Assembly: GCA_030278955.1 (NCBI GenBank)
Contig: JAOANR010000002.1
Span: forward strand, 12,141,982-12,205,981
Length of the DNA stretch: 64,000 nt
Origin: Hygrophila difformis
Lineage: Eukaryota; Streptophyta; Magnoliopsida; Lamiales; Acanthaceae
Reading direction: 5' to 3'
Within the stretch, counting starts at the first letter, position 1; every line of letters begins with the position of its first letter. This document shows positions 1-64,000 of the stretch, one piece after another. Made by a program: the position numbers and the translations under genes. Below the pieces are notes generated by a model. The model worked only from the letters and a program-made list of their open reading frames with translations, searched no databases and was not told the origin of the DNA.

Positions 1-1356
1 GTTCTTGATTTCGGTACGAACGCAGATCGGATCGGCTCAGGTTCGGAAGTTCAAATCTCAACGAAAAATTCTAAACATTTACAGGGATGTTCTAAATTTA
101 TAGATCTACAATTCTTATGTTCAACGCCAATCCTAGATCGGTCTAGATCTAAGGTAAAAATCAACCTCAAGTTCGGATAAAGAATCTATCACCGTTTCAA
201 GATCAAAATCGAAGGCAGGTCTGTTCACGATCGGTTTCGGATAACAAAACACGATGAAAAATTATGAAATTTTTACAGTAGATAGATCTATGTCTTAGGA
301 ACGTTTTTCATGTTTTAAGTTTTCTCGTTTGAAAACTTTTAAAGGTTCGGAAAAATTGGACAAAATCGCTGCGCCGGTAGAAATCACATGTTGACAGATT
401 TACGAAAGTTTTGATTAAGCTTTTAGGTTTACATGTTTTAATTACTCCCAAAACCATGTAAGTGTCAACTTACAGATTTTTAGTCGTCCGGGAACGTCGA
501 TTTCGGAGGCGTGGCTTCCAGTCCACCGTTTATCCTCTCCGTTCGTCGGGTTCTTCGTTCTCGATCCGGATCGGGGTTTAGAATAGAAAAAGATCGAATT
601 AGGATTCGTTTTTGAATCAAGGATGGAAAAGAATGGACAGGAATAGATCGGATCTTACCCCGACGATCAAAGGCTCCCAATTTTCGTCCAAGTCAGTCCC
701 CTTGTTCGGTTTTGTGCCTCCGACGACTTCCGGATCTAGGGTTTTGTGTATAGAGAGTATCGTAGGGTTTTGAAAAATGTTCGGGGCTTCCAAGAGGTGT
801 TATTTATAGATAGACATGACCTAGGGACGTCCAAGGTCGGCCTTGGTGAGTCTTGAGCCGCAAGGTGTTCAACCGAAGTCGGAAAATCCGGATTCGGGCC
901 AGCGAATCTTGCAACGGGCTAGTCTGCTTGCTGGCGCGCACTTGGCGCGGTAATCCCCATAGGGGCGCGCGGCCACCGCGCGGCCTTGGTCCGGGCTGCG
1001 GTCTGGACCGGGTCGTGCGATCCGTCGGGCATTTCCTCCTCTCTTTCGGACTTCTATCCCTCTATGTTCTCGGATTCGGATTTTCGGGGTATTTTCGGGC
1101 TCTGATTTCCTATCTTAATTTTATTCGGATCTAAATTTACATTTGGACTCGAGTTATTGAGTCCATCAGTGTTGGGTTTCCGTGTAACCATTTATTTGAT
1201 TAAATTGTCTTCGGCTTCCCGGGTTCTCGGAATTTTGATTCCTTTTTAATTTAAATTCCATTTCTCATCTTTTATGATTCTTTATCCATTTATCATGTTT
1301 ATTATATTTGTTTATTTATTTGTTTATTTTATGTTGCAAAATTCTCGGGTATTACA
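1..1356 (-). repeat. 3' LTR of element A, truncated by the window start
   Basis: Ends on the plus strand in ...GGGTATTACA, which read in sense is the LTR start TGTAATACCC. It aligns with 18336-19692 over its whole length with few differences. It contains U3, a TATA box at 801-810 and part of the transcribed portion. Confidence 0.9.
801..810 (-). promoter_or_regulatory. TATA box of the element A LTR
   Basis: The minus strand reads TCTATAAATA. The same box occurs at 19136-19145 in the partner LTR and at 25761-25770 in the related solo LTR. The LTR portion at lower coordinates would therefore be the transcribed R-U5 part. Confidence 0.65.
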
Positions 1357-1671
1357 GTCTACCCTCCTTAAGAATCAACTTCGTCCTCGAAGTTGTGTTT
1401 CGGCTTTTCTCGTGTTAGGAACTAATCCTTTTGTTTATTTTATTATTTTGTGACTGAACTTAGAATTAAAATTTCTAAGCTGCCTACGTACCCTGTGAAG
1501 GGATCAAGCCATGACGTAGTTCAAAACAATTTGAATTTGTCTGCTTATTTATTTGGAATACATATTGTTGATTCAAACTCAAAAATAAATGCATCTACTT
1601 TATTACGGGGTATCACATCCTCTCCCCCTTAGGACTTCAGTTATGTCCCCATAACTGCCGATACGTTATTC
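1357..1671 (-). other. 3' untranslated region and polypurine tract of element A
   Basis: Non-coding stretch between the gag relic and the 3' LTR. In sense it holds a conserved 90-base block at 1451-1540 with a CTACGTA-type stem. It also has two hairpin-plus-purine modules, with hairpins at 1376-1395 (CAACTTC/GAAGTTG) and 1638-1657 (CAGTTAT/ATAACTG). The purine tract beside the LTR end at 1356 is the likely second-strand primer site. Confidence 0.6.
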
Positions 1672-2799
1672 TCAAGGGGCTTCGGGTTTTGGGTCTTTAT
1701 TCTGAGGGTATCGGTGCCCTTGGTTGTTGCCATTTCGACCGTCTAGGTTTCGTGGCTGGTCAGGTCCAGCGGCCAGGTCCTCTCTCTTGGTGATATTCTT
1801 AATATGGGTTCGGCACTCTTTCATCCGATGTCCACGTCGACCACACCGGAAGCATGTGTCGGGTTGAGGGCATCCTCTCACCAAATGAGGTTGGTTACAC
1901 TTTGGGCATCGGGGTACGTAGCTTTCACGGTTGAAAATCCTTCTATTGTTGCCTTCATCATCGCCTTAGGCTAGCTCATTTGGTCCTTCACGATAATTAT
2001 TCCTACCCAAGTCAATATCAGTTCTGCGGTCCTTATCTCTTTTGCCTTGTCCATGGGGACCTCAGCTAGTCTCACCTATCGCCTTACGCTTCAGTCCTTG
2101 AACTCGTGCAACCGCTACCGCACGATCATAAACAGCTTGTAGGTCGGGGTAGTGCACCCCTGTGATCACCTCGCGTACTGCCAGGTTCAGTCCCATCTCG
2201 AATTTTTGAGCCTTCTCCGCATCTGTGGGTACTAATCTTGGTGCGAACCTCACCAGCTCCTTGAATCGAGTGTAGTACTCTTGCACTGTCTGGCCCCCTT
2301 GTTTCAGCGACATAAATTCTTCGTACATCGCTGCTTTGGTACTCAGGGGATAGAATCTATCCCTGAGCATCTTCATCATTTCCGCCCACGAGTAGGGCTC
2401 ATCATCGTCTTGCAGTTTCGCTTGAGTCGCTTGCCACCAGTCGTCCGCTTCGCCTCCCAAGTAGTACGAAGCGACGTGCACTCTCTCTCCTTCCGGAAAC
2501 TTGACCGCCCCTCGAAGCTTGTCAAAAGTCTGGATCCATTCCTCCAGTTTTGCTGGATCCTCCTCTCCAGCATAGTGGGGTGGCTGGTAAGGATTCACCA
2601 TGGCCAGATAGTTGGGACGAGCTTGGGGCGGAGGTACCGCCGCAGCTTGACCCTGATTGACTTGCGCGTTCCCTAGCGCAATCAAGACCTCTTCTATCGT
2701 CCGAAGACGATCGCCCACATTGTTCGGTGCGGGGGCGTCCTGCGCACCTTGAGGTTGTTCTTCTACCGGTTCCGTGACATTTGGTGGGACTTCAGTAGT
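1672..2799 (-). pseudogene. gag of element A, 3' part, broken
   Basis: Capsid-nucleocapsid polyprotein relic on the minus strand. The Retrotrans_gag core is clear around 2100-2600, with motifs such as LGGEADDWW and GGQTVQEYYTRFKELVRFAPRL. The reading frame is lost near 2062 and resumes at about 1884-1672, where a CCHC zinc knuckle (CFRCGRRGHRMKEC) and a basic, Asn/Gln-rich tail are seen. The first 17 codons lie at 15940-15989, on the other side of the nested array, whose LTR begins at 2800. No protease follows. The closest relatives in the window are the gag genes at 6263-7324 and 60483-61621. The frame break makes it non-functional as it stands. Confidence 0.85.
2795..2799. repeat. Target site duplication GTAGT, left copy
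   Basis: Five bases directly before the LTR start TGTAACACCCC at 2800. They are repeated at 15940-15944 directly after the last LTR of the array. This pair marks the whole array as derived from one insertion. Confidence 0.9.
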
Positions 2800-5700
2800 T
2801 GTAACACCCCGGATTTGATAACCCAGGCCAGGGTGCCACCGCCACACCTCCCTAGCAAGACACGGTTCCTCCGAGCTTGCTAAAGAAATGCAAGGCTATA
2901 GGTGTTGGAAAAAGTTTTAAAAGCAAGTCCGGAATTACTTAAAAATGATAATGTAATATCATCCATACATGATAATAAAAATAATAGGTTGCAGCGGAAA
3001 TTAAATACAGGGCCGACATGGCCAAAACTCGGGTTAACAAGCCCGTATGCAAGTCATGTAGAACAAATAATTAAATACCAAAGTGATCCCCGATGCATGA
3101 TCATGCTCCGTACTCTGTAATGGAAAAATGAACAACGGGTTTTATCTGTATATAAAATACTGAGTAAGTTAAGCCCTAACAAAATAATTTAAGGGGTTAC
3201 ATGTGTTTAAATCCAAAGATTCACTTGTCATGCATTACTTTAAAAATCCATATTTTATTCGCAGCGGAAAACATATTTATTTTATTCAAGACGACAATGC
3301 ATAATTTAAAAGACTTAATTTAAAAGCGGAATTTAAAAACATAACTTAAATGACGTAATTTAAATGCGTAATTTAAAAACATAATACAAAATATTTAAGC
3401 GTAATCAACACTCACACAAGTCTTTTATATTTTATCCCGCAACTAAGAAGAGGACACAACACAAGAGAGATCACTAACGAGGCAATCTCAAAAATCATAA
3501 TCAGTTAGCCGGTGAACCGGCGGCCGTAGCCATATCAGTATTGACTGCCGTTTTGGCTAGCCATGTATCTCGATTGCCATTTCAGCAAGCCGTGTGTATC
3601 TACTGTCGATTTGACAGGCATGTATATCAACTGTCATCTGACAGGCCTTTCAAGCGGTTTCACTGCCACTCGGGCAGGCCGTGTATTTCTCACTGCCGTT
3701 TTGGCAGGCCATGTGCACAACTGCCGTTTTGGCATAATAAGGAGATCACTAACGAGGCAATCTCAGATAGTAGGGAGACCACTAACGAGACAGTCTCAAA
3801 GGTAATGATAGCATGAAGATCGGCTCAGCCTAGTGAACGGGATTTTTCGAAAGTTCGTACTTCAAGTGATCAAAAGATTCGATATCGCGTTTCATAGTTC
3901 GAGTTTTCTCAAGTTCGAAAAATCCGATTTGACGCAGTTTACGCCTTTCTTAATTAAAAATTCATATTTACACCAAAAATTCTGAAATTTACACAGTAGC
4001 TCAAAAACACACACACGAACAACTTTTATGTTTTAAGTTTTTGGAAATAAGGTTTCGAAGTGAGTCAAAATTTGAGTTCTTTACAAAAGACAATTTCTGT
4101 CTCAAAAACTGATTTTGTCACAGGTTCGTGCGACGCCGATTAAAAATTCATTTCAAAACCAATTGATCCGAAATTTTTACAGGAGATACACATCACATTA
4201 ATGAACAATTTCATATTTTAAGAATTTGGAAATAATGAATTTTAGATGTTCAAAAATCGACCACAACACGCTGTACACGCGCGGACTCAAAAGGTTGCTT
4301 AAAACAGGTTCTGAAATTCAGCCGTTTGACATATGAAATGAACTCCAAAATCCATGAAATTTTATATGCAAAATCTAGACACATTTATCTACAACTTCTG
4401 TTTAGAAATGCAAAGTTAAATCATTCTAAAAATGGGTGAAAAACATGCATCAAGTCGTGTAATGAAATCTGTCAACGGTTCCAAATGTTTGGTTTGTCAC
4501 AGAAAGTTTACGGCGAGTTTTAGGATAGCAAATCTTAATGTCAATGGCTGAAATTTGGACACAAGATAGATTAAAGTCTTAGGAACAAAATCTATGTTGA
4601 AAGGTTTTCGGTTTGAATTCCCGAAGGTCGGGTTTTTGGCGAGTTTTTGAAATTGGACGAAAATAGGGTTTTTGAAAATCGATTTTTGTTACGGGCATAG
4701 ATCTCGTGTTTTAAACAACAATAAACCACAAAAACTTGTGAGTAAGGTCTTAACTTACTTAGTTAGAGATTTGGGTCGCTGGATTGGGTTTCCGGACGTC
4801 CTAGGGTCGCGACGAACGGCAAACTTCTCCGATCGCTTTTTGTTCTTTTTCCGACGTGAAATCGTAGCAAAGGAAAAGGGTTGGATTTCGAGTTTCTAAG
4901 TTGTATGGAAGAACTAAAACATTATACCATAGCTTACCAAGAGTCTAGAAGTCAGGGGCTTGTCCCGGTCGTCCCGTCGTCGCCGGAATGCTCGCCGGAA
5001 AGTGGATTCGAAAAGAGTTTTGACTTGGAGAGGACGAATGGAGTGTTTAGGGTTTGGTTTTCTGAAAATATGGGGAGGGGGCGCCCTTAGGTCGTTCTTA
5101 AGCTTCCCCTATGGCTGAGATCCGATTACCATAGAAGGGGATGTTAATTTTGGCAAGAAAATTGCCATGGAAGGAAAGTTTACACCTTCAGCACCTCTGG
5201 CGCGCTGGTGACGCGCACCTACGCGTTTGCCCGCGCGGAGCACGCGTGGCTAGGCCTGGAGTCGCGACTCCGCCTTCCGCGCGGTGGCGCGTGGCGAGCT
5301 CGAGCCGGCCGGACCGGCCGGTTCGGCGGTCCGCGTGGTCCGTCGGGTCTTTTCTTCTTTTCTCTATCGGTTTTCTATCCTTCTACGTTTTCGAGCTCGA
5401 CTTTTCGGGTCGTTCTCGGGTTACGATTCCTTTCTTAAATTTATTTCGACTCCAATGAATTTCATATTCGAAATCTTGAATCCGTCGAGTTTGAATCCGT
5501 CGGCTTGAATTCGTAGTCTTTTGGCTCCCTTGCAATTTTATCTAATTAAATTATTTCCGACTTCACGGGTTCTCGGAATTAAAATTCTTTTCCTTCTTGA
5601 ATTCAATTCGAATTCTTTGGGATTAATCCATGGAATATCATCGGGCTTTCTTTCCCTCTTTCATCCCATTTCGACTTGATCAAAATTTGGGTTCGAATTC

Positions 5701-5817
5701 TCTGAATTTATCGGTCACGCCATTTCCGAGCAATAATTTATTGTAATAAATTATTTTCTTCTCGGAAATAAATTTTATTTCGTTTCTTTGGGCGTTGTAA
5801 AAACCCCGGGTATTACA
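2800..5817 (-). repeat. LTR 1 of the tandem array (outer 3' LTR)
   Basis: Bounded by TGTAACACCCC and GGGTATTACA on the plus strand. In sense it ends with a TAGCAAG/CTTGCTA stem-loop (2853-2882) close to the LTR boundary. It also contains a CAGTAT-type stem-loop near 3146-3163, a hairpin array at 3467-3797, degenerate roughly 150-base repeats at about 3960-4620, and a GC-rich U3. Open frames inside it (such as those near 5141-5508) recur in all three copies but match no known protein and look like chance frames. Confidence 0.92.
3467..3797 (-). repeat. Hairpin array in LTR 1
   Basis: Seven short stem-loops lie head to tail at 3545-3734. Stems include CTGCC/GGCAG (3663-3677, 3693-3707) and CTGTC/GACAG (3603-3617, 3631-3644). 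Three further hairpins flank them, at 3467-3489, 3742-3764 (both GAGAT/ATCTC) and 3775-3797 (GAGAC/GTCTC), with the loop CACTAACGAGGCA or a one-base variant. The stems vary by paired changes. Confidence 0.75.
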
Positions 5818-6262
5818 GTCTACCCCCCTTAAGAATCAACTTCGTCCCCGAAGTTGCGCCCTCGCTTTCTTTTGGGCTCAATTTAACGTTGGGGTATTTC
5901 CATCTACTCTCCTTAAGGATAAACGTCTTCCACAAGAAATTTATTCCATTCCTTTGAACGTGAATTAAATTTCTTGGGTGTTACATCCTCTCCCCCTTAG
6001 GAATCAACTTCGTCCTCGAAGTTGGGCGTTAGCTCCTCGCGAGCTCGGACATTGTTTGGATGCGTGATTGTATTAATGTGTGTTGTTGTTTGTTATTATT
6101 TGACTGAACCCAGAATTGAAATTTCCAAGTTGCCTACGTACCCTGTGAAGGGATCAAGTCATTACGTAGTTCAAAACAATCTGAATTTGTTTATTTTTGA
6201 TTGGATAAAATTCGTCGCATCGAACTCAAAAATAAATGCAGTTATCGATGCTTGGAAACTTC
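5818..6262 (-). other. 3' untranslated region of internal copy 1, with two polypurine modules
   Basis: Lies between the gag stop and LTR 1. It contains the 90-base conserved block at 6101-6189. Two nearly identical modules follow, each with a CAACTTC/GAAGTTG hairpin and a G-rich tract, at 5818-5856 and 5985-6024. The module next to LTR 1 is the probable functional polypurine tract. The inner one ends in an LTR-start-like TGTAACACCC and looks like a relic of an older 3' end. No pol coding sequence remains. Confidence 0.7.
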
Positions 6263-7324
6263 TTACGGTTGCTTGGGCCGAGTGGTCACGTCCTCTCTCC
6301 TGTTTATGTTTTCTATTCGCGTCCGGCAGTCACGCAGCCGATGACCATGTCGACCGCACCGAAGGCATGATCCAGGCTGAGGGCATCCTCTCGCATAGTG
6401 TGGTTTACCACACTTTGGACATGGTGGCGCATAGTCACCATGGTTGAAGACTATCCCCTTGTTTCGTCCATTGTCGTTTTGATGTGGTTGGTTCGAGTCT
6501 CTACGGACATGGTCCTTATTCCTCTTGTATCCTCCTTGTGGTCCTTGGTTAGTGCCATCTACATATTTCCGTTTCAGTCCTTGAACTCGTGCAACCGCTA
6601 CTGCACGATCATACACAGCTTGTAGGTCAGGGTAGTGCTCACCCGTGATCACCTCACTAATAGATAGGTTCAGTCCCATCTCGAACTTCTGTGCCTTCTC
6701 TACATCAGTTGACACCAGTCTCGGCGCGAACCACACCAACTCCTTGAAACGGTTATAGTACTCTTGGACCGTCTTGCCTCCTTGCCTCAGTGTCAGAAAT
6801 TCCTCGTACATAGCAGCCTTCGTGCTCATGGGATAAAAATGATTCCTAAGCAGATCTGTGAATTCTAACCATGCGCTGGGCTCGTCGTACTCCGCACGTT
6901 TCCATTGGGTGGCTTGCCACCAATCATCCGCCTCGCCTCCCAAGTAGTATGAAGCTACGTGAACCTTTTCCCCGTCGGGACACTTTACGGCGTTCAACAG
7001 CTTGTCGAACGTCCGTATCCATTCCTCTAGCTGAGCCGGGTCCTCTTCGCTGGCGTAGTGGGGTGGTTGGTAAGGGTTTACCAAGGCTAAGTAGTTGACC
7101 CGGGTTACCGGTGGTGGTACACCCGCTTGTGCACGTTGCACTTCAGCATTTCCTAATACTACGAGAACTTCCTCGACAGTCCTTAGACGCTCATCCATAT
7201 TGTTGGGAACATGAGGCACTCGCCCTCCTACGTTCTGAGGGATCTCATTATTGTTCGGTGTGTTGGGGAGGTCAGCGTTAGTGTTGTTTGGGATTTCCTT
7301 TCTCGATTTCCCCTTAGGTGCCAT
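6263..7324 (-). CDS. gag: Gag polyprotein, array copy 1 (353 aa, intact)
   Basis: Structural polyprotein that would assemble virus-like particles around the element RNA in the cytoplasm. It opens with ATG at 7324; the first residues MAPKGKSRK resemble the MAPRGRPR start of the other gags here, which supports this start. A Retrotrans_gag core spans about residues 85-235, with LGGEADDWW and GGKTVQEYYNRFKELV. Two zinc-binding motifs follow near residues 302-314 (CPKCGKPHYARGC) and 320-333 (CLRCGRHGHRLRDC, a classic CCHC knuckle). The frame then stops; no protease follows, unlike the Tekay relative at 61733. It is free of stops and almost identical to the copy at 11329-12390. Enzymes for retrotransposition would have to come from another element; that part is inference. 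Confidence 0.93.
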   Translation of the reverse strand: MAPKGKSRKEIPNNTNADLPNTPNNNEIPQNVGGRVPHVPNNMDERLRTVEEVLVVLGNAEVQRAQAGVPPPVTRVNYLALVNPYQPPHYASEEDPAQLEEWIRTFDKLLNAVKCPDGEKVHVASYYLGGEADDWWQATQWKRAEYDEPSAWLEFTDLLRNHFYPMSTKAAMYEEFLTLRQGGKTVQEYYNRFKELVWFAPRLVSTDVEKAQKFEMGLNLSISEVITGEHYPDLQAVYDRAVAVARVQGLKRKYVDGTNQGPQGGYKRNKDHVRRDSNQPHQNDNGRNKGIVFNHGDYAPPCPKCGKPHYARGCPQPGSCLRCGRHGHRLRDCRTRIENINRREDVTTRPKQP

Positions 7325-7858
7325 TCTCTGTTATCAACGCACGTGAAGATGAGTTTCTAATCTAAGGCAAGTTAGCGTTCAAGAAAATCTATAAGGTAGG
7401 ATTGGAAAGAGGTAATAGATAGGAGAATGCTAAACTTAGGTGATCAAATTATAAGACTGAGGCAGAATTAGTTTAAAGCAAACGCTTCTAAGTCAAGGTC
7501 ATGACCAATTTGAAGGTAAGAGTTTTGACACTGTTAATTCACATAAAAAAAAATTAGCGCGATATTCATGTATGTATGTATGCGAATGCATGTATGCTTT
7601 ATACAATGCTACCCCAACCCCGAAAAATATTTTCGTGACTTTAAAAACTTGTTGGAAAAATTTCTATGCATATGTAAATATTTTCCATGGGTTTAAAATA
7701 AATTTTGCTCCATGGAAATAAAACTTAAAATTTAGATAATAATAATGGTACTTAAAAATTTTAAAATAATATTAATATTTGTTTAAAAATCTTGGGCCTC
7801 TATATTCGCCAAAATAATAATAATAATTTAAAAATATTTCCGGGCTCTGATACCACTT
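7325..7858 (-). other. 5' leader and primer site of internal copy 1
   Basis: AT-rich non-coding leader between LTR 2 and gag. The primer-binding site is at 7842-7855 (sense TGGTATCAGAGCCC), three bases inside the LTR end. It is complementary to the 3' end of initiator tRNA-Met. No upstream ORF is visible. Confidence 0.85.
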
Positions 7859-10800
7859 TGTAACACCCCGGATTTGATAACCCAGGCCGGGGTGCCACCG
7901 CCACACCTGCCTAGCAAGACACGGTTCCTCCGAGCTTGCTAAAAAGATGCAAGGCTATAGGTGTTGGAAAAAGTTTTAAAAGCAAGTCCGGAATTACTTA
8001 AAAATGATAATGTAATATCATCCATACATGATAATAAAAATAATAGGTTGCAGCGGAAATTAAATACAGGGCCGACATGGCCAAAACTCGGGTTAACAAG
8101 CCCGTATGCAAGTCATGTAGAACAAATAATTAAATACCCAAAGTGATCCCCGATGCATGATCATGCTCCGTACTCTGTAATGGAAAAATGAACAACGGGT
8201 TTTATCAGTATATAAAATACTGAGTAAGTTAAGCCCTAACAAAATAATTTAAGGGGTTACATGTGTTTAAATCCAAAGATTCACTTGTCATGCATTACTT
8301 TAAAAATCCATATTTTATTCGCAGCGGAAAACATGTTTAATTTATTCAAGACGACAATGCATAATTTAAAAGACTTAATTTAAAAGCGGAATTTAAAAGC
8401 ATAACTTAAATGACGTAATTTAAATGCGTAATTTAAAAACATACAAAAGATTTAAGCGTAATCAACACTCACACAAGTCTTTTATATTTTATCCCGCAAC
8501 TAAGAAGAGGACACCACACAAGAGAGATCACTAACGAGGCAATCTCAAAAATCATAATCAGTTACCGGTGAACCGGCGGCCGCAGCCATATCAGTATTGA
8601 CTGCCGTTTGGCTAGCCATGTATCTCGATTGCCATTTCGGCAAGCCGTGTGTATCTACTGTCGATTTGACAGGCATGTATATCAACTGTCATCTGACAGG
8701 CCTTTCAAGCGGTTTCACTGCCACTTGGGCAGGCCGTGTATTTCTCACTGCCGTTTTGGCAGGCCATGTGCACAACTGTCGTTTTGGCATAATAAGGAGA
8801 TCACTAACGAGGCAATCTCAGATAGTAGGGAGACCACTAACGAGGCAGTCTCAAAGGTAATGATAGCATGAAGATCGGCTCAGCCTAGTGAACGGGATTT
8901 TTCGAAAGTTCGTATTTCAAGTGATCAAAAGATTCGATATCGCGTTTCATATTTCGAGTTTTCTCAATTTCGAAAAATCCGATTTGACGCAATTTACGCC
9001 TTTCTTAATTAAAAATTCTTTTTTACACCAAAAATTCTGAAATTTACACAGTAGCTCAAAAACACACACACGAACAACTTTCATGTTTTAAGTTTTTGGA
9101 AATAAAGTTTCGAAGTGAGTCAAAATTTGAGTTCTTTACATAAGACAATTTCTGTCTCAAAAACTGATTTTGTCACAGGTTCGTGCGACGCCGATTAAAA
9201 ATTCATTTCAAAACCAATTGATCCGAACTTTTTACAGGAGATACACATCACATTAATGAACAACTTTCATATTTTAAGAATTTGGAAATAATGAATTTTA
9301 GATGTTCAAAAATCGACCACAACACGCTGTACACGCGCGGACTCAAAAGGTTGCTTAAAACAGGTTCTGAAATTAGGCCGTTTGACATATCAAATGAACT
9401 CCAAAATCCATGAAATTTTATATGCATAATCTAGACACATTTATCTACAACTTCTGTCTAGAAATGCAAAGTTAAATCATTCTAAAAACGGGTGAAAAAC
9501 ATGCATCAAGTCGTGTATCGAAATCTGTCAACGGTTCCAAATGTTCGGTTTGTCACAGAAAGGTTACGGCGAGTTTTAGGATAGCAAATCTTAATGTCAA
9601 TGGCTGAAATTTGGACACAAGATAGATTGAAGTCTTAGGAACAAAATCTATGTTGAAAAGTTTTTGGTTTGAATTCCCGAAGGTCGGGTTTTTGGCGAGT
9701 TTTTGAAATTGGACAAAAATAGGGTTTTTGAAAATCGATTTTTGTTACGGGCATAGATCTCGTGTTTTAAACAACAATAAACCATAAAAACTTGTGAGTA
9801 AGGTCTTAACTTACTTAGTTAGAGATTTGGGTCGCTGGATTGGGTTTCCGGACGTCCTAGGGTCGCGACGAACGGCCAACTTCTCAGATCGTTTTTTGTT
9901 CGTTTTCCGACGTGAAATCGTAGCAAAGGAAAAGGGTTAGATTTCGAGTTTCTAAGTTGTAAGGACGAACTAAAACATTATACCATAGCTTACCAAGAGT
10001 CTAGAAGTCAGGGGCTTGTCCCGGTCGTCCCGTCGTCGCCGGAATGCTCGCCGGAAAGTGGATTCGAAGAGAGTTTTGACTTGGAGAGGAAGAATGGAGT
10101 GTTTAGGGTTTGGTTTTCTGAAAATATGGGGAGGGGGCGCCCTTAGGTCGTTCTTAAGCTTCCCCTATGGCTGAGATCCGATTACCATCGAAGGGGATGT
10201 TAATTTTGGCAAGAAAATCGCCATGGAAGGAAAGTTTACACCTTCAGCACCTCTGGCGCGCTGGTGACGCACACCTACGCCTTTGCCCGCGCGGAGCACG
10301 CGTGGCCAGGGCTGGATTCGCGACTCCGCCTTCCGCGCGGTGGCCGCGCGGTGGCGCGCGGCGAGCTCGGGCCGGCCGGACCGGCCGGTTCGGCGGTCCG
10401 CGTGGTCCGTCGGGTCTTTTCTTCTTTTCTCTATCGGTTTTCTGTCCTTCTACGTTTTCGGGCTCGACTTTCGGGTCGTTCTCGGGTTACGATTCCTTTC
10501 TTAAATTTATTTCGACTCCAATGAATTTCATATTCGAAATCTTGAATCCGTCGAGTTTGAATCCGTCGGCTTGAATTCGTAGTCTTTTGGCTCCCTTGCA
10601 ATTTTATCTAATTAAATTATTTCCGACTTCACGGGTTCTCGGAATTAAAATTCTTTTCCTTCTTGAATTCAATTCGAATTCTTTGGGATTAATCCATGGA
10701 ATATCATCGGGCTTTCTTTCCCTCTTTCATCCCATTTCGACTTGATCAAAATTTGGGTTCGAATTCTCTGAATTTATCGGTCACGCCATTTCCGAGCAAT

Positions 10801-10883
10801 AATTTATTGTAATAAATTATTTTCTTCTCGGAAATAAATTTTATTTCGTTTCTTTGGGCGTTGTAAAAACCCCGGGTATTACA
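7859..10883 (-). repeat. LTR 2 of the tandem array (shared middle LTR)
   Basis: 3025 bases bounded by TGTAACACC and ATTACA. It serves as 5' LTR of internal copy 1 and 3' LTR of internal copy 2, which is the mark of a recombined tandem. It carries the CAGTAT/ATACTG stem-loop at 8206-8222 and the hairpin array at 8524-8852, and matches LTR 1 and LTR 3 closely. Confidence 0.92.
8524..8852 (-). repeat. Hairpin array in LTR 2
   Basis: Same order of hairpins as in LTR 1, with small changes (for example CCACTTGGG where LTR 1 has CCACTCGGG, inside a loop). The constant-loop hairpins GAGAT/ATCTC and GAGAC/GTCTC flank the array. Confidence 0.72.
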
Positions 10884-11328
10884 GTCTACCCCCCTTAAGA
10901 ATCAACTTCGTCCCCGAAGTTGCGCCCTCGCTTTCTTTTGGGCTCAATTTAACGTTGGGGTATTTCCATCTACTCTCCTTCAGGATAAACGTCTTCCACA
11001 AGAAATTTATTCCATTCCTTTGAACGTGAATTAAATTTCTCGGGTGTTACATCCTCTCCCCTTTAGGAATCAACTTCGTCCTCGAAGTTGGGCGTTAGCT
11101 CCTCGCGAGCTCGGACATTGTTTGGATGCGTGATTGTATTAATGTGTGTTGTTGTTTGTTATTATTTGACTGAACCCAGAATTGAAATTTCCAAGTTGCC
11201 TACGTACCCTGTGAAGGGATCAAGTCATTACGTAGTTCAAAACAATCTGAATTTGTTTATTTTTGATTGGATAAAATTCGTCGCATCGAACTCAAAAATA
11301 AATGCAGTTATCGATGCTTGGAAACTTC
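10884..11328 (-). other. 3' untranslated region of internal copy 2
   Basis: Near-identical to 5818-6262: two polypurine modules with CAACTTC/GAAGTTG hairpins and the conserved block starting at 11167. No coding sequence is seen. Confidence 0.7.
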
Positions 11329-12390
11329 TTACGGTTGCTTGGGCCGAGTGGTCACGTCCTCTCTCCTGTTTATGTTTTCTATTCGCGTCCGGCAGTCACG
11401 CAGCCGATGACCATGTCGACCGCACCGAAGGCATGATCCAGGCTGAGGGCATCCTCTCGCATAGTGTGGTTTACCACACTTTGGACATGGTGGCGCATAG
11501 TCACCATGGTTGAAGACTATCCCCTTGTTTCGTCCATTGTCGTTTTGATGTGGTTGGTTCGAGTCTCTACGGACATGGTCCTTATTCCTCTTGTATCCTC
11601 CTTGTGGTCCTTGGTTAGTGCCATCTACCGATTTCCGTTTCAGTCCTTGAACTCGTGCAACCGCTACTGCACGATCATACACAGCTTGTAGGTCAGGGTA
11701 GTGCTCACCCGTGATCACCTCTCTAATAGATAGGTTCAGTCCCATCTCGAACTTCTGTGCCTTCTCTACATCAGTTGGCACCAGTCTCGGCGCGAACCAC
11801 ACCAACTCCTTGAAACGGTTATAGTACTCTTGGACCGTCTTGCCTCCTTGCCTCAGTGTCAGAAATTCCTCGTACATAGCAGCCTTCGTGCTCATGGGAT
11901 AAAAATGATTCCTAAGCAGATCTGTGAAATCTAACCATGCGCTGGGCTCGTCGTACTCCGCACGTTTCCATTGGGTGGCTTGCCACCAATCATCCGCCTC
12001 GCCTCCCAAGTAGTATGAAGCTACGTGAACCTTTTCCCCGTCGGGACACTTTACGGCGTTCAACAGCTTGTCGAACGTCCGTATCCATTCCTCTAGCTGA
12101 GCCGGGTCCTCTTCGCTGGCGTAGTGGGGTGGTTGGTAAGGGTTTACCAAGGCTAAGTAGTTGACCCGGGTTACCGGTGGTGGTACACCCGCTTGTGCAC
12201 GTTGCACTTCAGCATTTCCTAATACTACGAGAACTTCCTCGACAGTCCTTAGACGCTCATCCATATTGTTGAGAACATGAGGCACTCGCCCTCCTACGTT
12301 CTGAGGGATCTCATTATTGTTCGGTGTGTTGGGGAGGTCAGCGTTAGTGTTGTTTGGGATTTCCTTTCTCGATTTTCCCTTAGGTGCCAT
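11329..12390 (-). CDS. gag: Gag polyprotein, array copy 2 (353 aa, intact)
   Basis: Second full-length gag of the array, same length and same domain order as the copy at 6263-7324: start MAPKGKSRK, Retrotrans_gag core at about residues 85-235, zinc motifs near 302-314 and 320-333. It differs from the first copy at only a few residues (P/L near residue 40, E/D near 156, and S/P, S/R and Y/S further on). Both frames are open although nothing in cis selects for them, which points to recent duplication rather than long maintenance. No pol follows. Its 5' leader and LTR 3 lie on its right, its 3' region and LTR 2 on its left. Confidence 0.93.
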   Translation of the reverse strand: MAPKGKSRKEIPNNTNADLPNTPNNNEIPQNVGGRVPHVLNNMDERLRTVEEVLVVLGNAEVQRAQAGVPPPVTRVNYLALVNPYQPPHYASEEDPAQLEEWIRTFDKLLNAVKCPDGEKVHVASYYLGGEADDWWQATQWKRAEYDEPSAWLDFTDLLRNHFYPMSTKAAMYEEFLTLRQGGKTVQEYYNRFKELVWFAPRLVPTDVEKAQKFEMGLNLSIREVITGEHYPDLQAVYDRAVAVARVQGLKRKSVDGTNQGPQGGYKRNKDHVRRDSNQPHQNDNGRNKGIVFNHGDYAPPCPKCGKPHYARGCPQPGSCLRCGRHGHRLRDCRTRIENINRREDVTTRPKQP

Positions 12391-12924
12391 TCTCTGTTAT
12401 CAACGCACGTGAAGATGAGTTTCTAATCTAAGGCAAGTTAGCGTTCAAGAAAATCTATAAGGTAGGATTGGAAAGAGGTAATAGATAGGAGAATGCTAAA
12501 CTTAGGTGATCAAATTATAAGACTGAGGCAGAATTAGTTTAAAGCAAACGCTTCTAAGTCAAGGTCATGACCAATTTGAAGGTAAGAGTTTTGACACTGT
12601 TAATTCACATAAAAAAAAATTAGCGCGATATTCATGTATGTATGTATGCGAATGCATGTATGCTTTATACAATGCTACCCCAACCCCGAAAAATATTTTC
12701 GTGACTTTAAAAACTTGTTGGAAAAATTTCTATGCATATGTAAATATTTTCCATGGGTTTAAAATAAATTTTGCTCCATGGAAATAAAACTTAAAATTTA
12801 GATAATAATAATGGTACTTAAAAATTTTAAAATAATATTAATATTTGTTTAAAAATCTTGGGCCTCTATATTCGCCAAAATAATAATAATAATTTAAAAA
12901 TATTTCCGGGCTCTGATACCACTT
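12391..12924 (-). other. 5' leader and primer site of internal copy 2
   Basis: Copy of 7325-7858. The primer-binding site at 12908-12921 reads TGGTATCAGAGCCC in sense, matching initiator tRNA-Met. The rest is AT-rich and non-coding. Confidence 0.85.
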
Positions 12925-15900
12925 TGTAACACCCCGGATTTGATAACCCAGGCCGGGGTGCCACCGCCACACCTCCCTAGCAAGACACGGTTCCTCCGAG
13001 CTTGCTAAGAAGATGCAAGGCTATAGGTGTTGGAAAAAGTTTTAAAAGCAAGTCCGGAATTACTTAAAAATGATAATGTAATATCATCCATACATGATAA
13101 TAAAAATAATAGGTTGCAGCGGAAATTAAATACAGGGCCGACATGGCCAAAACTCGGGTTAACAAGCCCGTATGCAAGTCATGTAGAACAAATAATTAAA
13201 TACCCAAAGTGATCCCCGATGCATGATCATGCTCCGTACTCTGTAATGGAAAAATGAACAACGGGTTTTATCAGTATATAAAATACTGAGTAAGTTAAGC
13301 CCTAACAAAATAATTTAAGGGGTTACATGTGTTTAAATCCAAAGATTCACTTGTCATGCATTACTTTAAAAATCCATATTTTATTCGCAGCGGAAAACAT
13401 GTTTAATTTATTCAAGACGACAATGCATAATTTAAAAGACTTAATTTAAAAGCGGAATTTAAAAGCATAACTTAAATGACGTAATTTAAATGCGTAATTT
13501 AAAAACATACAAAAGATTTAAGCGTAATCAACACTCACACAAGTCTTTTATATTTTATCCCGCAACTAAGAAGAGGACACCACACAAGAGAGATCACTAA
13601 CGAGGCAATATCAAAAATCATAATCAGTTACCGGTGAACCGGCGGCCGCAGCCATATCAGTATTGACTGCCGTTTGGCTAGCCATGTATCTCGATTGCCA
13701 TTTCGGCAAGCCGTGTGTATCTACTGTCGATTTGACAGGCATGTATATCAACTGTCATCTGACAGGCCTTTCAAGCGGTTTCACTGCCACTCGGGCAGGC
13801 CGTGTATTTCTCACTGCCGTTTTGGCAGGCCATGTGCACAACTGTCGTTTTGGCATAATAAGGAGATCACTAACGAGGCAATCTCAGATAGTAGGGAGAC
13901 CACTAACGAGGCAGTCTCAAAGGTAATGATAGCATGAAGATCGGCTCAGCCTAGTGAACGGGATTTTTCGAAAGTTCGTATTTCAAGTGATCAAAAGATT
14001 CGATATCGCGTTTCATATTTCGAGTTTTCTCAAGTTCGAAAAATCTGATTTGACGCAGTTTACGCCTTTCTTAATTAAAAATTCTTTTTTACACCAAAAA
14101 TTCTGAAATTTACACAGTAGCTCAAAAACACACACACGAACAACTTTCATGTTTTAAGTTTTTGGAAATAAAATTTCGAAGTGAGTCAAAATTTGAGTTC
14201 TTTACATAAGACAATTTCTGTCTCAAAAACTGATTTTGTCACAGGTTCGTGCGACGCCGATTAAAAATTCATTTCAAAACCAATTGATCCGAAATTTTTA
14301 CAGGAGATACACATCACATTAATGAACAACTTTCATATTTTAAGAATTTGGAAATAATGAATTTTAGATGTTCAAAAATCGACCACAACACGCTGTACAC
14401 GCGCGGACTCAAAAGGTTGCTTAAAACAGGTTCTGAAATTCGGCCGTTTGACATATCAAATGAACTCCAAAATCCATGAAATTTTATATGCATAATCTAG
14501 ACACATTTATCTACAACTTCTGTCTAGAAATGCAAAGTTAAATCATTCTAAAAATGGGTGAAAAACATGCATCAAGTCGTGTATCGAAATCTGTCAACGG
14601 TTCCAAATGTTCGGTTTGTCACAGAAAGTGTACGGCGAGTTTTAGGATAGCAAATCTTAATGTCAATGGCTGAAATTTGGACACAAGATAGATTGAAGTC
14701 TTAGGAACAAAATCTATGTTGAAAAGTTTTCGGTTTGAATTCCCGAAGGTCGGGTTTTTGGCGAGTTTTTGAAATTGGACGAAAATAGGGTTTTTGAAAA
14801 TCGATTTTTGTTACGGGCATAGATCTAGAGTTTTAAACAACAATAAACCATAAAAACTTGTGAGTAAGGTCTTAACTTACTTAGTTAGAGATTTGGGTCG
14901 CTGGATTGGGTTTCCGGACGTCCTAGGGTCGCGATGAACGACCAACTTCTCTGATCGTTTTTTGTTCGTTTTCCGACGTGAAATCGTAGCAAAGGAAAAG
15001 GGTTAGATTTCGAGTTTCTAAGTTGTATGGACGAACTAAAACATTATACCATAGCTTATCAAGAGTCTAGAAGCCAGGGGCTTGTCCCGGTCGTCCCGTC
15101 GTCGCCGGAATGCTCGCCGGAAAGTGGATTCGAAGAGAGTTTTGACTTGGAGAGGAAGAATGGAGTGTTTAGGGTTTGGTTTTCTGAAAATATGGGGAGG
15201 GGGCGCCCTTAGGTCGTTCTTAAGCTTCCCCTATGGCTGAGATCCGATTACCATCGAAGGGGATGTTAATTTTGGCAAGAAAATCGCCATGGAAGGAAAG
15301 TTTACACCTTCAGCACCTCTGGCGCGCTGGTGACGCACACCTACGCCTTTGCCCGCGCGGAGCACGCGTGGCCAGGGCTGGATTCGCGACTCCGCCTTCC
15401 GCGCGGTGGCGCGCGGCGAGCTCGGGCCGGCCGGACCGGCCGGTTCGGCGGTCCGCGTGGTCCGTCGGGTCTTTTCTTCTTTTCTCTATCGGTTTTCTGT
15501 CCTTCTACGTTTTCAGGCTCGACTTTCGGGTCGTTCTTGGGTTACGATTCCTTTCTTAAATTTATTTCGACTCCAATGAATTTCATATTCGAAATCTTGA
15601 ATCCGTCGAGTTTGAATCCGTCGGCTTGAATTCGTAGTCTTTTGGCTCCCTTGCAATTTTATCTAATTAAATTATTTCCGACTTCACGGGTTCTCGGAAT
15701 TAAAATTCTTTTCCTTCTTGAATTCAATTCGAATTCTTTTGGGATTAATCCATGGAATATCTTCGGGCTTCCTTTCCCTCTTTCATCCCATTTTGACTTG
15801 ATCAAAATTTGGGTTCGAATTCTCTGAATTTATCGATCACGCCATTTCCGAGCAATAATTTATTGTAATAAATTATTTTCTTCTCGGAAATAAATTTTAT

Positions 15901-15939
15901 TTCGTTTCTTTGGGCGTTGTAAAAACCTCGGGTATTACA
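12925..15939 (-). repeat. LTR 3 of the tandem array (outer 5' LTR)
   Basis: 3015 bases, TGTAACACC...ATTACA. It is followed directly by the right GTAGT duplication. It contains the CAGTAT/ATACTG stem-loop at 13272-13288 and the hairpin array at 13590-13918. Compared with LTR 2 it lacks a short GC-rich duplication in U3 (LTR 2 near 10340). Confidence 0.92.
13590..13918 (-). repeat. Hairpin array in LTR 3
   Basis: Third copy of the same arrangement of CTGCC/GGCAG and CTGTC/GACAG hairpins with flanking constant-loop hairpins. The first flanking hairpin has one stem change (AATATC instead of AATCTC). Confidence 0.72.
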
Positions 15940-15944
15940 GTAGT
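15940..15944. repeat. Target site duplication GTAGT, right copy
   Basis: Directly follows the ATTACA end of LTR 3 and matches 2795-2799. The sequence beyond it is the start of element A's gag. Confidence 0.9.
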
Positions 15945-15989
15945 AGTTTGGGGAGCCGGTTGGGCTCTCGGTCTACCTCTGGGTGCCAT
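15940..15989 (-). pseudogene. gag of element A, first 17 codons
   Basis: On the minus strand an ATG at 15987-15989 starts MAPRGRPRAQPAP, like the MAPRGRPRPQP start of the Tekay gag at 60483. The frame runs into the GTAGT duplication and resumes at 2799, showing exactly where the array entered the gene. Too short for an ORF scan, but the flanking duplication and homology make it secure. Confidence 0.85.
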
Positions 15990-16848
15990 TCAGTTACAAA
16001 TGATGTGTATTAAGACATGTGAAGGTAATATACAGTATAGACAATATTTATAAATGTGTTTGTAATTTCGCACGTAGTGCTCGATCGAGCTTAGAAGTGC
16101 TGCAAGATTTTTTTTTTATTTTATTTTTTTATTTTTTTTTATTTTTTTGGTTCGGACAGGTCTGTCCAGTTTTTTTTTTTTTTTTTTTTTCGAATTTCAA
16201 ATTTTGCATTCGTTGTTTGGGAACTCAAACAAGATTTATGGAATAGAGAGTGTTTTAATAAAACCTGGTTTTTTTTTCTTCCACATGAGGAAACTTTCTA
16301 ATTCGTACAAGGATAGGAATGGCTAAGGCCGAGATTTGTTATGCTTAGGCGTGCGCTTAGATGAATGGGATCTAGAACTACGGCAAGATCTCTAGTGAGC
16401 GGTTCTAATTCGATGTCAAGCCTCTAAGTTATCTAGGTGTAGCAAGAGATCTAAGTTGGATTATATCACGCTTCTAAGTTTAGGCAATGCAATATGCACA
16501 TGCAAATGATGATTTCCTCCAAAATAATTCATGCACTTTATATATATATATATATATTTTTTTAATTTCCATGGGTTTTAAAAATAGAATTTATCCCATG
16601 GATTTAATGCTTTAAAATTTTAAAATAATAGTTAAAATTCTTGGACCTCTATATTAGGTCAAAAAGAATTATTATTTGGGCTCAAAAATAATTTGGGCTA
16701 AGAAACTTTAAAAATAAAGATAATAATTTGGGCTTCAAAAAATAATAGCTTTAAAGTAATAGTAATAATAGTTTTTAAAAATAATAGTTTAAAAATAATA
16801 AGGGTTTAAAAATAATAATTTAAAAATATTCGGGCTCTGATACCACTC
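15990..16848 (-). other. 5' leader and primer site of element A
   Basis: AT-rich leader. On the plus strand there are long T tracts at about 16110-16190, a TA microsatellite at about 16540-16560 and many AATAAT runs near the primer site. The primer site at 16832-16845 reads TGGTATCAGAGCCC in sense. The small ORF at 16019-16246 is only the T-tract translated. Confidence 0.8.
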
Positions 16849-17589
16849 TGTAACACCCCGGTTTTTGGTCACCCAGGTCGGGATGTCACCGCCACACCTC
16901 TCAAGCAATACACGGTTTCTCCGAACTTGCTAAAGAGATGCAAGGCTATGGTTTTTCAGAATTTAAAACATTCAAACAGCCCATTCATATATAATTAAAA
17001 ATAATACATCAAAGTTGCAGCGGAAAATAATATTTACATATATAATGCAGCGGAATTTAAATATAGGGCCAACATGGCCTAATCACGGGTTAAACAGGCC
17101 TGTTCATGCAATTCATATCTAAGACTAGAATAATAAAAGAAAATAATATTTTCCCGAATATCCCATGCATGCATATGATGATGCATATTCTTCATACTCT
17201 GTAGAAAAAGAAAGAAATGGTTTTGGTCAGCACTACGTGCTGAGTAAGTTAACACATACGTGATTATGGGGTTTCAAAGCCATTAGTTAAATTTTAAGAA
17301 AACATGTACACAATACCCCATAATTTCATTTATTTATCTAACAACAATTTAAATTGCATAATTAAATAGACAGGGATTCCATAATATCACAATATTGCTT
17401 GCAAGGTAAATAATTGCATAACATAACTTAAAAGCATAATTTATATAAGCGAAGGAAAGTATAAGTCTTTTAAATTTTCCCGTTAATCCCTAGCCGAGTA
17501 TCAAGATTTTATTTGTAGTCAAGTTTCTCTCGCCGTTTTGGCACAGTTTCTCATGTTCAACACCATCGTCCAATCAGACACGATGTGCA

Positions 17590-17775
17590 AAGCTAGGAGG
17601 GCACCCTGCAGAGCACTCACCCCCTACGTAGATTACTCCCGTCCGTCTAGGCACGAAGCAAAAAGATAGAGGGGCACCCGATGGAGCACTCACCCCCTAC
17701 ATAGGTCACTCTCGTCCGTTTAGGCACGAAGCAAAAAGCTAGAGGGGCACCCGATGGAGCACTCACCCTCTACGT
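17590..17775 (-). repeat. Tandem hairpin units in the element A LTR
   Basis: Three units of roughly 65 bases. Each has a purine-rich arm (TAGAGGGG or similar), a conserved loop (GCACCCGATGGAGCACTCA or a variant) and a pyrimidine-rich arm (CCCCCTA or CCCTCTA). The last unit pairs perfectly as TAGAGGG/CCCTCTA. The linker TAGGCACGAAGCAAAAAG is also repeated. Confidence 0.65.
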
Positions 17776-19135
17776 AGAAAGCTCAAACTAGTCATAACGG
17801 GATTTCGAAAATGTTTGTTTATGTATTTCATTTCACAGGAGTTTCCACTCATTTAAACCTTAAAGGCCAATTTCTCAAATTTAGTAAGTTTTTCAAAATA
17901 TACTATATCAGGACGCTACTCGCTCCGATATCATTTAAAATCCTTTTTCAACAAGATTTTCAAGATTTGACTCGGTCAACCCCAGTTTACTTCAAAATTC
18001 ATTAAAAATCGAGTTTAAGTCCAAAAATTGTGAAATTTGACCGGTGACACTAAAACACAGAGATGAACAAGTTTTATGTTTTAAGTTTTTCAATCCGAGA
18101 TACGGAAGTAGGTGAAAAACGTCAATATTTAACATGATGATAATCTGTCCGAAAATTCTGACACCAGTTTCAAGATTTCAAGATCTACCACAGCAAACTA
18201 ACTCCAAATTTGATGAAATTTTACAGAGAGATACCTAAAATGATTATCTACAACTTTCGTTTAGATCTCAAAGCCCAATTCTCATCGTATCAGAGGTTAA
18301 TCTTTAGATCAAGTTCAAAACTAAATTCTGTCAAGGTTCTTGATTTCGGTACAAATGCAGATCGAATCGGCTCAGGTTCGGAGGTTCAAATCTCAACGAA
18401 AAATTCTAAATATTTACAGGGATGTTCTAAATTCATAGATCTACAATTCTTATGTTCAACGCCAATCCTAGATCGGTCTAGATCTAAGGTAAAAATCAAC
18501 CACAAGTTCGGATAAAGAATCTATCACCGTTTCAAGATCTAAATCGAAGGCAGGTCTGTTCACGGTCGTTTTTGGATATCAAAACACGATGAAAAATTAT
18601 GAAAGTTTTACAGTAGATAGAACTATGTCTTAGGAACGTTTTTCATGTTTTAGGTTTTTTCGTTTGAAGACTTTTAAAGGTTCGGAAAAATTGGACAAAA
18701 TCGCTGCGCCGGTAGAAATCACATGTTGACAGATTTACGAAAGTTTTGATTAAGCTTTTAGGTTTACATGTTTTAATTACTCCCAAAACCATGTAAGTGT
18801 CCACTTACAGATTCGTAGTCGTCCGGGAACGTCAATTTCGGAGGCGTGGCTTCCAGTCCACCGTTTATCCTCTCCGTTCGTCGGGTTCTTCGTTCTCGAT
18901 CCGGATCGGGGTTTAGAATAGAAAAAGATCGAATTAGGATTTGTTTTCGAATCAAGGATGGAAAAGAATGGACAAGAATAGATCGGATCTTACCCCGACG
19001 ATCAAAGGCTCCCAATTTTCGTCCAAGTCAGTCCCCTTGTTCGGTTTTGTGCCTCCGACGACTTCCGGATCTAGGGTTTTGTGTATAGAGAGTATCGTAG
19101 GGTTTTGAAAAATGTTCGGGGCTTTCAAGAGGTGT

Positions 19136-19145
19136 TATTTATAGA
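19136..19145 (-). promoter_or_regulatory. TATA box of the element A 5' LTR
   Basis: The minus strand reads TCTATAAATA about 550 bases into the LTR in sense. This position leaves over 2 kb of the LTR as transcribed R-U5 sequence, including all hairpin arrays. Confidence 0.65.
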
Positions 19146-19692
19146 TAGAAATGACCTAGGGACGTCCAAGGTCAGCCTTGGTGAGTCTTGAGCCGCAAGG
19201 TGTTCAACCGAAGTCGGAAAATCCGGATTCGGGCGAGCGAATCTCGCAACGGGCGATTCTTCTTGCTGGCGCGCACTTGGCGCGGTAATCCCCTTAGGGG
19301 CGCGCGGCCACCGCGCGGCCTTGGTCCGGGCTGCGGTCTGGACCGGGTCGTGCGATCCGTCGGGCATTTCCTCCTCTCTTTCGGACTTCTATCCCTCTAT
19401 GTTCTCGGATTCGGATTTCCGGGGTATTTTCGGGCTCTGATTTCCTATCTTAATTTTATTCGGATCTAAATTTACATTTGGACTCGAGTTATTGAGTCCA
19501 TCGGTGTTGGGTTTCCGTGTAACCATTTATTCGATTAAATTGTCTTCGGCTTCCCGGGTTCTCGGAATTTTGATTCCTTTTTAATTTAAATTCCATTTCT
19601 CATCTTTTATTATTCTTTATCCATTTTTCATGTTTATTATATTTATTATATTTATTTATTTATTTTATGTTGCAAAATTCTCGGGTATTACA

Positions 19693-20945
19693 TTACCAAT
19701 GCCCCGAATTGCTAGAAAAGCACCAACCTGCAACGTACTCAGAGGACCCTTTGGTGGAATTTGACATCGGCTCAAAGGATCACACAAGGATAGTTCGGTT
19801 AAGTGGTCTTTTAACAAAAGGCCAACAAGTGAAACTGACCGACCTTTTGAGGAAGTATCAAACTTTCCTCGCATGAGATTATACAGAGATGCCCGGGTTA
19901 GATAGGAATATGGTTGAGCACAAACTTCATATCAAGAAATTATTTAGACCTTTCAAGCAACCTCCCAGAAGGTTGGACCCGGAGTTATTCCCAAAGATCC
20001 CGGAGGAAATTCAGAAACTGTTGGAGGCCAGGTTCATTCGCCCATGCAGGTATGCGGAATGGCTTTCTAACATTGTCCCCGTGACAAAAAGAGACTGGCA
20101 AGATAAGAGTCTGCATTGATTTTCGCGGCTTTAATCTAGTCACACCTAAAGACGAATACATCATGCCCATAGCAGACATGCTAGTCGATGTTGCGGCTGG
20201 GCATAAGATGTTGTCTTTGATGGACGGATACGCTGGGTACAACCAGATCTTCTTGGCCAAAGAAGATGTATCCAAGACGGCCTTCAGATGCCCAGGCCCA
20301 ATAGGCGTGTACGAATGGGTAGTCATGCCCTGCGGACTTAAAAATGCGGGGGCCACTTATCAAAGGGCAATTAACACGGTATTCCATGACATGATTGGAG
20401 ATATCATGGAGGTCTACATCGACGATGTTATAGTCAAGTCCGAAGGATTTGACGAACGTCTGAGGGACCAAGAAATGGCCTTTATTCGTATGTAGTCCTA
20501 TAATCTGAAGATGAACCCAAGCAAGTGTGCTTTCGGAGTTTCTGCCGGAAACTTCCTCGGATTCCTGATACATCAGCGGAGAATAGAGGTTGACGCCAAT
20601 AAGGCTAAGACCATAATGGAGATACCTCCTCCTCGTACCGTGAAGGAAGTACAAAGTTTACCTGGGAAGGAAAACTTTTTCAGGCGCTTCATAGCAAATG
20701 CCGCAGGAAAAGTACAACCTATCACGAAGCTTCTTCGGGGTGTGACGAGTTCACAAGTGGAATGGGGCGAATCCCAACAAAAAGCACTTGATGAAATCAA
20801 AAAGGCATTAGTTAACCCACCAGTATTAGTTCCCCCCAGGAGGGACAAGAAGCTTAAGCTTTATGTGGCATCTTCAGTCATGCCATCGGTTGTCTGCTCG
20901 CCCAGGATTGGGTCTATGGAAAGGACAGGGCTTTCTACTTTTTAA
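19693..20945 (+). pseudogene. Tat reverse transcriptase, broken
   Basis: RNA-directed DNA polymerase domain that copied element RNA into DNA inside the particle. The segment begins upstream of the polymerase (DLLRKYQTFLA, then an in-frame stop, then MPGLDRNMVEHKLHI). It continues through the fingers (EARFIRPCRYAEWLSNIVPV), a frameshift near 20117, the palm motif SLMDGYAGYNQIFLAKED, and the catalytic YIDD at 20415-20426. Another stop falls at about 20493. The connection to RNase H follows (NFFRRFIANAAGKVQPITKLL at about 20670-20740). Catalytic aspartates are still present, but stops and shifts make it a pseudogene. Confidence 0.85.
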
Positions 20946-21760
20946 GTAAGACGTTGGCAGGCCCCGAACTTAACTACTCCATCGCAGAGAAGATATGTTC
21001 CCCCTTAGTATATGCCTGTAAGAAACTGGAGCATTACATGTTGCCAAGGAAAACCAAGGTCGTTTCCAAATTCGACCTTGTAAAGCTTATCCAAAGAAGA
21101 CCCACTCATAAGGGTCGATTATTGGAATGGGCCTTCAAACTCGCACCATTTGCCCTGATACATGTGCCTATTAAGGCCGTTAAGGGGCAGATAATTGCAG
21201 ATTTCCTGGCCGAACATCCGGACATGCTCGAACCAGAGGAGTCCAATGACGAGATGTATGTTGTTATACATCCATGGGTCATGTACTTCTACAGTTCAAG
21301 TACAAGCACTAAGTCAGGGGTCGGATTCTATCTCCTTGGCCCAAATCGGGAAGAAATATGATTAGTTCTGGAGTTAAGCCCGATGACCAACAATGTCGCC
21401 GAATATGAGGCTCTGATCCTCAGACTTGAAACATTAGTCCTACAGAAGGCAAAAGCGGTTAGGATCCGTGGTGATTCTCAATTGGTTCTCAACCAAGTAG
21501 TAGGGACATACCAATGCAAACATCCAAGTTTGTCAAGGTATCAAGAAAGAGTCCTAGAGTTACTTGGTCAAATCCTCGACTATCCATTGAATACATACCT
21601 CGGGAAGATAACAACGAGGCGAACGACTTGGCCCAACATGCCTCGGGATATAAGACCGACCAAGGTTTTACGAGTTGATTCCGAGCATCAATCTGGTCGA
21701 CGCGTCCTTACTTCTGGACATGAGAAGGACAGAAGGACAAGCCACAACTGACCACGTCTT
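20946..21760 (+). pseudogene. Tat RNase H and archaeal-type RNase H, broken
   Basis: The first part (20954-21230) resembles the end of the regular RNase H region: ELNYSIAEK, KLEHYMLPRKT, and a conserved IADFLAEHP. The second (about 21280-21560) is the extra archaeal-type RNase H of the Tat group, recognised by TNNVAEYEALI and IRGDSQLVLNQVVG. Its expected first catalytic aspartate (usually in a DGS-type motif) is replaced in YFYSSS, so this domain has lost a key residue. A stop at 21359-21361 splits it. The role would have been removal of RNA from RNA-DNA hybrids. Confidence 0.75.
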
Positions 21761-23027
21761 GATGTGCCCTGTTGACGATAACATGAACAGCCTGGTTGTC
21801 CCGAACGACTGGCATAAGGAGATTATTGATTATTTCCTGAATCCTTCAAGCATGGATAACCCGAGCATCAAAGCCAAAGCTCTTCGGTTCTTATATGAGG
21901 AGGGAATTCTCTATAAAAGATCCTTGGAAGGTGTTCTGCTTAAATGCTTAGGCCCCGACGAAGCCAAACTTGCAATGGCGGAAGTTCATGAGTGAATATG
22001 CGGAGCTCATCGTGCTGGTTTGAGCATGCGATGGACACTTCATCGATATGGCTATTACTGGCCAACCATGTTCGACGATTGCATCCGCTTAGCAAAGGGT
22101 TGTTCGGCATGTAAGAGGCACGGGGATTTGAATCATTGCGAGTAACGAGTTTGAATTACTAGGATTACTCCTCCTTCCAATAAACGTCAGAAATATATCC
22201 TAGTGGCAACTGATTACTTCACCAAATGGGTAGAAGCTATCCCGCTCAAGAAGGTCAACTAAGATGTGATAGTCGACTTCATCGACAAACACATCTTACA
22301 CCGGTTTGGGATACCGCATTCTATCCTAACGGATCAAGGGACAGTGTTCGTCGGAAACCGAAAGCGGAATACACGGAAGGACTCGAGATCCGATTGTTGC
22401 ATTCCTCGCCATACTATCCACAAGCAAATGGCCAAGCGGAAGCAACAAACAAGAACATTATCCAGATTATCAAGAAAATGATAAAGGATAACCCTAGAAA
22501 ATGGCATGATCTCTTGTCCGAGGCATTATGGGTTATCAGGAATTCTAAGAGTACTATCACGGGTTTCGCCCCTTATCAATTAACTTATGGTCAAGAGGTA
22601 GTTTTGCCCTTGGAAATATCAGTCCCAAGTCCGCGGATTATTCTCCAAACATTAGTTCCCGATGATCAATATCAGGAAGAGATGATGCAGCAATTGAAGC
22701 AAGCAGACACGGTCCGATTAATGGCTATTGATAACTATACTCGGGAAGCCCAAAGAAGGGCTCGTCATTATAACAAATTCGGAAAGGAATTAACTTTCAA
22801 AGAATGTGATCTTGTTTGGAAAACAATATTACCAACAGTTAAGAGATTACGAGTTTGGAAAATAGTCCACCAATTGGGAAGGACCGTTTATTATTAATAA
22901 AATATTTAGCAACGGTGCGTACCAACTAATGGACAATGATGGAAATTTAGTACATCAAAGCATCGACGCTAGATATCTAAAGAAGTATTATCCTTCTGCT
23001 TGGGATAATGCTTTACAATCCGAGTAG
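21761..23027 (+). pseudogene. Tat integrase, broken
   Basis: Inserts element cDNA into the genome. The N-terminal zinc-binding region is at about 21980-22120 (HRYGYYWPTMFDDCIRLAKGCSACKRHG), after an in-frame stop. The DDE core is visible: Asp in TDYFTKWVEAIPL near 22212, Asp in ILTDQGT near 22331, and Glu in QANGQAEATNKN near 22436. The C-terminal part (NPRKWHDLLSEALW, TYGQEVVLPLEISV) continues to an end near YLKKYYPSAW and a stop at 23025-23027. Frameshifts occur near 22260, 22370 and 22900. The triad is kept but the gene cannot be read through. Confidence 0.85.
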
Positions 23028-23560
23028 ACAATACGGGAAGGAGAGATCTACAAAATGGGCCTATCAAAACCACATGTTTTGTTACGCATGGTCTATTTTG
23101 AAAGATCTTCATGCGGAAGACAACTCCTTTGTCAGAATCTGCAGCCGGAGCTCTCTCATTGTCATTAGGACCAAAGAACAGGTCTTGATCTCGAGATTTG
23201 AGCTTCGTATCCTGTCTGCCGCCTCCAGGAAAGATTCCCTGTAAGAATAGCCTGAGCCCCGCTCAGCACAGGGTCTTCCTCCTGGATATGAGAGCCCAGG
23301 GCTCTCGAGCAGAAGCCACCACCACAAGGGCATGCCTGAGAAACTCTTCTCTGGTCTCCGACGCTTAGGGGTGGCTCTTCTGATTACAATGAGGTGCCTC
23401 GGTCAAGAGAGGGTGATCCCTTTGTTCAGTAAGACAGTGGATCCACCCTCGGGAATACTTTTCCAAAATGCCGATACCAGAATACCAGCGCTCCGGTAGT
23501 TACGAAAAGTATATTTCCGAGTTTCCCCGGTTTGCAGATGGAGAAACCCATTCGGGGGGT
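23028..23560 (+). other. 3' non-coding region of the Tat element
   Basis: No coding sequence recognised. It ends in a G run (TTCGGGGGGT at 23551-23560) followed by TGTATATC, which could be a polypurine tract and LTR start. The ORFs on either strand here match nothing I know. Confidence 0.4.
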
Positions 23561-23830
23561 TGTATATCATCGAAGTAAGGGTTGGAAAAGGGCTGTAAAG
23601 CCCATAATCCATAATAAGGAAGTAACAAAAGTTACCGAGGGTGACTTTTCGTAAAACAAGCAAGAGCTAGGTATAGGGATAAGCGGAGTTTTTTGAAGAA
23701 GACGAGGATAACAAACAAGAAAGACCATGTTTGCGTGGATATAAACATGACCCTTAGTGATATTTATAGCCAAACAAATGGTTGATACCACTAAAAGTAG
23801 ATTAAATTTTGCGCCATTTATGGCGTGTAA

Positions 23831-26358
23831 TGTAACACCCCGGTTTTTGGTCACCCAGGTCGGGATGTCACCGCCACACCTTCCTAGTGAGACACGGTTT
23901 CTCCGTCTTACTAAAGAGATGCAAGGCTAGGTATTTCAGTGTTTAAAAATATTTAAAGCATTTGCAACCAGCCCATACAATATAGTCTCGAAAATAATAA
24001 TATCATAGCGCAGCGGAAATAGTATTTAAGTATAATATCACATCGGAAATGTAAATGCGACCAACATGGTCAAAACACGGGTTAAACAGACTCGTTTATT
24101 CTAATGTCTAATGCAAGAATTTAAATAATAAAGTTTGGAAAATATAAGTTTCCCCAATGCATGAATGTGCTCATGATCATTCCACATACTCTATAAGGAA
24201 AAAGGAAAATAAACGGTTTGGTCAGCACAACTTGCTGAGTAAGTTAACACATGCATGATCGTAGGGTTTAAAAGCCATTAATTTAACATTTACATAAAAA
24301 TATGATAATATTCATAAATAATTTAAATAAAGCCATAATTAATTTAAATAAAGCATTTAATAATTTAAAAGACAACAATTTAATATTTAACTATCCCCAT
24401 TACACCCAAGATTTAGTATTTCAAGAGTTTCACGATTGTATCGCGATGTCAACAAGTTTAGCCGGAAACCGGCGGCCGCAGCCGTATCTGCCATACCCAG
24501 TACCACTCCGGAGCCTCGGGAAACCTATAAGGATATTCACGAGAGTGTAGGCCATATATCTCATGCCGTTTTGGCAACATATCTCAAATATTTCGCGCGG
24601 GGTCACCATCGTCCATATAGGCACGAAGTGAATCATTAGGAGGGCACCCTGCAGAGCACTCACCCCCTAATTTTAAGGATCAAGTTTGTAAAGGGGATTT
24701 CCTAATTTCCATATTTCATATGATTATTTCAAAGAGTCTTCTACTCGTTTAAACCTTAAAGGCTAGTTTCACCGTTTCAACAAGATTTCAAGATTTGACT
24801 CGGTCAACCACAGTTTACTCCTAAATTCATTAAAAATCGAGTTTAATTCCTAAAATTCTGAAATTTTACCACTGACTGAAAACATCGAGATGAACAACTT
24901 TCATGTTTTAACTTTTTCAATCCGAGATACCGAAATAGGTCGAATACATCAATTTTCGTCATAACCTTAATCTGTCCGAAATTCGTATACAGCAGTTCAA
25001 GATTATCAAGATCTACCATATCAAAGCAACTCCAAATTTAATGAAATTTTACAGAGACCTTCATAATACATTTATATACAACTTTTATGTTCGGCCAAAG
25101 ATCTAAATCGGCCTAGAACTAATGTAAAAAACGTCATCAAGATCGAACCTAAGTTCTGTCAAGAAATTCAAGATCCAAGTTTCAGCAGTTCGGTTTCGGG
25201 TGGATTTCAAATACCAAAACGTCTCTAAAAATTCTGAACGTTTTACAGTAGATAGATCTAAGCCTTAGGAACGTTTTTCATGTTTTAAGTTTTTCCGTTT
25301 GAAGTCGTTTTAAGGTTTGGAAAAATTAGACAAGACTGTTGTGCCGGTAGAAAACATACATTGGCAGATTTACGAAAGATTTGTTTAAACTTTTAGGTTT
25401 GAATGTTTTAGTTACTCCCAAAACCATGTAAGTATTAACTTACTGATTTGTAGATATCCGGGATCGTCTATTTCGAAGGCGTGGCTTCCAGTCCTCCGTC
25501 TATCCTCTCCGTTCGTCGGGTTCTACGTTCTAGATCCGATTCGGGGCGAAGAAAGAAAAAGAAGAAGGTTAGGATTCGTTTTCGAATCGTATATGGAACA
25601 AGGATCGGATCGAAGCTTACCACGACGTTAGAGATCTTCAAAATTTCGTCCACGCAGTCCTTGCCTTGGTTTCGTGCCTCCGACGACTCCGGAACTAGGG
25701 TTTTCGGGCGTATAGAGAGTTGTAGGGTTCTGGAAAAGTGTTCGGAGCTTTCAAGAGGGCTTATTTATAGGTAAATAAGACCTAGGGGCGTCCAAGGTCT
25801 GCCTCTAAGGGTCTTGAGCCGAATGGTGTTCAACCGAAGTCGGAAAATCCGGATTCGGGCGAGTAAATCTCGCACCCAACAAATCTGCGGGGTGGCGCGG
25901 CCGTGGCGCGCCCATTGCCCATTGACCGCGCGGCCACCGCGCGGCTGCTGCCTGGACTTCGGTCCGGGCGGGTCGTGCGATCCGTCGTGCTTTTCCTCCA
26001 CTCTTTCGGACTTCTATCCCTTTATGCTCCCGGATTCCGATTTCCGGGGTACCTTCGGGTTGTTACTTTCTCTCTAAATTTTTACTCGGGTCTAATTGCA
26101 TGTTCGGATTCGAATTCTCGAGTTCATTGGTGTCGGGTTTTGGTGTACAATTTATTTACCTTTAATAATTCTTTTTATTTAATTAAATTCCTTTAATTCC
26201 TTTTTAAATTAAATCTCATTTCTCATTTCCTTATCTTTATTTATTTATTTACTGAATTTATCTATTTATGATATTTATTTTATTTATTGTTTATTTATTT
26301 AATTATTGTTTTACTTATTTAATTATTGTTTTATGTTGCAAAATTCTCGGGTATTACA
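23831..26358 (-). repeat. Solo LTR of the element A family
   Basis: 2528 bases, TGTAACACCCC...GGGTATTACA, flanked by the perfect duplication TGTAA (23826-23830 and 26359-26363). No internal sequence remains, so it is a solo LTR left by recombination. It shares TATA box, stem-loops and GC-rich U3 with 16849-19692 but is clearly diverged. That divergence makes it useful for covariation: GACC/GGTC at 24059-24071, CAGCA/TGCTG at 24223-24237 and TAGTGAGAC/GTCTTACTA at 23885-23913. Confidence 0.93.
25761..25770 (-). promoter_or_regulatory. TATA box of the solo LTR
   Basis: The minus strand reads CTATAAATAA, at the equivalent place to the boxes at 801 and 19136. Confidence 0.6.
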
Positions 26359-26999
26359 TGTAACTTCCGCGAACAGTGGATGGTCACGTCATTCTCTGTG
26401 TAAAACTGCCTCGAAAAGGCACGATTGCAGCGGTTACCAAGAATGGATGAATACGAATTTGCGTATCCCAACGGACATCCATTCAAAATCTCCTAAAATG
26501 ACGGGCGTCATCATTAACTGACACCCCGAGCTAAGGAGGTATCAGATCTTTTCAGCGAATAAGGCCAAAACGTGGCCAAGTGTTCCACTGAAAAATAGGG
26601 GCAATTTTTTAATACATAAAAATTGTGTTAATCCAGCCCACATACATATCTAGGCCGAATTTGCATAAGGGCCCAATTTCTAGGATGATACGGAAGAGAC
26701 AGCCCAAGACCAGCCCCTGGACCCCGAGGGACATCGCCCCAGCAAGCCAACCTACCTAAATAACGGTGCAACCCAGAGAAAGCCATACTCCAGCACGATA
26801 ACTACCCGAGTACCACGAGTTAGAGGAAGCGGTTCCAGTATGGTACGAGGTGACGTCACCCCGAGTGAAGACTCTCCTCACCCTCGCGGAAGCCTTATCC
26901 GCGCCAATACCAGAATAAAGGCGGGGAAGATCTTTATGAATTTCATCCTTATCCCTTTCCTCCAACCGGTGCCTCTCAACGAACAGGCACCAGACGTTG

Positions 27000-27007
27000 T
27001 ATAAATA
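27000..27007 (+). promoter_or_regulatory. TATA box in the presumed Tat LTR
   Basis: TATAAATA, followed about 60 bases on by a pyrimidine-rich run. This is the best core promoter candidate on the plus strand of this region. Confidence 0.5.
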
Positions 27008-27275
27008 CTAGAACTCAAGATGTAATCTAGGTTCCTCAACCACCAAACATTTTAATACAATGTCTTTACTTTTCCAGTGCTTTACTTTTATTTATCGCTT
27101 TCCTTAATGCTTTCTTTACTGCTTTTTTACTGCTTTCCTTTACTGCTTTATTTCATTTCCTTAGTTTGTTTCGTGATGCTCTAGTTCCTAGCATCTCTTG
27201 GGACTGTTCTCGTCCTGCCTTCCGTCTTGAAGGCTCTGTCTAGAGGATTAAGCGTTACCCAAAATGGGAGTAACA

Positions 27276-27575
27276 ATGCCAAAAAGTAAAATTTTATGAC
27301 CTCTTTTTCTTACGCCCTCATTCCTAACGATCTTGTCATGTTTAACTTTTTTGCACTGTTCATTATTTAAGTTTGACTCAATTTTATTGTATGTATATAT
27401 TCGGAACAAATATTCGAGTTGGGACTTGTTAGAATCGTATGATTATATAGTTATAGAATATATATTTTACATAATTTTTTGTTGTACATATTTTGAGATA
27501 CTAACGGTTGAAAATGTGCATTGGATTGTGTGCAGAAGTCAAACAAAAAAATTAAATGGGATGGAGAGAGTAATT
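27276..27575 (+). mobile_element. Stowaway-like MITE remnant
   Basis: The right end AAATGGGATGGAGAGAGTA (about 27553-27571) resembles the complement of the common plant Stowaway/mariner end CTCCCTCCGTCCC. The AT-rich body fits such elements. The matching left end is not seen, so it is truncated or decayed. Confidence 0.45.
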
Positions 27576-27810
27576 TTGTTTGGCCCTTCTCCCGTGTTCG
27601 AGAGATGATGAGAATTGTGGAACAATATGAAAAAAGGTTTGAAGCGTTGATGAATAGCTATTTGACACTCCTCCCAAATCCAAAGAGATTATAACAATGT
27701 CATGGCTACTCATTTTTCTATATAAATTTTGAATCTCCATGCTTTCAATTTTTACTAATGAGTTAAAATACCAAAGATACCCTTAATGAGTTGATTTAAA
27801 GGTTGACGAC
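27576..27810. other. Unassigned AT-rich sequence
   Basis: No gene or repeat boundary recognised. It lies between the MITE remnant and the DNA-transposon-like element. Confidence 0.4.
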
Positions 27811-29751
27811 ACTAACCATTTATGTTGAGGGCACCCACCCTAGTAATTATTGAAGTAGAGTGTTCAAGGCACACACTTCAAATGTTTAATGCACCCACCA
27901 CCTTTCTTCTTCTTCCCAAAACCCTACCCAAACCCTTAAATCCATTTTTTTCATATCTCATTCCAACCGAGAAGAACATCACCAGAGATTATTCTTAAGT
28001 AATGGTGGTGAAAAAGGTAGCACAAATACACATATTTTACGTAGATTTTGCACATTGAAGTCATTACTCTGCTGCATCTCGCCCATCTGCATATTCGACT
28101 ATTTATGGCCATGTGTAATAAACAATTTCGGCCAATACTGGTCGAAATTGAGGCGAATTTTCTGCTGACTATGGCCGAAAACTGTTTAAATGATTGATTT
28201 AGCAACTAGCAATAAAAGGCCAATGACGGCTGTGCGTAAGAAGGATTTTCGGCCAGTATAAGTCGAAAATAAGTATGATTTGATGGCCAAAAATTTTTTA
28301 GAGTAGTTTTTTTTTTTATCATTCAGTAATCAACCAAAAATGGTCGTTTCGTTTTGTACATTTTCTGTCAGATTTTGTCTAAAATAACCTTTAATTTCAG
28401 TTGTTATTGGCCGTAAATGCCTTCAGGTTATATTTAACTATGTTATATTGAAATCATTTGCAAGATAAGCGCACATCATCAAGCAAATAATGTATTTTAC
28501 CACAAGAGTACCAAGTTAGCGTTGATGTCATATCCACATATTATGCGGAACCCATAAATAACAACTGAAATCATCCAAAAAAATACAACCAACCAAACAA
28601 TACATATCGAATCTAACCCCACGGGCCTCCCCATTTGCCACACCCCTTACTAGTGCTGGGTGATGGATCCTCTCGCTCCAGCTGGGTAGTGGATAGACCT
28701 GCATCACTATAATTCCCTGGTGTGGTATACGCCTACTGCATGGCAATACGTACTTCATGAAGGATGAGGTCACCACAATGTGCACTCCACCAATCCAGAT
28801 AAGGGTGAATGTACCCACGTGCCATGGCGATCCGGTGCATGGCCAACATACCGTGTCGGCGTCTGTATGTGGCGGTAGGCTGAAATTCCTCTGTAAATAA
28901 ATAAATTCAAACAATCAGTAATCATTCCACATAATTAAACATGAACAAGAGGAAACTAGTAGTAGCGAAATCAAGCAACAAATGGGAAAAAAAAAGATGA
29001 AACTCATGAAATTTCGGCCACTACTAGCCGAAACCCCACCCACATTTCGGGCACCATCGGCTGAAACCAACACAAAATTTTAGCCAATATCGGCCGGCAA
29101 TTGAATGGGAAATTGGAAAAGAAGTAACAACTTTCGACCACATTCGGCCAAAAAATGTATTACGACGTGGCCAATAACGACCGAATCCGCCATCCGCCAG
29201 CTATGACCTCTTCTCCTGCAAACCCAAACCAACCTGATGGATAGAAACCCAAATTATCATCACATTTGACTGAAACAAAAATTACCCATAAATTCACAAA
29301 CAAATGTACTGCGCATAACTTAAAAATCAAAACAAAAAAGGAACCCTAGCGAAAACTGATTTGAAATGGGAAAACTTACCTCTTCCAACTCCTCCACCGC
29401 CTCTTGTCGACGCGCTGCCACTTCCACCACTGCCGCCTTCGTGCCGGTTGGGACCTGCATCCACCATCGCCGTTGAATTGGTGAGGGAGGGTGAAGGGTT
29501 ACGGTGGTTATAGATGGGGAATGAGAGTTGTTTGTGTGTTTGAATGAGTGAGAAAGTTTTATTAAAGTGGGTGCCCTTAACTTTTGAGAGGTAGCACTCA
29601 ACATTGTGTATTTTTTGTCTATGATGACACTTTAGGTATAATATATCTGCGTGTCCCAAACATTATTGATTTTTTATGTTTTTTTTGGGAAGGGTGGCTT
29701 CAACGTTGGGTTTTTTATGGGTTTTTAGTGGGTGCACATATCCGCACCGAA
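27811..29751 (-). mobile_element. DNA-transposon-like element (possibly MULE-type), copy 1
   Basis: Read on the minus strand it begins near 29751 with GTGCGGATATGTGCACCCAC, closely matching the left edge of copy 2 at 40479. Both ends hold imperfect inverted stretches around ATGTTGAG...GCACCCAC (27821 region and about 29570-29610), suggesting long degenerate terminal inverted repeats. The interior has two clusters of GGCCGAAA-type palindromes (about 28120-28420 and 29010-29190) and a gene-like structure. The superfamily is uncertain, and no transposase was recognised. Confidence 0.4.
28733..29467 (-). CDS. Possible two-exon gene inside the transposon-like element (81 aa)
   Basis: Candidate spliced gene, not recognised. 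Exon 1 runs from an ATG at 29467 to 29380 and encodes a Gly/Ser-rich stretch starting MVDAGPNRHEGG. A donor GTAAG lies at 29379. A pyrimidine-rich tract ending in TTTACAG gives an acceptor at 28891-28892. Exon 2 (28890-28733) starts EEFQPTATYRRRHGM and stops at TAG 28733-28735. The two exons join in frame. The copy at 40741 keeps the ATG, the donor context and, past its intron, a similar acceptor and CCTACCGCC block, so the structure is shared. The reading frame itself is not well conserved, so it may be a captured host fragment or a chance frame. Confidence 0.35.
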
Positions 29752-30802
29752 TTGTTTTTTGAGGTGAAAAATTCGGAGCCTTATACATCCCTTTCAATTT
29801 ATTTTTTCTTGGTTGATAATTTGTTTGATTTTCATTAATTCGATTCGGCTTCCCTACGTAGCTAACACATCTAACCTCCTAGAGTATTTCAGAATTCCAC
29901 AATTGTTCAGCTTGTTCTAAATATTGTGAGAGATGGTTTTGTTGTGTATTTACTACTTTCTCCATATTTATAGATTTTTTGGGGGGTTATGTTTCTTTCG
30001 AGTTTGGATATGAGCTGGGGCGTGCTGACTGATAATGTATATGTGCTGGGTGTTAATGAGCTGTGTACTGGGCATTTAATGGTATCTGGGCTGTATAAAA
30101 ATACTTAGCACATACAAAGCATTCATTCAGTGTCTTAGCAGGAGCTCATTCAGCTCCCAAACCAAATCAGTTTCTTTCTACTTTGTTTGGGTGTAGGCAA
30201 GGAATTCAAACATTAAATGGCCCAAAGCGCATGCACCCGTCTGCAACACGGACAAGATTAGAGAGTAATACTCTCGGTGTTGATAGATCATGCCGCCTTT
30301 AGACGTCATTCCATCTATCGCTCTCAGCTTTCTCATCTTTCCCTCTGCACGACCCTACCATTGTCACTCTTCGCCATTTCACCTTCGTCGCAGGCTTTAA
30401 TCCACCTCAAAGTCCATTATTAGATTTCACTGCATTTTATGCAGGTATTTAAATGTGCATTTTATTAGATTTAAGAGTGCATTTTATACACTTTTAAATC
30501 TGTGGTTATATTTTTCCATTATTTGATTGAGATTTTTTCTGAAAAAGTGATGAGTCTTCTAAATTTATGAAGTATTTCATTCACGTAGTGCAAAAACTCC
30601 ATCAATTACTTAAATCACAGTAAGTTGGTCGTGGTGTTTCTTTCCCATAACTAGAATATATAATACTTGATCGATATTTTTGTATGTGAATTTGGAATTG
30701 TAAGAATTTAGCTCTTATTCTCCGTTTTAAATAGAAATGTGATTGAATTCATTTGTTTCAATATAGTCGATAGTTGCTCCTTAGGGAGAAGACTATACAA
30801 TG
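29752..30802 (+). other. Unassigned region with one promoter-like site
   Basis: No protein recognised. TATAAAAATA at 30094-30103 is followed by CAT-rich sequence resembling a transcription start, and CT-rich sequence with an ATG near 30290 follows. It may be an old LTR fragment or a decayed gene 5' end. Confidence 0.35.
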
Positions 30803-30922
30803 AGGATGTTTGGGAGCCAGCGGATCGGCTAGCAGATAGCAAATTCGAAGAGAAGATTGTCTTACAATTATCTCTCCGAACCCACTATCCGCTAGCAGAT
30901 CCGCTAACGCCCAAACATCCCC
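30803..30922 (+). mobile_element. Short MITE-like inverted-repeat element
   Basis: About 120 bases with inverted ends: GGATGTTTGGG on the left and CCCAAACATCC on the right. A second inverted pair lies inside (AGCGGATC...GCTAGCAGATAG against CTATCCGCTAGCAGATCCGCT). No coding capacity. The target duplication is unclear, so the superfamily (possibly hAT) is a guess. Confidence 0.6.
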
Positions 30923-31012
30923 ATTATTTGGCTCTTGCAGTTGTAAGTTCAAATTGAATAGATTCCTCGACAAAGGAGCATTCAATATGTGTGTAACACA
31001 GTGAGCCAAGAC
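30923..31012. other. Host sequence left of the non-autonomous element
   Basis: Short non-coding stretch that would continue at 39197 before the 31018-39191 insertion. Confidence 0.5.
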
Positions 31013-31017
31013 ATGTC
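31013..31017. repeat. Target site duplication ATGTC, left copy
   Basis: Precedes the LTR start TGCCGTAG at 31018 and matches 39192-39196. Confidence 0.9.
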
Positions 31018-32869
31018 TGCCGTAGCCGGCCCAACCAACCAGACTGACAGATGGACCGATCCGGATATTTGGACAGACAGAAAAATATTCTGAATTATCC
31101 GGATCCAAATGCCAGTGGACCTGAATTAATTAAATGGAGAAGGACAAAGGATGGCCCAGTCCATTTAAAGGCCCAACAAAGCAACCTCAAAATTGAATTT
31201 GGCCCAGTGACACATAACGCATATTCATCTTGCCTTAACTTCCTAGGCTACAAGATTAACGCGATCCCAACTTGCGTTAAGGATATAGGCTCGCAAAAGA
31301 AGAACGCAGTTTCATTCTGCGTTAGAGTTCTTCTTCTCCATGACGATGCCGATCGTCGCCCTCCTCCGTTCATCCAATTTCTGCCCCATCGCGGCCACCG
31401 GCGTTCGCCCTCCATTTCCGATGGTCTACTCGTCAGCTTCGCCCCGACCACCAGCACCTTCAGTTCACATGGCCGCCGCCCGGCGAATACCTCACCTACG
31501 GCCACTGCGATCGTCACCTCCGGCGTGTCTCTCCTGCTCCGGCGAAGCCTCATCGTCCCCGCTAACCTTCCGAAGCCATCGTCCTCGACCTCCCTCGCCC
31601 TCATCCTCCCCTGGAATTCCAGCAAGGCAGCAGCGGCAGCGAGCCTCATCTTCCGACCACCTCCGTTGAAGAAAACCCTTAAGTTATCCTTTCACAATGC
31701 TCCGGCCAAGAGGGGAACTTCCCTGTTCGCCATTAGAGCTGAGGAGCAGCCCTCGACCGTGTCTCCGGTCGCCTCCTTAATTACTCCGGCCACCCCGAAA
31801 AGCGTAACTCCGACAAAGAAGAAAACCTCGATTTGCCGCAACTCTTCTCCGGCAAAGCTTCCATCGCCGATCACCCTCATCCTACCTCTGCCCGACCACC
31901 TTGCGCTTCGCCCCAGTCATCTCCGAGGGCGCCAGTTTGTATCTCCGTCGTCGTCGACTTCCGAAGCGCATCTCCGGCCAATCCTCCATCTCTGGCGAGG
32001 CTGTTGCTGCCATCTTCATCATCGAACGATTGCTACGGCGCCAAGCTCAGCGTCGTCTCTTGTTCTGCGTCGTCCACTGCCTCCAATGGTCTACGACGCT
32101 ATGCAGCCGAGCGTCGTACCTCCTCCCATGCTCAGCATCGTCCTTTGTATAGCGTCGTCACTGATCTTCAGTATAGCACCGTCCATTTCCATACTGCCTA
32201 GCGTCGTCCGCCCCTACCATTTCAAATTTCCTCTTGAGCGCATGGGTAGGGAACTCCCGGGTGTAAAGATCCTCCAGTACAATAATTTGAAAGTTGTCTC
32301 TCATGGACCCCGAGGTCCCGTCCCCTCCTCCGCAGGACTCCGAAATTCATTCCTCAATTGTGCTACGACGTAGTCCCTTTCAGCTTGGTGTCCTCCGAGC
32401 CCTTTTGAGTATAGCGTCGTATTTAATAATTTAATTTCCCTTGTTTAAATTATATTAGCACTTGTTTACTTATTTGTAATGGGTTGATTAAAGCCCCTAA
32501 TTAGTTGTTTAGCTTAATTAATCCATGTACTTAGGGTTTGCCTATATATAGGGCTCTCCCAACACTTTGTTCTTCACCTTATGCAATTTATTGAACACTT
32601 GCTTGAATAGCATATCAATTATTCTTAAGCTCACTTGAGAGATTGTGGGATCCGAAAACCCTCAAAATTCTAATTGTGTTTGTAGCTTGAGCTAACATCA
32701 CAATTCTTGGATTTTTGAAGCTAAATCCAAGGTTGATTTTCCCTTGTTGCATAAACATTGGAGAAAGCTTCCCTATCCAACTCTTGTTCTTCAACCCCCA
32801 TTTCTTCCATCCTTTGATTTTCTTTTCAATCTATTGATTTCTTTGTTTTGGATCTTGGAGCCTACACCA
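31018..32869 (+). repeat. 5' LTR of the non-autonomous element
   Basis: TGCCGTAG...CTACACCA. U3 holds interrupted palindromes of the AACGCA/TGCGTT type (31215-31237 decayed, 31256-31280, 31303-31323). A GC-rich stretch (31330-32230) with many AGCGTCGT copies follows, then a TATA box at 32543-32551. The long open frame at 31051-32373 is not recognised as a protein. Confidence 0.92.
32543..32551 (+). promoter_or_regulatory. TATA box of the 5' LTR
   Basis: TATATATAG, followed by CTCTCCCAACAC. Conserved at 38866-38874 in the 3' LTR. R-U5 would be the last 300 bases of the LTR. Confidence 0.7.
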
Positions 32870-32871
32870 TT

Positions 32872-32884
32872 TGGTATCAGAGCC
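32872..32884 (+). other. Primer-binding site for initiator tRNA-Met
   Basis: TGGTATCAGAGCC, two bases after the LTR end CTACACCA. Complementary to the 3' end of plant initiator tRNA-Met. Confidence 0.9.
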
Positions 32885-34786
32885 AAGCAAAGAATCAATA
32901 GAACTCATCCATAAAAATTCAAAAAAATCCTCCTGTTTACTGTTCATCCGAATCCATTTTGCTCTGTCCCGAATTTTGTAATTCTGAGTTCATATTTGGA
33001 TTTTTTGGATGGTTTACACTCAAAAAAATATAAAGTGCATCAAATTTGGCCAAGGGAATCATTTGTTATGATTTTTGAAGTTTTGGCCATATTTTCTCAA
33101 AAAAATTGGTGTTCATCACTTTGTTCATCAATTTTCACCCATTTTCACACACCACCACTCACCAATGGAAGCATATTCCATTTGGCAACATTAAATCCTC
33201 CATTCCTAAGGGGATATAATGCCCAAATTTTTCCAAATCTATTTCCTTCACCAAAAATCCATTCAAGAACCCTAGAAAAAGAATTTTCTGCCCTCTGTCC
33301 AGAAAATCAGGTCTCTGTCCGTTTTGAATCTCTAAAAACAAGTTGCATATTTGAATTCCTCTCATTGTGTACATGGATTTGCATATGTGGTTTGTTCAAA
33401 TCGGACACCGGATGAGAAAGTTATGAGCAATTGAAATTTCTTGGTGTTCATGTGTGTTCTTGCCTTGTTCTTGATTGTTCTTGCTTGATTTTTGAATCCA
33501 ATGCTTGTAATGATTTTAATGGCACATATTAATGGTTTAAAGTGTTAATTGGTAATTTCGGTGTCAAATTCCAAGAGTGTTGAGTGCCAAGAGAGTTGGG
33601 ATTAAATTTTGGGAATTAGGGTTTCTTCAAGAGGTTCCTAGTGTTCTTCATGTTCTTGAAGATCTTCATCCAACATTCAAAGTGTTCTTGAGTTGTATGC
33701 TTTTTGATCCAATTGGGTTTGAGAAGGGTGTTATAGGAAATCCTTAAGGGACACAACCTGCATGTACGTACCAAGCATTAAGTGCCAAAGGAGACTTGCT
33801 ACCGAGAGCAACAATGGACAGGCGGACTAGCTGTTAAGGAATTGATGTTTAGTACGAAAAAGGAAATTAATCAAAAGATGCTCCCAAGTGTTGCTGGCAT
33901 GCAAAAGGAAAAGAGGACAAAATGAATTTGAATTGCAAGCATTAGTGTCCAAACGTGGAAGAGAAAGAAAATTGGTCAAATTGGAGTTTACACACCCCCA
34001 GTGGGCCCCACTCGTCCTTCCCACCATTTGATCATAGTTCAAGACACCAAATTACGGGAAAGGTTGTGCAAAAGTTGCAAAGATTCAACAAGTGGGCCTT
34101 GCAAAGAAAATTGGAAGTATTGGAATTTATTTTACTGTACGATTTCACTGATTTAAATCACGAACAATTTATCGGGTTGAAGTTCCGTCAGAGTCTATAC
34201 CTGACAGTGGAATTCCTCGAGAAATAAGTGCTTGTCACTGTTCCTCTGATTTATTTCACAAATCACAGAGTTGAAGCTCCGTCTGCAATTGCAGATATTG
34301 GAGTTCCTCGACAGTGAATAATTCCGGGTCATTCTTAGCCGACAGTTTCGCCAACTTGGTTGTATTTATTATGGGATTGTGCGCGTGAGGCATATATTGT
34401 GTGAGTCCGAGTGTTTTTAGTTGTGAGATTTTTATTTTTCACTTTTATATTGTGAGGAATTGGAATCTCTGACACTCACTAATTAAAACTTGGAACCGTC
34501 AATTGTGCTTGATTAATCGCACAAGCTATCCACCTTCTATCCTTTTTCTTTGATTGAGTCGAACTTTGCATTTTGTTTCTTGCATTGTGCGTCACATATC
34601 CAAACCGATCTTCCTCCTTAACTTTGGATAAGCCTCAAGAATTGATTTGTGATCGAACTCAAGTCGTCAAACACTTTGAGTTTGAGGGTTGCGTGAGGAA
34701 AGAAAAAGAAAAGAGAGGAGATCACCAAAAATATTTTATTCTTCTTTATTTTATTTTCTAACCTTTTATCCCACATAATTTCTGAT
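32885..34786 (+). other. 5' leader of the non-autonomous element
   Basis: 1.9 kb without a convincing ORF. It contains a duplicated hairpin module at 34150-34313: a GATTT/AAATC palindrome, then GTTGAAG, a covarying hairpin, and TTCCTCGA. The last part (CTTTGATTGAGTCGAA, about 34548-34563) is shared with the leader at 53033-53048. Confidence 0.7.
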
Positions 34787-36082
34787 ATGGCAGGTAACAA
34801 CAACGAAGGCCTATCTGAGTTGACCTCCATGATGCGAGCTTTGTGCGCTAAAGTTGATCGTCTCGGTGACGAAGTCAAAGGAATGAAAGCTGAAATGAAC
34901 CATGAATTCAAGAAAGTGAACCACAAGATTGCCAAGGAAAATGTCAGTCTCTCTTCAGAGCTGCATGGAAAGTTGCACAAGGTTGCCACTGATGGTAACA
35001 AAATGGCCGAAGACTTAGGGCAAAAGGTTGATCGAAAAATTTGTGAAGTTACTGATGACTTCGAAGGGAGGTTGGATCAACTCGCCACTGATTTTGAAGG
35101 AGCCTTGAATGTGCAAGTGGATCACCGTATTGGGATTTTATCTGCAAAGCTGGATGGAAAAGTTGAATTCCTTGCTGAAGAATTGGACCGTCAAGCTGAC
35201 GAACTCCAAGAGCATATCATAGTTTCCACCACTGAAACTGAATTAAAGCTGAGTGCAACTGTAGCATTCCTCCAGAAATCTTTCAAAGACTTCACTACCC
35301 GACATGGTCTAAAGGTAGCAGAAAGAATTAAAATTCTTTTCTGTCAAGCTGAGAAGGAATTAAGTGATACTATGGAAGACCATATCGAGAAAGTAGCTGG
35401 ACAGATCGAAGGAAAACTAGAGTATGAGCTCGAGCAGCTGAATGAAAGCCTTGAAAAGCAGATAACCGATCGTTATGGAGAAGCAGCCCCGAGCACCGAT
35501 CTGATGGCCAGTTGTTCTTCTGAGATTTCGAAATTAATTGCTCAATTCTGGGAAGAATTAACTGCTTTATTTAAATCTGAAAATACTGCTTTATCTGATA
35601 AACTCACTGCCAAAATTAATTTTATTGCAGATGAGGTAGATCACAGGCTTGTGGATCCGCAGTATATTTATGGTCAAGTCATGGATACAGTTGAGCAAAA
35701 GTTGCGGTATAAGCTAGATGTGGAACTTGAAGAAATTCTGAAAGATGATTTCGGCATTAAGCGGAAGCGCAAACCTCCTGATTCGGAACATCAATCAGCC
35801 TCCAAAGATACTTCCAGCTCATACCCTGGGAGTGAAGTAGCACAAGGGCGCACAGGGATCCCGAACTTACCAACAATTAGCCAAGCTGAATGGGCTCACA
35901 GGGTCAGCTTGTTGGAGCAATGCTTTTTGGATAGTCCATCTCTCGGAAGCAGAAAGGACTACTTCGACTATGTTTACTGGAGAAAGAGGTTGGAGGAATT
36001 ATATCACGATGTTCTTTTGTCTGAACAGAAAAAGGTTGACCTTGCTACTGCACTGTTTAAGGGAAAATTGTTACTATGGTAG
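34787..36082 (+). CDS. Gag-like protein dominated by coiled coil (431 aa)
   Basis: Probable structural protein of the non-autonomous element. ATG at 34787 (MAGNNNEGLSEL) follows the leader and resembles the MAGNTEPNLTD start of the gag at 53248. Residues 15-330 are an unusually long, charged heptad-like region with repeated blocks of about 25-30 residues (DRLGDEVKGMKAEM, DGKVEFLAEELDRQADEL, EDHIEKVAGQIEGKLEYEL). A basic stretch KRKRK follows near residue 320. The last 40 residues (DYFDYVYWRKRLEEL...KVDLATALFKGKLLLW) look like the start of a Retrotrans_gag core. A TAG then replaces what is usually a second Trp. No zinc knuckle is found. The coiled coil could give self-assembly in place of the missing gag core; that is inference. 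Confidence 0.75.
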   Translation: MAGNNNEGLSELTSMMRALCAKVDRLGDEVKGMKAEMNHEFKKVNHKIAKENVSLSSELHGKLHKVATDGNKMAEDLGQKVDRKICEVTDDFEGRLDQLATDFEGALNVQVDHRIGILSAKLDGKVEFLAEELDRQADELQEHIIVSTTETELKLSATVAFLQKSFKDFTTRHGLKVAERIKILFCQAEKELSDTMEDHIEKVAGQIEGKLEYELEQLNESLEKQITDRYGEAAPSTDLMASCSSEISKLIAQFWEELTALFKSENTALSDKLTAKINFIADEVDHRLVDPQYIYGQVMDTVEQKLRYKLDVELEEILKDDFGIKRKRKPPDSEHQSASKDTSSSYPGSEVAQGRTGIPNLPTISQAEWAHRVSLLEQCFLDSPSLGSRKDYFDYVYWRKRLEELYHDVLLSEQKKVDLATALFKGKLLLW

Positions 36083-37344
36083 TCAACCTATCAGAGGACG
36101 TTGTCTACGCAAGGCCAGCCCCGACCTTCCACTTGGAAAGAACTCATCAACATCTTAGATAAAAGATTCTTTGTGAATTATTGGGAAAGGGTCATCGAGC
36201 TCGACGAGCGAACTAGAAGAAAAGGAAAAGAAATTCAGAATGATCCGAGTAAACCCGAACCGACTATTGGAAATGAACAGGCGCTCTCCTCATTTGTGAT
36301 CATTCGAACGGTAGCTCCGAGTCAAGAAGAGAACGAGCCCTTGTCAACAGACTTAGAACAAAGGGAGAACCTCTTTCACTGTCACTGCGAGATTTTCGAT
36401 AATTTAGCAACCTTAGTTGTTGACAGTGGAAGCTGGGCTAATCTTGTCAATATTTATGTTGTTCACAGATTACAGTTGGCAACAGAGGATCATCGAAATC
36501 CATACCGTTTGGAATGGGTAAACAGTAGTGGAAGATCAAAGGTAACCAAGCGTGCAAGGATTCCAATCTGCATTGGCACTTACTATGAAGAAATCCTCTG
36601 TGATGTCATCCCAATGAACACGAGTCATGTGTTACTCGGCCATCCGTGGCTCTTCGACAATGATGCAATTTATCAAGGAAGAGCCAACATGATCACGTTC
36701 ACCCATGAGGACAGAAAATACATGATTAAATCACTGTCACTAAAGACTGTACAATTAGATCGCGCCAAGTTAGCAGAGAACATGCGGATTGAAGCAGAAA
36801 GGCATCGATCAAGATTGGAAGAGCAGAATAAAAAGTCAAAGGCCAAGAAGAAAGAAGTCGAGCCCGGCCCGACAAAGCACTGCTCATTAATTATCCCAGG
36901 ATCTGCGAATGACAAGCCGTGTCATAATTTCTCTGAATTTAATTTCTCGAATTTTTATGATGACACTGCATCTAATTTGGATAATATTTTTGCAGGTACT
37001 GATAAAATTCAAGATGACCAATTTCTGAATAAATCAGGTGAGATTGTTCCAAATTTTGACAAAATTAATTTACCTGATAATTGTCATTATTTTTGCAGGA
37101 AATGGAAGTCACAAGACAAGAAGGGCATCAGTCAAGAATTCAAGCTGAAAGCCGACTCCGAAGAATATATCTGCATTTTGGATCACATTTCTAATAATTT
37201 CATTGATAAATTATGTTTCTCGGAATTGATTCAAAAATGTGATGCTTATGGACTTTCGGTTTGTGCAGGTCTTGATTATGAGTCTACTACCGCAAAGTTT
37301 TCCCTATCAGCTTTGGAGCCCAAAGCTTTTCAAGGGGGAGAGAA
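36083..37344 (+). CDS. Retropepsin-like protease region, frame continuous with gag after one TAG
   Basis: Aspartic protease domain that would mature the gag product. The frame follows directly after the TAG at 36080-36082; the first ATG is 36101. At about residues 85-205 of that ORF it contains LFHCHCEIFDNLATLVVDSGSW (catalytic DSG near 36422), CDVIPMNTSHVLLGHPWLFDND and a flap-like region. The homologous protease at 54521-54952 has nearly the same layout. Downstream comes a Lys-rich linker and then acidic, non-conserved sequence where reverse transcriptase would normally follow. The frame has no stop before the 3' LTR and runs through it to 38737, giving an 878-codon ORF. Function as protease is likely from the motif; activity is unproven. 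Confidence 0.75.
37331..37344 (+). other. Polypurine tract
   Basis: CAAGGGGGAGAGAA directly before the 3' LTR start TGCCGTAG; the expected primer for plus-strand DNA synthesis. Confidence 0.85.
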
Positions 37345-39191
37345 TGCCGTAGCCGGCCCAACCAACCAGACTGACAGATGGACCAATCCGGATATTTTGG
37401 ACAGACAGAAAAATATTCTGAATTATCCGGATCCAAATGCCAGTGGACCTGAATTAATTAAATGGAGAAGGACAAAGGATGGCCCAGTCCATTTAAAGGC
37501 CCAACAAAGCAACCTCAAAATTGAATTTGGCCCAGTGACACATAACGCAGATTCATCTTGCGTTAACTTCCTAGGCTACAAGATTAACGCGATCCCAACT
37601 TGCGTTAAGGATATAGGCTCGCAAAAGAAGAACGCAGTTTCATTCTGCGTTAGAGTTCTTCTCCTCCATGACGATGCCGATCGCCGCCCTCCTCCGTTCA
37701 TCCAATTTCTGCCCCATCGCGGCCACCGGCGTTCGCCCTCCATTTCCGATGGTCTACTCGTCAGCTTCGCCCCGACCACCAGCACCTTCAGTTCACATGG
37801 CCGCCGCCCGGCGAATACCTCACCTACGGCCACTGCGATCGTCACCTCCGGCGTGTCTCTCCTGCTCCGGCGAAGCCTCATCGTCCCCGCTAACCTTCCG
37901 AAGCCATCGTCCTCGACCTCTCTCGCCCTCATCCTCCCCTGGAATTCCAGCAAGGCAGCAGCGGCAGCGAGCCTCATCTTCCGACCACCTCCGTTGAAGA
38001 AAACCCTTAAGTTATCCTTTCACCATGCTCCGGCCAAGAGGGGAACTTCCCTGTTCGCCATTAGAGCTGAGGAGCATCCCTCGACCGTGTCTCCGGTCGC
38101 CTCCTTAATTACTCCGGCCACCCCGAAAAGCGTAACTCCGACAAAGAAGAAAACCTCGATTTGCCGCAACTCTTCTCCGGCAAAGCTTCCATCGCCGATC
38201 ACCCTCATCCTACCTCTGCCCGACCACCTTGCGCTTCGCCCCAGTCATCTCCGAGGGCGCCAGTTTGTATCTCCGTCGTCGTCGACTTCCGAAACGCATC
38301 TCTGGCCAATCCTCCATCTCCGGCGAGGCTGTTGCTGCCATCTTCATCATCGAACGATTGCTACGGCGCCAAGCTCAGCGTCGTCTCTTGTTCTGCGCCG
38401 TCCACTGCCTCCAATGGTCTACGACGCTATGCAGCCGAGCGTCGTACCTCCTCACATGCTCAGCATCGTCCTTTGTATAGCGTCGTCACTGATCTTCAGT
38501 ATAGCGCCGTCCATTTCCATACTGCCTAGCGTCGTCCTCCCCTACCATTTCAAATTTCCTCTTGAGCGCATGGGTAGGGAACTCCCGGGTGTAAAGATCC
38601 TCCAGTACAATAATTTGAAAGTTGTCTCTCATGGACCCCGTGGTCCCGTCCCCTCCTCCGCAGGGACTCCGAAATTCATTCCTCAATTGTGCTACGACGC
38701 TGTCCCTTTTAGCTTGGTGTCCTCCGAGCCCTTTTGAGTATAGCGTCGTATTTAATAATTTAATTTCCCTTGTTTAAATTATATTAGCACTTGTTTACTT
38801 ATTTGTAATGGGTTGATTAAAGCCCCTAATTAGTTGTTTAGCTTAATTAATCCTTAGGGTTTGCCTATATATAGGGCTCTCCCAACACTTTGTTCTTCAC
38901 CTTATGCAATTTATTGAACACTTGCTTGAATAGCATATCAATTATTCTTAAGGTCACTTGAGAGATTGTGGGATCCGAAAACCCTCAAAATTCTAATTGT
39001 GTTTGTAGCTTGAGCTAACATCACAATTCTTGGATTTTTGAAGCTAAATCCAAGGTTGATTTTCCCTTGTTGCATAAATATTGGAAAAAGCTTCCCTATC
39101 CAACTCTTGTTCTTCAACCCCCATTTCTTCCATCCTTTGATTTTCTTTTCAATCTATTGATTTCTTTGTTTTGGATCTTGAGCCTACACCA
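37345..39191 (+). repeat. 3' LTR of the non-autonomous element
   Basis: 1847 bases. Palindromes at 37543-37565, 37584-37608 and 37631-37651 are all intact here. TATA box at 38866-38874. One 6-base deletion (near 38852) and scattered substitutions separate it from the 5' LTR. Confidence 0.92.
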
Positions 39192-39196
39192 ATGTC
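39192..39196. repeat. Target site duplication ATGTC, right copy
   Basis: Follows CTACACCA at 39191 and matches 31013-31017. Confidence 0.9.
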
Positions 39197-40478
39197 TCTT
39201 GTAATATTATACTTCATTAATTTCTGTTAAAATTGAGCACGCTGTAGAAAAGATGGAAGCATGAAAATCTGTTGAAAGTACCCAGATGTATTGTTTAGTG
39301 TGATGGCAAATTGATTAAGGAGAATTATGTGGAATTTGTTTTTTCCTTTGTTTATGTTTGTAGATGTCGACACGAAGTGTGCTTTCACATGGTTTTGGTT
39401 AACTATTGCCTCGTGTTTCATTATCCTCTCTTCTCTTTTACCGTTAATTATTTTTCCAATATATGCATATGCTTAGTCAACCTCCTTTTCCCTTACTTTT
39501 TTAAGCTTATGGGAAACGATTCATGTCAGAGGTGGAATAGGGTTATTGCCTTCTATAGAATTAATTTTTGCTCTATACCTAATTTTTTTGTATTAATTTT
39601 CAATAGCATTCAGATTATATAGGGGTTATGATATGTCAAGTGAGTGTTCATCTGCGGTTACATAATGGTTTCGTTTAATGATTTTTTTATTCTCAAATTT
39701 GGTAATGTAATTCACGTTTCAATTTATATCAATTTTTTATAGTTATGCAGGGGTTAGTACGTTGTTTTTTTGTTGACTATCTGATTGTGCTCTATACATT
39801 TCTGGAAGGAAGAGGAAAAATGGTAGAGCTTCCAAGGCTCAAACAGAAGACACTATCTGGCAAACTGGTGAACTGTTTATGTTTCTGACCTTGATCACAA
39901 TGCCAGTATAATACCAATGGTTTCTATTAGTCATTATCTTATTGTCATTCTCTGTTTCAAGGACCTAAGATTGACATGGTTTCTCACATCTTGATAAAGG
40001 TTACTGAGGCGCGACTTGCTGTTGTGTTAAGAAACAACACAATCTTCTGTTTTTATCCTTGACCGTTTTCAATAGTTATTTCTTCTCTAATTTTGTTTCC
40101 TATATTTGGCTATGTTGAACTTAAATATTGTCACTGGTATTTTGGATAAATGTTGCTCATTGTGTTACAGCATAATCTGTTTCAAGTTTTTAGTTTAAAT
40201 TCAATTTCTGGCAGTTATTCTTCTTTATTCGGTTTTGTTGTCATTACGTATTGTTGTGATGCCGAGAATCTTGTTGGTTGTAGAGACTAGTCCATTGCCA
40301 ACTTACTCAGTATAATACATTGACGGAACTGAATACTGGGAAGATAAAGTTCTAAGCTTTGGATCTGAGGGTCATTGGGGTCACTCATACAGCCTGCAAA
40401 GCCTACTACTACACTTAGGTAGTTTTTGTGTTCCCTTATCTTACACTGCCAAAATTAATTTTATGGCATTTGCTTATA
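39197..40478. other. Unassigned AT-rich DNA, perhaps a decayed gene or intron
   Basis: No ORF of note. A purine-rich stretch at about 39806-39865 (GGAAGAGGAAAAATGG...) with nearby GT and AG sites could be an exon relic. Otherwise T-rich, intron-like sequence. It would have been continuous with 30923-31012 before the insertion. Confidence 0.35.
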
Positions 40479-41528
40479 GGGCGCGGATATGTGTACCCAC
40501 TAAAAATCCTAAAAAAACCCAATGTTGTTGATCACACCCACACCAAAAATATGGAAATACCAATAATGTTAAAGGCACACATATATAATATACCGAATCT
40601 ATCATTTTGAAGTAAAAATAACTAAATATTCAGTCCACCACCAAATAGTTAGGGGCACCCATTTAAATAATAACTTCCCCACCCATTCAAACACCCACCA
40701 CAACCCGAAACCCTTATTCTTCACTCTCCCTCTTCAACAACATGGTGGCAGAACTCATGGCGGAGGTAGCGGCGAGATGGCGGCGGCAACCGCGCATGAA
40801 CAGTCGACTGTGGAAGGCTTGGAAGATGTAAGCTTTTTCATTTTGAAATCTTGTTCGCCAGGGTTCCCTTTTAGGTCTGATTTTTAAGTTGTAATTAGTG
40901 CATTTATTTGTGAATGGGTTGGGTAATTTGTTGGTATATACTGTTGGTACAAATGTGTATGTTTGTGTGTTTATGTGTATGTTTATATTTTTCTTTTCTT
41001 TTAGGGTTTTGTTAATGCTTATATTTGTGGTAGGATTGTTTGTTTGTAGATAGTTGAAGAGTAATAGAGTTGAAAAATTGTGTTTGTGAATGTTTTGTGG
41101 TGATGGGTGGTGTTTGTTTCCATCGGAAATGTTGAAGTGACGCCAGAGAAGAAGGCGTAGTTGGCTGCCTTCACAGCCATCGACAGCGATTTGCAATCTG
41201 GTAATTTATTTGACCATTATTGGGTGAAAAATGGAGGAGGGAATGGCCGGATGTGGCTGAAAGCTGCTGTGACTATTATAATTTGTTTAGCAGCTTTCGG
41301 CCAATGATGGCCGAAAGTGTAGGGTGGTTTCAGCCGATGGTGGCTCAAATGCGTGTGGAATTTCGGCTCGAAGTGGCCGAAATTTCCTCCAGTTTCATCT
41401 TTTTCGCTTTTGTTGCTTGATTCTACTTCTACTAGTGTCCTTTTGATCATGTTTACATAATGTGGAATGAGCAATCCTTGTTAGCTTTTATTTGTGTACA
41501 GATTAGCGTCGACCTACCGCCTCATTGG
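40479..41528 (+). mobile_element. DNA-transposon-like element, copy 2, truncated
   Basis: Starts GGCGCGGATATGTGTACCCAC and follows the same order as copy 1 read in sense: terminal block, GGGCACCCA block, an ATG at 40741 with a GTAAGC donor near 40828, an intron with GGCCGAAA palindromes (41243-41383), and an acceptor near 41505 followed by CCTACCGCC. It breaks off at 41528 where an LTR (TGTGGGG) begins. The exon 1 frame differs from copy 1. Confidence 0.45.
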
Positions 41529-42769
41529 TGTGGGGAATATTTTCCAACACGACCCGCAATGTACTATCCAAGTAATAACTGGTGATACCGGGTCGAATCC
41601 TCATGGAACAGAGAATTGTCAATAATTTATCAAATTTAAGCAACGAATAAAATAAAATTGCATGAATTGTTTGTTTATCTAAAAACCTAATAATTCAATT
41701 AAATAAAATAAGCAATAAAAATTCCTATCAACAAGCAAACAGAGAGAATAAATTAATTGATAAGCTAGATGATGAATGGGGATCTCTAGATCTTTCCATT
41801 GTTGACAATTTACAAAATGCATATAATTCAATTTTTAATTAATTTAATGCCCACTTAGAGCAATCACAATTTATTAACTTCTCGGTTTTAATGATATGCA
41901 ACTCCTCCGGCTAGTGATTATCCTAAGTTTGGTTCTAACAAGTTTTGCACTTTCTCAAGCTATTAATTGTCAGAATTAATATGTTCAATTATGATTTGTT
42001 TAAGTATTTTTCAATCATCTAAACAATAGAAGCCCTAGTTCAGATCTCCTTTCGATCTCACCACACACATATAAGAATTGAATACATTAACATTAAATTA
42101 ACAAAATTCATATAACAAAAGCAATTGTCAACAATATCCAAATGTAGGTCTCCCCAACATTTGATTTAGCCTAACATAATATCACAAGAACTAGAAGTAA
42201 TAGTAAAAGAAAACAGTCTGGTGAAACATAATCTTGTCAGATCTTCAATGGATTTCCTTCGTCTCCTCTTCTCTCTTGCTCGGATGATGGATAGAAAGAG
42301 ATGAATGAATGTGGATGATTTTCTGGTAAAACAATGAATGACGGAACCCTCTCAATGTCTGAAAATGTGCTATTTATATCCCCGGACGCGAAAACCTCGA
42401 ACAGCTGAAGCCGGTGCGCGAATCGCTTCGCACCGCACGACGGCCGCGCGGTGACACTACTCGCAGCTTCAAGTCGCGGTTCGACTCCTCGTGCGGACTT
42501 CCGTCGGCATTTTATTTTCTTTCCGGATTTGTGGAGCTCCAATGACTTCTTCCAATTCCTTTGGCATATTGTTTGCTTAAAACAACTAAAATCATGTAAT
42601 CTCAACACAAAATACATCGAAACACATATAACCATAAAATGAGATCACAAATTAACATTTATACTCAAAATCATATTTTCTAGCAAATAATGTCACAATT
42701 CCGACCTTTAAACCATTAACTTATCAATTAAACATAAGAAAATGTCAAAATTTATGCATTATATCAACA
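41529..42769 (-). repeat. LTR of an unassigned gypsy-type element
   Basis: 1241 bases, TGTGGGGAATAT...ATCAACA on the plus strand. In sense it starts TGTTGATATAATGC just after a purine-rich GTGTGAGGA tract. TATA box at 42371-42380 (sense GATATAAATA). GC-rich, hairpin-prone U3 near 42420-42480. The sense end (GGATTCGACCCGG...) is of a type often seen in plant LTR elements. Confidence 0.65.
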
Positions 42770-43765
42770 TCCTCACACTAAGTCCTGTTTGTCCCCGAAC
42801 AAGGTAGAACTAAGACCTAGCAATATCAACACATATAGTAGCCACCAAAATGTCTAAAAGCTAAACTACAACCAATCACCAGCTCAAGCAGATATAAAAA
42901 ATCAAGTTCTCATTCGTCCCCTCAACACTAACACTACTACTTGGTTCAACCCTCAAAAAGTTTCACACGAGAAAATAAAAATAAGTGTATAAAGTGCTCT
43001 CATATGAATTGGGTAAAAATTCACTCAATACCAAGGCAATGCAATTATCACTATGAATTTGTAACAAAATTGGAAAAATCACCACACTCAGAGTTCATCA
43101 TAAGGAATCAATAGGCCATAAAATAAAGTTGTAACGGGGCTAGGGTCATTATGTAAGAAAATATGCATAAAGTGGGCTAATAAAGATGGAACAAGTGCTT
43201 AGTACAATAATAATCCCAAATATCCATACATATAGAACCACACCCCATCGCATGTCAATCATCAACCCAAACCAAAGAATGACGTAGTATGTGCCCTTAA
43301 ATCTCGTGACTTTCAACAGCTCGGTTTCACAATTTTATTTAGAAGAATCCCATTATCTGACATTGCAGACGGGACTTCGATTCTTAATTTTTCATCACTT
43401 AGAGTGTAAACTCTCTATCATGGAACAATTGTGCCAGCTATATGTATTCACTTTTTTTTTTTTTAAATTGGGGCACTATATTACTTTTACAAAGCTCAAC
43501 TCTTCCTCCAACCTTCACATAATTCATCTTCTAAAGCTTACCCACAACAAAAATATTCCCAACTCCCCACTAAGCATTGTATCACTTGTTCCACATGTTA
43601 AAATTCTGAAGACTTAAAAATATGTGGCTACTGATAAATATATAGTGGCTCATCAAAGAAAATAGGCTAAAAGGCTCAGAGGGGCTTCCCTAAAGATAAA
43701 TATGACAAAGGTAGGAAGTGTTTAAGCCATGGGTTTCTAGGTGCCTATATCATATTCCTCACCAA
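42770..43765 (-). other. 3' internal remnant of the same element
   Basis: Non-coding sequence to the right of the LTR, starting with a GTCCCC-loop hairpin-like block (42786-42808). No protein recognised. A T tract occurs at about 43450-43465. It is cut off at about 43766 by the truncated LTR of the next array. Confidence 0.5.
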
Positions 43766-44428
43766 AATACTCATTCCCTCGATCGGGATTGAGTTACCAA
43801 AGTCGGGGGTCGAAAATAAGGTAAGAAATCGTCGAAAACTGAAAGTTGATCACACACTGTGATGCGGCGCGGTGGCGCATATTTCATCAAAACCGCGTGG
43901 AGACCGCGGGGGTCCGGCGTGGGCTGCGGTCTGGGCTGGGATGTGCGATCCCTCGGGCCTTTCCTCCTCTCTTTCGGGTTTCTATCCTCCTACGTTTTCG
44001 TGCTCAAATTTTTGGGTCATTCTCGGATTACGATTTCTATCCTAAATTTATTTCGACTTATATTGATTTCGTATTTGAAATCTCGAATCCGTCGAGTTTG
44101 GATTCGCCGGCTTCGAATCCGTCGACCTTCGATTCCTGTGCAATGATTTATTTATTTAAATCATTTTTGACTTCACTGTTCTTGGAATAAAAATTCTTTT
44201 CTTTCTTGAATTTAATTCCAATTCTTTTGACTCGATTCATGAAATGTCTTCGGGCTTCCTTTCCCTCTTTTATTCCATTTTGAATTTTTGATTCTATCGA
44301 CGTTTCATTTACGAGCAATAATTTATTGTGGTAAATTATTTTCTTCTTCTCGGAGATATTTCGACCTTGATCGGATTAAGAAACTAATTTTATTTCTTTG
44401 GACGGCGATAAAAATCTCGGGTATTACA
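43766..44428 (-). repeat. Truncated LTR of array 2
   Basis: Matches the region starting near 48901 and, past the solo LTR insertion, 50489-50929. Ends GGGTATTACA. Only U3 sequence is left. Confidence 0.85.
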
Positions 44429-44765
44429 GTTTACCCCCCCCCCCCCCTTAAGAATCAACTTCGTCCCCGAAGTTGCGCGTTAGCTTTTCGCGAGCTTAGA
44501 ACAAAGGTTCATTTCGTTCATTTCTATATTGCGTTATTGTATTATTGCGTTATCATATGTTATTGTATGATTTGTATTATTTTATTATATCGTTTGACTG
44601 AACCCAGAATTGAAATTTCCAAGTTGCCTACGTACCCTGTGAAGGAATCAAGTCATTACGTAGTTCAAAATAATTTGAATTTGTTTATTTAATGATTTGG
44701 GATACATAATATTCGGGTTGTTACATCCTCCCCCCTTAAGATTACAGTTATGTCCCCATAACTGC
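44429..44765 (-). other. 3' untranslated region with extended polypurine tract
   Basis: The tract beside the LTR is a run of about 13-14 C on the plus strand (G in sense, 44434-44447). Hairpins at 44456-44475 (CAACTTC/GAAGTTG) and 44745-44764 (CAGTTAT/ATAACTG) share the loop GTCCCC. The conserved 90-base block is at 44595-44682. Confidence 0.65.
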
Positions 44766-45873
44766 CTATGTATTATTCTCAAGAAGGTTCGGGTTTTGAT
44801 CTTGTTCCTTGTCACCCTCTCCTTGCTGAAGGTTCATCAGGTAAATTCTCTTTTCGATCGCCTCCTCTGGCGTTCGACATCCCCTAGGCTTGTGACCAAA
44901 CTTGCCGCACTTATAGCAGGCTCCAGGCTTCGGGCACTGGCGCACCAAATGTGCATGGTTGCATCGTGGGCAACGTGGTATGAACGCACCACAGTTGTCA
45001 TCTCCTCCATTGTTGAGACCTTTATTTTCTTTCCTTCGAGATCCATTGTCTTTCCTAGAGTTGTTATTGTTGTCTTTCCAATCCTTCTTCTCAAGTCCTT
45101 GCGAGTCCTTGCTCGACTCACCATTTTCCTTACGCTTCAATTGCTGGATTCGAGCAATCGCTACAACTCAATCATATATCGTCAGCAGGTTCGTGAATTG
45201 TCCTACTACAAGTATCTCCCGGATACTAAGGTTCAGACCCATCTCGAATTTCTGAGCCTTGTCAGAGTCGGTTGGTACTAGCCTCATAGCAAATCGTACT
45301 AGCTCCTAGAATTTGGTGTAGTACTCTTGCACTATTTGCACACCTTGTCTGAGGTTGATGAATTCCTCGTACTTCGCAGTTTTGGTGCTCAGTGGGTAGA
45401 ATCTTTCTCTCAAGGCTTCCTTAAGTTCTTCCCAGGTGTAGGCTTCTTCGTCTTCCTCTGAATTTGTTTGAAAGTTTTGCCACCACTCATCGGCTTCGCC
45501 TCCTAAGTAGTAGGTCGCTACACGTATCTTCTCCTCGTCAGGGCATTTGATAGCGTTCAAAAGTTTATCAATGATACGGATCCACCCCTCTAGATTGGCA
45601 GGATTCTCTTGCCCATCATAGTGTGGTGGTTGATAAGGATTCACTAACGCTAGGTAGTTGATTCGAGCTACTGGCGGAGGTACTGTTGCTTGTGCCCTAT
45701 GCACCTCAGCATTTCCTTATGCTACAAGAACTTTCTCTATAGTTTCTATACGTTCTTCCATATTGTTGGGCACAGGAGGCACTCGTTCTCCTAGGTTCTG
45801 AGGAGTCCCATTGTTGTTGGGCATGTCAGTGTCAGTGTCGTTTGGGCTTACCTTCCTCGGTTTTCTCCTAGGT
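44766..45873 (-). pseudogene. gag of array 2, copy 1, dead
   Basis: Relic of a gag related to the one at 6263-7324. The expected start codon near 45873 reads ATT instead of ATG. Stops occur near 45719 (TAA), 45306 (TAG after EYYTKF) and about 45165 (TGA where copy 2 has CGA). The Retrotrans_gag core (VNPYQPPHYDGQENPANLEGW, YYLGGEADEWW) and two zinc motifs (CPRCNHAHLVRQC, CYKCGKFGHKPRGC) are still readable. No pol follows. It cannot make protein, so later spread of the family must have used gag from elsewhere. Confidence 0.88.
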
Positions 45874-46585
45874 GCAATTTTCTGTTATTACGCACACGAA
45901 GATGAGTTTCTAATCTAAGGAACGTTAGGGGTCAGGAAAATTTGAAAGATAGATCGGTAACGGCCGTTAATAGATGTGGGCACGCTAAATATAAGTGATC
46001 AAGATCTAGGACTAAGGCAAAGTTAGTCTTTAGCAAGCGCTCCTAAGTCAAAGTCATGTCGAATTCTAATATAGGAGTGTTTCTTAACGCCGATAATTCA
46101 CATAAAAAGAGTTAGTGCAATTATGTATGTATGCATATGCAATCCCCCAATAAAATTTAATTTATGCATGCATTTATTTATCCATGGGTTTTAGAAAAAA
46201 ATTATGCCATGGATAATTTAAAGACAAGGATAAATTATTTGGACCACTATATTGGGCCAAAAATAATAAATCTTTGGGCTAAAGAAAAATATTGGGCTAA
46301 GTAAAAATTTTGGGCTAAAAATTTTTGGGCTAAAAAATTTAGGATTTTAATAATAAGTAAAATGATTGGGCCAAAAACTTGGGCTCAAAATAATAATGAT
46401 AGTTAAAAATAATGGTTTTAAAAGTAATACTAGTTTTTAAAATAATAGTTTAAAAATAATAATACTAGCTTTAAAAATATTCCGGGCTCTTTAAAATAAT
46501 AGCTTTAAAATATTCCGGGCTCTTTAAAATAATAGCTTTAAAATATTCCGGGATCTTTAAAATATTCCAGGCCCTGATACCACTC
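45874..46585 (-). other. 5' leader, PBS-adjacent repeats and decayed primer site
   Basis: Rich in TTGGGCTAAA and TTGGGCC blocks (46240-46400). Three direct copies of a roughly 35-base unit (TATTCCGGGCTCTTTAAAAT...) sit at about 46476-46570, next to the primer site (46570-46582, sense TGGTATCAGGGCC, one change from the usual sequence). Confidence 0.7.
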
Positions 46586-47255
46586 TGTAGCACCCCGGAT
46601 TTGATCACCCAGGCCGGGATGCCACCGCCACACCTCCCTAGCAAGACACAACTTCTTCGAGCTTGCTAGAGAGATGCAAGGCTATGATTTTTCAGAATTT
46701 AAAAATATTTCAAACAGCCCATTTATAAATATATAGAAAACCATTACATAGTATTATCTAAGTTGCAGCGGAATGTAATATTTAAATATAGATATAGCAA
46801 CAGAAATATAAATAGGGCCAACACGGCCAAATCACGGGTTATACAGGCCCGTTATGCGAGTCGTGTATAAAAACGAGAGTAAACGTTCCCAAAATCCCAA
46901 TGCATGCTATGCTCATGTGTAAGCCTCATACTCTGAAAAGAAAAAGAGAGCAACGGTTTTGTCAGCATAAACATGCTGAGTAAGTTAACTCCAAGCATAC
47001 AATAATGGGGTTTCAAAGTCTTTAATTATTTAAGAAAGAATTGACTTACATTTAGCACGATTGTATGCTCTATATAAATTAGCGCAACTAAATAATGTAA
47101 TTTAATTGTATAAATCAAAGGTATGAATCCCAAATGATCTCAGATATAACTTTCAAGGCGATTAAATAATTTGACATAAACTAAACACAATTTAACAAGT
47201 ATTTAATTAAATCTCTTATAAATTTCTCGTTTCATTTCTTTTAAAGGTCACCATT

Positions 47256-47430
47256 CGCTAGGGCTCTTATGTCCGCTAGCCGTACACTTGGGCTCGTACG
47301 TCCACAAGCATCATGGTCAATATTTTACTAGGATTATCACATCCGCTAGCCATACGATCAATATTTCCGCTAGGGCTCTTACGTCCACTAGACATACACT
47401 TGGGCGTATATGTCCAGAAGCCCTAGACAA
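47256..47430 (-). repeat. Tandem hairpin units in the array 2 LTR
   Basis: Five units with alternating stems: CTAG/CTAG (units near 47258, 47330, 47371) and CTTG/CAAG or a variant (near 47287, 47400). Middles of the type GGCTCTTACGTCC recur. The unit sequences differ from those in other LTRs at the same relative place. Confidence 0.65.
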
Positions 47431-49123
47431 AATTGATAGTATCCAGCTTAGTCATAAACCGAAATGTTTCAAAAGAATTTTCGTCTCTTGTTTACAAAGA
47501 CCGATTTCAAAGATAGGGTTTTGCAGTGTCGTTGTTCACGCCTTCTTCATTTTAAGATTCATCTCACGATCAATTGATTCAAAATTTTCACAGTAGTTCA
47601 AGAACATTCTAACGAACAACTTTCATGTTTCGAGTATTTCGAAATTAGGTGAGGAAGCAAGTGAAATGTTACAATATTTGCAAAACATAAAATATGTCCA
47701 CTTTTCTAAAACTGCGCACTGATTTTCAAAAGCGTTTTCGACATAGCAAACGACCTCCAAAAATTATAAAATTTTACAGGCACTTACAAGACACCAAAAT
47801 AAACAAGTTTCATTAGAGGCATTTTATGCAAAATCATTACAGTCAGATTAATGCATCAAATTCGGATTCAAAATCTGTCGACTTTTACTTCAAGAACACA
47901 ATCTGTTCAAATCAAGTTTTGACTATACAAATGCACGAAACTTTACAGGCATAATTTTAAGACAATTTTCTACAACTTTTATGTTTACACGAAAGATTAG
48001 TTTTGACCACAATTGATAGAAAAATGCACATCAAGTTTGACTATATACACTGTCATGATTTTCGAAAAATCATGCAATACAGAAAATGTCCGACGCGTTT
48101 TGAGATATCAAATCTTGATGAAACTTTATGAAATTTTACGGAGGTATTCACGACTCGTAGATCTAAAAATTTCATGTTTAACACAAGTCCCAATTCATCC
48201 TAGATCAGAGGTCAAAATGGCTAACAAGATCGAAAGTCAAATCTGTCAAAGTTCTAAGTTCGAAAAAAAATATGCTGAAGTGTTCAGATTCGGTTTTTGG
48301 GCATCAAACCTTAATTAAAAATTACGAAAATTTTACAGCGTGTAGATCTATGCCTTAGGAACAATTTTTATGTTTTGAGTTTTTTCGTTTGAAGATTTTA
48401 AGGGTCTGAAAAATTCATCCAAAAACGCTGCGCGTGTGTAAATCTCTTGTTGAAAGATTCTATTAAGTTTTCGTTAGATCTTCATGTTCGGGATAAATTT
48501 TAGCCACCAAAACCGTAGTAAGGATTAACTTACATGATATGAGTTCTAAACAGTCCTTTGGTCGTCCGGAATCTACGGATCGTCACGAACGGATCTCCTC
48601 AACACGATTCTTCCTCCTTTGGCCACGAATCGGAATCGGAAGTAAAAATCTAGGGTTAGATCGAACTTTCGGGTTCGAAAAGATGAAAGAAAGCTTAACA
48701 AATTCTTACTAACAATCTGGAAACCTCAAATCCTTGTTCTCCACGCCTCCTTGGTCGGATTTCGTCGCCGGAAAGTGATCGGAAGGCAAGAACTTGGTGG
48801 TTTTGCGTTTTGGAAGAAGTTTTGAGAGAATATGGGTGTTGGAGGCTGCTAGGGTTTGTGGAGGACGAAAATAATGAGTCCCAAGACTCCACAATCCATC
48901 CATATACTCCTTCCCTCGATCGAGATTGACTTACCAAAGTTGGGGGTCGAAAATAAGGTAAGAAATTGTCGAAAACTGAAAGTTGATCGCACACTGTGAT
49001 GCGGCGCGGTGGTGGTGCATTTTTCATCAAAACCGCACGGAGACCGCGCGGTTCCGGCCTGGGCTGCGGTCTGAGCCGGGACGTGTGATCCGTCGGGCCT
49101 TTCCTCATCTCTTTTGGGTTTCT

Positions 49124-49128
49124 ATCCT
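49124..49128. repeat. Target site duplication ATCCT, left copy
   Basis: Matches 50485-50489. Removal of the segment between restores the LTR sequence seen at 43978-44000. Confidence 0.85.
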
Positions 49129-50484
49129 TGGCGTAGTCGCCAGAACCAATAGATTAATTATCCCAATAATCTCCGAAGGACCAGTTTCCAAACAAAAGGC
49201 CAAGAAATTTGCTGATGCACTGTATAAATTTTTCTTGCAGGAAACAGATAACTTGGAACCCCAAGAAGCCCAAAAACTGCAAATAATGATCTGGATAGAT
49301 CAAGACCGGACAAGCCCGGAATCCATTAACATGGATTCCCCATTTCGGAATTAAATAAAGATGAAAGAAGGCCTTAAGATGCACAAGGAAAGCCCAACAA
49401 GCATGAAGAGGCCCATATAGGAGCTCGTTGGAAAAGTGGCCGGAGATCAGCCGGAACCACCACCGGACATCGGACAATATATTTTGTAATAGTGTAGAAA
49501 ATAAGAACATGCGAAAATTGACTAAGGCATTGGAACCAATGCGGAATAACCAATGCGGTTTAAACCGCATCGATGCGGTATGGTTTAATACCGCAGCACC
49601 CTCCATGCCTTAGTATTTATTTTCCCTAGCTCCCTCAATGGGGTATTAGCCAATTCGGTATTCCCATAAACCGAATTGACTAATTCGCATCAGTTATTAT
49701 TATTATTTTAAGTTCCCAATGCGGTTTCAGTGTTCAATTCGGTATAAATCGAATTGCCTCACTAAACCGCATCGCCCTAGTATTATTATTATTTTATTGT
49801 GTAAGTGCTCAATGCGGTATTGATGTGCAGTTCGGTATAAACCGAATTACTACCTTTAAACCGCATTGACCTATTTCCCTTTGTAATAGATAGGTTCCGA
49901 GAGTCCAATGCGGTCTTTTACCTTCAATGCGGTTTATACCGCATCAATGCGATATAAACCGCATCACTCTCCCCTAAACCGCATTTGGCCCAATTTTGAT
50001 GTATTCATTTCTCTTGTTTCCTAAGGGGTTTGTCCTATAAATATGTCCTCCCCCTTCCTTTGTAAACAACTTTTCTTATTATTGAAATCCATTCTCATAA
50101 TTTCAAAGTTCACAACCGAGAGCACTCTTTCAAAAGTGTTCTCCCCCATCCGTGTTTGTCTTGAACTTGTGTTCATTTCCCTCACACCATCAAGTTGGAA
50201 ATTTGCTCGATGGATTGTCAATGAATGATGCACTTGAAGGAAGCCATTTGTCTCGAGTTCGTCTCATTTCCCTTGGCAAGTTCGGGTCCCCTTCATTCAT
50301 AAGCTTCCTTATCTCTTATCTTAAAATTTAGTTTCATCATCTTGTGTTATATTCATCCATCGTGTGTGTTCTTGTTTCTTCATCAATCTCACATCTCTAT
50401 CCTTCTAATCATCATTTTAACTAACCCTAAAATTCCTTAACCTTAATCCGGATATTGTCACTAAAAAAGTCTCGATCTACGGCA
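49129..50484 (+). repeat. Solo LTR, CRM/Reina-like, nested in the array 2 LTR
   Basis: 1356 bases, TGGCGTAG...CTACGGCA, between perfect ATCCT duplications. The first 215 bases hold an open frame ending ISEGPVSKQKAKKFADALYKF, which resembles the tail of chromovirus pol proteins that reads into the 3' LTR. Next come a cluster of AATGCGGT/AATTCGGT palindromes (49550-49985) and a TATA box at 50036-50044. No internal region remains. Confidence 0.8.
50036..50044 (+). promoter_or_regulatory. TATA box of the nested solo LTR
   Basis: TATAAATAT, just downstream of the palindrome cluster, which therefore lies in U3. Confidence 0.65.
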
Positions 50485-50489
50485 ATCCT
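50485..50489. repeat. Target site duplication ATCCT, right copy
   Basis: Follows CTACGGCA and matches 49124-49128. Confidence 0.85.
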
Positions 50490-50929
50490 CCTACGTTTTC
50501 ATGCTCAAATTTTTAGGTCATTCTTGTATTACGATTTCTGTCCTAAATTTATTTCGACTTATATTGATTTCGTATTTGAAATCTCGAATCCATCGAGTTT
50601 GGATTCGTCGGCTTCGAATCCATAGACCTTCGATTCCCGCGCAATGATTTATTTATTTAAATGATTTTTGACTTCACTGTTCTTGGAATTAAAATTCTTT
50701 TCTTTCTTGAATTTAATTCCAATTCTTTTGACTCGATTCATGGAATGTCTTCGGGCTTCCTTTCCCTCTTTTATTCCATTTTGAATTTTTGAATCTATCG
50801 GCGTTTCATTTCCGAGCAATAATTTATTGTGGTAAATTATTTTCTTCTTCTCGGAGATATTTCGACCTTGATCGGATTAAGAAACTAATTTTATTCCTTT
50901 GGACGCCGATAAAAATCTCGGGTATTACA

Positions 50930-51269
50930 GTTTACCCCTCTTAAGAATCAACTTCGTCCCCGAAGTTGAGTGTTAGCTTTTCGCGAGCGTAGAACTAAGG
51001 TTCTATCGTTCATTTCGTTCATTTCTATATTGCGCTATTGTATTATTGCCTTATCATATGTTATTGTGTGATATTGTTTCTATTATTTTATTATATCGTT
51101 TGACTGAACCCAAAATTGAAATTTCCAAGTTTCCTACGTATCTAGTGAAGGGATCAAGTCATTACGTAGTTCAAAATAATTTGAATTTATTTATTTAATG
51201 ATTTGGGAAACATAATATTCGGGTTGTTATATCCTCCCCCTTAAGATTACAGTTATTCCCCATAACTGC
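50930..51269 (-). other. 3' untranslated region of array 2, copy 2
   Basis: Copy of 44429-44765 with a short polypurine tract. Hairpins at 50949-50968 and 51250-51268 (one loop base deleted). The conserved block begins at 51101. Confidence 0.65.
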
Positions 51270-51833
51270 CTATGTATTATTCTCAAGAAGGTTCGGGTTT
51301 TGATCTTGTTCCTTGTCACCCTCTCCTTGCTGAAGGTTCATCAGGTCCATTCTCTTTTCGATCGCCTCCTCTGGCGTTCGACATCCCCTAGCCTTGTGAC
51401 CAAAGTTTCCGCATTTATAGCAGGCTCCAGGCTTCGGGCACTGGCGCACCAAATGTGCATGGTCGCATCGTGGGCAGCGTGGTATGAACGCACCACGGTT
51501 GTCATCTCCTCCGTTGTTGAGACCTTTATTTTCTTTCCTTCGAGATCCATTGTCTTTCCTAGAGTTGTTATTGTTGTCTTTCCGATCCTTCTTCTCAAAT
51601 CCTTGCGAGTCCTTGCTCGACTCACCATTTTCCTTACGCTTCAATTGCTGGATTCGAGCAATCGCTACAGCTCGATCATATATCGTCAGCAGGTTCGTGA
51701 ATTGTCCTACTGCATGTATCTCCCGGATACTAAGGTTCAGACCCATCTCGAATTTCTGAGCCTTTTCAGAGTCGGTTGGTACTAGCCTCATAGCAAATCG
51801 TACTAGCTCCTAGAATTTGGTGTAGTACTCTTG
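51270..51833 (-). pseudogene. gag of array 2, copy 2, truncated and dead
   Basis: C-terminal part of the same gag: RLVPTDSEKAQKFEMGLNLSIREI, then a basic hydrophilic linker and zinc motifs CPRCDHAHLVRQC and CYKCGNFGHKARGC. It carries the same TAG (near 51808) as copy 1 at 45306. It is cut off at 51833, inside the EYYTKF region, by the start of the chromovirus sequence. Unlike copy 1 it keeps CGA in DRAVAIAR. Confidence 0.85.
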
Positions 51834-53247
51834 CTATCTGAGCCAAACTTGTTGGTGCAATAGGATTACTCTCCATATTTCTATGTTTTATGTGGTATTT
51901 CTTCTTGTTTGAAAAATCTAGAAAAATCCTAAAAATAACTTGTAACTCTCGGCCATACCATATTTCTTCATATCTTGTTTGTTGTTGATGTTAGTCTTAT
52001 TGTTCTAATCTCATGTGTGAATGTGCTTGCATGACTATTTGAGTTTATTGGATTAAATAAGATCATTAAGAGCAAACAGTGAAGGGTTTTGTGGGTTTGG
52101 GAGTGTGAGGCCTTATTTTGTGGGTTGAATTGTACATACCGTGTTCTTGGTGTGTTCATCCAAAATCCAAAGTGTTCTAGCAAGACTTGATATAATAGTA
52201 TAGTTTGGGTTTGCATGGGAAAGGCTAGTATATGTAGCCGTGATCATTAAATGTCCAATCATATATAAATTCGGCACCTTGTTTAGTGTGAGGATATTGT
52301 AAGAAATCCAATGCATTTAATTCTCCAAGGAGGTACCAGACATTCAACCGAAAAAGGAGGAAGAAAGTCAAATTTTGCGGGCCATCCAATTCGAACTCAA
52401 TTCGTTCTATACCCTTCCAATTCGGTATATACCGCATTGCTTGGCACAAACCGCATTGATTCTCCTACTGAAGAAAAATTGCCAAGGCTCAACACTCAAT
52501 TCGGTATTAAGCATCAATTCGGTATTCCCTAAACCGAATTGCATCTAAACCGAATTGCCTGAAGAAATTGTGCATCAAGTACCAAGCCATCAATTCGGTT
52601 TATGGGTGAGATATAAACCGCATTGAAGACCCCTAAACCGCATTGCCTCCACTAAAACCGCATCGATTGGCACTAGAATTTTCAAGTGTTGTGGTGCAAA
52701 TCTGTATCCATTATTATTTTCTCCTTCTACATATTTGAGTGTTTTGAGTGAATTTACAATAAAGTGAATATCGGATTGGCACAATTTGAAACCTAGCCCG
52801 AGAAGCCACTTGAGTACTTGTACAATAAAGTGGATATCGTGACTGGCATTTTGTGAAACCTAGCCCGAGAAGTCATTTGAGTAAATTGGGTTTTAATTCT
52901 CGAGTGCATTTTCTTGTGAGCTTTATTTTTCCACTTCTAAATTGGGACAAATATCACTGCTCTTTGCTTGCAATATCTGTTTAAGACTGTGAACTTGATC
53001 AGACTACAGTACATACATACATTTCTATCTGTTCTTTGATTGAGTCGAAAAGTTCATTTGACTCTTGAGCTGTGCGTACAAAATATCTGTTTGTACTTCA
53101 CATGCATCTGATTGAACTATTTGAGCAGGGGACGAACTGAAGTGGTATTGAGGACCCAGACTGAGTGCAAATTTGAGAAGTTCCCTCTACATATTTCAGC
53201 ACTTATTTTCTGACCTACATTATATCTATATTATTTTTCTGTGAGTC
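51834..53247 (+). other. 5' leader of the chromovirus
   Basis: Non-coding. Contains palindromic AATTCGGT/AATGCGGT words (52385-52680) like those in the solo LTR at 49129-50484, a duplicated block near 52760 and 52820 (ACAATAAAGTG...GAAACCTAGCCCGAGAAG), and the CTTTGATTGAGTCGAA block shared with the element at 31018. Confidence 0.6.
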
Positions 53248-54448
53248 ATGGCAGGAAACACAGAGCCAAATTTGACTGACATCATGGAGATGCTCCGAAC
53301 AATGAGCGAGAGTACTGTTAGAAGGGCTGATTTCGAAACCCTTAAGCAAACTCTTGATGCTAATGTTTCAAATATCTCTGCTGTAAATGAGCGCATTGAT
53401 AATCTAAGCAATGAATTTGCAGGGTGCATGAAATTACAAGACGAGGCTTTGGCACAACGATTGATGCAACGAGTTCAACGCAGGCTGGAAGATGCGTTTT
53501 ATCATCCTTCCGCCTCCGGACAAAATGAAGCATCTGGAAGCAATAGCCACGTCCAGGAAACCGACATGGCTGAAGCAGAAGAGGCTCTAGCTGAAAGAGA
53601 AGACGAACAGGTCGCGATCGGAACATTTGATCAACGACAAGGACCACGTGCTCAAAGGCCACCTCCGATGGCACCAAACCACCCTCCTCCAGTCGATGAG
53701 GGATTGCGCATCAATGATCCCTTGGCCATGCCTCCACCACCTATGCCAAACAGACCCCGAAATGCACCAGCAATAAACAGAGATGATCCATATGACGTGG
53801 ACGACAATCTGCAATGCATTAAGTTCACCATTCCTAACTTCAGAGGAACCGGTGATCCTAATGAATTTCATGATTGGAAGAACACCATGGAGATGATTTA
53901 CAACTGTCACAATTACTCTGACTTCAAAAAGATTCAATTGGCAGTTCAGGAATTCAAGGATTATGCCCAGCTCTGGTGGCAAAAGTTCACAATTGATCAT
54001 CACAATGCCGGACAGCCCCAAATCACTGACTGGGAATATTTTCTGCAACTCATGGAGAGAAGATTCGTGCCGCCTACCTTGGTTGATTCGACCACCTGTG
54101 CGGACAGAGAGATCCAAAAACCCCCAGCCTACACCATCGCCGGTTCGTGATGAGGGAGGTTACAAGCCTAAAAGGTTTGAATTGGGAAAGAACTTCAGGG
54201 AGTACAACCGAGAAGATAGAAACAGGAACCAAGGCCGAGAACAACATCCACCCGCCAAGGACAAAAGAGAAATCACTTGTTGGAAATGCGGCAAGAAAGG
54301 CCATTATGCCAATGAATGCAATAATCCAAGACGAGTGGCGATACTCAATACTGGCGAAGAGAAAAGACCAGTGATCGAGGTTGAACCAGGAGTGTTCAGA
54401 GTTGTTGATTCAGAAGAAGAGGATGACTGTGATGAAGATTTGAGATGA
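53248..54448 (+). pseudogene. gag of the chromovirus, with internal deletion
   Basis: Gag polyprotein relic starting at ATG 53248 (MAGNTEPNLTDIMEML). It has an N-terminal helical, acidic part and a Pro-rich linker (RPPPMAPNHPPPVDEG). The Retrotrans_gag core is at about residues 190-290 (FTIPNFRGTGDPNEFHDW, NYSDFKKIQLAVQEFKDYAQLWW, LMERRFVPPTL). Directly after that the second half of the core is missing and the frame shifts near 54080. The CCHC knuckle CWKCGKKGHYANEC (about 54277-54318) is in the other frame. A TGA at 54446-54448 ends that frame. Confidence 0.85.
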
Positions 54449-54520
54449 TATCAAATTGATGAACCAGTCAATCCAGAAGTCGATGAGGACAATGAAGAGG
54501 ACGTAAATCTGCTAGTAGCA

Positions 54521-54952
54521 ATGAGAGCCTTAAATGCTGACAGAGAGCCGGAAGTATCACCCAACGAACAAAGGGAGAATCTCTTCCATTGTCGTTGCAC
54601 TATTCAGGGCAATAATGCCACTGTCGTTGTTGATAACGGAAGCTGCACTAATATTGTTAGTTTATATACTGTGCGCAGATTGCAGCTGCCGACAGAGGAG
54701 CATTCTAGTCCCTATTTACTGCACTGGATGAACAACAGTGGCAAGACCAAGGTCTCCCAACAGGCATGGGTCCCTATCACGAAGGGCACCTACTCGGAAA
54801 GAGTATTATGTGATGTCGTTCCCATGAACGCATGTCACGTTTTGCTTGGAAGACCGTGGCTTTATGATAAGGATGCCACTTACCGCGGAAAATCCAATGT
54901 TTTATATTTTAAACATGGACAAAAAAATATATGTTTAAACCTTTATCTGTAA
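54521..54952 (+). pseudogene. Retropepsin-like protease of the chromovirus, active site changed
   Basis: Homologue of the protease at 36083: LFHCRCTIQGNNATVVVDNGSC, then CDVVPMNACHVLLGRPWLYDKD. The catalytic triplet DSG reads DNG here (near 54632), a change expected to impair catalysis. The frame is the same as that of the zinc knuckle upstream, with a stop between. It ends by frameshift near 54930, after which the next domain continues in another frame. Confidence 0.8.
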
Positions 54953-56618
54953 AAGCTGTCAGGCTAGACCAAGAAAAGCTAAAGAACAAAGTAGCTCAAG
55001 CAGAAGCCGACGACAAGGCCAGGGAAAGAGGAAAAGCCAAAGTTGGCGAGAGCTCATCAAACTTGGATCAATGTCTGATATTGACCAAGACTGCATTTCA
55101 ACAAGCAGCACAAGAACCTGACTTCTCAGGTCACTGTTTTCTTGCCTTAGTTAAACCTGATGAATCTCTCAATAGAACTATTCATACTGCACCTGAGTTG
55201 CCTTTGGAATTTTCCAGGATGCTTGAAAGGAATCAGGATATTTTTCAAAAAGAAGTGCCATCTGGCTTACCACCACTCCGCGGCGTGGAACATCGTATTG
55301 ACTTTGTGCCCGGAGCTTCAATCCCCAACAGACCTGTGTACCGCATGAATCCTGAGGAGACAAAGGAAATTCAGCGGCAAGTGCAAGCGTTGCTCGAAAA
55401 GGGTTGAGTTCGAGAAAGCTTATGTCAGTGTGCCGTGCCAGTCCTACTCGTACCAAAGAAAAATGGCGAATGGCGTATGTGTGTTGATTGCCGAGCAGTC
55501 AATGCTATTACGGTCAAATATCGTCATCCAATTCCCCGGCTGGACGACATGCTAGATGAGCTTGGTGGTGCTAGTCTTTTTACCAAGATTGATTTAAAGC
55601 GCGGATATCATCAAATCCGAATGCAGCCAGGGGATGAATGGAAGACCGCCTTCAAAACGAAGTTTGGTCTATATGAATGGCTCGTTATGCCATTCGGTCT
55701 TACGAATGCCCCCTCTACATTTATGCGTTTGATGAATGAGACTCTTCGACAATTCATAGGAAAATTTGTTGTAGTTTATTTTAATGACATTCTTATTTAT
55801 AGATGTACTCTAATCGATCATGCAAATCATGTGCAACAGGTACTGGATCGATTGAGAGAAGTCCGCCTGTACGCTAACTTCGAGAAGTGTAGCTTCTGTG
55901 TGCCAGAAGTGACGTTTCTTGGATTTGTCGTGGGAAAGGATGGATTGAAAGTGGACGAATCAAAGATCAAGGCTATATCTTACTGGAAGCCGCCAACCAC
56001 TGTGCATGAAGTACGCAGTTTTCTGGGATCGAGTGGTTTCTTTAGAAGGTTCGTCCCACAGTTTAGTGTCATTGTGGCCCCAATTACTGCACTGCTTAGA
56101 AAGGACATTCCATTCAAGTGGGGTCCGGCACAGCAAAAGGCATTCGACGACCTCAAGGATAAGCTTACTCATGCTCCTGTCCTAGCATTACCAAATTTCG
56201 ATTTGCCATTTGAAATCGAAAGTGATGCGTCAGGTACGGGCATGGGAGCGGTGTTGCTTCAAGAAGGAAGACCGATAGCATACTACATGAGAAGTTCAGT
56301 GGAGCACAACTGAATTATTCCACGTACGACAACGAGTTATATGTTGTTGTTCAATATTTGAGGACGTGGCAACACTATCTGAGAGGAAGAGAATTCGTGA
56401 TCAACACTGATTATGAGACACTTAAGCACATAAGGGTTCAGGGACAATTGAGCAAAAGACATGCTCGGTGGAGCACATTTATAGAGTCCTTTCCTTACGT
56501 GATTAAGTATAAGAAAGGGAAAGACAATGTGGTTGCAGATGCACTCTCCAGAAGAACAACAATAGCTACATTTGCAACTACTCATCTATTTGGATTCGAG
56601 CATATCAAGAGTCAGTAC
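54953..56618 (+). pseudogene. Reverse transcriptase and RNase H of the chromovirus, inactivated
   Basis: Linker (LDQCLILTKTAF) followed by the polymerase: PSGLPPLRGVEHRIDFVPG, a TGA at about 55405, then [39 protein letters not shown] and [17 protein letters not shown]. The YxDD box reads YFND (about 55777-55788), so one catalytic Asp is replaced by Asn. RNase H follows ([16 protein letters not shown]), with a frameshift near 56300. The rest ([34 protein letters not shown]) continues in a second frame until the Tekay LTR cuts it at 56619. The helper function is lost. Confidence 0.88.
56614..56618. repeat. Presumed target site duplication AGTAC
   Basis: Five bases before the LTR start at 56619; the partner would be at the far end of the element, outside the window. 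Confidence 0.4.
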
Positions 56619-59067
56619 TGTAATACCCGTAATTTTTAGGACATAAAATAGAATTTAATCCGATGAGCAAAGAGGTTTTGTTCCGAGAACCCGTGAAGTC
56701 GGAAATGCGTGGAAGTCAAGAGACAACGATTTGGAAGCCGACGAACCCGAAACCGACGGACTTAAGATTTCAAACATGAAATCAATTTGAGTCGGAATAA
56801 ATTTAGGATGAGAATCATAACCCGAGAATGACCCGGAAAATCGAGCCCGAAAACGTGGAAGGATAGAAGTTCGAAAGAGAGGAGGAAAAGACCCGACGGA
56901 TCGCACGGACCGGTCCGGACCGCGGTCCAGACCAGTGCCGCGCGCTGGCCACGCGGGGTTTGGCCTTCCAGCGCGCCAACCCCGCGTGACACCCCAGAAT
57001 GCGGCAATTCACGCGTTCATGGCGATTTCTTACCATATTTCCGACCCCCGACTTTAGAAACTCAATCTCGAGTGAAGAAAGGTGTATATGGTCGGCTCTA
57101 GGGGTCTTAGGACTCATTATTTTCGAAATCCCAAACCCTAGCAGCCCCATTGTCTCTCCCAATTCTCCCAAGTTCTTCCAACACCCGAAATCACCGACTT
57201 CGAACTTTCCGGTCACTTTCCGGCGATGAAAACCGATGGAGGAGGCATGGAATACAAGGTCTCTAGTGCTCCAGACTTTGGTAAGTCGTTCATAGGTTTT
57301 CATTTAAGTTTTCGAACCCGAAAACTCGATCTAACATTGGATTTATTCTTCCGATTTGAAATCATGGCCAAAGTTGGAAGCTTGGCGTTGAGGAGATCTG
57401 TTCGTAGTGAATTTGGACGAGCCGAGCGACCCTAGGACGACCAAACACCCTATCACTGTAAGTTGATGCCTTTCATATCAATACAGGTGGCTTAGGGGCG
57501 TCCAATTTAGTCACTTTGTAACGAAACGTAAAAACCGAACCTAAAAACCCTATCTTGCGCAATTTTTGAAATCCGATTAAAAACCCTATTTCGAGAGTTC
57601 AAACCGTAAACCTCAAAACTAGACTTTTGATCCTAAGTGATTTAAAACCTTTTCGGAAATCTGACAATGTAGATGTCCGAACTTGATGAGCACGTTCCTA
57701 TATTTTCTACTCCGAATTGATCTTTGAAATCTAAATGAAAGTTGTAGATAATCATGTCTAGTATGTGCATATAAAATTTCAGAATTTTTGGGGTCCATTT
57801 GGTATGTCAAAACATTAATTGTCCGAACTGTGGTAAAACTGAAACCTGACAGTGTATATGATGTGCAATAAACTCGATTTTTGACATGTTTCCTCAACTT
57901 ATTTCGAAATCGTTAAAACACAAAAGTTTTTCGTTAGAGTGTTTTTGGTTCACTGTACAAATTTCAGAATTTTCGGACTTGAAATGAATTTTTAAACTAA
58001 AAAGGGCGTAAACTGTGACGCCAAACGATTTTAAATCGAAGAGATTTTGAAATTTCGAAACCAACGGCCGAAACCTTGAAATACGATACATCTATACTTT
58101 TGAAAAATCCCGTTACACTAAATTGAAACGATATGAGATACTTCGGTGGAGGGTGAGTGCTCTGCAGTGTGCCCCTCTAGCCTTTCTCTTCGGGCCTACA
58201 ATGGACGAGAGAATTTAGATGAGATACTACGCCAAAACGGCATTGAGATACGGCCTACACTCTCGGGATTTTCCGTATGGATTTCCAGAGGCTCCGGAGT
58301 GTTTTGGGTATGGCAGATACTGTTGCGGGCGCCGGATTACCGGCTACACAAGAAACTTACGAAACGGTTGCGGCCGCCGGATGACCGGCTACACTAAATA
58401 TTGAGAAACGGTGATGTAACGGGGAAAATTAAAAGACTTAATACTTTTTACGCATTTATTTATTTATTCTTGTCTTTAAATTTTGCATTTAAATTTATGT
58501 CTTAAATTTTATAACATGTTAAACTATTATTTATGAATTTAAAGCATGTTCAAGTATACAATTAAATTATTTATTTTTAAATTGGTAAATGAAATATTTT
58601 TCGTATGCATGCCTAGGAGTAAAATTTAATTATTTAATTTAATCCCCTTTATGGCTATGTTAGGATCGACTTACTCAGTATTTTATATACTAATAAAATT
58701 GTTTTTCTCTTTTTCTCCGAGTATGGAGAAAATGCATGAGCATATGCATTTGGGGGACGGGGGGACGGGAAGATTTAAACATTGTTTTATCGCTTTTCAT
58801 GATACTTGCATATCGGGCATGTAAAACCCGAGTTTTGGCCATGTCGGCCCACTTTACATTTTCCGCTGCGATATATTATTATTAATATTATTATGTGTGT
58901 GGATGAGACTTATTTATTATATTTTAAATAAATTCCGTACTTGTTTTTAAAACTCTTTCCTATACCTATAGCCTTGCATCTCTTTAGCAAGCTCGGAGAG
59001 CCTGTGTCTTGCTAGGGAGGTGTGGCGGTGACATCCCGGCCTGGGTTATCAAATCCGGGGTGTTACA
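56619..59067 (+). repeat. 5' LTR of the Tekay element
   Basis: 2449 bases, TGTAATACCCG...GGGTGTTACA. It contains a GC-rich U3 (56880-57000), a TATA-like TGTATATGG near 57083, degenerate repeats at 57660-58110 and hairpins at 58150-58390. A CAGTAT/ATACT stem-loop lies at 58676-58692, a GGCC/GGCC stem at about 58843-58855, and a TAGCAAG/CTTGCTA stem-loop near 58985-59014. Confidence 0.92.
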
Positions 59068-59070
59068 AGT

Positions 59071-59083
59071 TGGTATCAGAGCC
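59071..59083 (+). other. Primer-binding site for initiator tRNA-Met
   Basis: TGGTATCAGAGCC, three bases after the LTR end. Confidence 0.92.
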
Positions 59084-59462
59084 CAGAAAATTTTAAAGCT
59101 ACTATTATTATTTTTAAACCATTCTTTTAAAACCTAGTATTATTTTTAGTTTTATTATTTTTAACTACTAGTATTATTTTTAGCCCAAAGTTTGAGCCCA
59201 AAGATTAATCATTTTGACCCAAATTTTTTTATGATTGGCCCAATTACCCATGTTTTTGTTACTTTAGCCAAATTATTAATTTTGGCCCAATATAGAGGCC
59301 CAACTTTTTAATTACTTAAATCCATGATTAAATTTAAATTAAAACACATTAAATAAATTTTTATTGGGGGATTGCATATGTATATTCATGTAGATTTAAA
59401 TTCCTGCATATCTTGACTTTGCTCGAAGCATGTTCTAACTCTAACCTCTTTGTTGACATTAG

Positions 59463-59849
59463 ATGGCCGAACCCAACATGAACATGATCAATCTGATGAT
59501 GAAACTGACAAACGCGTACCTCGAGTCACAACAACATGTCAATTACTTCAAAACTCAGGTACAACAACTAGAGGGTAACGTGGCCCATTTGGGACATCTT
59601 AGGGAATCTGACCATCACGATATAACTCAACTCAAGGCCCAAGTCGCCGAACTTCAAACCCAAGTGGTTGCACTTTAAAACAAGGATAACGAACTGATAA
59701 TGCAAGTAGGGCACTTAGGAATGGAACTGATGAGCCTAGAGGATGACGTATTTCCTCAGAGCCCCGAGCCTGTTGGAACACCCACCCCCATTGACGTATC
59801 CAGCGACGAGGACGATCCCATCGAGGATGCACCTACCTATTCACTGTAG
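59463..59849 (+). pseudogene. Extra upstream ORF: coiled coil with acidic tail, one internal stop
   Basis: Lies in the leader between primer site and gag. ATG at 59463 opens MAEPNMNMINLMMKLTN, then a clear heptad pattern (HVNYFKTQVQQLEGNVAHL, ITQLKAQVAELQTQVVAL). A TAA at 59676-59678 is followed in the same frame by NKDNELIMQVGHLGMELMSL, a Pro-rich stretch and an acidic end (DVSSDEDDPIEDAPTYSL) before the TAG at 59847-59849. The heptads continue across the stop, so it is probably a single mutated Gln codon. The product is not recognised. The gag-only relatives have much shorter leaders and lack it. It could be a gag accessory or RNA chaperone; that is a guess. Confidence 0.6.
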
Positions 59850-60482
59850 ACTTAGGGATCCATACCGATGCACTATTATTTACATATCCCTTTAAATTAT
59901 TATCAGCACTATTATTTCTGTTTCGAATGCTTGTAACCCAAATAAAAAATTTTCTTGAGTAATAAATATACAAGCATTTATTTTATATACATGTATATTT
60001 AAATTATTCCTTACATTTTATTAAATTATCATTCCTTAATTACCTTGATCAAATGAGGGAACAAGGTAATAATAAATAAACAACATATGTATATATATAA
60101 TAATGAGATAACAACTAAACAAAAATACAAGTATTAATAAATAAACGACAGATATATATTATATAAAGACAATAATTAAACAAGGGTACCTCCAACCCCA
60201 AACCCTGAAAACCCTAAACCCTAGACCCTAGATTTTCAAAAATAAAAAACCCTGAACAGGTTACTATTCACGAAAAAAAAACAAAACAAAACAAAACAAA
60301 ACAACAAGTGTTAAGCAACTTCCAACAACAACAAATAATACACTAAAACTCTAAACAACCTCTACTAACAGGGTTTAGTGGATTGATACCTGTTAAAACC
60401 CTAAATTATTTAATAAATCACCTTACAAGCATTATATAATACTTCAACAAGAAAATCTAAACTCTTCTGTTCTTGCAACAGC
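59850..60482 (+). other. Leader between the upstream ORF and gag
   Basis: AT-rich. It includes a telomere-like stretch with ACCCTAAACCCTAGACCCTAG at about 60209-60229 and an ACAAAACAAAA run at about 60282-60303. No ORF. Confidence 0.6.
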
Positions 60483-61621
60483 ATGGCACCGAGAGGAAGA
60501 CCGCGCCCCCAGCCCACTACTCCCAACACCAACGAAACACCTAGGCAACCAGATATGCCGATACCCAACGAAGGGGTACACGCTCAAGAGGAGCCAGCAA
60601 ACCCTATGCCAAACAACATGGACGCTCGTCTACGCACCTTAGAAGAGGTTCTCATTGCGATAGGGAACGCACATGTGAACCAGGGCCAAGCAGCTGCGGT
60701 ACCTCCACCCGAGGCCCGCATTAACTACTTAGCTATGGTGAACTCATATCACCCTCCGCGCTACGCCGGCGAAGAGGACCCGGCTAAACTCGAGGAATGG
60801 ATCCGAACATTCGATAAGTTACTAAACGCTGTGAGGTGCCCAGTTGGCGAGAAGGTGCACGTGGCATCGTACTACCTCGGAGCTGAGGCGGACGAATGGT
60901 GGCGTGCCAGCAAGACAAGTTAACTGAGGACGAAGAACCCTACTCGTGGGAGGAATTCATGGGACTGCTCATGGATCGATTTTATCCCATGAGCACAAAG
61001 GCGGCGATGTACGAGGAGTTCCTCTCGTTGAAACAAGGAGGACAAACGGTACAGGAATACTACGCCCGTTTCAAGGAGTTGGTGCGTTTCGCACCAAGGC
61101 CCGTGCCGACACACGTGGAAAAGGCACAAAAATTTGAAATGGGGCTGAACTTGACCATACGGGAAGTGATCACTGGCGTCCACTACCCGGACCTGCAAGC
61201 GGAGTATGATCGCGCGATAGCTGTCGCGAGGGTGCAACAAATGAAGAGGAAAGTGAGTGGAGAGCCCAGTCGGGCATCTCAGGGACAAGATAAGAGGAAT
61301 AGGGATAACCGATCCGGTAACAATTCTGGGGGAGACAACTTCCGAGGAGGCCTGAACAGACCCCCTCCGAACAACAATGGGGGAAATGATGGGAGAATCT
61401 TTTTCCAAGGTAACCCGGTGCCACCATGCCCAAGATGTGGCAAGCCTCATTTGGCTAGAGGATGCGCCCAACAGGGCGCATGCTACCGGTGTGGTCGCAA
61501 TGGCCACTGGGTGAACGAGTGCCGCACTCGAATGGAAAACATCACCAAGAGGGAAGACTTAGGCACGGGACCAGCGCAACCCCGCAATCAGGATGGGCGG
61601 AATGGAAACAACCAGGGGTAA
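60483..61621 (+). pseudogene. gag of the Tekay element, one frameshift
   Basis: Starts MAPRGRPRPQPTTPN at ATG 60483. The Retrotrans_gag core runs from about residue 80. At LGAEADEWW near 60900 the frame shifts and continues as DEEPYSWEEFMGLLMDRFYPMSTKAAM and GGQTVQEYYARFKELVRFAP. The basic linker leads to two zinc motifs (CPRCGKPHLARGC and CYRCGRNGHWVNEC, about 61428-61533). A TAA at 61619-61621 closes the frame; the Gln/Asn-rich run into the protease continues in the same frame beyond it. Layout and motif spacing match the gag-only copies at 6263 and 11329. Confidence 0.9.
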
Positions 61622-62270
61622 GACCCCCTCAAAACCAGAACTTCAAACCAAAATCAACGTCCTCCACAGAACCCAAATCAGCAACAGAATCAGAACCCGA
61701 ACCGGGATCAACAAGGCAATCAGGGACGGCCAATGGGGCGGTTGAATGTTATCAACCAGGAGGATGTGCCTGTGCAGGGTGACATAATGGGAGGTACATT
61801 CCATGTTTTAAGTACGCCCCTTAAAGTTCTGATTGACTCAGGAGCTAGTTGTTCAATAATATCATCAAGAGTCTTACCTGAACTAGATCTACCTAAGTGC
61901 GAGCTGATTAACTTAGGAATTCAATTACCATCCGGAGAAATAGTATCATGCTCTAAGCGCTACAACGGAATTCCGGTAGTTATAAAGAACATAGAGTTTT
62001 TCGCGAACTTGTTAGAATTCGATCTAAAGGATTTTGACGTCATACTAGGGATGGATTGGTTAACCAAATATAAGGCCGTGATCGAATGCCAAAGACAAAA
62101 GATCACATTGTCAAAGAGTAAAGGGAGGAGAGTCATCTTTTACTCCCAGCCCCCTAAGAAGTCTAACAAGATAGTTAACGCCTTCAAATTATGTAGTTTA
62201 ATGTGTAAGGGTTACGCGTTGTATGCATGCTACATTCATAACCTTCAGGCCGAAGGGGTCAAGGTAGATA
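61622..62270 (+). pseudogene. Retropepsin protease of the Tekay element
   Basis: Aspartic protease in the same frame as the zinc knuckles. After a Gln/Asn-rich linker comes GTFHVLSTPLKVLIDSGASCSII with the catalytic DSG at about 61836-61844. A flap-like region and the conserved VILGMDWLTKYKAVIECQ (about 62040-62090) follow. The linker HNLQAEGVKVDNIPVV leads into the polymerase. The domain itself has no stops, so it is the best preserved part of pol, but the upstream TAA and downstream stops isolate it. Confidence 0.88.
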
Positions 62271-63184
62271 ACATTCCGGTGGTAAGAGAATACCCGGATG
62301 TATTTCCTGAAGACGTTCCCGGCATGCCGCCCGAGAGAGACCTTGAATTCACCATAGATCTCATTCCGGGAACGGAACCGGTCTCAAAAGCTCCTTACCG
62401 CATGGCGCCACTGGAAATGAAGGAGCTAAAGGAGTAACTCGAGGAGTTGTTGAATAAGGGATACATAAGGCCGAGCACATCTCCATGGGGAGCCCCAGTC
62501 TTATTCGTTAAGAAGAAAGACGGAGGTCTACGACTATGCATTGATTATAGAGGACTTAATCAAGTTACCGTTAAGAACAAGTACCCATTGCCCAGGATCG
62601 AAGATTTATTCGACCAACTGAAGGGAGCTTCAGTATTCTCAAAGATCGACATGCGATCTGGATATCACCAGTTGAGGATAGCCAAAAAGGACATCCCAAA
62701 GACGGCGTTCAGAACTCATTACGGACACTACGAGTTCACGGTGCTATCATTCGGGCTAACGAACGCCCCAGCGATGTTCATGAATCTCATGAATAACGTA
62801 TTTCGAGAATTATTAGATCAATGCGTGGTGGTGTTCATAGATGACATCTTGATCTACTCGAAAAGTGAAGAAGAACAATCCGAGCACTTACACAAAGTGT
62901 TAGGAATCTTATGAGAAAATCAACTGTATGGCAAGCTGTCCAAATGCGACTTCTGATTAAAAGAAGTGGTCTTTCTTGGGCATATAGTATCCGCCAACGG
63001 AGTGGCAGTAGATCCGGCGAAGATCTCGGCAGTGACCGAGTGGGTACCGCCGAAGAGTCCAACAGAGATAAGAAGTTTCCTTGGACTGACAGGATACTAT
63101 AGGCGATTTGTAAAGAACTTCTCAAAAATCGCACGCCCGCTAACCCAGCTGTTAAAGAAAGGGGTGAAATACGAATGGACCAGT
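62271..63184 (+). pseudogene. Reverse transcriptase of the Tekay element, several stops, cut by an LTR
   Basis: Begins VREYPDVFPEDVPGMPPERD. The fingers follow ([40 protein letters not shown], split by positions here: about 62480-62600), then the palm [13 protein letters not shown] and the catalytic FIDD box at about 62839-62850. In-frame stops lie at 62435-62437 (TAA), about 62912 (TGA) and about 62963 (TGA). The connection region ([37 protein letters not shown]) runs to 63184. There the LTR TGTAACACCCC interrupts it, so RNase H and integrase are outside the window. The catalytic Asp pair is intact. Confidence 0.9.
63180..63184. repeat. Presumed target site duplication CCAGT
   Basis: Five bases before the LTR start at 63185; the partner copy would lie beyond the window. 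Confidence 0.4.
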
Positions 63185-64000
63185 TGTAACACCCCGGATT
63201 TAGTAACCCAGGCCGAGGTGTCACCGCCGCACCTCCCTAGCAAGACACGGCTTCCCGAGCTCGCTAAGGAAGTGCAAGGCTTATGGGTATGCAAAGTTTT
63301 AAAAACATTCAACAATGAATCCGGAATTTATTAATACTTCAATCAAAGTACGATAGTAAAAATCATCATGCATGGATAAGGTAAATGCAGCGGAAAAGTA
63401 CTCACGGCCAACACGGCCAAAACCTCGGGTTTAACAGACCCGGTAAAAACAGTAGTATGATGCAGTAATTAAAAACGTTCACAAATATATATCCCCCCGA
63501 ATGCGTGTGCATGCGTCACTCGACATACTCTGTAAAAGAAAAAAAAATGACAATGGTTGTCAGTATAAAGATATACTGAGTAAGTTAATCCCTAACTAAC
63601 AAATAAAAGGGGTTACATGTGTTTAAACTAAAGATTTCGCTTTCCATAAATTTAAAATACATAATTTATTTGCAGTGGAAAACATGATTAAAGGACATAA
63701 TTTTAAAAGCGTAATCTAAAACATAATTTAAGATGCAAAATTTTAAATACACAATTTAAAAACATGATAAATACGATTTAAGCATAATGGAACACTCACA
63801 CAAGTCTTTTACATTTTATCCCGTCGACTAAGAAGAGGACACCATACCGGGAGACTACTAACGAGGCAATCTCAACATAGGACCACTAACGAGGCAGTCC
63901 AAACAACGGGAGACCACTAACGAGGCAGTCTCAAAAAGATAGTAGGACCACTAACGAGGCGATCCAAAACACAGCGCGCGAGATCACTAACGAGGCAATC
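63185..64000 (-). repeat. Start of another minus-strand Tekay-type LTR, cut by the window end
   Basis: Starts TGTAACACCCCGG, as do the LTRs at 2800, 7859 and 12925. It has the CAGTATA/TATACTG stem-loop at 63561-63578 and a run of constant-loop hairpins from 63851 to the end. It interrupts the Tekay reverse transcriptase. It is closest to the first array's LTRs but clearly diverged. Confidence 0.88.
63851..64000 (-). repeat. Constant-loop hairpin array
   Basis: Five hairpins with the loop CACTAACGAGGCA or a one-base variant at 63851-63873, 63880-63900, 63910-63932, 63945-63965 and 63980-64000 (cut). Stems are GAGAC/ATCTC, GGAC/GTCC, GAGAC/GTCTC, GGA/TCC and GAGAT/ATC. Confidence 0.75.

Follow-up and report, generated by a model that had tools for sequence, protein, structure and literature searches.

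Candidate RNA hairpins with an invariant loop, repeated in the LTRs of a gag-only Ty3-type retrotransposon from Hygrophila difformis

We identified a short hairpin unit that is repeated in the LTRs of a Ty3/gypsy-type retrotransposon within a 64,000-nucleotide stretch of Hygrophila difformis DNA, which was analysed as a whole and is referred to below as the window. The single reading that best accommodates the observations, to which we assign a probability of roughly 0.4, is a sense-strand array of RNA hairpins, which probably forms part of the leader of unspliced transcripts and probably binds a protein. The retrotransposon transcript, read from the minus strand, would carry three such hairpins for each LTR of the element and at least five for a further, diverged LTR. 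Each hairpin is predicted to have a stem of eight base pairs (seven in two of the units) and the invariant loop CUCGUUA, and the hairpins would lie in the 5' leader supplied by the LTR, probably inside a leader intron. The combination of repeated units and a fixed loop would fit a multivalent protein-binding platform that is present on unspliced RNA only.

The hairpin units and the element that carries them

The core of the unit, CACTAACGAGGCA, occurs 14 times in the window when up to two mismatches are allowed, compared to a mean expectation of 0.95, and none of 100 shuffles reached 14 copies. Five of the cores lie at 63856–63997, in an LTR at the right edge of the window (LTR4). The corresponding units, on the minus strand like every feature whose coordinates we give for these LTRs and their element, follow one another across 63851–64000 (63851–63873, 63879–63901, 63910–63932, 63944–63966 and 63982–64000). 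The first-pass annotation had described this row of five units with a shared loop, and the description is borne out, the last unit being truncated by the window end so that 13 of the 14 are complete. The coordinates that it gave for copies in LTR1 (3467–3489, 3742–3764 and 3775–3797, with core starts at 3472, 3747 and 3780) are exact as well, and three copies are also present in each of LTR2 (8524–8546, 8797–8819 and 8830–8852; cores at 8529, 8802 and 8835) and LTR3 (13590–13612, 13863–13885 and 13896–13918; cores at 13595, 13868 and 13901). Only seven distinct sequences are found among the 13 complete units, the nine units of LTR1–3 being three units in near-identical copies. A covariance model search recovered the 14 known copies, all of them minus-strand matches, with no further match below an E-value of 0.07.

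LTR1 (2800–5817), LTR2 (7859–10883) and LTR3 (12925–15939) belong to one insertion, element A (2800–15939), which has the order LTR-internal-LTR-internal-LTR and carries ACTAC on both outer sides. Element A shows the hallmarks of a Ty3/gypsy-type LTR element: TGTAATACCC...GGGGTGTTACA termini with TG...CA ends, the ACTAC target-site duplication, a PBS (TGGTATCAGAGC) that adjoins the two inner LTR ends, and a purine-tract PPT that precedes the LTR start. The internal region is 2041 bp long, and its longest sense frames are of 355, 45 and 72 codons. The sole long frame is a gag ORF of 355 amino acids (11329–12396, with its counterpart in the other internal region at 6263–7330), and pol is absent. 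Both gag copies match Retrotrans_gag (E-values of 3.7e-17 and 1.5e-17), and Ty3_capsid falls just under the cut-off. LTR1–3 are 97.8–99.0% identical to one another. LTR4 (63185–64000), which is cut by the window end, ends in CGGGGTGTTACA and is inserted in the gag-pol of a plus-strand element, is 73.5–74.4% identical to LTR1–3 over the shared part.

We found 14 relatives of the gag protein, 33–44% identical over 47–87% of the query, and since nearly all of them come from Ipomoea triloba (13, the other being a Morganella record of 1330 bp), the window is plant-like. The plant-type gag filed under Morganella morganii (P0007, the 1330-bp contig) probably reflects contamination of that record. In viral contigs a 16-mer query was present in seven stretches, the pattern combining LTR end and PBS had no match, and an RT piece had no confirmed relative (nine stretches matched the peptide pattern). 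The 16-mer was found in 44 stretches of prokaryote genomes, for which a rough estimate of the chance expectation in 257 billion bases is about 240. No Rfam family, hammerheads included, matched the window at its gathering score.

Several other repeats in the window were recorded. The arrangement at 2800–15939, with its single ACTAC duplication and gag-only internal regions, represents a tandem product of recombination. Between the LTR-adjacent purine tract and gag (5818–5985 and 10884–11051), a second purine tract is followed by TGTAACACCC and resembles the start of another LTR; it is probably a trace of chimeric origin. Two direct repeats, one of 1.85 kb (31018–32869 and 37345–39191, 98.3% identical) and one of 1.35 kb (43984–45330 and 50485–51834, 94% identical), lie elsewhere, and the former may represent the LTRs of another element.

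The window also contains four more LTRs that are 55–62% identical to LTR2, namely B (16849–19692), C (23831–26358), D (ending at 46586) and E (56619–59067). C is a solo LTR of its family with TTACA on both sides. The covariance model found no CUCGUUA hairpin in B, C, D or E at an E-value below 1, so within the window the hairpin belongs to the lineage of LTR1–4, a result that we count against an RNA array.

A second type of hairpin is located between the type-1 units of LTR2 (8629–8762), with stems CTGCC/GGCAG, CTGTC/GACAG and TTGCC/GGCAA. Perfect stems of this type occur at 15 places in the window, all but one of which fall between type-1 units of LTR1–3; counted on both strands they number 30, compared to a shuffle mean of 1.0 and a maximum of 8 in 40 shuffles. 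Permutation of the arms of the LTR2 units gives a value of 0.057 (n = 7), which is suggestive only. Tandem repeats are found at a similar place in LTR B (17611–17778, with a 73-bp unit) and LTR D (47285–47397, with a unit of about 41 bp). The repeats of D were considered as a second case of a constant loop and rejected, their arms (CTAG/CTAG and CTTG/CAAG) giving a permutation value of 0.1 (n = 5) and their predicted fold being a different one that does not surpass shuffled sequences (z 0.54).

Predicted fold, paired changes and conservation

The sense strand is the minus strand, because gag, the PBS and the PPT all read on it, and the transcript therefore carries the complement of the letters in which stems and loop were first read. 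The first reading had also assigned a 13-base loop to the unit. In the sense RNA (GAGAY-UGC-CUCGUUA-GUG-RUCUC), three more pairs form inside those 13 bases, and the predicted fold is an 8-bp stem capped by a loop of seven nucleotides, CUCGUUA, that is unchanged in all 14 copies. Two of the three inner pairs are U.G and G.U and are possible on the sense strand only. All eight pairs are formed in 10 of the 13 complete units in the sense orientation and in none in the antisense orientation. The incomplete sense stems comprise two that lack the outermost pair and one, unit 13595 of LTR3, that is broken in pair 3. The sense version of the 23-nucleotide core is the more stable one in all 13 units, though by a margin of only 0.1 kcal/mol in 13595. 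For single 8-bp units one structure accounts for 91–92% of the predicted ensemble, and the z-scores of four units range from -2.6 to -2.9, which favours an RNA structure. The variants of the 13-base core (3780, 63856 and 63949) fall in the three inner pairs and remain paired in sense RNA; this is weak evidence, as five of the six possible transitions there would also pair.

Across whole arrays, the predicted folding surpasses that of shuffled sequences only mildly at best, and this counts against an RNA array. The array piece of LTR4 has z-scores of -1.65 in sense and -0.26 in antisense, two pieces of LTR2 have -0.90 and -1.92, and -1.94 and -1.28, respectively, and the piece of LTR D has 0.54 and -0.01. 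Across 168 folding windows of six LTRs there is no overall excess (mean z of -0.21 in sense and -0.40 in antisense); thus the LTRs are not globally structured. Hairpins of at least seven pairs are enriched in the sense strand of the LTR2 leader, with 13 found and 5.7 ± 2.7 expected, compared to five found and 5.8 ± 2.4 expected in antisense, a contrast that favours a sense-strand RNA. A sense excess is also present in the leaders of LTR4 (7 versus 3.0) and D (12 versus 5.3) and is not clear in those of B, C and E. However, hairpins of this size are also in excess on the antisense strand of LTR4, D and E, as well as in upstream parts of some LTRs (on the sense strand of LTR2 and the antisense strand of B and C), and both observations count against a sense-strand RNA. 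Inspection by eye of other conserved LTR hairpins revealed both G.U and A.C wobbles on the sense strand, and we claim no general asymmetry.

Paired differences between stems had been noted at the outset, and they are present in part. The four bases flanking the core form perfect Watson-Crick pairs in 10 of the 13 complete units, and the background frequency of perfect four-base arms separated by 13 bases is 0.6% of window positions. Two units of LTR4 (63884 and 63915) have perfect arms adjoining the core, but two others (63856 and 63949) have a C.A mismatch on the plus strand, where the minus strand has U.G paired, and 13595 is disrupted as described above. Among the seven distinct sequences, two of the eight pairs change on both sides (pair 2 from A-U to G-C, and pair 5 from C-G to U-A and also to U.G), and at pairs 6 and 8 a change in one partner leaves the pairing intact. 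Over these sequences 94.6% of the cells are paired, compared to at most 58.9% when the partner is slid. The fraction of cells paired and the covariation score are each reached in 5 of 500 shuffles; however, two doubly changed pairs are attained in 76 of the 500 and the number of pair types in 457, which counts against an RNA. When arms are permuted among the complete units of LTR2 and LTR4 (n = 7), the value is 0.014, although all of these covariation figures rest on few events and the shuffle and permutation controls ignore relatedness. The covariation amounts to two pairs and perhaps two or three independent events, and we count this against an RNA as well. With regard to the earlier proposal of selection on RNA or cruciform structure, the RNA side gains from the sense-strand stability of all 13 units and from the probable place of the array in the transcribed leader, whereas the covariation is confined to two pairs and is equalled in 76 of 500 shuffles. 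We consider selection on structure plausible.

Paired changes could also accumulate without selection if slippage or recombination had amplified a quasi-palindrome of about 31–34 bp, and one arm had been copied onto the other by template switching during replication or reverse transcription. The units do form imperfect tandem repeats, with periods of 31–34 and 59, few of their pairs vary while the arms are alike in other respects, and a structure-breaking change exists in 13595. However, such neutral duplication alone leaves the conservation of the core unexplained. Three pairs of units that we judge orthologous by their shared linkers (8529/63856, 8835/63949 and 8802/63915) have cores that are identical at 37 of 39 positions, compared to 74.2% for the LTRs that contain them (binomial, 9e-4, again from few events), and in the last of these pairs the stems differ by an exchange of U-A for C-G. 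Nor does it account for the lack of any change in the seven-nucleotide loop among 14 copies, though homogenisation within the array could be responsible for part of the constancy of core and loop. On balance we regard neutral duplication as a somewhat doubtful explanation.

Probable position in the leader and a candidate intron

Alignment of five LTRs (LTR2, B, C, D and E) places two GTAAG sites, 176–185 bases apart, in identical columns, and a branch-point-like block, CTTACTCA, likewise occupies identical columns in all five. The GTAAG sites of LTR2 (9989–9993 and 9810–9814) resemble 5' splice sites. A region that resembles a 3' splice site (8175–8228) consists of CTTACTCA, a small covarying hairpin (8205–8223), a pyrimidine tract and CAG. 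Because the five related LTRs share these aligned elements, the array (8852–8524 in LTR2) probably lies in a leader intron that would begin at one of the two GTAAG sites (9993 or 9814) and end at the CAG (8175). Within such an intron the hairpins would be present only in unspliced RNA. The first GTAAG was not found in LTR3, and the CAG that follows the pyrimidine tract is TAG in C and CCG in E. According to a review (PMC12786077), plant LTR elements are generally without introns, Ogre and EVADE being exceptions.

The small hairpin directly follows CTTACTCAG and has equivalents in LTR1, LTR3, LTR4, B, C, D and E. Its stems differ among LTRs (TAT/ATA, CAC/GTG and CAT/ATG), with two pairs changed on both sides, and its fraction of cells paired is reached in 5 of 500 shuffles. 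The second GTAAG forms a perfect hairpin with a later CTTAC (9797–9815 in LTR2) in LTR2, B, C and D; E is without a perfect one. The array is flanked by the aligned GTAAG sites on one side and, on the other, by a block that resembles a 3' splice site and has a hairpin of its own. This position, together with the pairing of the second GTAAG, would also suit hairpins whose effect is on how the leader is spliced or translated, which would hold a long intron together or set the unspliced fraction and have no loop-specific packaging role. However, the splice sites of this scheme derive from motifs, of which the CAG is missing in E and the first GTAAG in LTR3, and 130 of 500 shuffles match the two doubly changed pairs of the small hairpin. 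In addition, a purely steric function would make a fixed loop unnecessary. We consider a role of this kind quite unlikely.

In B and C, CTATAAATA is located 550–590 bases from the LTR start, and the first GTAAG and a sequence containing AACCCTA are both found downstream of it. Since the array is positioned downstream of this TATA-like and 5'-UTR-like sequence of the related LTRs, it is probably part of the transcribed leader, as judged from sequence comparison.

The units may instead function as DNA, the core being a putative site for a host activator or insulator protein and the arms adding a cruciform or a second contact. A constant 13-mer in tandem would be expected of such an array, and an AT-rich, TATA-like TATAAAAG is located just downstream of it in LTR2. 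Tandem protein-binding motifs occur in the regulatory regions and leaders of other LTR retrotransposons, such as the Su(Hw) sites of the Drosophila gypsy insulator and the BII boxes in the U3 of tobacco Tnt1. Those motifs are read as DNA by proteins, and compensatory arms are outside their definition; a plain site would not be expected to show paired changes in arms that surround a fixed centre, and the G.U pairs exist in sense RNA only. Moreover, inspection by eye indicates that LTR4, B, C and E have not retained TATAAAAG, and the CTATAAATA of B and C is far upstream. A regulatory DNA array is in our judgement unlikely. The arms GAGAC/GTCTC also recall TGTCTC, the motif of the auxin response element. 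Such an element was rejected, since GTCTC is preceded by A or G and not by T, and GAGAT is found in 6 of the 13 complete units.

Possible partners and comparison with known systems

If the hairpins are a protein-bound array on unspliced RNA, the likeliest putative partner is Gag or its nucleocapsid, which would select unspliced genomic RNA for the particle in the manner of a retroviral packaging region. A host splicing or export factor would be the next candidate. Dimerisation, which the first-pass annotation had suggested as a use of the loop, does not agree with the heptaloop, in which no self-complementary word is longer than CG. Neither kissing-loop dimerisation nor an interaction of the loop with another part of the element is supported, as LTR2 and its internal region contain no sense-strand 6- or 7-mer complement.

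Element A resembles the TR-GAG elements, which are LTR elements with gag and without pol. TR-GAG elements are short, under about 4 kb, whereas the LTRs (3.0 kb) and internal region (2.0 kb) of element A place it above this range. In many retroviruses the Psi hairpins are found downstream of the splice donor and hence on unspliced RNA only. Psi likewise consists of several short hairpins in a 5' leader, according to the accessible part of one account (PMC3902901). In contrast, here a single loop that is not self-complementary is repeated in tandem, in an LTR-derived leader before the PBS, and binding by Gag is a proposal. Retrozymes, non-autonomous plant LTR elements with hammerhead ribozymes, also have structured RNA within their LTRs, as stated in the accessible text on them (PMC4918200). 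Element A differs in having simple repeated hairpins and a gag ORF, and no hammerhead match at the Rfam gathering score. BARE1 and BARE2 of barley are also plant LTR elements, and the available portion of a report (PMC3735527) describes distinct pools of their RNA and splicing that serves Gag, and mentions conserved signals for dimerisation and packaging. However, that portion names no hairpin array, and the splicing it describes works in favour of an RNA for Gag alone and does not remove a leader intron from the LTR. A query with 12-mers of both strands of the loop string had no match in literature text, and no comparable array of hairpins in plant LTRs is mentioned in the titles and abstract openings covered, among which the retrozymes come closest.

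A broader scheme, to which we give little credence, is that related plant Ty3-type families each carry tandem arrays of their own in an LTR leader intron. The loop, in three to five or more copies, would then be a family-specific address on unspliced RNA, read by the matching Gag or by a host factor, and would let a gag-only element package its own RNA among those of its relatives.

In our view, little is known about how plant LTR retrotransposons select their own RNA and how non-autonomous copies compete. A hairpin that is repeated in the leader with an invariant loop is a candidate for simple binding and swap experiments. If the array proves to be neutral, it would be a clear case of templated mutation that mimics covariation. 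A leader intron inside the LTR, if true, would provide the element with a means of separating translated from packaged RNA.
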